64,000 nucleotides of DNA from assembly GCA_958510825.1 (NCBI GenBank), contig OY294049.1, positions 36,236,774-36,300,773 on the forward strand. Direction: 5' to 3'. The translations under genes were made by a program, and so were the position numbers. The stretch is from Brachypterus glaber. Lineage: Eukaryota > Arthropoda > Insecta > Coleoptera > Kateretidae. Under the pieces are notes generated by a model, which was given only the letters and a program-made list of their open reading frames with translations, was not told where the DNA came from and made no database searches. Below, one piece after another: positions 1-64,000 of this stretch (the first letter of the stretch is position 1; every line of letters starts with the position of its first letter).

Positions 1-572
1 AAGTAAACCGCACTAAGTGCACTAAGTGACTTAGTGCCTATTGCCAGATAAAATTTTATTCAAAATCAAACTGGTGCGTTTTGGATAGTGGATAACTCTC
101 TTGGCAGTCCACCTAGAAGTTAGTTCGGTTTACCTGTACTTAGATCATCAAAAATTAATTACACTACCATAAAAATCCCATTTTTGCAAAAAAGTGACTT
201 AGTGCCTTTTACTTGTAAGCCGACGAAATAGTGTTTGTCGAATGAAGATATTATTTTTGTGTGTAGTATTCGGAAAAGTTGGTTTAAAAAATTTCTTGTA
301 GGATATTGTAATATAATTTATAAAACAAAGGAAAGAGAAAAATGCAAGTTTGTGTATTTTAGTGTTTCTTATTTTGCAATGTTTGTATGTTCATGAACAT
401 TAATTAATTTAACAAATAAATTAATTTTAGGATGCAATTTAGGTCAAGATTACAAATTTGTGGTCAAGTGCATATCTACTACGTAGCCCATATTTTCTAT
501 TTTTGATTTTTAGTAGCGACTGTATATAAATATATTTATAAAATTTAATTTGAATGCATAAACTATCATAAG
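1..572. other. AT-rich non-coding DNA, no gene seen
   Basis: No exon-like open frame or splice pattern was found. The first 240 bases contain short inverted pieces (AAGTAAACCG near 1 and CGGTTTACC near 128; ACTAAGTG/CACTTAGT motifs), probably the worn end of a repeat. Confidence 0.4.
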
Positions 573-605
573 TGGGTGGACCTTATATTTTCTTATTATC
601 TTAAA

Positions 606-1784
606 ATTGGGCTTCACAATTAGAAAACATGTTTGAAAAGATAAACAGGGGTAATCTTTTTAGGAATATAATACTGAGAAGACTCAAGGAATATAGGTCA
701 ATGGAGCTCTCTACAACTAGAATTATGAAACAAAAGACGTCTACCCTATCTCTATCTTATTTGTGCTACACTTTCCAGCCAACCAAATAAATACTGTATT
801 TGTTTTTCATACAACAAATACAGTATTTATTTGGTTGGCCGGAAAGTGTAGCACTGAGCGGCACGAATGAACATAGCTAATGTGAATCTGTAGAATAAGA
901 TAATTCTACTAAAATTTAGATGGCGCCAGTAATTTTTTTAATAAAAATAATATAGTTACACTTTTCGCCCGGCCAAGTAAATATTGTATTTGTTCAACAA
1001 AGAACAAATACAGAATTTGTTTGGTTGGGTGGAAGTGGGAGTGTATGTATGTCTTCTATCCTTTTTGGGTAGAATTTTTGTCCCTGTCTAATCTAACGGG
1101 AGAAATCGCCATTTTATTAGAAAATTTTAAAGAATATCTTCACAATAATGACCTAGACTCCTTGATTTCCTCTGTAAATTAAATTTTTTACAGTTCGTTG
1201 TCTGTATCTCGCCTCCCACATAAATATTTACTCTCTAATGAAAACATTAATTTTACGCGTATCATAATGCAAATTAGAGTAGCGTCAAACTTTTGTCTGT
1301 CAATATCTGCTAATGGATCTTTTTACAGAATAAACCCAAAAGAACTTTGTACCATTTGCAATCTAAACAAAAACGAAACTATAGATAACGTATTTTCGAA
1401 TGACCCATCTATGCGCCTCTAAGACCCCTCTTCATAGATGGTTTACTGAATGTTGATGGTTTAGTATTTACTCTAAACAACCTTAATAGTCTCAACATAA
1501 GAATGCTGTGCAGTTACATCCGGAATGTACTAAAACTCCGCGTATTTATTCTCAGTGAATAACTCACTCTTTTACTAATTTAATTCTCTTATTTTTATAG
1601 TACACTTTTTTTTCTTTTTATATTTAACCAAATCAAATAACTTTAATTATTTTAATTACTCATTAAAATGTCCTCTTTTTAGTAATATGTTATTTTTGCG
1701 ATGTTGGCATTAGGCTAATACCGAGGCTAATACCAAACTTGTAATAAGATAAATCTTTAGATACAATAAAAATCTAATCTAATC
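606..1784 (+). mobile_element. 5'-truncated non-LTR retrotransposon inserted in a MITE, 12-bp target duplication
   Basis: TATTATCTTAAA occurs at 594..605 and again at 1785..1796, exactly where the surrounding MITE sequence is interrupted. This is the target-site duplication of the insertion. The insert ends in a short TAATC-type simple repeat (about 1773-1784), as many insect LINEs do. A reading frame at 1198..1422 encodes a tail resembling the C-terminus of LINE reverse transcriptases (a CTIC zinc-knuckle-like motif followed by NETIDNVF). It stops early and has no upstream RT domain. Two hairpins (763..854 and about 951..1047) lie inside and may be further nested insertions. Confidence 0.55.
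763..854. repeat. Hairpin (inverted repeat) with about 43-bp arms
   Basis: GTGCTACACTTTCC at 763 pairs with GGAAAGTGTAGCAC ending at 854, and the pairing extends inward through CAACCAAATAAATACTGTATT. A diverged relative (TACACTTTTCGCCCGGCCAA...) lies at about 951-1047, so this is a small dispersed hairpin family. Confidence 0.75.
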
Positions 1785-3029
1785 TATTATCTTAAAGTTT
1801 TCATTTAGGTGTAACTAGACAATTTTGAACATATCAGAGTGATCAAACTTCTCTAAGCGTCCAAACTGGACCTCTAAAATTCGTAAATTACCCACAAATC
1901 GTAAAATATCTTTCAAAATTCTCTGTAATTTTTGTATAAGTGAAAAATTTAAAAGGCTTAACATCTTATTTTTTTTCTTTTGAGCATACACAATTATGTG
2001 CCAAATTCCAAAATGATCAAAAGATTCTAACCCGTGCCGAAAATCCGTCAAACATGCTCCTAACACTAAAATTTACTACCATAAATATGCGTCAAAAGGT
2101 AAACAAACATTTTAAAATTGTATAAAACCGGACTGAATTTATTTTTTATTTAATGCATTCTAATATTTATTCATAATATTAAAATGATTTAACTAAAACA
2201 AAACGAACTAAGCGTTAAATAAGAGCTTCTAAATATTTGGCGCTTAGCTCGTTTTGTTTTAGTTAAATCATTTTAATATTGCGAATGCATTACGAATTAG
2301 AATGCATTAATAGTATATTAAAGTACTAGTTTCATAACATACGTGTTCATAAATGTTATGAAACGAGTGCTTTATACAATTTTTTCTATTTTGCTCTAAA
2401 ATTAAAAAAAAAACATATCTCTTCTCTTTTTTACTGCAATTAACCAAGCCACAATTTTAACATGGTAAAAATAACCTAAACAGAAAATTTTGTAGAAAAT
2501 TCAACTTTAAAGCGACTTTGACATTTGCACGGAAAACGTCAAGCGATAGGCCAGGTCTGTTGCCAACCCAAAAGAACAAAAAGTACCTCTTATGGGCCTA
2601 TAAGAACAAGCAAAATGCGTATGATTATGAGCTTATAAGAGTCGCAAAATAGAAAAATAAAAATAAATTCAATCCGGTTTGGACATCCAAATGTTTGTTT
2701 GCCTTTGGACTCATATTTATGGTACAAATTCGTAAATTTTTGTGTTGGCGGATTTTCGGCACGGGTTAGAATCTTTTGATCATTTTGAAATTTGGCACAC
2801 ATTTTTCTATGCTCAAAAAGAAAAAAATAAGATTTTAAGCCCTTTAAATATTTAAATTTAAAAAATGGTAATTTTTAGGTGGTTCAATTTTTTTGAGTGT
2901 AGTTCTTATAAAGGTTTTTTGTCACGTTGAAAATCTTTAGCCCAAAATTTAAGTCTCTGTGTTCTTGAAATATCGTGGTGTAAGGTTGTTTTGGAAGCGA
3001 CCTAGGTCGCTACCTATGTAGCTTCACCA

Positions 3030-3200
3030 TTAATATGACTATTAAGGTATATCCAGAAGCTTGCATAAGAACATAAAACATAAGATGCCGTGATTGGCTT
3101 ACAAGATACATGCCGGCACATCAAGCCAATTACGGTATTGCATTGTTATGTATCATGTTCTTATGCGAGCTTATGTTTTGTTATGCAAGCCTGTGTATAT
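3030..3200. repeat. Imperfect inverted repeat, MITE-like
   Basis: AGCTTGCATAAGAACAT near 3058 is mirrored by ATGTTCTTATGCGAGCTTATG near 3150. The middle contains GATGCCGTGATTGGCTT and its partner AAGCCAATTACGGTAT. A second copy occurs at about 37222-37310 (CATAAGAACATAATGC ... CATGTTCTTATGCAAGC), supporting a dispersed element. Confidence 0.55.
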
Positions 3201-3203
3201 GCC

Positions 3204-4398
3204 CAGGGCCGTAGCGAATGAGATTTGGTGGAGGGAGGAGGTCAAAAATTACAACTTTTTTTAGCCTAAAAACACAACTTTTTTCATCGACAAAAAAAAG
3301 TTCATGACTACAAAAAAAAGGTCCCACCCTTTCTCAAAAAAAAGTTATCAAATTACACCGTTTAAGTTATATTTTTTTCAAGGTTTGAGAATCCTTGCTT
3401 TTATATTTCTTAATCTATAAAGTTTACAACTTTTTTCACAAGATTAAAGATTTATAATTTTATTCGTTGATGTTTTTTTGGGAAGAGGGTTGAAATTAAT
3501 AATACTCAAACTATTTCCTTAAATCGTAACGTTTCGAGGGTGGTTTCCCTCGTCCTCAGACACAAATTTAAACCCAGTTTGAATACACGTTAGACACATA
3601 CATATATACACAATATAATAAATAAAACATTATTAAGGACTACACAATACTTTTACAGTTATTAATAATAATTTATTACACAAAACGTATCAGCTGACAG
3701 ACAATTAAAATAATCTGTCAGCTGATACGTTTTGTGTAATAAATTATTATTAATAACTGTAAAAGTATTGTGTAGTCCTTAATAATGTTTTATTTATTAT
3801 ATTGTGTATATATGTATGTGTCTAACGTGTATTCAAACTGGGTTTAAATTTGTGTCTGAGGACGAGGGAAACCACCCTCGAAACGTTACGATTTAAGGAA
3901 ATAGTTTGAGTATTATTAATTTCAACCCTCTTCCCAAAAAAACATCAACGAATAGAAAAAACCGGGGTAAAAAACACTAAGATTTATAATTTTATTATTT
4001 TTAACCCATGAAATATGCAAGTTTTATATTTTGAATCCACGAAATATGCTAGTTTTTTGAAAATACCAACTTTTATATTTTTAATACATGAAATTTACTA
4101 CTTTTTTCCAAAATTAAAAATGTATTATTTTATTATGTTTATCCCATGAAAAAATATGCAACTTTTATATTTTTAATCCATGAAATATGCAATTTTTTTT
4201 ATTCTAAGGTTTAAAAATCCCAACTTTTATATTTTTAAGCCATAAAATTTAAAACTTTTTTTTCTAAAATTAAAAATTTATTATTTTATTTTTTTTAACC
4301 CATGAAATATGCAACTTTTATGTTTTTAATCCAAGAAATATGCAACTTTTTTGATTTCAAGGGGCTCCCCTCCCATCCCCCCCATAGCTACGGCCCTG
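3204..4398. mobile_element. Repeat unit bounded by inverted CAGGGCCGTAG, with a nested palindrome
   Basis: CAGGGCCGTAG at 3204..3214 and its complement CTACGGCCCTG at 4388..4398 bound a block made of a degenerate tandem repeat of about 60-70 bp (AACCCATGAAATATGCAACTTTTATATTT-like units, about 3360-3460 and 3980-4360). A related block without the right terminus is at about 43164-43800. The perfect palindrome 3461..3954 interrupts the tandem units. Confidence 0.5.
3461..3954. mobile_element. Perfect palindrome with 241-bp arms (foldback element)
   Basis: Left arm 3461..3701 and right arm 3714..3954 are exact reverse complements by eye, with a 12-nt spacer. The outer edges read TATTCGTTGATG / CATCAACGAATA. 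It sits inside the AAATATGCAACTTTT tandem repeat, so it is a separate insertion. Each arm carries an ACGTTTCGAGGGTGG...CCTCGTCCTCAG stem motif seen near the ends of several arthropod retroelements. Complete arm identity implies recent formation or gene-conversion maintenance. Confidence 0.9.
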
Positions 4399-4399
4399 G

Positions 4400-5157
4400 A
4401 TATGCCTTTAGGTATAATATATCCTATAATACTATAATAGAAGTTGCTTGTGTAACCTAGATGCTTTATTTGGTAATAATTAGGTACTAAACTGTTTTCT
4501 GTAAATATAAGTCTAAGTCTAAGAGCTGGTAAGTAGCTACAAATACTAAACGTTTGGTAGTAAATTTTTATTAATCATGGCACCACAGTTTTCTTGGTGT
4601 AGCTTAAAATTAGGATCTCAAGTTATTTTCTAAGAAAAGATTTGAAATTATTTCGGTAAGTTAAACTATAGATAAATAGGAATTTTAAAATAAACCAAAC
4701 GTTGTTTTAAGACATTCTTTAAATTCCCAGTATAGGTACCTAACTATTTTGCTCGATTTATTTGGACATAGTTTACTAAAAAGGAACCAAGAGAATGCTG
4801 GTATTCTAGTCCATTGAAAAATTTGAAACATAGTGTACTGATAAAACTGAGGTGGTAAACCGCTAAAAAAAAATGTACACCTTAAACCCTTCTAGGGGAT
4901 AATGCTTAGGATTTCCTAGAAATTTTCTTCAATATAACCTCAAAAAGCTTTAAAATTATCTAAAAAGGTCTCACAATTGGTAAAGATAATATTTCCTGGG
5001 ATTTCATCATTACCTCTAAGTTGTACATCTGAATTCCTCAGCAGTTTACCCCCTCGGATGCATGTCATGATACCAAGGATTGTCAAAATGGGCCTGTCTA
5101 ATAGAATATAATTTTTTGTAGGGAAAACTAGGCCACCACGAAGTCTTATGGACATAA
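4400..5157. other. Non-coding DNA, nothing recognised
   Basis: No convincing exon, repeat unit or structured motif was found. The 80-codon frame on the minus strand (4940..5182) has no recognisable domain and runs into the neighbouring MITE. Confidence 0.4.
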
Positions 5158-5159
5158 TA

Positions 5160-5307
5160 TGTGACCCTGCACAAAGAAACACAGTTAGTGAGTCAAATTT
5201 AAGTATTTCGTTTTTTGTCGAATCGTATGTAGAAAAGTTTTTTACATAAAATTCAAAAAAAAAAATTAACTTGACACACTAACTGGGTTTCTTTGTGCAG
5301 GGCCACA
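5160..5307. mobile_element. 148-bp MITE with TA target duplication
   Basis: Inverted ends TGTGACCCTGCACAAAG (5160) and CTTTGTGCAGGGCCACA (ending 5307) are flanked by TA at 5158-5159 and 5308-5309. There is no coding capacity. Its right TA is also the left TA of the next element, so the two are exactly back to back. Confidence 0.8.
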
Positions 5308-5309
5308 TA

Positions 5310-5518
5310 CCGTGCGATTTTAAAGTGCCGAACACTTTTTAATGCAAAACTAGCATTAGCGATGAGTAAAATTCAAGAAAGCTGTGTGCGATTTACTAGC
5401 CACCGAGCTGTTGTACATAGCAATCACATTGGCTTGTCGCGCACAACTCTAACAGAGGCATGGCTTCAAACGAAGAGTATTTTCTGTTCAAACTGTTCGG
5501 CACTTTATAATCGCACTG
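5310..5518. mobile_element. 209-bp MITE, copy 1 (TA target duplication)
   Basis: Ends CCGTGCGATTTTAAAGTGCC and the complement of TTATAATCGCACTG form a TIR of over 20 bp. Both sides are flanked by TA. A second copy of exactly the same length is at 14017..14225, about 90 percent similar by eye. A 90-codon open frame inside it is an artefact of the MITE, not a gene. Confidence 0.85.
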
Positions 5519-7140
5519 TATACTTATTACTTATGTTTTTACAAAATAATTTGATATTTCAATAGAAATTGTGACGCCAAATTTTGTGTTCCAGAGATTA
5601 ATATTATTAAAAGGTTTTTATCCGTAAAATAATATTGAATACTTACTACATTAATTTTTAGTAGAAATATAGATATATTTCATAGCTATAATTTATAGCC
5701 AATAAAAGATCCTCATTTAAATATTTAAGTAATAAAACACTAGAAGCACTTTAACTAATAACATTAAAATATTCCTTAGCAATATTTGTCTGTCCAGAGG
5801 AAAAAGAATTTTTTAAGTTTAAAATTATGCGAAATTGAATTATGGATGATTTTGCATAATTTTAGGTACAATTATGCATAATTATACTTAATTTTAGGTA
5901 TAATTATACATAATTATTAGGTTGCCCAGTAAAAATTAAGAAATGTTTTTTTTTAGGGACCCACACCCTATAAATGTTCATTTAGGTCAAAAACTAACCC
6001 TCAATTTTTTTTTCAGATAAAAAAAAATATTTAGAGGTCGCGCCCGGTGGTTTATTTATTATTATTTAAATATAAAAAAAGGTTGAAATCAGGGGATTTT
6101 AGAAAGGAAAATTATTTTTGAATATGGGAATATTAAAAAAAAATTACCCTTCTACATGAAAAAATGGCTTTACCAGGGTAAAAACATGGTAAAAATTGTT
6201 GTATGAAGCTTATTTATGCTACTAAAAAGGTTACTTAGAATTTTTTCTTATTGGTCGTATTTTTTTAGAAATTCATTGATAAGTACCAACTTTGCCCCAT
6301 ATTTATTTTTTTAAGAAACAGGATGTAAAAAAAATCACAAAATCGCATAAAATATAAAAAAATCACTTTATTTCGATAAAAGAGATGAAATGTGGCCAAA
6401 AATCATAATAATATGTACAGAATGCGTTGAAATGTGTTTATTTTTATAACTGGGTGTTGCGGATTTTTTTTTTTTTGAGATTTTTAAAAATAAACGTCCT
6501 ACACTTTTTTTTTTTTTTAAACTTTATTTAAAGTGTTTTATTACATAATATAACATACTACAAGGTATTTTAAGCGCATTTTTTATTTATATGCTACAAA
6601 ATTCATATTTTATTACAATTTAATGCATTTTTTAAACTTTTATTGAGATATTTAATAATTTTTTGGACACCCTGTACTTTTTTCAAAAAAGTAAATATAT
6701 ATTGAAGAATATTCTAGAAAAAAAGAAATCTTTGGAAAAAATTGTAAGTGTATTTTTTTCTAGTCATTATTTCATGTGTCAATTTTTAGCATTTTTACCC
6801 CATAAAAAAATCGTTTTATTTTTGTAGAGGGGCATACAAATTTAAAATATTTCTTTATTATCCAAAAACCTTTTTTCTTCTATAAACGTCCAATATCAAA
6901 GTTTCTATATACTTAAAAAAATAAAAACCCTTCACATGATTTTGTATTTAAAAAATAAATATTTTTTTAAAAATCTTAAAAAAATAAGGGTTGTTTTTTT
7001 TCCTAAAGGGACAATTTTTAGGGGTGAACCCAAACAATTCCGTAGGTCCTGGACACCCTAATAATAATGCATAATTATGCATAATCATACATTTTTTCAT
7101 GCATGGCCAGATATCGCTAAAATTTAAAACTTTCTGCATG
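5519..7140. repeat. AT-rich tract with repeated GCATAATTAT-type motifs
   Basis: Scattered, partly tandem, self-complementary units such as TGCATAATTATGCATAAT occur at about 5825-5925 and 7060-7100, and again at 7370-7420 and 11370-11580. Between them is low-complexity A/T sequence. No gene was seen. Confidence 0.5.
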
Positions 7141-7148
7141 ATCAACAG

Positions 7149-7327
7149 GGTTGGACAACAGGAATTTTAAATTATTTCTAATTTTTGGTGAGTTTGTTTA
7201 CTACATACCTATGCCAAATAAGATTATATGTCTGTATACAGATATATAATCTTATTCAGCATAGATATGTATTAAAGAAACTCACCAAAAATAAAAAATA
7301 ATTTAAAATTCCTGTTGTCCGACCCTG
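7149..7327. mobile_element. Near-perfect hairpin MITE, about 180 bp
   Basis: AACAGGGTTGGACAACAGG at the left is mirrored by CCTGTTGTCCGACCCTGTT at the right. The pairing continues through TTTTAAATTATTTC and GGTGAGTTT into a centre near 7240 (ATATGTCTGTATACAGATATAT). It is entirely palindromic with no coding potential. Confidence 0.8.
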
Positions 7328-7623
7328 TTATTATAATGAAAGTATCAACTCTGATGATCATATATAATTATGTATAACTATGCATAATTTTACGTAAAAT
7401 TAGACATAAATATGCATAATTTAAACTTTTTTCCCGCAAAACGAGCTTTCTCACCGTCAAATTCATTTTCAGCGCCCAAAAATATAGTCTGGTTTGGACT
7501 AGACGTTTTTTATTTTATATGTGCTTGGTATATTTAACTTACAATAAAGGAGATATGAAATGACTTGTCTGCTTGGCACACCCTGTATATTTTAATGTAA
7601 ATATTACGCTGATTTTATAAATA

Positions 7624-8200
7624 CAGAGCGGTTCAAGAGTCACCCCTCCCTCTTAACTTTTGAAATAGTTGAGATATCGACTTCAAATTTGGAACTTTTA
7701 AATAAGACAACTTAAACTATCTTTAAGCATATATTTAATACTTTCAGCTCTTAAAATGTGGACAGGGGGGCATGGGGGCACATTTTTTAAATGGAAAGGG
7801 GGGTCGTATAATACATCATTTTAAAGCTTATAAAATTCTCCATTTAACTCCATATTTTTAAATTAAAAAAAAAAAATTAAAAAAAAAAACTTAAAAAATC
7901 GAATGTTTTAGCACAAAAAATTGAAAAATCAAAACCTTAAAAAAAAAATTTAAAAAAATTAAAAATGTTAGTTTAAATAGAGAATTTTATAAGCTTTAAA
8001 ATGATGTATCACACGACCCCCCTTGTCATTTAAAAAAATGTCCTCCCATACCCCCCTGTCCAAATTTTTAGAGCTGAAAATATCAAATATATGCTAAAAG
8101 ATAGTTTAAGTTGTCTTATTTAAGAGTTCTAAACTTGAAGTCGATATCTCAACTCGTTCAAAAGTTAAAAGGGGGGGGGGGTGACTTTTGGACCGCACTG
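7624..8200. mobile_element. Palindromic CAG-ended MITE with TA target duplication
   Basis: Starts CAGAGCGGTTCAAGAGTCAC and ends GTGACTTTTGGACCGCACTG, flanked by TA on both sides (7622-7623, 8201-8202). The two halves are inverted copies of each other, with runs such as GGTCGTATAATACATCATTT / AAATGATGTATCACACGACC. Relatives, whole or partial, lie at about 28650-28760, 30090-30905, 38755-39130, 43805-43985, 47361-48670 and 60240-60370, making it one of the commonest families here. Confidence 0.75.
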
Positions 8201-8447
8201 TATATATTTTTTACCATACGATGAATAAATAAACTGGCTAAACCAAAATATTATTTATCTAAACAAAGAAATAAATTTAAAAATCAATATTAGGTTATTT
8301 GCGAATAATTTCAGATTTTTCAAAAAAAAAAAAAATAAAATACAGTTTAGATATTGAAAATATTATTTATGTTAGCGCTCAAAGGAAATTAGCTGTCATA
8401 TGAATTTTAAGTGCTAATATCTTAATTATAATGGGACCCAAACCATA

Positions 8448-8755
8448 CCCTACAAGCATTTGTACGTCGGCCGATCAACGAACTAATAACTCTTCTCTCT
8501 AGAATAGGCATTTCATTTGTAAAAACTGAAAAAAACGTAGCCAACATATACATTTGTCTGTCTTACTCGCACAGCTTTGTTCTAACAGAGACAACAATAA
8601 CAGTTACTGGTAATTGTTAATGTTCAGGCCTGAATATACCTACTATTTGCTTACAAACAAACCGAGATGTTGGCGATACTTTATATTAACGGTATGCGTA
8701 TTCTAGAGAGAAGATTTGTTAGTTCGTTGCGGCCGACGTACCATAGTTTGTGGGG
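8448..8755. mobile_element. CCC-ended element, family F, with an inserted second MITE (TA flanks)
   Basis: Ends CCCTACAAGCATTTGTACG and the complement of ACGTACCATAGTTTGTGGGG, both running into CGTCGGCCG, with TA at 8446-8447 and 8756-8757. The interior (ATCAACGAACTAATAACTCTTC ... GAAGATTTGTTAGTTCGTT) matches the free-standing element at 31767..32017, so this is a short family-F element carrying another insertion. Confidence 0.75.
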
Positions 8756-8789
8756 TATTAAAACCGTATTATGGGTTTATACCGCCATC

Positions 8790-9095
8790 ACCCACAAGCA
8801 ATCTCACGCAAGCAGAACACAAATCGAGGTTTTTGAAAAAAGTTAGCTAAGCTAGCTTTTGCGATAGCCCCCAGGGAAAAAATATGGGGGCATTAATAAT
8901 TAAAATTGTTATTAATCAATATTTTTTAATAAAACTTCAAATTTATCGATGAATTTTTGCGTAGAACATCCTTTAATTAAATTTTAATTTTTAATGGCCG
9001 CAACATTTTTCCCAGGGGAGGCATCGCAAAAGCTAAATTTTTCGAAAACTTTGATATGAGTCCTGACTGCGTGTGAATGTTTAGATTGATGCCGG
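8790..9095. repeat. Inverted repeat block, MITE-like
   Basis: TTTTGCGATAGCCCCCAGGGAAAAA near 8858 is mirrored by TTTTTCCCAGGGGAGGCATCGCAAAAG near 9007, and the outer sequence (CACGCAAGCAGAAC / TGACTGCGTGTGAA) is also roughly complementary. No clear terminal target duplication was found. Confidence 0.55.
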
Positions 9096-9141
9096 CATAA
9101 AACCGTAATATTATGTGGGTTCCATTACTTATATCCGAGAT

Positions 9142-10074
9142 TAGGGTGGACCTTATATTTTTTTAACTTAAAATTTTTATTTAGGTGTAACTGGAAAATT
9201 CTGAAAATATTAGAGTGATCAAACTTCTCTAAGGGTCCTAATTGGGCCCCTAAAATTGGGCCTCATAAATCGTAAAAAATCGTTGAAAATTATCTGTAAT
9301 TTTTGTATTTATAGATACACTTATAAGTGAAAAATTTAAAGGTCTTGAAACCTTATTTTGTTCCTTTTGAGCATGCAAAATTATGTGCCAAGTTTCAAAA
9401 TTATCAAAAGGTTAACCCGTGCCGAGAATCTGCCAAATTTGCCCCTAACACAAAAATTTACGACTTTGTATAATAAATATGAGTCAAAAGGTAAACAAAC
9501 ATTTGAATATCCAAACCGGATTGAATTTATTTAATGCATTCTAAAATTTATTCATGATATTAAAATGATTTAACTAAAACAAAATGAATTAAGCGCCAAA
9601 TAAGAGCTCCTAAATATTTGGCGCTTAGCTCGTTTCGTTTTAGTTAAATCATTTTAATATTATAAATAATTATTAGAATTCATTATATAAAAATAAATTC
9701 AGTCCGGTTTGATACATTTTAAAATGTTTGTTTGGACTCACATTTATGGTAGAAATTCGTAAATTTTAGTGTTAGGGGCAACTTTGGCCGATTTTCGGCA
9801 CGGGTTGGAAGCTTTTAATCATTTTGAAATTTGGCATATAATTTTGTATGCTCAAAAGGAAAAATATAAGGTTTCAAACCCTTTAAATTTTTCACTTATA
9901 CAAAAATTACAGACTATTTTCAACGATTTTTTACGATTTATGCGTATTTTACAAATTTTAGGGGCCCAAATAGGACCTTTAGAGAAGTTTGATCACATTC
10001 ATATTTTCAGTATCTTCTAGTTCCACGTAAATGAAAGTGTTAAGATATTAAAAAAATATATAAGGTCCACCCTA
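9142..10074. mobile_element. 933-bp TIR element with 9-bp target duplication (Mutator-like MITE?)
   Basis: Ends TAGGGTGGACCTTATATTTT and the complement of ATATATAAGGTCCACCCTA are flanked by ATCCGAGAT at 9133..9141 and 10075..10083, a 9-bp direct repeat. Long subterminal inverted arms surround an inner palindrome (about 9535-9690) with TTGGCGCTTAGCTCGTTT. Nine-bp duplications are typical of Mutator-like elements; assignment to that superfamily is inference. An 83-codon frame at 9769..10020 is a by-product of the arm sequence. Confidence 0.8.
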
Positions 10075-10083
10075 ATCCGAGAT

Positions 10084-10660
10084 ATTAGCACTTGAAATTC
10101 ATAGGACCGCACTTGTCATAAGGGTGACAAATTATGCAAATTACCGCGTACACACTTAGTTTTAAAAAAATCAAATATATTTCTATTCGCACGTGTGTTT
10201 AGCGTCGGAGCTTCAGTTTTTAGCGAGACGCGATGTGACTACCAACGTCGCGACGACCAAACTGACTCTCGAACCAAGCGTCGGTCGGTCGCGACGCCTA
10301 GATCAGCTGTTATATCGAGAATTTCTGGGATAAGGCGCTTAACATTCTGAAGGATTTCTCTCGCATTTTCATTCATTTTCATCCAATATGACCTTAGTTA
10401 AAATCTGTGGTTTGAAAATATTTTAAAGCATTCACATTTTTAATGTTTATACAGGGTTAATCTTAATAGAGTAAAAAGAAATGTATAAAAATTTAAAAAA
10501 TGACCCTATAAACATATATTTAAAAACGTGTCATAAGGTACTCACCTCCAAAAATTTGGTTTTTATTTGATAACTCAGGAACCCTTTGAGCTCAAACAAT
10601 AAATATGCTTATTAATTAAGTAATTAATAATTATATAATCATATTATAAATTAATTCCCT
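10084..10660. other. Region downstream of the ETS gene, with a small CpG-rich patch
   Basis: Mostly AT-rich, but about 10195-10310 is conspicuously GC- and CpG-rich (TAGCGTCGGAGCTTC, GTCGCGACGACC, GTCGGTCGGTCGCGACG), with short GTCGCGAC palindromes. No open frame or RNA gene was recognised in it. Confidence 0.45.
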
Positions 10661-10666
10661 TTTATT
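10661..10666 (-). terminator. Poly(A) signal of the ETS gene
   Basis: AATAAA on the minus strand, 61 nt after the TAA stop at 10727-10729. It is the first canonical signal downstream, so it probably sets the transcript end. Confidence 0.6.
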
Positions 10667-10726
10667 AACTTCACTTGGACTCTGTCTGTATTCTGCAGAT
10701 TAATTTTTCATCCACTTCAAATTCAG

Positions 10727-13700
10727 TTAGATAGCTGAAATTTGGTTTGTGCAGTTATCTTCGGTGATAATACGATATATCAATCCCTCAAATGAAAAGT
10801 AACTTTTAAATCTTTTCATTGCCCACATTCTTACCCCCCAAAGGAGAATACTACAAAAAAATAAAATGATAAGATCTTTTTCTACTTGCATTGGAGAAAA
10901 AAATCTCTCCGCGCAAAAAAAAATCAAACAACACTTACTTTATATTCCTTGCATTGGATGAAAAAAAATCTCTGTTGCTAAATATATTTAAAATAATATT
11001 TTATATACATAATTTTGTGAAAATTAAATAATTAATATAATAATTATTAGGATTAATTTTATTGAAAACATAATAAAAAATTTTACAATTTAATTTAAAT
11101 AATTTAAACGACACAGACACATATATTCATTTTAGAAGATCTTACTAGGTATAACTAGTATTAATCACCAGTAGGAATAATATATTATACATATACATAC
11201 ATAATATATTATATAATTTTTATTAATAAATCGGCATTTTTTTATTCCAACCTATGGCGTGCGGTCCAAATTTATATACCAACCTCTTACCAGGAACGGA
11301 TATTAAAACCTTGCTTTTGTAATAATACCTAAAATGTTAATTAAATTACAAATACCCGGGAAAAAAATGTTTTTGTATGATTATGTATAATCATGCAAAA
11401 TTTTGTATGATCATGTCTGGATTTTGACCATGTATGAATTTTGACCCTGTATGATCATAGATAATTATGCATGATTATGCATAATTTTAGGTAAAATTAG
11501 GCATAATTATACGTATTTTAGGTAAAATTAGATAGAATGCATAATTATTATGCATAATTATGCATTCATACAAAAACTTTGTCACGCATAGCCAGATATG
11601 GTGCGCCTTCACCGAAACGGGTCCAAACGGGTTAAAAATATTTTATTTTTTATCCGGTTGAAATTTTTTATAGGGATAACTAGGGTGGAATAAAAATATA
11701 TATTTATTATCAAGTTTAAGGGCAATTTATTTATAAACCTACCTCATTGCTCTGGTAAATTTTTCATATGTCATATTATCATTCCTTTTTCTACTACCCC
11801 ATAATTGGGCAACTTTTTCGTTTTGAACGAATTTAAAAGTACCTTCGTTAAAATTTTCCCATTTTATTAGTCGTGGACAGGTATTCGTGTCTTCCAATAA
11901 CTGTATTAAAAACTCCCAAAGTTTTCCAGTTTTTTTAACTGAAAAAATAATAATAACAATAAGGAAATGTTAAAAATTAATAATTTGGTATAATTATTAT
12001 TATAAATTATAATTATAGCTGACCCAATCCGCAAGATACAGGCCAGTTTATATTTTAATTTGTAATCAAAACGAAAAAAAAGGTAATTATTCGATTTGTA
12101 TAAAAAGTTAGCGCTTGGATATTTTCCATATTTCTTGCACTTTTAAATGGTACCATGTACCATAGGTGTACATGAGTACCAAATTCAAGAATCGCTTAAA
12201 ACCTCCTAAATTAAAGAAATATTTTTTTAGCATTTCTGGTGTACATTAGAGTTTATTAAAGATGTCATGGCGCACCTAGTAAAAAAATAAAAATAAAATA
12301 AAAATAAAATTTGGCACTTGAAATGTCATTTATGTAGTATCAATGTTTTCAGAAAAGTGTAAAGATTGCAAAAATGTAAGGCATTAAGATGTCGCACTTA
12401 AAATGTGAACGTTGTCAGCACTACCGGTAAAACTGGTAGTAGCAAAATATTGTTTTGCATGTCAAAAGTTGAGGTTCCTTAAATACATTATAGGTACCAA
12501 ATTTTAAAACTTTATCTTTACAAATACAGAAATGAAGGGGGTGGATCTGGGACACCTGGTATACTGTTTATAATATACCTATAGTTTCAATTTTTATTAA
12601 AAATCATTAACAATATTTAATATTATTATTTATTATAAATATTTATTTTAATTAATATTTTGTCTTTAAAATGTTGGTTTCTTTCAAAAAATTGCTTAAG
12701 ATTTCGCCTAATGGCAATATAAAAGTCATAAAAAAATTATATCAAAAAAATACATTCTATCGATGAACGCTGTTGAATGTAGAAGTATAGGTAGAGGAAA
12801 GTCGCCTAATTTCGGATACCATTTACAATGTATTCAATATTTAATACTCGGTATTACTTTTTGATATTTTTTTATATAACCAGATACAACTTATTATAGC
12901 GAACCATGATTTATTATAAAGGCAATTTTATTACAGTTTATTTTTTCCAAAAAACACGGTTAAAAAAAATCAGCGCAGTTTTGTGCATTTGAAAAAGGGC
13001 TCCTAATTTTGAACATATCCGAAAAAATTTTTTCAAGAGTAGATCTGGATTCCATTGCTTATGTTTCTTGTTATTCCTTCACATTTAAGACGTAAATTGA
13101 TCATTAAGCGATTTTCTACGAAATACTATAGGAACTATAATTTTAGATTCCCAATTTCGAATATCTTAGTATCTTAGGTAATTTTCGTTTTTTCAAAATT
13201 GTTTATCTTAGTTTGTTGTATCATTATAAAAATAATAATTAATGGTTGGTTATCCTGAATAATAATTACCTTGCGGATATCCGAAATTGGGAATCAAATG
13301 CACAAAAATGGTCTATCCAAAATTAGGCAACTTTCTGCTTTTTAGATTAGAAATTTGTAGAATGTTTACGTTTTCAAATTGCTTAATTATGAATAGTGGA
13401 TCAACTTAACTAACATCATAACTTACCCAAGACAGAATCACGAACTTTTATAACGATTATTTATAAAATTGGGCATTTGCAATATAAACGATTTGTGCTG
13501 CCATTTAAAGGGGAGAAGCTCTACCGTTATCATATTACAGGACGGATTTAGTTTGACTTTTGGCTTCACATAAAAGTAGGTTTCTGTTTACCTTTGCAGA
13601 CAGTATCTTAAATACACTACTATCCGAAATTTGGAAACCATCCGAAATTAGGCGCATTTCCTCTACCTTAAAATTTGTAAAGAAATAGAAAATGGAGTTT

Positions 13701-16700
13701 TTGAGGAACATTGCTCAAAGTTAATTGGACTTACCTCATTATTGCAGCAACAAAATAGTTTTAGGTTATGAGTTTACGTTAAACGTATAAGAAAAGTATG
13801 CCCTTTTGATTAGTGAAAATCGTTTTAAGCTATCTCAATTAGTTTTTAAGTTAACTTTTCATGAAAATAATTTTTTTTTAAGGAACAAGTATCCCAAATT
13901 TCAGCCAAATTTGTCACTATAATGCATTCAAATTGGCCTGAATCTTCGCGGATTGGGTCACTTAGGTATTATTATAATAATAACATACTAAAAACTACAT
14001 ATTATGTAGTTAAATACCGTAGGATTATAAAGTGACGAACACTTTTTAATGCAAAACTGGCATTAGCGATGAGTAAAATGCAAGAAAGCTGTGTGCGCTT
14101 TACTGGCCACCGAGCTGTTGTACGTAGCAATCACATGGGCTTGTCGCGCACAACTCTAACAGGGGCGTGGCTTCAAACGAAGAGTATTTTCTTTTAAAAC
14201 TGTTCGGAACTTTATTATCGCACTGTATATATATTTATACACTATTTACTTTGAAATGATAAAAATATTATCTAGGTACCTATGATATTAAACATTAAGG
14301 CAGGTCATTAACAAAGATAAAAATAATTTTTGATTTTTGATTAAATTTAATATATTACAGTTAACGTTGAAGTTTATAAGTTTGGACTTTTTTTTGACTT
14401 TTCATATTTTTAATAGGACATCATCAAGCCTTAATCCAAACCAAACCGCAATTAAAATATTTTAACCGTATTGTGGTTGAAACAGAAGTATTTTTTCAAA
14501 ACGAAAAACTGTAATTCATAAAAAAAAACGTTTTGCATATTCGGCTTACCAATATTTGCACAAAACCTGTTAAAAATACCCAGTAAAAATCAAAACAAAT
14601 TTATATAAACACACAAACTATAAAACTTAGTTAAATATAAATAATATTTATATATTTTATTTTATTTTTTTTTTCTTATGATAAAACCCAATAAACAATG
14701 GTTTGGCGGCCGACGGTCGGTAAAGTGATGGCAAATGATCATCTCTATTTGACGTCAGCCCGACGTTGGAACGACGTCTGATCGCCGGTCGGCAAAATGA
14801 TGGCAAACGATAATCGAAATACTACGTCGGCTCAACGTCGGGCCGCCGTCGGCAAATGATAATCGAAATACTACATCGGCTCAACGTCAGGCCGCCGTCG
14901 GCATCTGACTAAACAACCTAACAGCGGCATACCATCGCACTTTGGATCATTGCTTACGAAAATGCCGCCGATTAACCGATTATATATTTTTTACACATAA
15001 ATATTTTTTTTCAGTTTTGTTTTTTAAAACATTAATTATAATAATTATGCTTTTGCTTTTTGGATTTTTACTTTTCCCAAGGAAAGTTTTGAGTTAGTAA
15101 AAAAATTGAAAATTTGTTATTGCTTTTTTTAAGTTTCTTGGCGTTTTGTATCCAAAATATATTTTTATTTTCGACTAGTATCAAAAATATTTAGGGTGGG
15201 GTAAAATTTACCCCGTGTGGTAAAAAACAATTGAAAAAAAATCAGTTAAAAATTAAAAAAAAAGGATTTTTTTTTTATTTTTTTGAATTTTTTTGATTTT
15301 TTTTTTGTTTTTGGTTTTTATTGGGGAAACTGTATACCTATAAAATAATAATACTGCTAAAAAACTCGTATTGCATTTAAAAAAAATAATATTCTGGAAA
15401 ACATGTTTTTACCCCACCCCGACTTTAACCAAAAACAATACCAGCCTAGAACTTTGGATAATTAACCCGTAGTCCAAAATTTAAGTCTTTAGCTAAAAGC
15501 GTTCTTGAGTTATCGTGGTCACAAATTTTCCGGAAATACAGCCAATATAAAATACAAATATAAAATACTCATAGTACTTTTGTACAACATTAGATGGCGC
15601 CACCATCTGTACGCTTTCACTACACTTTATTTTTAATTTAATATATCCTTATAAGGATCAGTCCCTTTTAACGATCAATGCATAAGTCATTATGAAAAAT
15701 TTTGTACTAGAGCAGTACAAAATGTCTATGTTTAAATCTATAGATTGCAAGTTTGATCTGATCTTAAAATAGTCGGTAAATGGTTGGCAATATGATCGGC
15801 AAATGATCATCCTTTGATGATCTTAAAATGGTCGGTAAATGGTTGGCAATATAATCGGCAAAAGAGCGGCAAATGATGATGATCTTAAAATAGTCGGTAA
15901 ATGGTTGGCAATATGGTCGGCAAAAGAGCGGCAAATGATCATCGTTTGACCGTAGGCAACTGTCTCCTATTGACGGCGGGCCGCCCATCAATTGCCGACG
16001 GCGGAGCGACGTCGCACCGGCGGCATGCCGACGGTCGGCCGCTGGGCGGCCGCCGAACCATTGTTTATTGGGAAGTAATTTTTTCTGGAAAAACTTTTCT
16101 TATAGCTTTTTTAACAGTTTAATCCCAATAATTATTTTATTTTTGGATTTTTTTTGTTTAGAACGTTTTTTGGCATTTTTGGAATATTCGAAACTACCAT
16201 ATTATATATATTCTTCTAGCGCTTACGCTCTGTGAATAGTATAACAAGCCGTGAATATATGTAATGCTACGCATTCCATTACATACTATTCACAGTAAAT
16301 GGTAAATCTTTTTTGAAAAACCAAAAATGAAAAAAAGCAAAAAATGTTATCAATTTTTTTTTTAATTTTTCATTTTTTTTATTGAATTTTCTTTTTGTGA
16401 AAAACGAAAAATTAAAAAAAAGATAAATATAAATCTTGTTACGTTAATCGGAATTTTCTTTCAGCTTTTTCCGATTTTTTAAAAAGTTTAACACCCCATA
16501 ACTTTTTTTTTTTGGGGGGATTACTTTCAAAAACAATACGTATCTTCCCCTCGTAGAACTTGATTTTTCCTGAAATTGTTGAAAATTCGAAACTACCGTA
16601 TAATATTATTCTGGCGCTGTGGATAATATAATAATGAGGGACGCGTCGACGGGATGCCACCATTACCTGGCCTGTATCTTTCACTTACCTTTATTAATAG

Positions 16701-19700
16701 AGATTCTTGTCCTAGGCCTACCACGTCTGGTAGTTTTTATATCAGGTACATTGTTTTCTTGTACTAAAAATAAAACAAAAATAGCCGTGAAGATATGTAA
16801 TGCTAAGCATTCAATTATATATTATTCACAGTAAATAGTATATTGCATTTCCCAAATACTTTAAAAAAATAATTTTCAAAAAAAAATTACATTTTTTTTA
16901 AAAAGATATCTTTTTTGAAAAACGAAAACTTATTGAAAAAAAAAAAATGTTTAAAAAAAAGCTTATTTTTTTTTTCATTTTTCAAATTTTTCTTATTAAT
17001 TTTCAAAAAAAAATATATTTTTTTTTAATTTTTAATTTTTTTTCAGCATTTTTTATTTTTTTTTTAAGTTTAACCCCCCATAACTTTTTTGTTTTTGGGG
17101 GACTTTCAAAAACAATAGGGTTCTTCCCTCATAGAACTTGATTTTTCCTGAAAATTTCAATACGATCGCATAATTCGTTTTTGAGTTATCGTGTCGATCT
17201 ACGAAAATCGTGACATCGGACAGACGGACGGACAGACGGACATTTGAAAAAAAAGTTGATTATTTTTTCATGAAACAAATTTATATCCAAGAATTTTTTT
17301 TTCTAGGACGATTTTTGATTTTTTTTTGAAAGTTTGAAACTACCGTATAATATTATTCTAGCGCTGGCGCTGTGAATAATATAATAAATATTGATTATTA
17401 TTGATAAACTTTCATTGCTTACCAACCTATTTTATTTTCTAAGTTGTATATATGGTGCTCATAAAATGTATCTAAAAAAACACTCTAATTAATTATTATA
17501 ATGAAGGGGGTTCTCAAAATCTTTTATTATTTTTAATCGAGTTTTTGCATGGGGGTAATTACCCCCACAGGGCAGAACTTAAAAGTGAAATTCGTAAAAA
17601 ATTTCGTTTGGAGGATCTTGTATTTTTCTGAAATTTTAAATTTAAATAATTGTAATTTTAAAGACTGGTTTAAAATTAAAATAGACCATCAAATTTGTGA
17701 AAATCTTCACATGCTGTGCTAGGGATTTCTTACGTTATTTCTTAATTTAAAAATATAAAAGTTAAGTTTTTGGGTTTTAACCCCAGGACCACTTCCTGGA
17801 TCCGCCCCCGAGCAATTCTGCTTTGAGTGCGTTAATGTAACATTATTTTTATTAAAATTTAATGGCACAGACATTGTTGGTTTAGGGCAAATCTGCCAAA
17901 GGCTTTTTTGACCACTTAAAATACATCTAGAAAGCTAAAATTTGGAACACATGCTTATCTCGGCTGACAATACAATTTTATATAAAACTTAACTCCCAAC
18001 CCCCCCTCCCCTAAAATTTAAAAAATCCATTTTTACCCACACAAGATAATTTACAACTAAAAATAGGTTACATGCTCATTTAGTGATAATAAAATTTTAC
18101 ATTCGCCTTGTCTCCCCATCACCCCCCATACGCTTATAAGGCTGTAAGCCCTCCTCTCTGTTTCACCCACTTAGAATATACTTAGAAAGCTAAAATTTGA
18201 TACACATGCTTAACTCGATTTGAAAAAACGATTTTATATAAAAATTGCCCCCCAGTCCCCCACCCCTAAAATTAAAAAAATCAATAAAACTTTAAAATAA
18301 ATGTTACATCCATATTTGTATCCAAGAATTTTTTGTCTAGGACGTTTTTTGGCTACGCGCTAAGAATAGTATAATAAAAAAACCTGTTCCTAAGATGGGG
18401 CAGGGTGGAGTTATGTTAATACGCACTCAAGGTTAAGCTTTATTATAATTATTGTTGTTAGAAGAAGGAATTTTTAAAAGTAAAGATGTTAAAGAGTACG
18501 AAAAGAAACAACTTACCTGTGGCACTCCTAAAATTACTTGTGTTGGTTTTAAAATTGCTTGTTGCAGTTTTAAAATTATATGTATTCATTGTATTATACA
18601 CTCTGTTTTGATAATAATTTTCTTTGCACTCGTATACTAAGTCGCCAATTTTTCCGGACAGTTCCCTACAGTCTTCTCTGGTTAGATTTTTGAAAACGTA
18701 TCCGGATATATTGTCGAAACCGTCCAGATCTTCACATTTTGGATCAATGTACAAAAACAATTCCTGATGGATAAAGTCCTTTATTTCTCTGCAGTTCCAC
18801 TCGTCCATTGGTTTTTGCAAAAAAGACGGCATTAACGCTAGAAAAATATAGGGGAAGTCGGGGTTAACTGGGCAGCTTTTTTTCATATCGAGTTTTTGAA
18901 AAACCTGTCAACAATATTCAAATATTTTCTATAGCAAAAGGTAGATTATTACTATAGTTAGAACATATTAATACTTCAGACAAATATTATTTATATAAAA
19001 AAAGTTATTAACGATAAAGCAGTTAAGCCCGCTGGACCAGTTAACCCCATAGGCCAGGATTAACTGGACCACTACTCAGGGTCCACTAACAAAAATATTG
19101 TAATTATTGTGAAATAAAACGATTTAAAATCAAATGAAATTTAATTCTAACATAAAAATAGACAACATAATATGTTAAATATTAGATATATCTCAGGATT
19201 AATTGGTCCGGGGTTAACTGGACATGGCCCAGTTAACCCCGAACTAATTAATATTGACATAAGTGATTTTGACCATGTCCAGTTAACCCCGAATCAGTTA
19301 ACCCTGAGTGAAGCCGCTGAATGAAATCTAAAAATTTTAATACTTAATAAGATATTAAAAGGCGTCAATTATGCAGAATAATTAAGTATATTAGGTAAAA
19401 TATTAGTCTAGATCCTCCTATTAATAATAAATTATTAATTAAAAAATAAAAGTTATATACCTACTTTTCATCGAAAAAAATAAACTTTCTTTACTACGAC
19501 TTACACGTGGGCAACACTCACTTTTTTTTTCATATTCTATTTATTTATGATAAAACTAACAATTTATGACCAAAAATTAAATCTTCTATCAGGCGACTTT
19601 TTTTATTTGATAAAATATATTTGTTTAAGAAAATTAATGCGCAATTGAATAAGAATTATAGAGCATTTCATAAGCTCTATTTTTGACAATATCAATACAT

Positions 19701-20100
19701 TTGATTCGGTAAGCCGTTACTCAGATAAAAGCGTATAAGCCGGGGTACGTTTTTTTTTAATTTAATAGATATTTTATAATATAAAAAAAAATCGCCCGAT
19801 AGAAGATTTAATTTTTAGTCTTGAATTGTTAGTTCTTTCATAAATAAATATAATATGAAAAGAAAGTGAGTTCGTTTAAAGTCGAGGTTAAACCATCGAG
19901 CGGCTCGATTCGAGCCACACACCGTGAAAATACTTACCCTCAAAAGTCTCATCTTTAAGAAGGTCTTTTTCAAACAAATCAAGTTGCTGTAAAAGTAAAG
20001 ACAATTAATATTAATATTAAAAAAAATAATAACATGTGTAAAATATATATTATTAAATATTGCTGCTTTTACTTACATCCAAATTAAAATTTAAATCCAT
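10727..20100 (-). CDS. ESE/ELF3-ELF5-like ETS transcription factor (PNT + ETS), 5 exons
   Basis: Exons (minus, in order): 20077..20100, 19938..19986, 18517..18837, 11743..11938, 10727..10829. All have GT donors and AG acceptors and matching phases, giving 230 aa. Residues 36-100 form a PNT/SAM-type domain (W38, then FKNLTREDCRELSGKIGDL, then LVYE). A short NFKT/SNF-repeat linker follows. The ETS domain begins at 135 (GKLWEFL) with KWENFNEGTFKF, VAQLWGSRKR and recognition helix MTYEKFTRAMR, which keeps both DNA-contacting arginines (194, 197). The wording is closest to vertebrate ELF3/ELF5, which share the small PNT-ETS layout with ETS at the extreme C-terminus. It is a nuclear sequence-specific DNA-binding regulator. 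Odd points: the YYY after the helix is MWA here. The last exon could instead use a stronger acceptor at 10850, adding SILLWGV (237 aa). Intron 4 is 6.6 kb of repeats. Confidence 0.85.
11370..11600. repeat. Cluster of GCATAATTAT palindromic units
   Basis: Repeated ATGCATAATTATGCAT-like and TTTTAGGTAAAATTAG units, the same family as in 5825-5925 and 7060-7420. Lies in intron 4 of the ETS gene. Confidence 0.5.
12790..13668. mobile_element. TIR element in ETS intron, about 0.88 kb, non-coding
   Basis: Ends GGTAGAGGAAAGTCGCC and the complement of GGCGCATTTCCTCTACC, next to TA on the left and TTA on the right. Inside are several copies of CCGAAATTGGGAATC or its complement, related to the TIR core CCTAATTTCGGAT. 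No ORF. Probable TA target duplication with a mutated last base. Confidence 0.65.
14017..14225. mobile_element. 209-bp MITE, copy 2 (TA target duplication)
   Basis: Same length and nearly the same sequence as 5310..5518, with inverted ends CCGTAGGATTATAAAGTGAC / TTTATTATCGCACTG. TA at 14015-14016 and 14226-14227. Located in intron 4 of the ETS gene. Confidence 0.85.
14687..16072. mobile_element. CCC-ended element, family D, 1.39 kb, AA flanks
   Basis: Ends CCCAATAAACAATGGTTTGG and the complement of CCGAACCATTGTTTATTGGG, flanked by AA (14685-14686, 16073-16074). Both subterminal zones are crowded with CGACGTCGG / CCGACGGTCGG motifs, GC-rich against an AT-rich interior. A tandem array of three units of about 60 bp (TAGTCGGTAAATGGTTGGCA cores) lies at about 15770-15945. 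It carries no transposase. Its ends resemble family F (CCCTACAAACATTGG...CGTCGGCCG). Confidence 0.85.
16090..17400. repeat. Repeated low-complexity units with GTGAATA..TATTCAC hairpins
   Basis: Two to three copies of a unit containing GAAACTACCGTATAATATTA, AGCGCT(G/T)...CTGTGAATA and ATGTAATGCTACGCATTCCA (about 16190-16310, 16570-16850, 17335-17390), with long A/T runs and GGACAGACGGACGGACAG. Further copies are at 40855-40920 and 45565-45640, and poly-T/A tracts dominate elsewhere. Short frames here are not genes. Confidence 0.5.
17401..18430. other. ETS intron sequence, no feature recognised
   Basis: AT-rich with diverged repeated phrases (CTAGAAAGCTAAAATTTGG, ACACATGCTTA.CTCG at about 17930 and 18190), suggesting an old internal duplication. 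No exon evident. Confidence 0.4.
18851..19507. mobile_element. Truncated copy of the GGGGAAGTCGGGGTTAACTGG MITE, next to ETS exon 3
   Basis: Starts with GGGGAAGTCGGGGTTAACTGG just after TA (18849-18850) and follows the intact copy at 58244..59026 until about 19507, where another inverted-repeat element begins. On the minus strand its end reads CGACTTCCCC immediately 5' of the TATATTTTTCTAG acceptor of ETS exon 3 (18837), so the transposon supplies part of the pyrimidine-rich tract. It is dense in GGTTAACTGG/CCAGTTAACC palindromic repeats. Confidence 0.8.
19508..19869. mobile_element. Inverted-repeat MITE with about 85-bp arms
   Basis: CTCACTTTTTTTTTCATATT at 19508 is mirrored by the sequence ending AATATGAAAAGAAAGTGAG at about 19869. 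The pairing runs through CATAAATAAATATAA and AAATCTTCTATC/GATAGAAGATTT. It truncates the neighbouring MITE. Lies in ETS intron 2. Confidence 0.65.
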
Positions 20101-21121
20101 TTAGTAAAACTTAGCACTATTTTAAATATATTTTTTTTAGACTAAATGTCTAGATGTAGCTCACATTTATTACTATTCAAAATTTTACTTCAAATAAAAC
20201 ATGAATTATCTTATCAATAGCTAGAAACCTTTTTTTTTTCAGGGCTCGGTCGATTTTAGAGATATCATATGATTAATCTAGTTTATCAGTTTTTGAGGTT
20301 TTAAATTTTAAAAACGGACCGCAAATCATATTTTTTACGTCTGTTTCTAAATATTGGCATTTTTAATCATAGTTTTTAGGGTTCCTTACGCCAATAACGG
20401 AACCCTTATATTATGGCTCGGTTGTCTGTCGGCCCGGACGTACGGACAAACGTACGCGTCCCTTTGTCACAGTCGTTTATCTCCGGGACTATAAAACCTA
20501 CAGTCTGAAAGTAGATTAAAGAAAATCTAGTCCGGGTACAAACAAACTACCAACTAGGAAAGTTGACACTACTTAATCAATAAGTCGACATTACAGACTA
20601 TACTGTATAGTCGATAGTAATGGAAAGTACTATATCGAGCACACTTGATGGATGTAATCAATACAAACAAAACCGTAACTAAAGACAGAAAAAAAATTAC
20701 CGCGCAAGGATACCAAGTGTTCGACACTTACCGCAGGGGGACTTACTACTATTAATTAATTTTATGTAGTGATTCCATAAAAAATGATTTCTTGAATTTT
20801 CACACATAAGTGTCAAAAATATTATTAATAAAATAAGATTTTAACTCCTTGGTAGTGAGAAAAACGTAATGCGCTACTCGTAGGTAAGTTTTTTTCTGTC
20901 TTCGGTCGTGTTTATGCACCTCAGCTCCGCTTCCGTCCACAAAATTTGACTTCACACAGAAAAATTTACTTACCAATACTAGGAGCGCAAATAACTATTT
21001 TTTTCAAAAGGGAAAGAATATACTAATTTCAGTACAGTAGGAATAATGTAAAAACCTGGTATTGTATTGAATTTTTATTAATAAAATATAATACTTCCTA
21101 TGTAAATTAAAAAAATAAATA

Positions 21122-21122
<1 letters not shown>
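20101..21122. other. Upstream region of the ETS gene
   Basis: The start codon at 20100 is preceded (minus strand) by AT-rich sequence. About 20370-20540 contains the GGTTCCTTACGCC...CGGACGTACGGACAAACG type of dispersed sequence. No TATA box or exon can be assigned with confidence. Confidence 0.35.

Positions 21123-21151
<29 letters not shown>
21123..21151. repeat. (AT)n microsatellite at a transposon target site
   Basis: A run of alternating A/T directly before the ACAGGGTT terminus. A matching AT run follows the distal terminus at 24789-24810, consistent with insertion into a TA repeat. Confidence 0.8.
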
Positions 21152-21152
<1 letters not shown>

Positions 21153-22684
21153 CAGGGTTATTCACGGAAGTGGCCTATTAAACGTTTATGGAGAACCAAT
21201 AACTTTAAAAGTCTGCTAATTTGCAATTTGGGGTTTTTGAATATGGCCTATCGATTAAAAATATTTTCATGCTTGTGCCACTTCCGGTTGTACCGGAAGT
21301 GGCACTTAACTTTGAGTTTTTAAATGGAACACCCCATATATTTTTTAATTTTTTAAATTTGCATTAAATTTGCTTTATTTTGATGTATAATACTTCATGT
21401 CTATCTTCAGTAGTTTTTGAGTTATTCAAGTTTTTAGCGAAAAATAAGTAAATTCAAGCACCCCTAAAAACAATAATTTCTCCTTGATTTTTTCAATTGG
21501 AGAAAAGATGTTTTGTGTTTTGCTCAATGATGCTTAAACGAATTATCCTATGCTAAAATGGAACCCAAAAATTATACAGGGTGTCTGAAAAAACAGGTCA
21601 AATCTAACAAATTTAATATAGCCATAACTCATTTTTTTTAAATGGCACCCTACATTTTTTTTTTATTTGGTTAAATAGAGAATTAAATTTGCTTTAAAAT
21701 AAGTATAGGATACCCTATACCTAACTTTAACCGTTTTTGAGCTATTTGCAAATTATTGTGAAAAAGCCGTATTTCTGTTAAAATTTGTTATATTTTATAA
21801 AATAGGCCAGAAAAATTAATCGATTTTTATTTATTTACCTCAAAGATCATTATATTTACCTTAAAACTGGATTTTCATGCGCCCAGTAGTGTACATTTCT
21901 TCTGTTAAAAATACCCTGTTGAGAAAATTTAGCCTCGTCCGTCCAAATTATTCTTTTTAAAAAGTTTTGTTTTTCTTGAATATTTATCAAAAGATTTTCA
22001 CAAAAGTCCACTCTATTTTGAAAATCATTAGGTTTTAAGGCCTGTATTTTTTGCTTTTTGTAATCGTGCATCTTGTGGTTTTTTAAAATTCTTTGGATGC
22101 TTGAATAGGAAATTCCCAAGTCGTAACTAGCTGCAGGAATTGAGGCATGTGGATATGCATAAAAGTAACCCAAAACATTGACTTCGTTATCTTCGTTGTT
22201 TGTATTTGGTTTCGTAAGAGATTTCACTGCATTTTCTTTTCCAAATTGCGAAAAATTTTTGTGTATTCTTCTAAATTTTTTACATGACATTCTTGGTAAA
22301 TCAGGATATTTTGTATTAAAGTTTCTGCAGGTTCTACTAATTATTTTATCATTTTCACCAAAAATAGAAAATAAATCCAAAATAACAGGGTAAGAATAAG
22401 CCTCTGCCATTATTTTACACTAATTTATCACGATAAGAACGATAACATTTAGGTTAAAAGAAATAAAAACACAATACAATTTTAAAAATTTACGTAATTG
22501 CAGAAATACTGCAAAATACTTCTTTTTCACATTAATTTGCAAATAGCTCGAAAACGGTTAAAGTTAGGTATAGGGTATCCTATACTTATTTTAAAGAAAA
22601 TTGAATTCTCTATTTAAACAAATAAAAAAAAATGTAGGGTGTCATTTAAAAAAAAAGAGTTATGGCTATTTTAATTTTGTTAAG
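21152..22684. mobile_element. Long-TIR transposon, copy 1 (cut off by the gap)
   Basis: Begins ACAGGGTTATTCACGGAAGT after an AT repeat. The first 640 bp form one arm of a very long TIR, judged against the right end of copy 2. The arm contains GTGCCACTTCCGG...CCGGAAGTGGCAC. A 184-codon transposase frame lies at 21856..22410 (minus). The copy stops at the N run, about 450 bp short of the other terminus. Confidence 0.8.
21856..22410 (-). pseudogene. Truncated IS630/Tc1-mariner-type transposase, copy 1
   Basis: 184 aa. The N-terminal part resembles the helix-turn-helix region (DUF4817-like) of insect transposases: FSIFGENDKI, NTKYPDLP, then ISYSSIQRILK. The C-terminal part enters the catalytic core with IWTDEAKFSQQG and NVHYWAHENP, in which the Asp of TDEA is the expected first catalytic residue. 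The frame then ends at LR-stop, so the second and third acidic residues are missing and the protein should be inactive as a nuclease. It could still bind its TIRs. It differs from copy 2 by one residue (Ile versus Asn before WTDEA). The family reading is by motif only. Confidence 0.7.
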
Positions 22685-22884
22685 NNNNNNNNNNNNNNNN
22701 NNNNNNNNNNNNNNNNNNNNNNNNNNNNNNNNNNNNNNNNNNNNNNNNNNNNNNNNNNNNNNNNNNNNNNNNNNNNNNNNNNNNNNNNNNNNNNNNNNNN
22801 NNNNNNNNNNNNNNNNNNNNNNNNNNNNNNNNNNNNNNNNNNNNNNNNNNNNNNNNNNNNNNNNNNNNNNNNNNNNNNNNNNNN
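22685..22884. other. Assembly gap (200 N)
   Basis: A run of 200 N, a conventional placeholder length. It interrupts two near-identical transposon copies. Frames reported across it are artefacts. Confidence 0.99.
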
Positions 22885-24788
22885 ATTTGGGGTTTTTGAA
22901 TATGGCCTATCGATTAAAAATATTTTCATGCTTGTGCCACTTCCGGTTGTACCGGAAGTGGCACTTAACTTTGAGTTTTTAAATGAAACACCTCATATAT
23001 TTTTTAATTTTTTAAATTTGCATTAAATTTGCTTTATTTTGATGTATAATACTTCATGTCTATCTTCAGTAGTTTTTGAGTTATTCAAGTTTTTAGCGAA
23101 AAATAAGTAAATTCAAGCACCCCTTAAAAACAATAATTTCTCCTTGATTTTTTCAATTGGAGAAAAGATGTTTTGTGTTTTGCTCAATGATGCTTAAACG
23201 AATTATCCTATGCTAAAATGGACACCAAAAATTATACAGGGTGTCTGAAAAAGCAGGTCAAATCTAACAAATTTAATATAGCCATAACTCATTTTTTTTA
23301 AATGGCACCCTATATTTTTTTTTATTTGGTAAATAGAGAATTAAATTTGCTTTAAAATAAGTATAGGATACCCTATACCTAACTTTAACCGTTTTTGAGC
23401 TATTTGCAAATTATTGTGAAAAAGCCGTATTTCTGTTAAAATTTGTTATATTTTATAAAATAGGCCAGAAAAATTAATCGATTTTTATTTATTTACCTCA
23501 AAGATCATTATATTTACCTTAAAACTGGATTTTCATGCGCCCAGTAGTGTACATTTCTTCTGTTAAAAATACCCTGTTGAGAAAATTTAGCCTCGTCCGT
23601 CCAATTTATTCTTTTTAAAAAGTTTTGTTTTTCTTGAATATTTATCAAAAGATTTTCACAAAAGTCCACTCTATTTTGAAAATCATTAGGTTTTAAGGCC
23701 TGTATTTTTTGCTTTTTGTAATCGTGCATCTTGTGGTTTTTTAAAATTCTTTGGATGCTTGAATAGGAAATTCCCAAGTCGTAACTAGCTGCAGGAATTG
23801 AGGCATGTGGATATGCATAAAAGTAACCCAAAACATTGACTTCGTTATCTTCGTTGTTTGTATTTGGTTTCGTAAGAGATTTCACTGCATTTTCTTTTCC
23901 AAATTGCGAAAAATTTTTGTGTATTCTTCTAAATTTTTTACATGACATTCTTGGTAAATCAGGATATTTTGTATTAAAGTTTCTGCAGGTTCTACTAATT
24001 ATTTTATCATTTTCACCAAAAATAGAAAATAAATCCAAAATAACAGGGTAAGAATAAGCCTCTGCCATTATTTTACACTAATTTATCACGATAAGAACGA
24101 TAACATTTAGGTTAAAAGAAATAAAAACACAATACAATTTTAAAAATTTACGTAATTGCAGAAATACTGCAAAATACTTCTTTTTCACATTAATTTGCAA
24201 ATAGCTCGAAAACGGTTAAAGTTAGGGTATCCTATACTTATTTTAAAGAAAATTGAATTCTCTATTTAAACAAATAAAAAAAAAATGTAGGGTGTCATTT
24301 AAAAAAAAAGAGTTATGGCTATTTTAATTTTGTTAAGTTTGACCTGCTTTTTCAGACACCCTGTATAAATTTTGGATTCCATTTTAGCTTAGAATGATTC
24401 GCTTAACCATCATTGAGCAAAATACAAAACAACTTTTCTTCAATTTAAAAAATCAAGGAGAAATTATTGTTTTTAGGGGTGCTTGAATTTGCTTATTTTT
24501 CGCTAAAAACTTGAATAACTCAAAAACTACTGGAGATAGACATAACGTGTTATACATTAAAATAAAGCAAATTTTATGCAAATTTTAAAAATTAAAAAAT
24601 ATATGGGGTGTTCCATTTAAAAAATTAAAGTTGAGTGCCACTTCCGGTACAACCGGAAGTGGCACAAGCATGAAAACATTTTTAATCGATTGCCCATATT
24701 CAAAAACCCCAAAGTGCAAATTAGCAGACTTTCAGAGTTATTGGTTCTCCATAAACGTTTAATAGGCCACTTCCGTGAATAACCCTGT
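22885..24788. mobile_element. Long-TIR transposon, copy 2 (lacks its first 70-80 bp)
   Basis: Starts abruptly after the gap at ATTTGGGGTTTTTGAATATG (equivalent to about 21225 in copy 1) and runs to the terminus AACCCTGT at 24788, before an AT repeat. The right arm, about 24150-24788, is the inverted counterpart of the left 640 bp, so the element has unusually long TIRs around the transposase frame. The body differs from copy 1 at only a few positions, including one 6-bp indel (GGTATAGGGTATCC versus GGGTATCC). Confidence 0.8.
23514..24068 (-). pseudogene. Truncated IS630/Tc1-mariner-type transposase, copy 2
   Basis: Same 184-codon frame as 21856..22410 with one substitution (Asn for Ile just before WTDEA) and the same premature end after HENPVLR. 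The shared truncation shows that the internal loss happened before the two copies separated, so this is an established non-autonomous type. Confidence 0.7.
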
Positions 24789-24810
24789 ATATATATATAT
24801 ATATATATAT

Positions 24811-25329
24811 TGCTTTGCAAAAATTTACTAAACTCCAAAAAAGAAACGGACATTTAATTTTGTTTTGTCCAATTAACCAAATTATAAAAGGAAAAATGAG
24901 TTTTTCTGTTGTCAGCAAAAATAATCTAAACGTGAACAGTACATGTCCTTTTGTTCTTTAAATGGGTATTTTCTAAAATATGGAGTGCGAGCGCTCAAAA
25001 AATCAACAGGGCGTTTTAAAAATACTGCAGAAAACCTCTAGCTCTTACGGGCAAACAATTAAAAAAATATATATGTGTGTCGTAAACTCAAAGAATCACT
25101 ATACAAAATAAAACAAAGATCGCTGCCAACGAACAACCGGTTCTGGAGATATCAGACATCAAACTTTGGAAAAATTTTAGATGCGTCCCTTTTTTTTTGG
25201 AGTTCAAAGTAAGAAAGAAAATAGTTATTAAATAATAAATAAATTTTAAAAATAAACTGGTCCTTCTAAAAAAAAAACAAAATTTGCACTGTGTGAATAT
25301 TGTTGTACTGCGTGACGGTAGCAGAAAAG
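24811..25329. other. 3' flank of the zinc-finger gene
   Basis: AT-rich, probably containing the 3' UTR of the minus-strand zinc-finger gene. I see no unambiguous AATAAA on that strand directly after the stop, and no other gene. Confidence 0.4.
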
Positions 25330-28300
25330 TCAAGCGTGCGTACGCTGCATGTGTGACATCAGTGCGTTGTAGGAGGCCAACATTTTTCCGCACACGTCAC
25401 ACTCATGTGTTTTTTCTTGTTTCACGTTGTGCCGAGTCGACAAGTGAGACGTAAGTGACACCTTTTGACGGAAACTTTCTCCACAGTAGTCGCATTTGAA
25501 GGGCTCCTCATTGGTGTGCTGGCGCCGATGCGTCGTAAGGGCGTATTTGCTCGAAAATGGCTTGGAACAGAATTCGCACTGGTTGGTCCACTCCTAGAAA
25601 AATTTGAAATGGAGGTCGAAAGTCATTTTTGTGGGGTCCATAATAATAAAAATACGTCATTTTTTTTAAAAAGGTGTTTCACTATTTTTATTGAAATTAC
25701 TGAATTTTTAAATTTAAATACCTCGGATCAAAGTATTTATTACCAGTGCCTCACAAATAAAATAAAACAAACAAAAAAATATTGAGCAAAAAAATATGTA
25801 TTGGATAAAATATTGTATGAAACACGTGAGTAAAGAGATATTTTCCAATTAAAAATTAATCAGACTAACCCTAGTAGAAATTTGGCATTAGAAAATCGTT
25901 TTTAATGTACGAATTTACGATTTCTAATGCTAGAAGCCTATTATAGGCTATTATAGGCTATAATAATAATATAGGCTATAATAGTTAGGCACCTAACGTT
26001 AGAATACTGTTTATCTAACCGTTTCCCAAAACTTTAATGTTAGATGCTAAGGTTAGGTATCTAAAATTCAAACCACATTCATATAACGCTAGATGAAGTT
26101 GTTCTAACGTTTTTTTTTTCCACCAGGCAAGGTTGCTTTTCTCATGAAACATCTTTTAGTTCAGGGGGAGATACCCATGAAGGGGACACTTTTTTTAAAC
26201 GGCTGCCAAATTTTTTTTTTTAATGTTTTATTCGTATTTTTTTAGGCTATTATATTTGGAAATAAAAGAACACAGTCTAAGTGTTAAACCTAAATAACAT
26301 TCATTTTTACCAAAACTACAAGCATTAAAAAAAAAAACTTAACTGTCCCATTCAAGAACACGGTATATTTTGTATGTTTCGTGTGGTTCTAGACTATTCA
26401 TAAACCAAATTCAAACAATTTCCTTTTGCCGTTCGTCAATAAAATATCTTTCAAAATTATTAAAAAAATTACTTTTGACTTGGTAAAACTGACTTGTTAA
26501 ATTTGTCACAAACCCAGCCGCCTAAACTTTGCCATTTTTTATTTTTTTAACTGCACATGTAGGGCCATGGTAACAAAAACCAAAAATTACGAAGCATAGT
26601 TCAGAAACAGGCACTGTCCCATTCAATAATGTGTCCCATTCATGGGTATTTCCCCCTACTCTCTAGTACTTTAAATATCGTCTCTTTACCTTGTTGTGTG
26701 TGAGTCGTACGTGATTATTTAGGTTGTAACTGGAGTAGAAACCCTTCCCGCAAAGATGGCACACGTGGTCTCGGATACGCGTGTGTATCTTTTTAGTATG
26801 TTGGGACAACAAGTAGCCAGTGCAGAACTCTTTCTTACAAATTGTACAAGGATAGGTGACGCCTCTATGTAGGCGGTATATGTGCATTCGCAATCCCTCA
26901 GAATTTCTGGAAAGAGAGAAAATTTTGAAAACAAAAAATTATAGTATACGCGTCGAGGTGAGTATACTATTTTTCCTACGGCCAGTGACTACTTTATACG
27001 ATAAACAACCGTAGTTAAAATACGGTATTTCAGAAAATATTGCCAACATTCAGAAAAAAAGAACACTGCCTAGAAAACTTGATGCTTTATGTTCAAGTGT
27101 ATGGGGTATTTTACTTTTTTCGCCTTAGGTTGGCAATATTTATAAATAAAACCAAATTTAAAAAAATCTATCGATGCGTTTTTGAGAAAAACGATTTTCA
27201 TTTGTTTCAACAAAAAAAATATGACATATTTTAAAAAATTAATTTTTTTAAAAAAATGAAAAAGATTTTACATCAGAAAGTGAGACAAAAAGTTTTTATA
27301 AACGTTTGTATTAAATGGCTTCTTAGGAGAGCTAGAACACGTTTAAGGGGCATTTTTAGAATATTATTCACTTTATAACTCAGGAAAGGTTTAACTTATT
27401 GACTTGAAATTTTTACTGTAGTATGCAACCAATAAACATTATCATTTTGTGAAAAAAAGTTAAATGTATAACCAGGGGCAGACTTACAGTTTTACATATA
27501 AATTATGAGGCACCCAATATCTACGCCCCTGGTTAAAAACTTAATTTTAATAAAACGTTAAATGTTTAAATTTATTGGTCCTATAGTTCAGTAAAAATTT
27601 CATGTTAATGATTTTGGCCATTTTTGAAACTCACCTTGCGACATGGTTGCACAAATGACAAACTGTAGGATCGGTTTCGTGATATTTCGTATGGCCTTTA
27701 AAATTTCGGGCTTCCACCATTTTGCCACAGATTTCACACTTCGTTTTCGCGTGCTGTTTCAAGTGCCTCTCATATAGAAAATAGCTAGAAGTTTTCGTAT
27801 TGCAATCTGGACAAAGGAAAATTTTGTTTCCTTGCATATTATCAGCTGGGAATAAATTCATTTATTATACAGTGCTTAAAAATTATATTTTGAGAGACGC
27901 TGTTTTAGATATTACATATAAAGTGCTTTTTTTTGGTATTTTTTATTTTTATAATTTAATAGTAGTTATATACCAAGGTAGATAAGACATTTTCCATAGC
28001 CAAGCTGCGTAGCAGCGAGGTATTTAAGAGTGCGAGGCTATAATAGTCTTCTCTACCGTAGTTTATATATTAGTTTTTTCACTACTAGCACTAGTAAACT
28101 ATTTTTATTCAAATAATAAAATAAATTATTACAGAAATTATATTTCTTGAAATTTTCATAAAAATCAAGTAGCCTTGATCAATGACATTTGCTCAAATAA
28201 ATACTTTGAACTGACGTTTAAAAATTTAGTTTTTTTTTATTTTTTTTTTCATAATATTTAGCTAATTATGGATTGTATTAATTGGTAATAATTATAATTA

Positions 28301-31300
28301 GTTATATTTAATAAAAAAAATTAATTTAAAGCTATTTTCTTGGACTTAACTAGTAAAAGTTGCAAAAAGAACTGAAACATCTAAAGTGACAGAAATCAAT
28401 TTTTTATAAAATTTACTCCTACTAGGAAAGAAAAAATTATTATTGCTATAGGTGAAAAAAATTGATTTCACAGTATGAAAATATGATAAATAATGGTATG
28501 TTCTAAAGCTAGTAGTGGAAAAAATTAGTTACAAAGTATAGTTAACGTTTTTGCATCAGGAAGTTAATCATTTATCCAGAACTTTGATTTTTTTTTGACA
28601 AAAATCCCATTTTCAAGCCTATTTTAAGAAAAAATATAAAATATAAGGTCAATTAGAGAGAATGAGCGTTAAAGTGATCGTGTTCCAAATTTAAAGTCGA
28701 TATCTCTACTCGTTCAAAAGTTATGAGAGGGGTATTTTTTGGAGCGCACTCTATATTAATATATTATGACCCGGTAGTATAAATCTGACTTTTCACTAAG
28801 GATATTCGATCTGCATATTTAGATATTTTTCTGTGAATTACCTTTAACTCTCGGTTTAACTGCTGTATCTAATTCCTTTCCGTCATTTTCGTGGATAGAT
28901 CTGAGGTGCAGGTCATACATTGACTTGTACGAAAATACACCAGTACATAAGTTGCATTTCCAGTGTTTAGGAAAATTGGCGTGCGATATTTCGACGTGTT
29001 TTTCGTATTTAATATTATCTTCGAATTCAAGGTCACAATCAAAACACTCGTGTTTTCCCAAAATATGCAGATCTATGTGTTTTACTAGGTCTGTAATTTC
29101 GAATTGCTCCCCACAAACTTCACAAGGTTGCTTTGTATTATCAACCGCAGCAACTGCAGTTGATGTGAAAGTTTTTTCACTAGGTTGCTCTTTTTTAATA
29201 TGTTCAGACAGTAGTTTTATATTTGACATTAAAAATTTTTGCTGGGATTGGTAGGACAATGTTAAATTCGTTGAACAGTCTTGACAAATAATTGGGCTAT
29301 CCTTCATTAAAACCTAAAAAGTATAGAGTCGATTTAACAGCTATTCGGGCTGACGTCATGAAAAAATAAACTTATCATAAAAGGTTAAGGATATTGCTAA
29401 GAATGGTGCTTTCTCTGAAAAAAAAACAGTTTAGGAAAAACTCATAACATGTCCGTATTCTCTAATCATTTCTAAAAAAGAAATTTAATCAATTCAAAAA
29501 TATTTATATTCGCGATTTAACAATATCTTTTCTTTAATGTAACAAAAGAGAAATTATTTTTGAAAACTGAAAATTAATTAATAGCGAGTAATTCTACCTC
29601 TATAACCGCTTCAACTCGCCGAGGCATACTTAAAATTAAGCGATTTAACTGGTCTTGGTCCAAGACATCCCATAAATCCGGAAGAACTTGCTAGTTTCCT
29701 TGCGTCATAAAACTGTGGTTTGCGATGAATTACTGCTCTACCAAGCATGTTCCAGACGTGTTCAATACAGTTAAACAAGATAATGAGACAGCGGCGGGAC
29801 ATTTTTTTGTTTTTTTTTTTGATTATGTTTTCTCAGAGGAACCAAATTATCCTTAACTTTTTTCGATCAGTTTAGTACCTAAATACCTTCGTATTTTGCA
29901 TAATATGATATTATCCATTTTATCTTATTATTTGCTATTACGGGGGTATTTAAATATTATTTTTTTATAATGTCAGTTGGAAATATCATTCTATGATTTG
30001 AAATGAAAAACAATTGCAATGCCTTCTGTTTTCAGCACCAGTTCGTATGTGACAATTTAATTTTGAATGATGCATGAAAATGCGATTCAAAAGAATCAGG
30101 ACCCAAAATAATAAGACCTTTAACTTTTGAACGGCTTAAAATATCAACTTGAAATTCGGAATACGTAAATAACATAAGACAAATATTTTTTATTTATATT
30201 TGATATGCTTGAGAGGCACAATGGAGGCAGGGGGCAAGGGGGAACATTTTCTTTAATGAAAAGGGGGTCGTGTGATATATAATTTTAAAGCTCAGAAAAT
30301 TCTCTATTTGACCAAATATTTTTTATTTTTTTTTCAACATTTTTTAAGGGGATTGAAGTGTTAAAAATGGACTTTTCGTCCAAATTTCTTAAAAAAATCA
30401 AACATTTTCATAATATACATTTTATAATACAAAACGTAAATTATACTGTAAAACAAAATTTTAATGATATCTATAAATAAATTTTTTTAAAAATGTCTAA
30501 GAAAATCGCTAATTTTAACAAAAAAATTGAAAACGCCTTAAAAAAATAAATAAATAAATAAAAAGTTAAAAATAAGTCTATGGAGAATTAAAAATCTTTA
30601 AAATAATGTATCACACGACCCCCTTTCTATTTAAAAAATGTTCCTCCTTGCTCCCTTGCCTCCATTGTGCTCCTTAAACATATGAAATATCCTAGTTAAA
30701 AAAAAAAACAAGTAGATAGGATCCAGTAGATTCCGATTCGTTTTCTACTGGTCTTTACTGGTCTCTACATGTTTTTTAACAGGGATATACAATGTATGTA
30801 TATTATACATACCAAAAAGTTATTTGGGTCATGTTATTTACGTGTTAGTTGATATCTTAAGCCGTTCAAAAGTTAAAGAGGGGGTGGACTTTAGACATGC
30901 ACTGTTTAGCTGTCAATAATTGTATGTATGTAGCATAACGTTGGTTAACCAATCAATTGGTTTATGTGACATATTGATATCATTCGTCGAGAAAAATAAA
31001 GGTTCTAGGCCACGCCCCATGCATGTTCTGGACAGATCTGGGTCGAAAAAAAGGTTGATATGGTCTAATTTGTTAAAATTAAAGCCTCCCCACCATACTA
31101 ATACCACTAGGTCGCACCCCTGAATATGAAAGTCGCGGTAATTGGGAGATGTACTTAGCAAACTAGTGGGAGAAGAACCAATTTACATTCGACTTAAAAC
31201 TTTCAGTGCCTTCCAATGGGCCACGGCCCATTGGGCAAAATTAAATCGGATTAGGTTCACCACTGGTAGTGGCGAATTATTGGGATTTCTGTTTTTTTTT

Positions 31301-33621
31301 TTTAATATTAACTACACTGCTTAACATTCAAAAATTTTCCGACACCATTTTATTTCATCTGCAGATGGACATGCCTATATGTATTTAATGCGCTGATTTC
31401 GGAACCTTTTTCCGTTATTTTGAGATATAAGCAGTGGCTTTTTTGCTTATAGTTGTAGTAAAAAAAATAATAAAGGTTCAGTTATTTTTTTTGCGTAGCA
31501 TTGGTTCTCTATTAAACGGGCTCTAAGCCAAAAAAAGCGGATTTTAAATATCTTTATTCGTTTGGATGTTGTTTTTTACAGTGTTCCAAATTTAAAAAAT
31601 GAGATTTTTACGTTTAAGTTTTAAGAATTCCTATTCAAGCTTTGTTCTAATTCAGAAACTTCCGCTTGGGGCCCCTGTAACTCGGAGCGCCTGTGTGATT
31701 AATACCTGCTACCGCGGTAGCTACGCCATAAAAAAATACTCTTACGCCATGGAACCCATGCATGGGTCTTCATCAATGAACTAATAACTCTTCTTTCTAG
31801 AATACGCATACCGTTAAAATAAAGTATCGCCAACATCTCGATTTGTTTGTAAACAAATAGTAGGTATATTCAGGCCTGAACAATAACAATTACCAGTAAC
31901 TGGTATTGTTGTCTCTGTTAAAACAAAGATGTGCGAGTAAGACAGACAAATGTTTATGTTGCCGAAGTTTTTGTCAGTTTTAACGAATGAAGAGTTATTA
32001 GTTCGTTGATCTTCATCCACGAATTTCTTATTATTCATTATTGATCGTGATCATGTCATTTTAGTGATCTACTATCAAGAACATACACTACAAACATTGG
32101 TTCGTCGGCCGCCCGACGTCCAACCTTTCCCAAATTACGTCGGTTAAACGTTGGCTGAAAGAACCAATGTTTGTAGGATAGTGCGCGCCCAGATTTATTT
32201 ACTTTACCTTAATTGACGTCAAATTTTCCAAACACTCTGCCCAGTTACTTTTAAAAAAAGACTCAGTGTTGTCTTTAATGTTTAAACATAATTTGCATAG
32301 TGAATGGTTGACTGTTTGATCAAATAACAATTCTTGCTTCATTTTATCTGCCTCAGTATTTGGATCAGGATAATCGTTTTGGTTTCTAGGACATAATTTC
32401 AAAAACGTTTGTTGCCATTTGTGTGCAAACTGTAACTCCTCCCAGCACTTACCGCATGCCGATTTTGATAAATCATCATTTTCTTCTATCTAAAATTATT
32501 TTAGCTTTCTTTACCCTTTGCTACAGATACTTCATAATAATAATAATAAATAATAATTATTACAGGCAGGGCTGGAAAGAGCCAGCCAGACCCGGGGAAC
32601 TTTATTTCCGGGACCCCTCGCCTCTGAAAAAAAAAGCTTTACCCCTGTCGAAAACATAAAATTTTTGCCGCCGTGTCCCCTTGGGAACGTTCAAGGTAAC
32701 GCAAATTGTACCAAAATTCATACACTTCATATCCCGGTTCCCGCGTAGCCAAAATATAAAATCTCTACAGCCTTTAATAACTCAGAAGATCCCTATTGTT
32801 TTTGAAAGTAATTTCCCCAAAAAGGAAGTGATATTTTTTATAACGAACATGTCAAAATGAGGGTATTTACGCTTCATACAAGCTCTCTAAAAAAGTTATC
32901 TTCTATAGTTAAGGAGATGATCTGTAGGCAATACTTCTTGTGTCACCTAGTATATTTTTTGGCTAAATAAATATTTGTGTATGAAATACCTTGTAAAAAG
33001 GTTTCTTTATATATAAATAAATATGTACATAAATAAATAAATGCTGTATGTAAATACCAAACCAGTTGTAATTATTTTTAATTTGGTAACCAAGTTCTCA
33101 AGCCATTTGGCTGTCACTGGGTATAGCCACTTTGGCAGGCCTTAATATAGCCAATTGGCTACATAACTAGTTATTTAGGCCATATATGGCTTAAAAAATA
33201 CTAGCTGGTAGCCAAGGCACCTCAAAGGCCCTGCAGGGCAGGTACATAGATACAGGAGGGACCTTAGCCCCCAAAATAAAAACTGCCCCCTAAAATGCTT
33301 GATTTATTGTAAAATGCAACATTCTTATGTTAGCCCCCCCCCCCAAATATCGAATTAGCCACCAAAATGCTTACACGTTAGCCAATCTAGTTTAGCCCCC
33401 CACAATATTTGGTTCTAGTTGCGCCTAGATTGCTACTATCTATTGAGACCATTAGTTGCACCTATGTGCAGTCTATGTTTATCTAAAATAACAAATAATT
33501 TTTGATCACTTACTTTTATAGAGGTTAGGGTAAATAGTAATTCTGTGCCATTTAAATGAAATAAGTTTTCACATGTCGAGTCTTCTTTCAAACACAATCT
33601 ACATGACTCAGAAGAATTCAT
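25330..33621 (-). CDS. Tandem-ZAD C2H2 zinc-finger protein, 6 exons, 517 aa
   Basis: Exons (minus): 33514..33621, 32208..32489, 28842..29313, 27635..27845, 26690..26906, 25330..25593. All junctions are GT-AG with matching phases 0,0,1,2,0. The ZAD zinc-binding half-sites are Cys7/10 with Cys48/51 (ZAD1) and Cys101/104 with Cys140/143 (ZAD2). Each ZAD is split by a phase-0 intron 26 residues after its second Cys, within LTSIK, so exon 2 carries the back half of ZAD1 and the front half of ZAD2. Eleven C2H2 fingers follow: three in exon 3 (194-213, 220-241, 250-271), then 299-319, 324-343, 350-371 (split by an intron), 378-399, 407-428, 436-456, 464-485, 495-516. The protein ends one residue after the last His. 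ZAD domains dimerise; this should be a nuclear DNA-binding protein. Its target is unknown. Introns hold several MITEs. Confidence 0.88.
25869..26128. mobile_element. CCC-ended element, family C, copy 1 (AA flanks)
   Basis: Begins CCCTAGTAGAAATTTGG and ends TTTTTCCACCAGGC (last G mutated to C), flanked by AA at 25867-25868 and 26129-26130. The interior is packed with CTAACGTTAG-like palindromic motifs. Lies in intron 5 of the zinc-finger gene. The other copy is in cyclin H intron 4. Confidence 0.75.
27960..28530 (+). repeat. Dispersed 0.57-kb repeat, copy 1
   Basis: Contains TATATACCAAGGTAGATAAG ... GTCTTCTCTACCGTAG flanking AGCTGCGTAGCAGCGAGG, then AAGTAGCCTTGATCAATGAC and AAAGTGACAGAAATCAATT, ending near GTTCTAAAGCTAGTAG. 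Other copies: 37745-38410 (inverted) and 59655-60235. Here it lies in intron 3 of the zinc-finger gene. No coding capacity and no clear TIR. Confidence 0.75.
29600..29815 (-). pseudogene. Tc1-type transposase C-terminal remnant
   Basis: The frame at 29611..29802 contains NCIEHVWNMLGRAV, matching the conserved NPIEHVWD...LGR segment that holds the third catalytic acidic residue of Tc1 transposases. Further on, other frames encode WDVLDQDQLNRLI and MPRRVEAVI, the usual C-terminal end, so at least one frameshift separates the pieces. It is a dead fragment in intron 2 of the zinc-finger gene. Confidence 0.7.
30090..30905. mobile_element. Copy of the palindromic GGTCGTGTGATA MITE family
   Basis: Left half has TAACTTTTGAACGGCTTAAA and GGGGGTCGTGTGATATAT; the right half has TATCACACGACCCCC and TTAAGCCGTTCAAAAGTTAA, so the copy is an inverted repeat. 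Related to 7624..8200. Located in intron 2 of the zinc-finger gene. Confidence 0.65.
31767..32017. mobile_element. 251-bp inverted-repeat MITE
   Basis: TCTTCATCAATGAACTAATA at the left pairs with TATTAGTTCGTTGATCTTCAT at the right. The interior (CAGGCCTGAACAATAACAAT, GTAACTGGTATTGTTG) matches, in reverse, the core inserted in 8448..8755. Lies in intron 2 of the zinc-finger gene. Confidence 0.7.
32086..32178. mobile_element. CCC-type element, family F, 93 bp (TA flanks)
   Basis: Ends CACTACAAACATTGGTTC and the complement of GAACCAATGTTTGTAGGA; terminal CCC/GGG are each mutated at one base. TA at 32084-32085 and 32179-32180. The interior is CGTCGGCCGCCCGACG-like. It lies 29 bp beyond the donor site of zinc-finger exon 2. 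Confidence 0.65.
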
Positions 33622-34080
33622 TATATGTAGTTAATGTTTAAAAAATCATTTTGATTACAATAATCAAAAACGTCAAAATTTCACTAGTAGATTTCTCTTT
33701 TACTGCACAGAACACCCACCAGAAGCCCAAGCCCCATGTTAAAGTTAGGCAACACATAATACCACGAATGGTATGTGTCGCCGCCCTATGAATGATATGC
33801 GAAAACTAAACATCAGCTGGCACATAATGGCGGCTTATTCAAATTAAAAATAATATTTTTATTTTTTTTTGGACCATTACTTTGATTTAGGCATTCGACA
33901 AAATTGCCGAACGCCTAAATCAATATAATGGTTGTGTGGGTAATAAAAAAAACAAGAAATTAATAAGGTATTTTTTTTTAACAAAATTGTAATATAACTA
34001 TAATACAAACTCTATGTAAATACCTAAAAAAAAATATATAAGTATAAAGAAAAATATTTTATCAAACAGGTGCGTAGATA
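33622..34080. other. 5' flank of the zinc-finger gene
   Basis: Upstream region of the zinc-finger start codon at 33621. A short inverted pair occurs at about 33870-33925 (TACTTTGATTTAGGCATTCG / GAACGCCTAAATCAATATAA). No core promoter element can be assigned with confidence. Confidence 0.35.
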
Positions 34081-34800
34081 TGGGGGGGTTAGAGGGGGTA
34101 TTTACCCCCCAAGAGTCTTTGTTATATATTTTTTTGTTATTTTAAATAAAAAATTGAAAAATTAAAATAATGGGTGTTTTTTGCTTGGGTCGCCAAATTT
34201 TGTAGAAACGCCCAGGGACAAAGCCTTTTTTTTTCGGAGGTCGAGGGGTGTTGTTTTTGTTTTGGTAGGGGCGCCAACTTTTGTAGAAACGCTTTTTTTT
34301 TTGGAGGGTGTTTTTGTTTTGTTAGGTAGGGGTAGGGGCGCTAAGGGAACGTTCAAGTATTACGTAACGCTCCTATGAGGGGTGGGGTCATTTTGAAGTG
34401 TTACGCCCATTTTAATGGTATAGGAAAATAGCGTTACGGGGGGGACCAAAATGATTAAAATTTGCGTTACGTAATACTTGCACGTTTCCAAAGGTGGGCG
34501 TCAAATTTTGTAGAAACGCTCAGGGACAAAGATTTTTTTTCGGAGAGTGCTTTTTTTGTTTTGGTAGGGGCGTCAAATTTTGTAGAAACGCTCAGGGAAA
34601 AAGCTATTTTCTGAGGGTGTTTTTTTTTGTTTTGGTAGGGGCGTCAAATTTTGAATGAAAAATTTTATTTTAGAAAGGAAAAAAAAATACATTTTTAATA
34701 GCTGGTCCCCATAGGCTAGAAATCTCACTAGCCTTGGGCTTCCCAGTCCGACACTGGAGGCTGACTACCCCCCCCCAAGAAAAAATCCCATCTACGCGCC
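34080..34800. repeat. Degenerate tandem repeat of GGGGCGCCAA...AAAGCTTTGTCCCTG type, locus 1
   Basis: Repeated units of about 80-95 bp, read here as the complement: GTAGGGGCG(C/T)CAA(A/C)TTTTGTAGAAACGC(T/C)CAGGGACAAAG. At least four diverged units. The same family recurs at 35095-35360, 55770-55985 and 61370-61800. Open frames within it are repeat artefacts. Confidence 0.65.
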
Positions 34801-35094
34801 TATTATCAAATAGGTACTTAATAATTATAAACATAATGTTTACTCTAACATTTTTAGGGGCTATTCAAAAATTACGTCCCCACAATTTAGACAACTTTTG
34901 ACCCCGTGTCAATTTGGCTTCTACCCCCCGAAAAAATATCGCTACTAATACATCAAACCCCCCCACCCCACTTTTTGTTTTGTAACTTGACCTCTGACCC
35001 CATGGTGATCTAATTGTTGAATAGCCCCTAAAGAAGTAGTTCTTAGTAGTAAAAAATATTATGAAAATAATTCAGCTGATATCCTGGGACAGGT

Positions 35095-35360
35095 CCGTAA
35101 CTTGGCGCCCCTGTAAAACAAAATTGGCGCTCCAAAAAAATACCAGGGGATCAGCGAAAAAAAATTGTCGCCCCAAAAATTAAAAAAGCTTTGTCCCTAG
35201 CGGTTTCTGCCAAACTTGGAGCCCCTGCAAAAAAAATGCTGCCCCAAAAATTACCTTTACGAAAAAAAAGTTTACCACTGACGGTATCTACCAAACTTGG
35301 CGCCCCTGCAAAAGAAAATTGGGGCCCCAAAAAATACCAGGTGGACTCAAACCAAGGCCG
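35095..35360. repeat. Degenerate tandem repeat, locus 2
   Basis: Two to three units containing CTTTGTCCCTAGCGGTTTCT, CCAAACTTGGAGCCCCTGCA and ATTGGGGCCCCAAAAAATACC, in the opposite orientation to 34080-34800. Confidence 0.65.
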
Positions 35361-35372
35361 GGGGGGCTGTCC

Positions 35373-36105
35373 TGGGATCCCATTAAGTTGAATTGTATCT
35401 TCCTTTATCCATCTTGTCTTATCTCCAACTTTTCCTAAAAAAACAAGAGGTGTTTAAATAATTGGACATGTATGACTTTGTTACTAACAAATAGTTATTA
35501 TTTCAGGGTGAGAATATTTTTTTTTAAAGAAATTATGCGCATATCTAGGGGGGCTTAGCGGGGCCTAAAATAATAAAAAATACTGCTGTTGACAAAAAAA
35601 ACAGGGATGATATAAGGAGGTCTGTGTGGTTAACAAAGGTCAATAGAGACCAGGTGTTGGGGGCTATGAACCCCGTACTGAACAAACAAAACTAAAAACT
35701 AAATAAAAGTGGGGCATTTTGGTATTGTATGTCAATTCTCTTATACACTTGCTAGAGGCTGGCGGGAGAAATATTTTTTATGTCAATGTTCATGTTGAAA
35801 CCAAATAGGGCCTGTTTGGCATATATAGTAATGATTTTATTTAAAAATACTCGTACTAACAAAGAACAAATACTAAATTGTGACCTTCCAATAAAGAACA
35901 AATTTCATGACATAAATTAAAATTGTCAAGGGCATTCTAGTAGTAAATAATAAAACAATATTAAGCGATATTTATTAATGTATTTAAACAAATTCAGGTG
36001 TACTTACTTTTAATAGAAAAATCTATGACCCTTGTTTCTTCTAACTTTTTGGTCTTATCAGCTATCAATCCAATCAAACATTCGTTTATTCATTCCATAG
36101 TACTG
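35373..36105 (-). pseudogene. Possible small degraded gene, two exon-like blocks
   Basis: On the minus strand an AG acceptor near 36104 leads into ATG-GAA-TGA, then an open stretch (NECLIGLIADKTKKLEE, then VIDFSIK) that ends at a strong GTAAGT donor near 36006. A second block near 35436 follows a TTTTTTTAG acceptor, is in compatible phase and reads KVGDKTRWIKEDTIQLNGI before running into repeat sequence. The in-frame TGA at the third codon argues for a decayed gene or a non-coding transcript. I do not recognise a family. Confidence 0.25.
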
Positions 36106-36199
36106 TAATTAGTTAAACATAATTGTTATTTTGCTTTATATTTATAATTATTGCTAGCTTTTTTATTTTACTTACTTTTATTCACATGTTAAAGAATAG

Positions 36200-37220
36200 G
36201 CGCCAAAAGCAACAGTATTTATAGGTTATGTCAAACCACAGAAAAAACGTGACAGCAGCGCTTAAGTGCAGCTCTTTATGCCGCGTTTTGATAAACTGCG
36301 CATGCGCCGACCGTTTATCGATATATTATTAAAAAACATTTTTTTACAAAAAAAAACACCAAATAGACGCTAAAACTAACGTTAACGTAAACCAAGGTCG
36401 CCTCATTAGAAAAAAGAACACCAAAGAACAAAAAACCAAAACAAGCTCCGGCTCGGAGAGCTGAAATTAGGCGCTTGTCTCGTGACGGTCCAAGGTTGGC
36501 GAGTAGAAGAGGTTAGCTCAACATACGTAAACTTTATTTTTTAACAGAAAAAACATTATATTATAATAAACTACATGTTTAAAGACCATAAAAATGTAAT
36601 AAATAATAACAATAAAAATAAAAACATATAAATAGTTAAATTCAACGAGGGGATTGAGGGGTGCGAGCCAACCTTGTTTTTTTATATCTCGAACGTCACG
36701 AATTAAACACCCAGCGCCATCTAAGAATGGTATGCGAAACTATTAATTCCTTGTTGCTAGGTCTGTAATACCAGATGATACCCCCTGTTTTACTGCCTTG
36801 GTCTAGGAGATTTGAACTAAAATCACTATGCATTTGAACTACTCATGTTTTCTTTGAAATAGAGCATTACTTCATGTAGTTGCCACATTTCCCGCCTGTT
36901 AAAATTGCCAAATTTATTACCATAACAGCTTTTTGTTGTAAAATCAACGTTTATCTTTTCTCAAAAATAAGTAACAAACATTAATTATTTTAAGAATTTA
37001 AAATGAACCTTTAAGGTCTTCATAATATGAAGATTATTTTGTATCAACTTTATTAACGTGTTTAAATGTACATATTCGGCAATAAAAAAAAAATAAATCT
37101 TGCAAATAATAGTAAAATGAATGTCCTTTCACTTAATTCAAGAATCATCTATATCTATTTAGTACTTTTCGAAATATTTGAATTTAAAATGTAATTACTT
37201 TTTTGATACATTAATTGGCA
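36200..37220. other. Intergenic region with a promoter-like patch
   Basis: About 36200-36330 is less AT-rich, with TGCGCATGCGCCGACCG and TTTATCGATA, motifs that often mark insect promoters. About 36695-36725 has CAGCGCCATCTAAG. No transcript can be assigned. The remainder is AT-rich and unremarkable. Confidence 0.3.
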
Positions 37221-37353
37221 CTTAGTGCATAAGAACATAATGCAAACAACGCGATGCCATGATTGGCTTGATGTGCCGCCATGTTCTTATGCAAGCTTCT
37301 GCATAGCTGCACCAGGTAGATTAAAAAATATTTACACCTACTTAGTTTTAGAA

Positions 37354-37359
37354 TTTATT
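37354..37359 (-). terminator. Poly(A) signal of the UGT gene
   Basis: AATAAA on the minus strand 38 nt beyond the stop codon ending at 37397, the first canonical signal downstream. Confidence 0.6.
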
Positions 37360-37396
37360 ATTCTATTTTTTTTTTCAATTATTAACTTCACGTTGA

Positions 37397-40300
37397 TTAA
37401 GTTAATTTAATCTTTTTATTATTATTAATTATTTTCCTACATTTTTTACAACCCATTAAAAATAATAAAATTATAAGAAAACTAAAACCGAACCCGAACA
37501 AAAAGACATCCAACAGATAATATCGATAAACTGGTACATCCGCCAATGGGCTTTTTAAATGTGAAGCCCCTTTATATCTTAATACGTAATTTATCCACCA
37601 TATTGTATTTTCCAAAGGTTTTATTTTCGGATTCTTCAAAATTTCTGAGACTTGGTCTATGTTTGCCTTGTAACTAAAAATAAAGAAAAATTTGAAATTT
37701 AAAATAAAACACTAAATTAAATATATTAATATATTTATTTAATATATAAAAAAAAATCACTACTAGCTTTAGAACATACCCTTATTTATCATGTTTTCAG
37801 ACTGTGAAATCAATTTTCTTCACCTATAGCAATAATAATTTTTTCTCTCCTAGTAGGAGTAAATTTTATAAACAATTGATTTCTATCACTTTAGATGTTC
37901 GAGTTCTTTGTGCAATTTTTACTAATTAAACCCAAGAAATTTCTTTAAATAGCTTTAAATAACTTTTTATTTGTTAAATATGATTAATTACAATTATTAC
38001 CAATTAATACAATCAATAATTAGCTAAATATTATGACAAAATTAAAAAAACTAAGTTTTCCAACTTCTGTTCAAAGTATTTATTTGAGAAAATGACATTG
38101 ATCAAGGCCCACATCAAGGCTACTTGTTTTTTTATTAAAATTTCAAGAAATATAATTTCTGTTAATAATTTATTTTATAAAAAATTTCTTCTCTACCTTG
38201 GTATATAATTACTATTATTATTTGAATAAAAATAGTTAAATAGTGCTAGTAGTGTAAAAACTAATATAAACTACGGTAGAGAAGACTACTTAAATCTCTT
38301 AAACACTCTTAAATCACTCTTAAATCCCTCGCTGCTACGCAGCTCGGGATTTATTACGCTCGGCTATAAAAAATGTCTTATATACCTTGGTATATAATTA
38401 CTATTTTACAACTCGACAGGGATTAAAAAAAGTGTTATACATCGTTGAATTCTGGAAAGCAATATCTTTCTGCGTGTACCTACCTATTGTTTTGTATTAT
38501 TGTATTTATTGACTGTTTGAGTATATTTTTATTCAAATAATCAAAATTAAGGTCCATTCCCATTCTCAATTGTGATATACGTTTAACATTGGAAAACTGG
38601 TCACCAAAAAATGGAATACCTAACATCGGAACGCCTGCATGTATTGCCTCTTCAACTGATTGAATTCCACCTTGCGTTATGAATAACTTTACATTTGGAT
38701 GCCCTGAAAATATTGGACTACATAAATAGAATGACTCAAATTATGTTTTGTACATTTGATATATTTTGGTAGCACAATGGAGAGGCAGAGGGGTAAGGGG
38801 AAATTTGTTTTATATAAAAAGGGAGGTCGTGTGATACATTATTTTTAAAGGTTGTAAAATTCTTTATTTGACCAAATATTATTTATTTTTGGAAATTCAA
38901 ACGCTCATTTTTTTTTAGTTAAAAAGTATATGGTCAAATAGAGAATTTAATAATTTTTAAAATGATGTAGGTATCACACAATCCCCTTTCTATTAAAAAA
39001 AATCCGTTAATACCCCCCCCCAGGGGGAGGCAGCTGCCTCCATTGTGCCCCCAAAAATATCAAAAATAAGAAAAAAAAATATTTGGGCGATGTCATTTAC
39101 GTAGACCAAATTTAAAGTTGATATAAAAATTAAAGGGATGGGCTAAGTCCAAAATTGTGACAAGCACACACATTTGTCTATGCACGCACGGTATATAATT
39201 GTCATAGTATGTATACATACTAAGTATATCTTGTTGTGGTGTCCAATTTATTAACTTAACATTATGGGGTATGGTGTCAGATATATCTTCAAATTTCCAT
39301 ATTACTTGATACGGTAGTTCGTTAAAAGCCTCCAAAAATATTCGACGTTTAGACTTATCTAACAAATAACTTTTTACAGTGGATCCAAAACTGAAATATA
39401 TTGCTCCATCAGTGGCAGTGTCCAGAAAAAGTTGTAAATCCTAAAAAAAAGTGCGTGTACATGATATCTCCCCTTATTAATGTGGATTAGAGATATAAAC
39501 ACGGCAACAGCGAGTGGAACGGACGCATATATTTGGTGGGAATAATTCTGTGGTGCTGAACAACTGAAAAGCTCCAGATCTGGAGCTTAAGAGCCTGCAG
39601 GCTCACTGAATGCTCATGAGCAGTAACTGATTAAGGCTCTATTAATATCTAGACCTTTATAACTGATCACTGCACGCTCAAGTCCGGTTTGTGCACCATT
39701 TACACCCGCCCAGACCCGTTCCCAGAAAGCACAACGATGACTTAAAGAGATCTTAAAGATGTCGTAGTTCGTCATTCAAGACGTCTTAAGAACGTCGGTT
39801 TTTGCCGTATATGCATCTTAAAGACGTCTTAACGACGTCGTATGTTACAAAAGGTAACGTCTTTAAGACATCTTTTTTAAGACGCCTTACTGACGCCTTG
39901 CACAGGCGACTTTATAACATAATACCCCCTCCCATTTACGTTGCTAGGTACGGTCGTATTGATACAAAAAGCGTAATAAGAATTAGAATGAGAGTTAATT
40001 TGTTTGTCAAAAAAAAGATCTTAAAAACAATGAATTTTTTTAATTTTTTTGGTATTTTTTTTAATAGTTGATTGTGGTTAATTTATTTTTAGCGATGAGT
40101 ATCGAAGTCAAGACGTCTTGTACCGATACTTAAAAGACATCTCATAGACATCATAATCAGATATATTTTAAACAACCCTAAAAAGAAGTCCATAAGATAT
40201 CCTTTTTATGTCTTTAGGCATCCAGGCATAATTAAGATTTAAAAACGACGTCTTTAAGATATCATGTGCTGTCTGGGTTATTTTCAATAGGGTAGTTGAA

Positions 40301-43300
40301 TTTTCAAAAAAAAAAAAAAAAAATCGTTTGGACAAAAAAATAAGCTAGGTACTTTTTTTCAAATGTCCGTCCGTCTGTCCGTCCGTCCGTTGGTCTTTCT
40401 GTCACGATTTTTGTAAACACTATAACTCAAGAATTAATAATCTGTTCGACTTGAAATTTTCAGGAAAAATAAAGTTTTACGAGGGAAAGATCCCTATAGT
40501 TTTTGAAAGTTAAAATGTTATGGGGGGTTTGGACTTTTTGAAAAAAGCTGAAAGAAAATTCGGATTAACGTATTTCTTTCATGAAAAAATAATTTTTAGG
40601 ATCAATTCTACTAAAAGTAAATTAAAAAAATAAATATATAAAATTTAAAAAAAATCTATTTTTTTTTAAATTTGTTTTTTTTAATTTTTCGTTTTTTGCA
40701 AAAAGAAAATTTTATAAAAAAATGGAAAATTAAAAAAAAAACTTTTTTGGATTTTTTTTTAAAATTATTTTTTGTACTTCAAAAAAGATCTTTAAAAAAT
40801 GTATTTTTTTTATTTTTTTTTTGAAAATTATTTATGTATGTTTGGGAAATGCAATATACCATTTACTGTGAATAATATATAATGGAATGCGTAGCATTAC
40901 ATATCTTCACGGCTTGTTCTTAATCCTATGGGGAGATCTCATTCACACGTGCTGTATATTTAAAAAATATAAATATTTTTCATTTTTCCTTAGTTATTTC
41001 CCCCTAAAAATAAATTATAGGAAAAACTATTATTTAGTTGGAAACAATATTTTTATTTTAGTAATTTACCCGGACAACATTCATAAACTCATATAGGCCT
41101 CATGAGAGCATCATGTTATGATTTCCACGTTTTGTACTCATACGAACATCATGATGAGCACATCTCATGATTTTGTGATCATGTTGTGAGTTTGTTATGA
41201 GGTGTATACATTTAACGTTAAATCATTAAATGATGTCATAATGATTTCCACGTGAAATTGCCCGGGACTCGATTGAGAACGATTGCCGAATAGTACAGGC
41301 TCCTGTAATGTTTCAATTTCAGTGCACTTGACAGCGTTATGCGATAGGTGGCGCCACATGTTATTTTCTGCCACTAACTAAACTTTTTAAACGAATAAAG
41401 GAATACTAGTATTAAAATGCAGGCTGCATTATGCAGCTGTCTTTATAAGGATATACTACTGATAATAACTAGTAATTAACTTACTGGTCAGCTAATTCGA
41501 TACACATTATCGGATTGGTATGGTGAGCCGTAGATATCTGGAGGCTTTAGTGTAGAGGAATTAGTACCCCCAGTCACCTTGGAGAACATTCCCACTGGGA
41601 AGTTCCCAGTGGGAAAATCTCCGTGTCCTCAGTTGTTAAAAATGGATTTATGTGGGGGTGAATGTCTAGGGGGGTTGATTTTTTTGGTATCTCTTCGCGT
41701 TTTCAAGATATGAACAAAAAGGTGTCTTTCTTTTTTTTAATTTTAAAATTCGCCGTCAATTTAAATTTCGCGGTTAATTTAAAGTTTGCGCATGCGCATT
41801 CCGTAGACCGCTGCTAGATCTTCATGACATGATCTCGTAATGACTTTACAATGAGGAGTCATCTGTAAGCGTTCATGAACTCAGAGAAAATCATTACATG
41901 ATGTCATAATGAATTCCACGTGAAATAGCAAATGTTGTCCGGGTACTATCAGACCCCCTGAGATTTTCAGTTAAGAAATAATGGTCGGGAGAAAAAAGAT
42001 AATCGCCTACCTTTGGTAATTCCTTTGCTTCTTGAATATTTAAGCCGTTAATTTCAACTATTGTGGGAATTTGCAATCTTGCTTTATCAAATCCTGGTAT
42101 AAATGTTGAAAACATCAGACTAATATTATTTCTTATTTCCATTAGACTTATCGAATTGTCGTTCAAATACTTTTTTGCAATTTTTTCCTGATCGGACATC
42201 AACAAGGATTCATCATAAAAATCCTCGAATTTATTAAAGAAAACTGCCAAAAGCCTTTCAAAAATATTCAGATTTTTACCGAAAGGTAAGTTTTTACTTG
42301 GATAAGCTACTGGGTGTATTAGATTACCCATGCTTCTTTGAATACCATTCGGTATTTCCATTGATGATATACCTACAATTGTATACCTACAATACCTATA
42401 TTTAAAAGTGCGATAGATCGTTTAGAACAGCCTCAAGATAATATAAAAATACATCTGCATACCAAATCTCAAGTCGCTAGCTCAAAGCGTTTTAAAGTTA
42501 TCGTGGATACAGACAGACATACAGACAGACATACAGATAGACATACAAACAGACAGACATACAGACAGACATACAGACAGACATACAGACATACAGACAG
42601 ACATACAGACAGACATACAGACAGACATACAGACAGACATACAGACAGACATACATACAGACAGACCGAGGGGCGTTTCACCTTTACAATACATGTACGT
42701 TTTTATCGACAGTACTTTACATTACATTGACATTACCTTACATTACTTACAATACTGTACATTACCGTACATTACTTACATTACTCTACAGTACCTGACA
42801 TTACTCTACAGTACCTGACATTAATTGACATTACGACAGTACCTACATTATTTACATTATTTTTATTAATGCGCATGCTCTCCTACAGTATTTACATTAT
42901 TTCGTCTGCTCAGATCGCTCAAAGACCACGTGACACCTATAAAATTTCGGCAGTGTTGTTTACTCCTGGTGGTTTTAAGTAAATTGTTCAGTTTAACCAC
43001 GAATTTAACATTTAATTTTTGTTCTTATAAAGTTTTTTTTTAATCATTTAAATAATAACTAACAACTGTTATGCCTGTATTATTTTTAATAATTTTTGTG
43101 TACCTGATGTATAATGAAAAGTACGGAATTTAATAGGTTTTTATCAAGTTTTTCTTTATGTAGCAGGGCCGTAAATTGTGAGGGGTGAGGGGAAGCTTAG
43201 CCTCCCTGGTCTTGGTTTAAGCCCCCCTGGAGACGTATTCTTCAAAACCGGGGAGTAGAACGAACCTCAGACTAAAAAAAAAAGGTCCCACCCTTTCTCA

Positions 43301-46300
43301 AAATAAAAAAAAAATACACCTTCTGGTTAAGTTATTTATATTTTTTTAAGGTTTGAGAATCCTTACTTTTATATTTTTATATATCTATGAAGTTTACAAC
43401 AACAACAGATTAAAAATTTATAATTTTATTATTTTTAACCCATGAAATATGTTTTATATTTTGAATCCACGAAATATGCAAGTTATTTGAAAATCCCAAC
43501 TTTTGTATTTTTAATACATCAAATTTACCACTTTTTTCCCAAAATTAAAAATGTATTATTTTATTATATTTATCCCATGAAAAAAAATGCAACTTTTATA
43601 TTTTTAATCCATGAAATAGGCAATTTTTTTTATTCTAAGGTTTAAAAATCCCAACTATTATATTTTTAAGCCATAAAATTTAAAACTTTTTTTCCCAAAA
43701 TTAAAAGTTTATTTATTTATTTTTTTAACCCATGAAATATGCAACTTTTATGTTTTTAATCCATGAAATATGCAACTTTTTTGATTTCAATATAGGTGAG
43801 GGGAAGGCTATTTTATATGACACAATGGTGACAGGGGGGATATTTTTTTTCAAATAGAAAGGAGATTTGTGTGATATGTCATTTTAAAGCTTATAAAATT
43901 CTTTATTTAACCAAATATTTTTTTATTTTTTGGGAGCAATTTTTGTGGTTTTAAAATAGGTTTAAAAATGGGAAATTTTGTTAAAATTCTAATTTTAAAT
44001 GATATTAATAAAATGTTATAAAAAAAAAACAAAACATCGCATTTTTTAGTAAATAAATTAAAAAAAATAAAGCCTACAAAAACCTGGACGTTTTATATCA
44101 AAAAAATATGATTTCCGTCAAAAAAAATTCTGTCTCTCAGTCGGTCTGTCGGTCTGTGTGTCCGGGAAGTTTGTGACCACGATAACTCAAGAACGCTCTG
44201 GGCCAAAGACTTTAAATTTGGACCATAGATAGGTTGATTACACTAGTTTACAAGGGTTTTATGCGAACTTTATTTTAATGTTTTCTTACATATTTGTTGA
44301 TGCTGAATCCAAATCCGTTAAGAAAAAAAAATCGTTGGTTCAGATTCCGAGATAACCTAAAGATTTTATAAGGGGAAAGTTAGAGAAATAATATATTTTC
44401 GTTTATCTCCTCCCTTGTATTGCTTTTTTTACGCTTCTTGACGTTTTATATTTTGATCACAGTTTGCTAGCAAGCTAAGCATGCTTAACCAGAGTTCTAG
44501 GCTGGGATTGTTTTTGGAAAAATCAGATGGGGTAATGTATTGTATGTATGTAATGGGGTATTTTTTTCAAAAAAAAAAAATATAATATATATTTTATTAT
44601 ATAAAAATATAATATACAGCCTGTTTGAAATCAAAGATCGAGTCTGACGTGTTTTTTTATAAAACACAGCGTATCGCATCCCACTACAATCACGTCAGCC
44701 TTGATCTAATCTTTCTGTCTTTGTTTTCTCTGTCTTGTATAATCTCAAACAGGCTGTATATTATATTATATATCTTTTTAGTTTTTTGGTTTAAATAAAC
44801 CTAGGCCTAACGGGAAAAGTATTATTTTGTTGACAGCAGTATTAATATTTTTTTAATTAGCTGATAAAAGTTGGTAAATAGGTGTTTTGGGACTCTTTGC
44901 AGGCAGATTTTTTTTATATTAAATTTGGTTTTAGCCAGTCGTAGTGTACCAAATTTTATCAGGTTAATTAAAAAAAATGTAAATATGGGGTGTCCTATGG
45001 GTTATATGGATCAAGACAGAATTAAAAAAAGAATAAATTCATTTTGAGCGAGACCGAAAACCCCCAGGGTTATTTAAAAAATATAAAAACGGGTGGCTGC
45101 ACCCCCTAACGATTAGATACTTTTAAATATAAAATTTGTTTCCAGGGACTCTAAAAACCCACAGATACCAATTTTTACTAATATTAAACGAAAATTTATG
45201 ATTTCTATAATTTTCTCCTATAAAAACTTTTTTTTTCTTGGCGAATTTGGATTCCTGATCAAAAGTTATGTTAGAAAACATGTAAAGTTGGGCATTAAAA
45301 AAGTTGAAATTTGTAAACTGGTGTTATCCAAAGTTTTAGACTGAAATTGTTTTAGGTAAAAATAGGGTTGGGGTACGGGGGTAAAATAGGGTAATTTTTT
45401 TTTCGGGCCTATAGGGGAAAGTAATATTTTGTTGGCAGCAGTATTTTTTACGTGTTACAAATTTCAAGTTAATAATTTTATTTTTTTTTATTTTTCGTTT
45501 TTCAAAAGAAGAATTAAAAAAAAAGTATTTTTTTTTTGTTTTAAATTTTTTTTTATTTGGGAAAATTATACAATATACTGTGAATGATATATAATGGAAT
45601 GCGTAGCATTACAAATCTTCACGGCTTGTTTATTAATATATTTTTATACATATATTAACCTAAATTTATGTTAATCTTAACCTAACATCCTACATTACCT
45701 CGTACCAGTGGCGGACTGGCCGTAAGGCAGGGTCGTCAAAAGCCGACCGGGCCTCAGTACTAAACAGGCCCGCACACGGCCATTTGGTCTATTTTGGCTA
45801 TACCGGGCCCTCGATTTTCCAATTTTTTATGGGTTTTGAGCCGTTTACAGGCATTTTTTAATATTTTTCCGACCGTGCTGTAAGAAGCCAGTCCGCGTCT
45901 GCCTCGTACATTACCCTACAGTACTTTACATTAAGTGGACATTACTTACATTACCGACATTATTTCGACAGTATTATACAGTACTACATTTTTCTACATT
46001 ATTTCGACATTACCATACAGTACTACATTTTTCTTACATTAATCGTACAATATTGTAAATAATGTACATTATTTACAATACATGTACAAAAATAGGTCAG
46101 TGAAACGCCCCTCGAGACAGACATACAGACAGACATACAGACAGACATACAGACAGACATACAGACCGACAGACAGACACACAGAAATATTTTTTTTGTT
46201 GCTTATTTTGTTTTTTATCGATGATTTAAGCAAAAAAAAAATATATTTTTTTTCTATCACAATACTTTCTTTTATGAGAAAGAGTGGAAGTTTATAGATA

Positions 46301-46765
46301 TCTACCTATAATGGGGCACTGAAATTTTTTCGCCAATCCAAACCATGCTGCTAGGTGAACTTCCACAATCATCAAGTCAAAATGGTCGTCTCCTTTTATC
46401 AATTTTTGTACTTCCGGATGCAAGAACTGCTCTTCTGTTAAATTTCTGCTCGCCCAAAGAACATGCCTCATTAGTTTTAGTATATTTTTTTCAGTGTTTA
46501 AAATATATTGAAATCCATTGTCCTCGAACATCAATTTGTACGAAAAACTCAAATCAATTTCAGTCAAATTTTGCAAATCTGGATCCTTTAAAGGATTCGG
46601 CGTTAAAACGGTTATTTGGTGTCCACGCAAACTTAATTCCTTCCATATGGGTCTAAACACACTTTGGTGACTGTATAAAGGCATGGGAAATATTCCCAAA
46701 ATTTTTGCAGAAAAGCCACATTTTAAAATAAGAAAAATTAAGATTGATATTTTTAATAAGTACAT
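37397..46765 (-). CDS. UDP-glycosyltransferase (UGT), membrane-bound, 5 exons, 512 aa
   Basis: Exons (minus): 46306..46765, 42011..42372, 39221..39440, 38484..38703, 37397..37673; all GT-AG, phases 1,0,1,2. Residues 1-20 form a hydrophobic signal peptide. FPMPLYSHQSVFRP carries the acceptor-activating His33. The usual catalytic Asp position in the FDLMIVE segment is Glu135. The UGT donor-binding signature runs from about W340 (WTPQQDIL) through LFITQGGIQSVEEA and GVPMLGIPFFGDQ to 383. A C-terminal transmembrane helix (about 475-495) is followed by a lysine-rich cytosolic tail ending KIKLT, a KxKxx-type ER retrieval signal. Insect UGTs transfer glucose from UDP-glucose to small lipophilic compounds in the ER lumen. 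Length is normal and no defect is seen. Introns, especially intron 1 (3.9 kb), are full of repeats. It is transcribed away from cyclin H. Confidence 0.93.
37745..38410 (-). repeat. Dispersed 0.57-kb repeat, copy 2 (inverted, in UGT intron 4)
   Basis: Reverse complement of the 27960-28530 repeat: TACTAGCTTTAGAACATACC, ATTTCTATCACTTTAGATGT, GACATTGATCAAGGC, and CTACCTTGGTATATAATTAC. The hairpin end carries an extra partial duplication of CTTAAATC.CTCTTAAA units. Confidence 0.7.
38755..39130. repeat. Partial copy of the palindromic GGTCGTGTGATA MITE family
   Basis: GGGAGGTCGTGTGATACATT and the mirrored ATGTAGGTATCACACAATCC bound an AT-rich centre; the outer ends are incomplete. Lies in UGT intron 3, and its end abuts exon 3. 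Confidence 0.6.
39721..40277. mobile_element. CCC-ended element, family A, copy 3 (TT flanks)
   Basis: Ends CCCAGAAAGCACAACGATG and the complement of GATATCATGTGCTGTCTGGG, flanked by TT (39719-39720, 40278-40279). Interior dense in AAGACGTCTT / TTAAGACGTC / AAGACATCTT. Lies in UGT intron 2. An 89-codon frame in it is an artefact. Confidence 0.85.
40300..41060. repeat. AT-rich repeat unit with TGTCCGTCCGTCTGTCC and GTGAATAATATATAATGG
   Basis: Inverted relative of the 16190-17390 sequence: CCGTCCGTCTGTCCGTCCG, TTTTCAGGAAAAATAAAGTT, then TTACTGTGAATAATATATAA and GAATGCGTAGCATTACATAT. Remainder is A/T low complexity. In UGT intron 2. Confidence 0.5.
41069..41943. mobile_element. CCC-ended element, family E, 875 bp (TA flanks)
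   Basis: Ends CCCGGACAACATTCATAAAC and the complement of AATAGCAAATGTTGTCCGGG, flanked by TA at 41067-41068 and 41944-41945. Subterminal zones are crowded with TCATGA / CATCATGATG / ATGATGTCATAATGA palindromes. The middle (about 41270-41820) differs in texture and may be another insertion. The right end lies 67 bp past the donor of UGT exon 2. Confidence 0.8.
42509..42666. repeat. ACAGACAGACAT tandem repeat
   Basis: About 13 units of 12 bp with minor variants. Several reading frames stay open across it (poly CLSV-type), which is a microsatellite artefact. Directly followed by GAGGGGCGTTTCAC, which recurs inverted beside the second array at 46116..46184. Confidence 0.95.
44560..44770. repeat. 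Inverted repeat around CAGCCTGTTTGA / TCAAACAGGCTG
   Basis: ATAATATACAGCCTGTTTGA near 44610 is mirrored by AATCTCAAACAGGCTGTATAT near 44740. The interior is unrelated to a gene. Probably a small MITE of about 150 bp with TATACAGCCTGTTTGA ends. Confidence 0.6.
46116..46184. repeat. ACAGACAGACAT tandem repeat, second array
   Basis: Five to six 12-bp units, following CGAAACGCCCCTC-type sequence in the orientation opposite to the array at 42509..42666. Confidence 0.95.
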
Positions 46766-47340
46766 TTTAGTATAATACTAGGTTTTCTTGATGTAAAAAT
46801 TCATACATGTATAGAATTATGATTGTTTGTTATCTCGATATCACTGTTTAACTAATTTAAGTAATTCTTAAATACGTAGATATTATTGTGATTTTTAATA
46901 AATATTTTTTTTACAAAATATGTATACCTAATAGACTAGCTGCAAAAAAAACCGTAAAAAAAAAATAATTTAAAAATAATTAAAAACTTTTTTTTTAGAA
47001 AAGTTAAAATTAAAAAAAAAATAAGAAAAAAATCAAAACAATTTCAGATCATAGCGTTCTCGAGAAAAACAGACCGAAATTTTTTTCGCAATAAAACGCA
47101 AGAAACGTGAAAAAGTTATAATTTTTTTTACTAAGGTAGGTGGGATACGACCCCCCAACCACGTTTGACTTGGGGAAATCGTCTGTCCAGAGATTTCCCA
47201 GTTGAGCTGGGATACCCTATAAAGTGGGGTAGTCGCGATGAGCTGTTTTTTCTTTTTGATTAAGCCGAGGATTAAGCATCAGATTTAGTAGTTGGGAAAA
47301 TCAGTAAATAGGGTAGTACAAAATAGTACTTTCCCCTATA
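46766..47340. other. 5' flank of the UGT gene
   Basis: AT-rich upstream sequence with no certain promoter element. About 47140-47240 contains CCAGAGATTTCCCAGTTGAG and TGGGATACCC phrases of unknown origin. No gene seen. Confidence 0.35.
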
Positions 47341-47360
47341 ATTAATAATAAATATATAGA

Positions 47361-48670
47361 GAGCGTGTTAAAAGTCCGCCCCCGATCCGCCCCCCTTTTA
47401 ATTTTTAAACGGCTTAAGATATCAACTTGAAATTTGGAAGACGTAAATAACATAACCCATATGATTTTTTGGTAGGTATTTGTTATGCTCAGGGGGTATA
47501 ATGGAGACAGGGGGGTAAGGGGAACATTTTTTTAATGGAATGGGGGGTCGTGTGATACATCATTTTAAAGCTCATAAAATTCTTTATTCGACCATTTTAT
47601 ATAAATTTTTATTTTTTTTAATATTTTCATTTTTAATTTTTTTTTTGTTAAAAAATGCGATTTTTTAAGATTTTGTAAAATTATGTTTATATGATTCAAA
47701 ATTAGTTTAAAAATATAATTGACGTATTTGTATCATGAAATAAACCATTTTTTAAAAATTGTTTGACTTTTTTAAAGATATTTTGACGAAAATATGCATT
47801 TTTAACCCTATTTTAAACCCCCAAAAATTTTCCCGAAAAAAAATATAAATAGATAATTTTATAAGCCCTAAAATGATATATCACACTCCTTGCCTCCATT
47901 GTGACCCCCAAACATATAAAATATATACCAAAAAGTTACTTCCCAGACAGCACATGATATCTTAAAGACGTCTTTTTTAGATCTTAATTATGTCTGGACG
48001 CCTAAAGACATAAAAAGGATATCTTATGGACTTCTTTTTAAGGATGTTTAAAAGATATCTGATTATGATGTCTATAAGATGTCTTTTAAGTATCGGTACA
48101 AGACGTCTTAACTTCGATACTCATCGCTAAAAATAAATTAACCACAATCAAGTATTAAAAAAATTACCATTTTCTTAAAGATCTTTTTTTGAAAAACGAA
48201 AAAATTTTTAAAAAATTCAAAAAAGAAATTTTCAAAAAAAAAACTGAAAAAAAAAAATAAAAAAAAATAAAGAAAAAATACATTTTTTTAAGATCTTTTT
48301 TTGACAAACAACTTACCTCTCATTCTAATTCTTATTACGCTTTTTATATCAATACGACCGTACCTAGCAACGAAAATGGGAGGGGGTATTATGTTGTAAA
48401 GTCGCCTGCGCAAGGCGCCAGTAAGGCGTCTTTAAAAAGATGTCTTAAAGACGTTACCTTTTGTAACATACGACGTCGTTAAGACGTCTTTAAGATGCAT
48501 ATACGGCGAAAACCGACGTTTTTAAGACGTCTTGAATGACGAGCTACGACATCTTTAAGATCTCTTTAAGTCATCTTTGTGCTGTCTGGGTTGGGTTATG
48601 TAATTTAGGTGTTCCAAATTTCAAGTTAAGCCGTTCAAAAGATAAAGGAGGGGCGCACTTTTGACACGGT
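47361..48670. mobile_element. Palindromic MITE (GGTCGTGTGATA family) interrupted by a family-A element
   Basis: The left end GCGTGTTAAAAGTCCGCCCC and right end GGGGCGCACTTTTGACACGG are inverted counterparts. The inner arms (GGGGTCGTGTGATACATC, TATCACACTCC) match the other family members. The sequence is split at 47942..48590 by a family-A CCC element, giving a clear order of insertion. Confidence 0.7.
47942..48590. mobile_element. CCC-ended element, family A, copy 1 (TT flanks)
   Basis: Ends CCCAGACAGCACATGATATC and the complement of AGTCATCTTTGTGCTGTCTGGG (final 13 bp shown by the other end), flanked by TT at 47940-47941 and 48591-48592. About 649 bp, with two AAGACGTCTT-rich arms around an A/T core. 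No ORF. It interrupts the older MITE 47361..48670. Confidence 0.88.
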
Positions 48671-48672
48671 CT

Positions 48673-49286
48673 CCCAGACAGCACAAAAATGACTTAAAGA
48701 GATCTAAAAGATGTCGTAGCTCGTCATTTAAGACGTCTTAGGAACGCCGGTTTTCGCCGTATATGCATCTTAAATACGTCTTAACAACGTCGTATGTTAC
48801 AAAAGGTAACGTATTTAAGACATCTTTTTTAAGACGCCTTGCACAGGTGACTTTACAACCTAATACTCCCTCCCATTTACGGTCGTATTGATATAAAAAG
48901 CGTAATAAGAATTAGAATGAGAGGTAATTTGTTTGTCAAAAAAAGATCTTAAAAAAATGTGTTTTTTTTTTATTTTCTTTTTTTAAATTTTCTTTTAATT
49001 TTTTCGTTTTTCGTAAAAAGAAAATGAAATTTTTTTTCAAAAAAAGATCTTAAAAAAAATAGTATTTTTTTTAATAGTTGATTGTGGTTAATTTATTTTT
49101 AGCGATGAGTATCGAAGTTAATACGTCTCATACCGATACTTAAAAGACATCTTAAAGACATCATAATCAGATACCTTTTAAACATCCTAAAAAGAAGTCC
49201 ATAAGGTATCCTTTTTATGTCTTTAGGCGTCCAGACATAATTAAGATCTAAAAAAGACGTCTTTAAGATATCATGTGCTGTCTGGG
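48673..49286. mobile_element. CCC-ended element, family A, copy 2 (CT flanks), inverted relative to copy 1
   Basis: Ends CCCAGACAGCACAAAAATGAC and the complement of GATATCATGTGCTGTCTGGG, flanked by CT at 48671-48672 and 49287-49288. It starts only 82 bp after copy 1 ends, in the opposite orientation. Together the two could form a very large hairpin between UGT and cyclin H. Confidence 0.88.
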
Positions 49287-49650
49287 CTTTATATGTTTCA
49301 AAATAAGATCCCAAAAAAATTAAAAATATATACCTAAAAAGCTTATAAGCCATTATTTAAAATCCCGCTATAAATAGAAAGATGTATACTGTTGGACTTT
49401 TGTTGGCCAAAAAATTACCGCATTATCGCATTCTGTCTCTATCCCCATTTTTACAGAAAATTGGTTTTTCGTTCTGAAAACACTAGATGGTGCTAATTGA
49501 ATGTTAACTTAGGAATCCTGTAATTTTACTTGTATATCAATTTGATAGATGACGCTAGCTGTACGTTTACCAAAACTTAACCTCACTTTTTTTTTGCTAG
49601 AACTGCTTTGAAATAGTTCTTTCGGTTTAATATATTTTTTCTTTAGTAAT

Positions 49651-52600
49651 ATGTTCCCAAATAGTACTCAGAGTAAATACTGGATATTCGATAGTGAAGA
49701 TGAGCTGAATAAATTAAGAGAAAAGGCGAATTTAAGGCATATTAATAAATATGGAAGGCACATAAATGTAAGCAGTTTTTTAGATTTATTTTTGTAAGCT
49801 AAAGCCTGTTTTTAGGATGCAGATAAATATAATTATTTCCTCACACCAGAAGAAGAAAAAACTATGGTTAAAAATTATGAATTGAGGTTGAGAGATTTTT
49901 GTAAGCGGTTTCAACCTCCAATGCTTCGTTGTGTTATAGGAACTGCTTTTCATTATTTTAAACGGTTTTATATTCATAATTCAGTTATGAATTATCACCC
50001 CAAAGAAATAATGTAAGTGGTATATTAATTTAATAGCTATTTTAATTATTTTTTCCGAGGACGAGACCTCAAGATCTATTCAGTATCCAGTACTGAGTAT
50101 CAATACACTTATTTATTTGATGTTTAAATATGTACATTCAAAAATTTTAGTGTTGTATATTCACTAAAAATACTATTTGCAGATATGCCAAATAATCATC
50201 TCATAACTTTTTGTTTTAAATATTTTAGGGTTACTTGTATATATTTAGCTTGTAAGGTTGAAGAATTTAACGTGTCTATTCAGCAATTTGTTGCCAATAT
50301 AAAAGGGGATAGAGATAAAGCTACAGATATTATTTTAAATAACGAATTACTTTTAATGGAACAATTACATTTTCATTTGTGCATACATAATCCATTTCGG
50401 CCAGTGGAAGGATTGCTTATTGACATAAAGGTACTTACTGTCTTACTTATTATTGATTATTATAATTAGTAATTATTAATTATAGCCAATAATTTATTGA
50501 ATGGTTTGGGTCAAATCTGAAAATAAAAAAAAAATTGAATTGACTTTTTTCTTGGAGAAAAGTTTAATAGGGTTAATATTTATAAATATAATATTATTTT
50601 AGACCAGAAGTTCTCTAAATGATCCTGAGAGATTAAGGCATGGTACTGAACATTTTCTTGAGAGGGCATTACTAACAGACTGTATTTTATTGTATTCACC
50701 TAGTCAATTGGCATTGGCTGCTGTTTTGCATGCAGCATCCAAAATACATGAGAATCTGGATTCCTATGTAACAGAAACACTGTTTGGTGAAGATGGTAGA
50801 GAAAAATTGGCCGAGTTAATAGATTCTGTAAGAGGTTAGTGTTAAATACTATTTTTTTTTGTAAATGAGTGGCGATTTTTTAAAATTTTTATTTAAAATT
50901 TTCCTTATCCCTGAAGTAACTTCAGTGGCTTTAGCAACAAGTTTTACTAATTGACATAGTACTTTCTGAGATATTTTATAAAAAATCTATCTTTTTGCGC
51001 CCAGGTGAGCCCTTTTGATATTTATAGGTGATATTAACAAATAAAAAGTGTGCTATTTTATTAGTAATAACCAGATAGAGAATGCTTTGATAATGTTTAT
51101 GGTATATAAGTTTTTAAGTTAACATGCAACTTGGAGAAACACCTTTTGTGTAGTACCTACCCTGGTGGAAAATAATGATTGAACAACTTGACCTAACGTT
51201 GGATGAATGTGGTTTGAATGTTAGATGCCTAACGTTAGGATATAACGTTAGAATATTGTTTATCTGACGTTAAGAGTTTTAATAAACGTTAGATAAACGT
51301 GGTTCTAACGTTAGGCACCTAACGTAAGGAATTCTAACGTCAAAAACCGGGAAATTTATACCCATATAGCACAATATTCCCCGGATATCCTCTCAATGTC
51401 GCATGTCCCGGGACATTAGTGGTATATCCCAAGAATGTCCCGAAAGGTATGTCCTGATGATATACTGCCCGTATATCCCAAGGATATACGGTATGTCCTT
51501 CGTACATCCCAGGGACGTCCCGATGGAATGTCCCGTAGATGTCCCTGGGATATCCTACGATGGCTTTCCTTCATTATTTTAAATTTACCGCGTTTTTCGT
51601 GACTTTAATGGCGGTTGTTATTGTCGGTCTGTCTGTTTTTTTTTCCACAGTTATTATTAAATATTTATATTGTGTTTTCCTCTGTTGGACAATTTCGTGA
51701 GTATTACCCCTCCCTGAGGGAAAAAGGAAATATATTTCGTAGATAACTAATTATGTACAAAGATCCCTGACAAAAGTGGCTATCAAATAGTATTGCTACA
51801 GGTGTACAATGTACACTGTACAATGTACAGTGTACACTATACATAATTAGTAGCTATCTTTAGGACAGGCGTACAGTATATCCTCAAGACATACCTTCGG
51901 GATATTCTTGGGATATACGGTTCGGAAGTCGCTCGGCTTTCCGTTTAGTAACGAAGTATATCCTGAGGATGTCCTACGGATATCTACTGACGAAATGGTA
52001 TATCCTGGGGATGTCGGAAATCCTGAAACGGATATTCTCTTAATATAGCACAAGTTTAATAATAAACGTTTATTATTAAACTTGTGCTATACGGGTACAT
52101 TAAAAATGCGTTAGAAAAAACTTTTATCTAACATTAATTTTCTACTTTGGTAATCGTAAAAATATCGCTTTATAGCAGTAAGATCCATGGTAAAAATGAC
52201 AGATACACCAGTGGACAAGAATCAACAAAAATTGCTAGATAGAAAATTGGAAAAATGTAGGAACCCAGAATTTAACCCCGATAGTGAAATGTAAGTATCC
52301 TCATTTTTGAAGCAACGAAGTATAAAAATCGCCGTTTGTCCCAAAAAAATCCAAAAGTTTCCAAAATGATATTCTCTATAAAAAACTTGTTTAAATTTTT
52401 TTTCTAACTTTAGTTTTTGAGAAAACCAGGAAATGGTCAAAATTGTCCGATACCTTGATTTTAAGGTACACGTTTGGAGTTTTTTGCAAATATCTTCTAC
52501 ATGGCCAACTAACTGAAAAAACAAGTTATTATAAAAAAGAAAGCTTATACCTTAAAATCAAGGTATTGGCACAAGTTTTGACCATTTTGTCATTTTCTCA

Positions 52601-53100
52601 AGAACTAACTAAGTTAGAAAGAAGTTTTAGCAAAATATTTTGTAGAAAATTTTATAAGTTTTCTTTTTTGTAATAATTTATTTAAAAAAAAATTGACTTT
52701 TTAGAAATAATTTGCAAAAAACTGCAAAATTGTACTTTCATCAGGAAGGTCTAGACTACACCTACACCAATTTTCAAGACTTTTGCATTTTTTTGAGACA
52801 AATAACGTTCGTTGCTTGGGCTATATCTGTAGTTATCCGCGATAAATTATTTATAAACCACCCTGTATGCTAGTGCCTAAAATATTGGATGCACATTTGG
52901 CATATTGGTCACACATGTTCCATTTTATACTGATTACCTATAGGTATATCTATAGATATATTTTTATTTATAGATACAAAAAAAGGCTGCAAGCTATGTT
53001 GGATGATGACGATGATTTATATCACACCATTACTACAAGAAACGATTCCATGGACAATTCCGCGCTGAATATGTCTGTAGCATCTCCAGAAAGGTCCTAA
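49651..53100 (+). CDS. CycH: Cyclin H, regulatory subunit of the CDK7 (CAK/TFIIH) kinase, 6 exons, 329 aa
   Basis: Exons: 49651..49767, 49816..50012, 50229..50430, 50603..50834, 52176..52290, 52974..53100; all GT-AG, phases 0,2,0,1,2. The N-terminus ([20 protein letters not shown]) matches the cyclin H N-terminal helix. The first cyclin box runs roughly 55-160 and includes [29 protein letters not shown], the hallmark [15 protein letters not shown] and [18 protein letters not shown]. The second box follows ([27 protein letters not shown]). The acidic C-terminal tail [11 protein letters not shown] is also typical. Human cyclin H is 323 aa, so the length is complete. With CDK7 and MAT1 it phosphorylates cell-cycle CDKs and the RNA polymerase II C-terminal domain. 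Intron 1 is only 48 bp; intron 4 (1.34 kb) is almost entirely a nested pair of transposons. Confidence 0.96.
51160..52150. mobile_element. CCC-ended element, family C, copy 2, interrupted (TA flanks)
   Basis: Starts CCCTGGTGGAAAATAATG and ends TTTTCTACTTTGG (terminal G's partly mutated), flanked by TA at 51158-51159 and 52151-52152. CTAACGTTAG-like units fill 51190-51345. A family-B element (51361..52095) splits it. Its right end is 26 bp from the acceptor of cyclin H exon 5. Confidence 0.75.
51361..52095. mobile_element. CCC-ended element, family B, 735 bp (TA flanks), nested in family C
   Basis: Ends CCCATATAGCACAATATTCC and the complement of AAACTTGTGCTATACGGG, flanked by TA at 51359-51360 and 52096-52097. 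The interior is dense in self-complementary runs such as GGATATCC, GGGACGTCCC, GTATATCCCAAGGATATAC, GGGACATTC. The terminus CCCATATAGCACA is close to family A (CCCAGACAGCACA). Confidence 0.85.
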
Positions 53101-53106
53101 TATTAT

Positions 53107-53112
53107 AATAAA
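53107..53112 (+). terminator. Poly(A) signal of cyclin H
   Basis: AATAAA only 6 nt beyond the stop codon, implying a very short 3' UTR unless the AATAAA near 53150 is used instead. Confidence 0.55.
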
Positions 53113-53329
53113 ACTATACATATATTATTTAAATTGAAATTTTTTTATTAATAAACGCAATAGATACTTTACGTTTTTTTACGTTTATTTTCCTTCAAGT
53201 ATTTCTTGAGTAGAAACTTCTTTATTTCGTATCTAGGTAAAATCAATTGGATTCATTTGTAGTGTTTCAATCCCTAGTGAATTTTTTTGGCTGAATAAAA
53301 TATTTTTACAATAACTTCGTTTATATGTA

Positions 53330-53450
53330 GCGTTAACTACCGGTATTTATAATTCCGACAGCAGTCTATCTCTTTCTTTCAAGTTGTTTTAGAGAAAGAG
53401 AGAATGATAGAGAAGTTATAAATACCGATAGCTAGCGCTATGTGTCCAAA
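53330..53450. repeat. Imperfect inverted repeat (TACCGGTATTTATAA / TTATAAATACCGATAG)
   Basis: GCGTTAACTACCGGTATTTATAA pairs with TTATAAATACCGATAGCTAGCGC across a CTCTTTCTTTC/GAAAGAGAG stem, giving a small MITE-like hairpin. Confidence 0.65.
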
Positions 53451-53679
53451 CGTAGTCAATGTTAGGTTTTTATTAAAAATATTTTTTTTGATTTGAAATG
53501 TTGCGCTTACTCACGTTATGGTTTGAAGGCTAACATAAATAAAACATAAATACAACCTAATGTTAGAATCCCGTCCATTATACAGGTTGATGAGGTTGAT
53601 TACGAACTATAGTTCGGCTTGCAAGTAATATATTTTTAAACGCTCGTTCTATATAAAAATGGTTCTACCGCTTATGCTA

Positions 53680-53812
53680 CCCTATAAAAAAATTCAAATT
53701 GAAACGCATTGAAACACATAGAGACGATTCCAAATACGTATTGAAAAGTAATGCGTATTTGGAATCGTCCGAATATGTTTTAATACGTTTCAATACGACA
53801 TTTTTTATAGGG
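53680..53812. mobile_element. CCC-ended element, family G, 133 bp (TA flanks)
   Basis: Ends CCCTATAAAAAAATTC and the complement of ACATTTTTTATAGGG, flanked by TA at 53678-53679 and 53813-53814. The interior is the palindrome GACGATTCCAAATACGTATT / AATGCGTATTTGGAATCGTC. Confidence 0.8.
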
Positions 53813-53974
53813 TACTCTTACAAGCAACCCCTAATATTTTCTAGGGACGTAATTTATTTTAATTGATGTTATCAGTGGTAACTTATTTTAGACCCTAATA
53901 GATATCAACCAGCGATATAAGTAAACAAAATCTTAGGACGTAAAAAGATAAAAAATAAAACTAAGCCCTCCATG

Positions 53975-54210
53975 TAAATGCAACAATATGGGGTTGCTGC
54001 GGTCGATACGGATACGCTCGAAACCGTGCCGCAAGCAAGTATTGTCGTGTTCGGCATTCGTGTTTTGGACGTCGTGGCGTCAGCGTCTTGCCGACAGACA
54101 CTTGCGCCTCGTCCTGAAAAGCGTATGCGAGCTTTTCGTCGGTTTTCGCGCACTCTTCGTTTTCGCGCATTTGTGATACCTCGGGCGCCAAAGGACCTTG
54201 TATCAATGTA
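53975..54210. other. GC/CpG-rich island with several overlapping open frames
   Basis: About 230 bp with roughly balanced base composition and many CpGs (GGACGTCGTGGCGTCAGCG, TTTCGTCGGTTTTCGCGCAC), very unlike its surroundings. Frames stay open on both strands, which is expected from composition alone, and none carries a domain I recognise. It could be a promoter/first exon, a decayed exon or inserted foreign DNA. Confidence 0.35.
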
Positions 54211-55030
54211 AGATATTTTTTATCATCCTTTTTCTAGATGTTCTTTCTTGGGATCTAATGTTTTATACAGTACTTATTTGCCATTTAGAATTTTTAAAAA
54301 TACGACGGAGTTTCGTGTTCGTCCAAAAATTTTCTAAATGTTTTTTTTTTTATTTAATGACGTTTTAAGAGATTTATCGATTTCGAGCAAAAAAAAATGT
54401 TAGTTTGCAGACGTCTGCTAAGACGGCTGTAAACAGGGATCAGGGGATATTCCCCCCAGTCCAGGGCCTGAATATAATGGCAAGTCATTATTCTGCTGTC
54501 CTAATCAAAAAGGTCGTATCTAAAAATGTTACGACCTTCTTGCTTAACACGGCAGTATTTTACATTTTATAGGGGACCCAGGCGTCGTTCCCCGGGTCCA
54601 GATTTTCTCCCGACGCCCTATGATAGGATAAAATGTAATCGTACTTTTTCTAGATTTTTAGGAGCTAATATTTTATGATATAAAACAATACTTATTTGCT
54701 TTCACTTATTTTTTTTAACACAGGAACTTTTCCCTTATCAAAAACAAAAAAATTACCGGACTTGTATTTGCAAAAAAAATAACTTTTTATATTTAAAATA
54801 GTGTTCTTCTACGGAAAAGAGAGAGCAAAACATTATAGTAAAAAAAACTCAACTTTTGATATTTAAAATAGTGCTAAAAACAATTGTTTCTGTAAAAATG
54901 TTGGATTAAAGTTTTTTGTTTTGCTAATTTTCACGTTTTATGGCAAAAAATTTATAAAAAAATTATATACATTTTTATCAATAAGACGGCCTTTTAAAAT
55001 ACGGGAAAGCCTCGTATTATTGATCAAAGA
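54211..55030. other. AT-rich non-coding DNA
   Basis: Contains a small inverted/duplicated pair around 54440-54610 (GGGGATCAGGGGATATTCCC; CCCGGGTCCAGATTTTCTCC) but no gene or clear transposon ends. Confidence 0.35.
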
Positions 55031-55564
55031 TAAGATAAAATGTTTAGGCAAGTTTTTGTTTCATTTTTGCAGTATACTGCAAACATGGACTATACCAGCT
55101 TTAACTGTAGTATTTCTATTTTATTTTATACGATAAAAATTGGGGAAAAGCAAATGAATAGCTAACATTTTGGTACTACAACGTAAAACATGTAACTAAG
55201 GCCTTAAGGGTTACATAACATAAATCACGTCTAACTCGAGATGTCTGTTGGAGTTAACTCGAGCTACGTGCATTTTCGTCTACATCATGATAGTATTAAA
55301 GATAAAATATTTAGGCAAATTTTTGTTCCATGTTTGCAGTATACTACAAACATGGACTATACCAGCTTTAACTGTAGTATTTCTATTTTTTTTGTCCGAG
55401 AAAAATTGAGGAAAAGCAAAAGAATAGCAAATATTTTGCCACTACAACGTAAAACATATAACTGAGAAGGCCTTAAGGGTTACATAACATAAATCACGTC
55501 TGACTCAAGATGTTTGTTGGAGTTAACTCGAGCTACGTGCATTTTCGTCTACTTCATAATAGTT
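55031..55564 (+). repeat. Direct tandem duplication, two units of about 267 bp
   Basis: The phrase CATGGACTATACCAGCTTTA occurs at 55084 and 55351. GCAGTATACT(G/A)CAAACATGG, AAGGCCTTAAGGGTTACATA and GTTGGAGTTAACTCGAGCTA also repeat at the same period. Units are about 90 percent alike by eye. Open frames here belong to the repeat. Confidence 0.85.
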
Positions 55565-55769
55565 GTCACCAGAGACCCGATTAAGTATATTCTGGAAAAT
55601 ATATGAAATATGGTATCTGATTTTTTTTTAATTCTCAACACAAAATATTTAGCGCCGCAGGCAAAAATTTTTAGAAATCCTAAGGTATCGTATTTTCCAA
55701 AATTTCATATTCAATTATTTAATAAATATTGTGATATCAGACTTTTGGAAATCAAGTTAAGCGCCGAAT

Positions 55770-55985
55770 AAATCAAAAGTTTGCCGAATGAAAAAAATTC
55801 TCGCCTTCTAAAAAAAGCTTTGACACTTTCTGCCAAAAACAAAAAACACCCATCCCAAATTTTAATGAATAAAAAAAAGATTCTCACCCAAAAAAAAAAC
55901 TTTGTTCCTGACGGCCTTTACAAAAAAAAACAAAAATTTGCCGAATGAATCAAAAAATTGCCGAATGGAAAAACTTTGGGGGGTG
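55770..55985. repeat. Degenerate tandem repeat, locus 3 (AAAGCTTTG..CCTGACGG family)
   Basis: Units with AAAAAAGCTTTGACACTTTC, TTCTGCCAAAAAC and TTTGTTCCTGACGGCCTTTA, the same family as 34080-34800 but more decayed. Confidence 0.5.
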
Positions 55986-57690
55986 TCATCCCTCCCCCTC
56001 CAATACCCCCCTTATTGTCGGCCCTGATTATGGTTCCGCATGCAAAAACTTTAATAAATTATAAATTTTCAAAGCAAATTTTAATTATTTATAAAATATT
56101 TTAAATACAAGTTTCTCATAGATTTGCGTTTTGTACCCATATTCAGCGCCGCAAGTAATTTTTTTTAGAAATTTGGAATTGTATAAAACAAAATAATAAT
56201 TTATATGAATAAAATAAAATAGCTCCGGGGCTCCGCCCCCCTATACGATTTAAGTTTTAACTAGTGAAAAAAGCAAAAATTAAATTCTGTGCCAAATTTC
56301 AGCATATAAAGAGGGTCCGCTCCACGTGAAAAAAAAAATGAATAAAGTACATAATTAAAAAAAAAACGTATTTTTTCTCGAAATTTAAATCTCGATTCTC
56401 GTAAAACCCTACTGGATACTGGATATTGATTTCTATATATATATTAATAGTTAATATTGTAAAGAAAAATCAACCATTAAATGTTATAATTATTTCATTA
56501 ACTCTTGCTATATAGGATATATTTATCATTCATTGAAATATTTATTATACTCGGGTACCCTTTATGCAAAATATTAATAGAATTTATTAATAGAATAATT
56601 TTTAATCAATAATATTTTGACTTTACATAATAGATTATTGTATACACTTGATTCATTTTATAAATTATATTTTATTGTAGGTAGGGGAGGTGGGGCTGCC
56701 ATTATAATTTATAATTAATTATAATAATTTTGTATGTAAAATTAACTGTAGAATTATCACTTCCGGTTATTCTAGCAAATTTTTTGACTAAATACTTCTA
56801 CTTTAGTAGGTATGTATTTAATTGAATATATACAATTTGGGGTTATTTGTGATAAATACTCGGAAATGAAGCAAATAAAAACTTTATTGCATTACATAAT
56901 CATGCCAACGTTTCACCTAATATTTAGGCTTCTTCAAGGCTAAGAAGACATAAAAATTATAAATTTTTTTGGACATAACTAAGACATTATAAACTGATTT
57001 TTTTGGAAAAAAAATGTATCATATATAAACAAAAATAAAAGAAATTAATAAATTAAAAACTTACCTAAATTATTAAATATGCATTAAAACAAACAAAAAC
57101 ATTACATCAACAAACAAAATACACTGGACAGTAGGTATCATGGTACTATTATTTTGCCTGGACTCTAGAAAATAACTCCCGAATCTGTAGTTATTTTTTA
57201 TCCTCTTTTGGGACACCTTTTGTAAATATAGTGGCGACTTAAAGGCGAATTACTCTACATAGAAGGATACCTTTGCATTAAAACTTTAGGTATAAGTATT
57301 AAAACTTCCTTATAGTGTGGTTATAAAATGATCTTAAAGTTCTCTTATCTACTTTAGATCCTTAAATTCGGCAAACTATTGAGGTAATTAAGGAATAATG
57401 TTTAGCAGGAGTTAACTCTTGTTAAATATTATTCCTAAATTAAGTCAAAAATATCTCACACAGTAATGTATAAGGATGTTCGTATAAAGTTCTAAGAAGA
57501 AAATAACATATAACAATAAATTCTTAAAAATTTAATCTCCTAGAACATTTGAGCTAGTACAAAAAAAGCATGCTATCAGGTTAGGGGTTAGTATTAGAGG
57601 GAAGGATATTTTGTGACAAAATAATAGTTGAAATCAAAAACAAAAAAACATCAAGAATACCTATTTGAATTTCTCGTTAAATTCTTAATT
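55986..57690. other. AT-rich non-coding DNA; a retroelement-end motif at 56880-56945
   Basis: About 56850-56945 holds, on the minus strand, CTTGAAGAAGCCTAAATATT then AGGTGAAACGTTGGCATGAT and a CAATAAAG signal, a phrase common at ends of arthropod retroelements. The remainder shows no gene. Confidence 0.4.
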
Positions 57691-57693
57691 AAA

Positions 57694-57757
57694 ATATATT
57701 ATACATATATTATACATATATTATACATATATTATACATATATTATACATATATTAT
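57694..57757. repeat. ATATATTATAC tandem repeat (11-bp unit, about 6 copies)
   Basis: Nearly exact 11-bp units. Lies 15-20 bp beyond the stop codon of the 57773..57982 minus-strand frame. Confidence 0.9.
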
Positions 57758-57772
57758 AAATTAAAGGAAATT

Positions 57773-57982
57773 TTACAAATGATTTTTATTTTTGTAATTC
57801 ATCCAGTCACAGTCTACTGTGTACTGTCCGTGCAACGTACGAGATTCTATCTTTTTGTTTGCTATGTAAAAAGACGTTATCAAACCATGCATGTAACCAC
57901 TAGCTTTGTGGCCTGGCGTGCAGAGATTAGTCATGAATCGAAAAACTCCGCTGTGTTTATAGTCTTCGTGTGGGTGTTTCAA
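57773..57982 (-). CDS. Hypothetical reading frame, possible terminal exon or decayed gene fragment
   Basis: 69 codons on the minus strand, containing HEDYKHSGVFRFMTNLCTPG, HKASGYMHGLITSFYIANK and LHGQYTVDCDWMNY. The residue mix (Cys, Trp, His, Gly-rich turns) looks like real protein rather than AT noise, and GC content is higher than the flanks. An AATAAA overlaps the end of the frame. I recognise no family and see no convincing acceptor upstream, so it may be a fragment of a transposon or retrocopy. Confidence 0.25.
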   Translation of the reverse strand: MKHPHEDYKHSGVFRFMTNLCTPGHKASGYMHGLITSFYIANKKIESRTLHGQYTVDCDWMNYKNKNHL

Positions 57983-58243
57983 TGAATGAATATAATAGCT
58001 AGTAAGTAGTAAAAGAAAACAATTTTTTAAAAAAAAGACCTAACATTTTTAGCTATGTATACATAAAACAAGACTTTCTATTGTAAAAGGGGTGTTTTGA
58101 CACATGATCCGCCATTGTTTTACTAAATATACGCAATTCATCTAATATAATGTAAATGTCTCAAATAATTGATGCGTGAAAATTTGTCATTCTTTAAAAA
58201 GGGTAACAAAATTATCCGATCAATTTTAGTCGTCTATGTATTA

Positions 58244-59026
58244 GGGGAAGTCGGGGTTAACTGGGCCGCTTTTTTTCATATCGAGTTTTTGAAAACCTGT
58301 AAGCAATTTTCAAATATTTTCTATAGCAAAAGGTAGATTAATACTATAGTTAGAACATATTAATACTTCAGACAAATGTTATTTATATAAAAAAAGTTAT
58401 TAACGATAAACCAGTTGACCCCGCTAGACCAGTTAACCCCAATGATGCAGGGTTAACTGGTCCACTAACAAAAATGTTTTGTATTGTAATTATTGTGAAT
58501 AAAAACGATTTTAAATCAAATAAAATTTAATTCTAACATAAAAATAGACAACATAATATGTTAAATATTGGATATATGTGAGGGTTGACTGGTCCGGGGT
58601 TAACTGGACATGGCCCAGTTAACCCCGAACTAATTAATATTGACATAAGTGGTCCATTTAACCCCCAAACCAGTTAACCCTGAGTGACACCACTGAATAA
58701 AATCATAAAATTTTATTACTTAATAAGATATTAGAAGGCGGAAATTATGCAGAATAATTAATAAAATACTCAGTATATTGGGTAAAATATTAGTCTAGAT
58801 CCTCCTATTAATAAAAAAGTATTAATAAAAAAATAAAAGTTAAGGTAAATACCCACTTTTCATCAAAAAAAATTAACTTTCTTTACTACAACTTACACGT
58901 GGACAACACGGTCCGTTATAATACTTTAAACAATACTCTAAATATCACTAGAATTTGCCCTAAGGCGCCAATACTAATAAAAAAAGTTGATAAAATCCAG
59001 GTGGACTAGTTAACCCTGACTTCCCC
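58244..59026. mobile_element. 783-bp GGGGAAGTCGGGGTTAACTGG MITE, complete (TA target duplication)
   Basis: Ends GGGGAAGTCGGGGTTAACTG and the complement of CTAGTTAACCCTGACTTCCCC, with TA on both sides (58242-58243, 59027-59028). At least eight GGTTAACTGG / CCAGTTAACC units inside repeat the TIR core. No ORF. Copy 18851..19507 is the same family. Confidence 0.88.
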
Positions 59027-59654
59027 TATACATAGATATAATATCTATAGGTAAGGCGGCTTAAACCTTATGGCAAGTAATTTATCTTATACATAAACAA
59101 ATTTATTTAAACCTGATAAATTTAAATTTATAAATTACGTTATAAAACGGATAACATTTCTAGACGAGAGGTAATGGTTTGTGCCAAAAACATTAGTTTT
59201 TACCCTTTATCCTAAACCAACGTTCACCGTATTTCACGTGATGCAACCCACAAAAATTCTGAATCGTTTGGTGAAATAATTTTTAAAATCGAATATTTCA
59301 TTCAAAAGTTATAAGGTTTATAAGTTCTAAATAACAATAATTTATTTTAAATGATTTAAAAAGGGCGTATTCTGTCCCACCTTTGGCATCCTAAGTAACA
59401 TAATAGTTATAAAGTATCTCTTACCGCTCTCTCGCAGCAATATCACTGCAATTTGCTGTAAAAAAGCGGTAATAGATATCTTATAGCTACTGAGTTACTT
59501 GGGATGTGTTTTAACTCGATTCTGCCGATCATTATTTATAAGTAAATTAGTATTGTTTTTAGTTATTTACAAAATTAAAAGAAGAAAATTATTGCTCAAA
59601 TGTTCTTCTTATAAAACTTATTATTTACCCATATTTTCTAAATTGAATAATTAT
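59027..59654. other. Non-coding DNA, nothing recognised
   Basis: AT-rich. A 72-codon frame overlapping 59499-59717 runs into the dispersed repeat and is not supported as a gene. Confidence 0.4.
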
Positions 59655-60235
59655 AATTATATAATAGTAATTATATACCAAGGTAGAGAAGACATTTTTT
59701 ATAGCCGAGCGTATTAAATTCCAAGCTGCGTAGCCGCAAGGGATTTAAGAGTGCGAGGCTATAATAGTCTTCTCTACCATGGTTTATATATTAGTTTTTT
59801 TCACTACTAGCACTATTTAACTATTCTTATTTAAATAATAAAATAAATTATTAACAGAAATGATATTTCTTGAAATTTTCATAAAAATCAAGTAGCCTTG
59901 ATCAATGACATTTGCTCAAATAAATACTTTAAACTGACGTTTAAAAATTTAGCTATTTAGCTTTACTACTTAGCTAATTATTGATTGTATTAATTGGTAA
60001 TAATTATAATTCATTATATTTAATAAATAAAAAGTTATTTAAAGCTATTTTCTTGGGTTTAATTATTAAAAATTGCACAAAGAACTGAAACTTCTAAAGT
60101 GACAGAAATCAATTGTTTATAAAATTTACTCCTACTAGGAGAGAAAAAATTATTATTGCTATAGGTGAAGAAAATGGATGACACAGTCTGAAAACATGAT
60201 AAATAATGGTATGTTCTAAAGCTAGTAGTGAAAAA
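59655..60235 (+). repeat. Dispersed 0.57-kb repeat, copy 3
   Basis: Closely follows the 27960-28530 copy: TATACCAAGGTAGAGAAGAC ... AGTCTTCTCTACCATGG, AAGTAGCCTTGATCAATGAC, AAAGTGACAGAAATCAATTG, ending at GTTCTAAAGCTAGTAG. The outer GGTAGAGAAGAC / GTCTTCTCTACC hairpin is intact. Confidence 0.75.
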
Positions 60236-60914
60236 AATATATTTAAATACACTATCCCCTTTCCACTTAAATAAATGTCTTTCCTTGCCCCCTGCCTCCA
60301 TTATGCCCCCTAAACATATCAAATATATACCATTTTGTGCCCCCATTAAACTCCTATAACTTTTTTTTAACCCCTTAGCGCACTTGTCCGAGTTAACTCG
60401 TGGACAGTAGGTTGGCTCTTAACTCGGGCACACTTATATTGTAGAAAATAAAGTTTTTAATTTTTTTTTCAGCATTATTTATTATAATAATAATTGCCCT
60501 TCAGTGTAGACTAAAAATTAAGAAAAAAAAAATGGTGAAAAATTAACCACTTTTCTGAAAGAAAGTGGCGAGGGTGGTAAGGGATTAAAACTTTTTTTAT
60601 ATATCTAGCAGTTCTTAAAATAAAAAGAATTGTCGTGATAAAAAGACCACCCTGTATAACACAGACATTTTTGAATAAATATATCGCCTTGTAAATTCCG
60701 AAACATCGTATGTGAAAAATGACCACTTGACAGGTTAACAATTTATCCTTTTTTAAACAATTAATAAGGTATTTATTAATAACATATAAACAAGAATAAG
60801 TTCTTATTCATATAAATTAGTCAATTATTAAATTAATACCTTACTAATTCCATAAAAAACAATAATTTGTAGTCTCTGGCAAGTTCCCATTTTTCAGATA
60901 CGATGTTTCGGAAT
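60236..60914. other. Partial palindromic-MITE fragment and an inverted repeat
   Basis: 60240-60370 is a fragment of the GGTCGTGTGATA/CCCCCTAAACATATC family. CCTTGTAAATTCCGAAACATCG at about 60690 and CGATGTTTCGGAATTTACAAGG at about 60901 are an exact inverted pair about 190 bp apart, probably a transposon end and its partner. Nothing else was recognised. Confidence 0.45.
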
Positions 60915-61118
60915 TTACAAGGAGATATCTAAAAATCTGGCGATTGATGAGTTCTCTACTCGAGAAGATTTCACTTTATTAATGGATTCTTCTGCTATAT
61001 TTTCATTCTTTTGATAAAAGAATTTTTTTATGTTATGTTTACAAAATTCAAATGTTTGACTAATCACTTCTGGGTCTGCAGCTGCAGGAAAAACATGTTT
61101 GAAGAGAAAGACTTTCAT
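60915..61118 (-). CDS. Hypothetical reading frame, possibly the C-terminus of a transposon protein
   Basis: 67 codons on the minus strand (HVFPAAADPEVISQTFEFCK, then EESINKVKSSRVENSSIARF, ending DISL-stop). It has a protein-like composition. Its stop codon sits at the edge of the inverted repeat CCTTGTAAATTCCGAAACAT, which is where a transposon coding region would end. A TTTCAG precedes the first Met. No family is recognised. Confidence 0.25.
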   Translation of the reverse strand: MKVFLFKHVFPAAADPEVISQTFEFCKHNIKKFFYQKNENIAEESINKVKSSRVENSSIARFLDISL

Positions 61119-61369
61119 AGGGGCTGAAATGCCATTTGGACTTTTTCAGGATGAACAAAAATTTTATTTTTTTGCTGAACCGAAATTTTGACACAGGTTT
61201 GTATTTATTTAAAAATCGATAGTAGTTTGGTATTATTAAATAAAACAAAACAAAAAAATTACCAAAAAAAATGACGCATAGGTTCACAGTGATCCGCACA
61301 TATGAGCGCGCATATGTTGTACATACGAGTCAAATGTGTGATAAAAAATGCGCTCACTTTTGACTTTTT

Positions 61370-61800
61370 TAACCAGAAAAAAATCTAGGGGGCTCAGCCC
61401 CCAGGGTGGTACCCTCCAAAAATAAGCTTTGTCCCTGACGGTTAAAGCCAAAACTTGGCGCCCCTACAAAAAAAATTGGCACCCAAACAAATACATTCAG
61501 GAAAAAAAGCTTTGTTCCTAACGGTTTCCACTAAACTTGGCACCCCTACAAAAAAATTGGAGCCCCAAAAGTTACCTTCAAGAAAAAAGCTTTATCCCTG
61601 ACGGTTTCTAATAAACTTGCCGCCCCTGCATAAAAACAAAAAAAATAGCGCCCCGAAAATTACCCTCAAGAGAAAAAGCATTGTCCCTGACGGTTTCTAC
61701 CAAAGGTAGATGACTTAAAACTTTAAAAATACCAGGGTGGCACAGCGAAAACACCAGGGGGGCTCAAACCAAAGCTAGGGGGGGCTTAGCCCCCCTGCCC
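61370..61800. repeat. Degenerate tandem repeat, locus 4 (GGCGCCCCTRCAAAAAA family)
   Basis: Four to five units of about 85-95 bp with consensus phrases AAGCTTTGTCCCTGACGGTT, ACTAAACTTGGCACCCCTAC, AAAAATTGGCGCCCC. Same family as 34080-34800, 35095-35360 and 55770-55985. Confidence 0.75.
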
Positions 61801-62964
61801 CCTAGTTACGACCCTAACTTCATAATAAATTAATTTTGTTACATATCTGGGTTTCAACTCCTAATCCCTAAGCGAAAATTGTCAAAAGCATTTAAAAAAT
61901 ACGATTTTTTTTGGGTTTTAACAAAGCAAAATTTTGTTAATTTTTATACTAAAACTTAGTATACATATAGAATATAGTCTTTACCCTAAGTGTACAGACT
62001 ATATTCTGAAAATGTCATTTGAGGAAAAGCTTAATTTTTTGCTTTATAATTTCAAAGTTTTTCCGGTTAACCGGAATAACTATTTCCCCATAAAAAGAAT
62101 TGGATCAAGCAATAATTTTTATTTTTGGACTTTTTACTAACATTCGATTCCTAAATAGGGATTTTTAAGATAGCGAGCATTTTAGTTAAAATCAATTTGA
62201 ACCCACCGTTGCTAAGATGCCATAACGCTTCCTCGTGAGGCAGTGGTAAATATACTAGTACTCCAAAACTTTTTATTTTTTTTGTGAGATATTTGCTAAT
62301 TAGCAAATGTCTTTTGATTAATCAAAATGATTTTTATATTCCAGGGGCAGCAAAAAGTCCAACTTTTTTGTTTTGAACCACCCTACTGTGTAAGCTTATG
62401 AAAGTTGTACTCTTCATTTGTTTGGAAGCTTAACTTATTTACAATAATAAACAGAACTTTTCAACTTGACTTTCTCAGACATGATAAATGGTTTTGCTGT
62501 TGTTCTGAGAATGGAGAAAATTCCTCTTGAGCGTGAATAATGTATAAGAGTTTTTCTATTTAAATGTTATTGATGTTTACAACCCCTCTTTGAGATTTGC
62601 GGCGGAAATATTTTTTTTAATGAAAGTATTCCGTATAAAAAACGAAAATTTAAATTCTTACGCAATGTGTAATAACGCGTGATAGGATTGGTATCGTGCG
62701 TAACTTTTTCATACATTCGTAATTTCTTATTTGGGTGTATAACAAAAATTAGATGTATAACATCTAATTTTTTTATACACGCAAATAAGAAATTACGAAT
62801 GCATGAAAAAGTTATTCACGATGCCGTGACTTTGGCAACATGACGCACACTGTAAGTAGTTGCTAATTTACATAATAAAAAGGAGTGCAGAAACTGACAT
62901 AATGCCTGAGGCATTTACAATAATGGTCATGGAAAACTATTAATATTTTTTATCTATCTACTAC
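61801..62964. other. Non-coding DNA with one hairpin
   Basis: About 62700-62825 is an inverted repeat (CGTAACTTTTTCATACATTCGTAATTTC / GAAATTACGAATGCATGAAAAAGTTATTCACG) around AACAAAAATTAGATG/CATCTAATTTTTTT. Remainder AT-rich, no gene. Confidence 0.5.
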
Positions 62965-63755
62965 ACTGAAAGAAATTACATTGAAAAGGTGTAAAAAAAT
63001 ACACTATATAAATGTGTAAATTTTACACCTTTATATAAATGTACATCAACATTGATGTGACACTACACACGTGAGGTGATTTTCTCCTAGAGTGTGTATT
63101 TTTACATTCATACCTTCTGCAACAATACATTCGGAGCTCAAGAAAGTGTATTTTTATAAACATACCTTTAGCAACAATACACCCGAAGTGTAAAAATCAC
63201 ACTTCTGATGTACAAGCCAGCCAATCGCGGGCGTTAAGCTAGTCACGTGACTCGAGAAGCCAGAATTCCTGCTTCATCGAGTCTGGTGGCTGTCGACCAT
63301 TATAATTGTTTACGTTTGTAAGAGCGTACGTATAATTTTGTGTGTGCTAGATTTTTCAAAGAAATAATTGGTAAGTGTTGATTAAAAGTAAATATTTAAA
63401 AAGTGTGATTATTCCTATCCTATCCTTAAAACATACATTTTATAAGATTTTACTTATTTAGGCGGTAACACTGGCCTGCAAATTTTGAGTTGTTAAGACT
63501 TGTGTATGTTTTCTGTTTCTATTTTATATTGGTACTTTTTGTAGCGCTGATTACGAATATACGTTTTATTTTTCTGTTGCGTAGTTTTTCCATAAAACAC
63601 TATTCATAAATAGAAAAATAACAAAATGGCTATTCTATTTTTTTTTAATAAATTGAAGGGTTTTAGGTAAAAACGCTTCGAGTGTAAATTCACATCAGCA
63701 GCAGCTGCAAGTAAATTACCCATGCACGTGGATGTAAAAATTTATCTCAGTGTAA
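62965..63755. mobile_element. Possible TIR element with CACTGA-type ends
   Basis: CACTGAAAGAAATTACATTG at the left and AAAATTTATCTCAGTGTAAC at the right are approximately complementary. The left part is rich in GTGTAAATTTTACAC palindromes. The middle (about 63190-63370) is less AT-rich, with GTCACGTGACTCGAGAAGCC, and ends at a good GTAAGTG donor (63371), so a non-coding first exon of a downstream plus-strand gene is also possible. Confidence 0.35.
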
Positions 63756-64000
63756 CGTCAGATATGTTTAAAAAAAATTCCCGCAAGATTATTTCTGAAG
63801 AAAATTTGTCCTGTTTTTAAAGTTGAAATGGTTTGCTTCTGGGAATGGCCAATGACCATTGGTCATATAGGCTTACAGATTTCTTTAAGAGTTGTTTTTT
63901 TATTAATTTTTGTTTTTGTTTTAATCAAATTCTTCTTAATCCAATTTTTGCCCCATTTCGTGGTACAAAATTCCAAAGTTGTGTTTATATAACAAACCAT

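What the first reader, a model, noticed from the sequence alone, without database searches (positions are those of the whole stretch)
39721..53812. A superfamily of CCC...GGG-ended elements with 2-bp target duplications
Eleven elements in seven sequence families share three properties read directly here. They have inverted termini beginning CCC. They have identical dinucleotides on both sides: TT, TT, CT for family A; TA for B; AA and TA for C; AA for D; TA for E, F (two) and G. They have no ORF. Family ends grade into each other: A CCCAGACAGCACA with B CCCATATAGCACA; D CCCAATAAACAATGG with F CCCTACAAACATTGG (F read with its terminal mutation corrected). The members are 47942..48590, 48673..49286, 39721..40277, 51361..52095, 25869..26128, 51160..52150, 14687..16072, 41069..41943, 8448..8755, 32086..32178 and 53680..53812. 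A variable 2-bp duplication does not fit Tc1/mariner (always TA), hAT (8 bp) or piggyBac (TTAA). ISL2EU elements are reported to make 2-bp duplications and are the first candidate, but that is a guess.
Basis: partly seen in the sequence, partly recalled or inferred. Interest (0 to 1): 0.88.

Follow-up and report, generated by a model that had tools for sequence, protein, structure and literature searches.

The report
Non-autonomous animal CACTA (TRC) transposons
The elements are real mobile DNA pieces that carry no transposase gene of their own, duplicate two bases of the host wherever they land, and belong to a branch of the CACTA transposons already described in animals, so the finding is sound but largely explained.

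Summary
In the window's own 648-Mb genome, copies of six of the seven families have identical, variable 2-bp flanks: A 37 of 38, B 13 of 15, C 9 of 10, D 17 of 18, E 10 of 10, F 6 of 10; 92 of 101. Family G could not be tested. Paralogous empty sites support a 2-bp duplication for A1 and, weakly, B; A2 is inconclusive.

The ISL2EU guess fails: that group is described with AT duplications in A|AT|T and mostly GG ends. CCC ends with 2-bp duplications are the published marks of animal TRC elements of the CACTA (CMC/EnSpm) superfamily. In this genome a 4,278-bp element with ends CCCAACCAGCA/CCCAACTAGCA and a TA duplication, shown by an empty site, encloses a TRC-type transposase frame and sits inside a family-C-like element; it is one of eight transposase places examined. 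The window elements are best read as non-autonomous TRC/CACTA elements, moved in trans. New members of a known kind; no autonomous copy of a window family was found, though that was not searched exhaustively.

The parts
47942..48590 (+). Family A copy 1 (A1), TSD TT
   Evidence: paralogous empty sites fit a 2-bp duplication best in 4 of 6 (one of them a tie with 4-6 bp), 1 bp in 2 of 6; 37 of 38 genome copies with 2-bp TSD
48673..49286 (-). Family A copy 2 (A2), TSD CT, inverted relative to A1, 82 bp away
   Evidence: empty sites inconclusive (0 and 2 bp tie in one, 0 better by 1 in the other)
39721..40277 (-). Family A copy 3 (A3), TSD TT
51361..52095 (+). Family B, TSD TA, inserted into C1; right end altered relative to genome copies
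   Evidence: 13 of 15 genome copies with 2-bp TSD; weak empty-site support in C2 (14 against 13)
51160..52150 (.). Family C copy 1 (interrupted by B), flanks TA; right end CCA instead of CCC
   Evidence: 9 of 10 genome copies of family C with 2-bp TSD, one of the nine with a doubtful left end
25869..26128 (.). Family C copy 2, flanks AA; right end GCC instead of CCC
   Evidence: left end 22/24 identical to a C-like element that holds a TRC element
14687..16072 (+). Family D, TSD AA
   Evidence: 17 of 18 full-length genome copies with 2-bp TSD, 15 of 33 fetched being partial
41069..41943 (+). Family E, TSD TA here
   Evidence: 10 of 10 genome copies with 2-bp TSD, AT GT TA TG TT AA; ends 9/13 to the published Spongebob TRC TIR
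8448..8755 (+). Family F copy 1, flanks TA, carrying a nested unrelated repeat
32086..32178 (+). Family F copy 2 (93 bp), flanks TA, terminal mutations at both ends
   Evidence: 6 of 10 genome copies with 2-bp TSD
53680..53812 (.). Family G, flanks TA; weakest member
   Evidence: only; genome search not answered

Best explanation
These are non-autonomous cut-and-paste transposons of the animal TRC branch of the CACTA (CMC/EnSpm) superfamily. A TRC transposase made elsewhere in the genome recognises the short CCC-N3/4-[AC]ARCA-like terminal inverted repeats, excises the element and joins it to a 2-bp staggered cut, so that any dinucleotide, with a preference for TA and AA, is duplicated. By analogy with plant En/Spm, family-specific arrays of short subterminal repeats (A AAGACGT, B GGATATA, C1 AACGTTA, D CGTCGGC) are binding sites for a second, element-encoded DNA-binding protein. 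Shown: termini, 2-bp variable duplications, empty sites for A1 and for a transposase-bearing relative, CCC ends around a TRC-type transposase frame, subterminal repeats in A, B, C and D. Inferred: that this transposase group moves families A-G, and that the subterminal arrays are protein-binding sites.
For: Genome copies with exact 2-bp variable duplications, 92 of 101 in A-F. Published TRC marks: CCC core and 2-bp TSD, Tribolium TIR CCCTAGTAGCACCGAATATTTGTAAAA; Hydra Spongebob TIR CCCAGCCAACATTGAC with 2-bp TSD. Element E matches Spongebob at 9 of 13 positions after CCC, reached by 3 of 1,135 CCC sites, two of them E's own ends; taking the better of the two published TIRs, seven family means exceed other CCC sites (p 4.9e-5; the four ends that do not begin CCC, C1 right, C2 right and both of F2, were left out). 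Genome search: a 347-aa frame over the Transposase_21 cut-off and relatives. One relative lies in a 4,278-bp element, L106:2765-7042, TIR CCCAACCAGCAAAGTA/CCCAACTAGCATTTTA (12/16), TA/TA; the other arm of its host element aligns ungapped through the junction (91 columns) best when exactly 2 bp are dropped (score 75 against 72 or less). The host's left end is 22/24 identical to window C2. Subterminal 7-mers exceed shuffles in A1, A3, B, C1, C2 and D (reached by 0-1 of 200 shuffles), more weakly in A2, E, F1 and G (4-17 of 200), not in F2 (78 of 200).
Against: No window element encodes a transposase, and no transposase-bearing copy of A, B, D, E, F or G was found, though this was looked for only in the eight fetched transposase stretches. 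The L106 frame matches Transposase_21 directly only at E 0.016, below the cut-off; the link runs through its 31% identity to L069 (E 8.3e-20). L106 is the only one of eight transposase places where a CCC element could be confirmed. At the others the scans gave nothing or unconvincing pairs: L124 14/16 with TA, but the end CCCTATAGGG is self-complementary; L123 16/16 with AT, but CCCCCC; L125 12/16 with AG; L126 11/16; L105 and L122 10/16; L069 10/13; none of these was followed further. The host C-like element of L106 itself has unequal flanks, TA and CA. The Tribolium TIR alone does not single out the elements, and leave-one-out end profiles rank families unevenly (B and C poorly). In one search, 8 of 87 control windows also reach a count of 5 or more, several of them in tandem repeats. 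F is 6 of 10 only; G untested.
Confidence: 0.93

Rival explanations
1. ISL2EU (PHIS superfamily) non-autonomous elements.
For: ISL2EU also makes a 2-bp duplication (PMC4482050).
Against: ISL2EU duplications are AT within A|AT|T and the TIR usually begins GG. Here A duplicates TA 15, AA 8, AT 3 of 37 and seven other dinucleotides, and the ends are CCC. A TRC-type transposase lies between CCC ends in this genome. ISL2EU and YqaJ genes were not searched for.
Confidence: 0.02
2. Tc1/mariner/IS630-type elements with TA targets, at least for the families that are TA-flanked in the window (B, E, F, G).
For: In the window B, E, both F and G are flanked by TA.
Against: Genome copies of B, E and F also use other dinucleotides. 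Only G remains open.
Confidence: 0.03
3. An unrelated, still unnamed superfamily that shares CCC ends and 2-bp duplications with TRC by convergence.
For: No member of a window family with its own transposase was found; ends are short.
Against: The same genome has a TRC-type transposase between CCC-AGCA ends with a 2-bp duplication; E's ends match a published TRC TIR.
Confidence: 0.04

Closest known systems
Animal TRC elements (SmTRC1 and Tribolium/Aedes relatives), CACTA superfamily, PMC1636069 (abstract and passages seen)
   Same: CCC at the ends, 2-bp duplication, Tribolium TIR CCCTAGTAGCACC close to families C (CCCTAGTAGAAA) and B (CCCATATAGCACA); TRC-type transposases in this genome
   Different: Window elements carry no transposase; only TIRs could be compared
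Spongebob / EnSpm-4N1_HM (Hydra) and its insect copies, PMC4298943 (passages seen)
   Same: CCC ends, 2-bp TSD; CCCAGCCAACATTG against E CCCGGACAACATT
   Different: Only the TIR was compared; no full sequence was at hand
CMC-NA MITEs of polydnaviruses and wasps, PMC6004678 (passages seen)
   Same: Non-autonomous CMC elements with 2-bp TSD
   Different: CAC ends rather than CCC
Plant CACTA elements (En/Spm, Tgmt), PMC2613891 (passages seen)
   Same: Short conserved TIRs plus variable subterminal repeats bound by a TNPA-like protein
   Different: CACTA ends; 3-bp duplication for Tgmt
ISL2EU, PMC4482050 (passages seen)
   Same: 2-bp duplication
   Different: AT in A|AT|T, usually GG ends, YqaJ partner gene

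Membership tests
Animal TRC / CACTA (CMC) | TIR beginning CCC | tested here: met
Animal TRC / CACTA (CMC) | 2-bp target duplication | tested here: met
   92 of 101 copies in six families; empty sites for A1 and L106; A2 empty sites inconclusive; G not tested
Animal TRC / CACTA (CMC) | Transposase_21-type transposase between such ends | tested here: inconclusive
   Found in a related 4,278-bp element, one of eight places examined; none inside a window family
Animal TRC / CACTA (CMC) | Subterminal repeats (from plant CACTA) | tested here: met
   A1, A3, B, C1, C2, D; weak in A2, E, F1, G; not in F2; 8 of 87 control windows also reach 5 or more
ISL2EU | AT duplication in an A|AT|T target | tested here: not met
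   A: AT in 3 of 37 duplications
ISL2EU | TIR usually beginning GG | tested here: not met
   5' ends read CCC
ISL2EU | YqaJ-domain partner gene | not tested
   no search made
Tc1/mariner | TA target only (recalled) | tested here: not met
   G open
PIF/Harbinger | 3-bp TWA duplication | tested here: not met
   3-bp repeats 0 of 38 (A) and 0 of 18 (D)
piggyBac | 4-bp TTAA duplication (recalled) | tested here: not met
   4-bp repeats 0 of 38 (A) and 0 of 18 (D)

The most novel reading that the evidence does not exclude
Several sequence-unrelated TRC families share one transposase through the common CCC-N-ARCA ends, while each family's own subterminal array, often palindromic (AGACGTCT in A, GGATATCC in B, TAACGTTA in C, CGGCCG in D and F), is read by a different co-evolving DNA-binding partner: a modular two-key system in an insect genome, with family A recently active (the 23 best other copies are 96-99% identical to A1).
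Probability: 0.2. Interest if true: 0.4.

Novelty: new member of a known kind. Interest (0 to 1): 0.24.

Why it matters
It places seven apparently unrelated repeat families of one genome (first-look candidates above a thousand for four of the six that were searched: A, B, D, E) in a known branch of animal CACTA transposons, and gives a clean data set on its target choice (2 bp, any sequence, TA/AA preferred). The near-identical A copies suggest recent movement, so an active TRC source may exist in this species.

Tried and rejected
Rejected: ISL2EU, Tc1/mariner, PIF/Harbinger, piggyBac (see membership). 26174-26646 as a further member (inverted repeat extends through the TA). Palindrome counts as a general mark: 8-mers above shuffles in A1, D and E (0-2 of 200), B (7) and, weakly, A3 (18) and C1 left (23); not in A2, C2, C1 right, F1, F2, G; and 87 control windows average 6.1 per 600 bp, so this is no clear mark. 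Viral contigs for a remembered marine AGCACAACGTTGG motif: 30 stretches, no partner end within 6 kb in any of the 30, judged chance; two further patterns gave 0; TRC protein in viral contigs: 8 pattern matches, none a relative. Literature search by TIR letters: one unrelated paper. Rfam 0 hits at gathering threshold; phages no match for A2.

Rows left out of counts: A, 38 of 42 rows (two partial copies, one fragment and window copy A2 not fetched); D, 15 of 33 fetched are partial; C, 2 of 12 fetched without a left end, and L167 counted though its left end is doubtful; B 15, E 10, F 10 and C 12 copies chosen by me from the listed rows, F those matching both ends. A and D counts include the window's own A1 and D. 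An E-like piece (75% over 262 columns) lies at L125:256-517, 3.7 kb from a transposase frame; not followed up.
Full report
The eleven elements were read at the stated coordinates and all show the claimed ends and flanks. A scan for CCC-ended inverted repeats that did not use the list recovers seven of them (A1, A2, A3, B, D, E, G) and shows an excess of equal flanking dinucleotides, 11 of 32 against 9.9% for other trinucleotides. The window carries zinc-finger frames (C2H2, and a zf-AD match below the cut-off), two UDP-glucosyltransferase frames and a cyclin frame; that the genome is an insect's is inference.

The window lies in an assembly of 648 Mb (G000:C12:36236774-36300773). First-look candidates: 1,445 for A, 3,969 for D, 1,051 for B, 1,416 for E, 469 for C2, 63 for F2; only the best 40 of each were scored. 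Of the copies whose flanks I read, identical dinucleotides lie on both sides in A 37 of 38 and D 17 of 18, B 13 of 15, E 10 of 10, F 6 of 10, C 9 of 10. Dinucleotides vary; in A, TA and AA are commonest; 3-bp repeats are 0 of 38 (A) and 0 of 18 (D). At the background chance of 0.087 each family is beyond chance, F least so (p 7e-5).

Empty sites. A1 and A2 sit in a dispersed repeat with other copies in the window. When the flanks of A1 are joined with a varying number of bases dropped, four of six paralogues fit best with two dropped (one of the four a tie with 4, 5 and 6), two fit best with one. A2 is inconclusive: in one paralogue 0 and 2 tie, in the other 0 is better by one. B, inside C1, fits C2 best with two bases dropped, by a small margin (14 against 13).

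Which superfamily. The PHIS paper gives ISL2EU an AT duplication within A|AT|T and usually GG ends, which does not fit. DeMarco and colleagues (PMC1636069) describe animal elements related to CACTA, TRC, with CCC ends and 2-bp duplications in Schistosoma (7 of 14 copies there), Tribolium and Aedes; a later paper assigns the Hydra element Spongebob to TRC on the same two marks (PMC4298943). Against the Spongebob TIR, E scores 9 of 13, reached by only three of 1,135 CCC sites in the window, two of them E's ends; taking the better of the two published TIRs, the seven families score above other CCC sites (p 4.9e-5). The Tribolium TIR by itself is not selective.

The genome holds TRC-type transposases. 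Pfam Transposase_21 finds one frame of 347 aa over the cut-off; that protein finds others (66 rows, many of them short pieces of the query's C-terminal end that may be a repeat). I fetched 8.9-kb stretches round seven of these and 19 kb round the first. In L106 the frame (3367-4395) lies in an element 2765-7042 with ends CCCAACCAGCAAAGTA and CCCAACTAGCATTTTA and TA on both sides. It interrupts an older element whose left end, CCCTAGTAGAAATTTAACATTAGA, is 22/24 identical to window C2 and whose arms hold the AACGTTA array of family C; that host element's own flanks are unequal (TA, CA). Its intact opposite arm serves as an empty site: 91 columns align without a gap through the junction when exactly two bases are dropped. 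So CCC-AGCA ends, a 2-bp duplication and a TRC-type transposase occur together in this genome. The frame's direct Pfam score is below the cut-off. At the other seven places no CCC element could be confirmed: L124 has a 14/16 pair with TA whose end is self-complementary, L123 a CCCCCC repeat, L125 a 12/16 pair with AG, the rest less. Decay of those copies is my guess.

Anatomy. Arrays of short repeats fill the subterminal zones of A, B, C and D and differ between families; in plant CACTA such arrays vary between families and are bound by TNPA-like proteins (PMC2613891). Eight of 87 control windows reach a similar count, several in tandem repeats, so this mark is supporting, not decisive. The three frames of 93 aa or more in or overlapping D and A3 match no Pfam family, in keeping with non-autonomous elements moved in trans.

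Verdict. What is new is membership: six families with verified 2-bp duplications, and probably G, of non-autonomous TRC/CACTA elements in one genome.

Noticed in passing
8474-8729 and about 31770-32020; L070:7787-8038: An unrelated ~256-bp repeat (ends ATCAACGAACTAATAACTC) is nested in F1, sits near F2, and recurs at 95% identity elsewhere in the genome.
   Followed up: partly
7680-8141, 30117-30916, 39035-39119, 47350-47512: Dispersed foldback-like repeat that hosts A1 and A2; several copies within the window.
   Followed up: partly
21130-24810: Large inverted repeat holding two near-identical 187-aa frames; the one scanned has a Tc3-type transposase HTH match below the cut-off; 200 N lie between them.
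   Followed up: partly
3458-3957: Near-perfect 249-nt inverted repeat with a 2-nt gap (99%).
   Followed up: no
26174-26646: 473-bp repeat with TIR AGGGGGARATACCCATGAA; looks like a TA-flanked CCC element but its inverted repeat extends through the TA.
   Followed up: yes
37397-39440: Two UDP-glucosyltransferase frames on the minus strand; frames at 41894-42421 and 46292-46777 look similar by eye but had no Pfam match.
   Followed up: no
42507-42666 and 46115-46185: AGAC/ATACAGACAGAC simple-repeat arrays.
   Followed up: no
L106:605-1042: DNA/RNA non-specific endonuclease (Endonuclease_NS) frame near the TRC element.
   Followed up: no
L125:177-517: E-like internal sequence (75%) 3.7 kb from a TRC-type transposase frame.
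   Followed up: no
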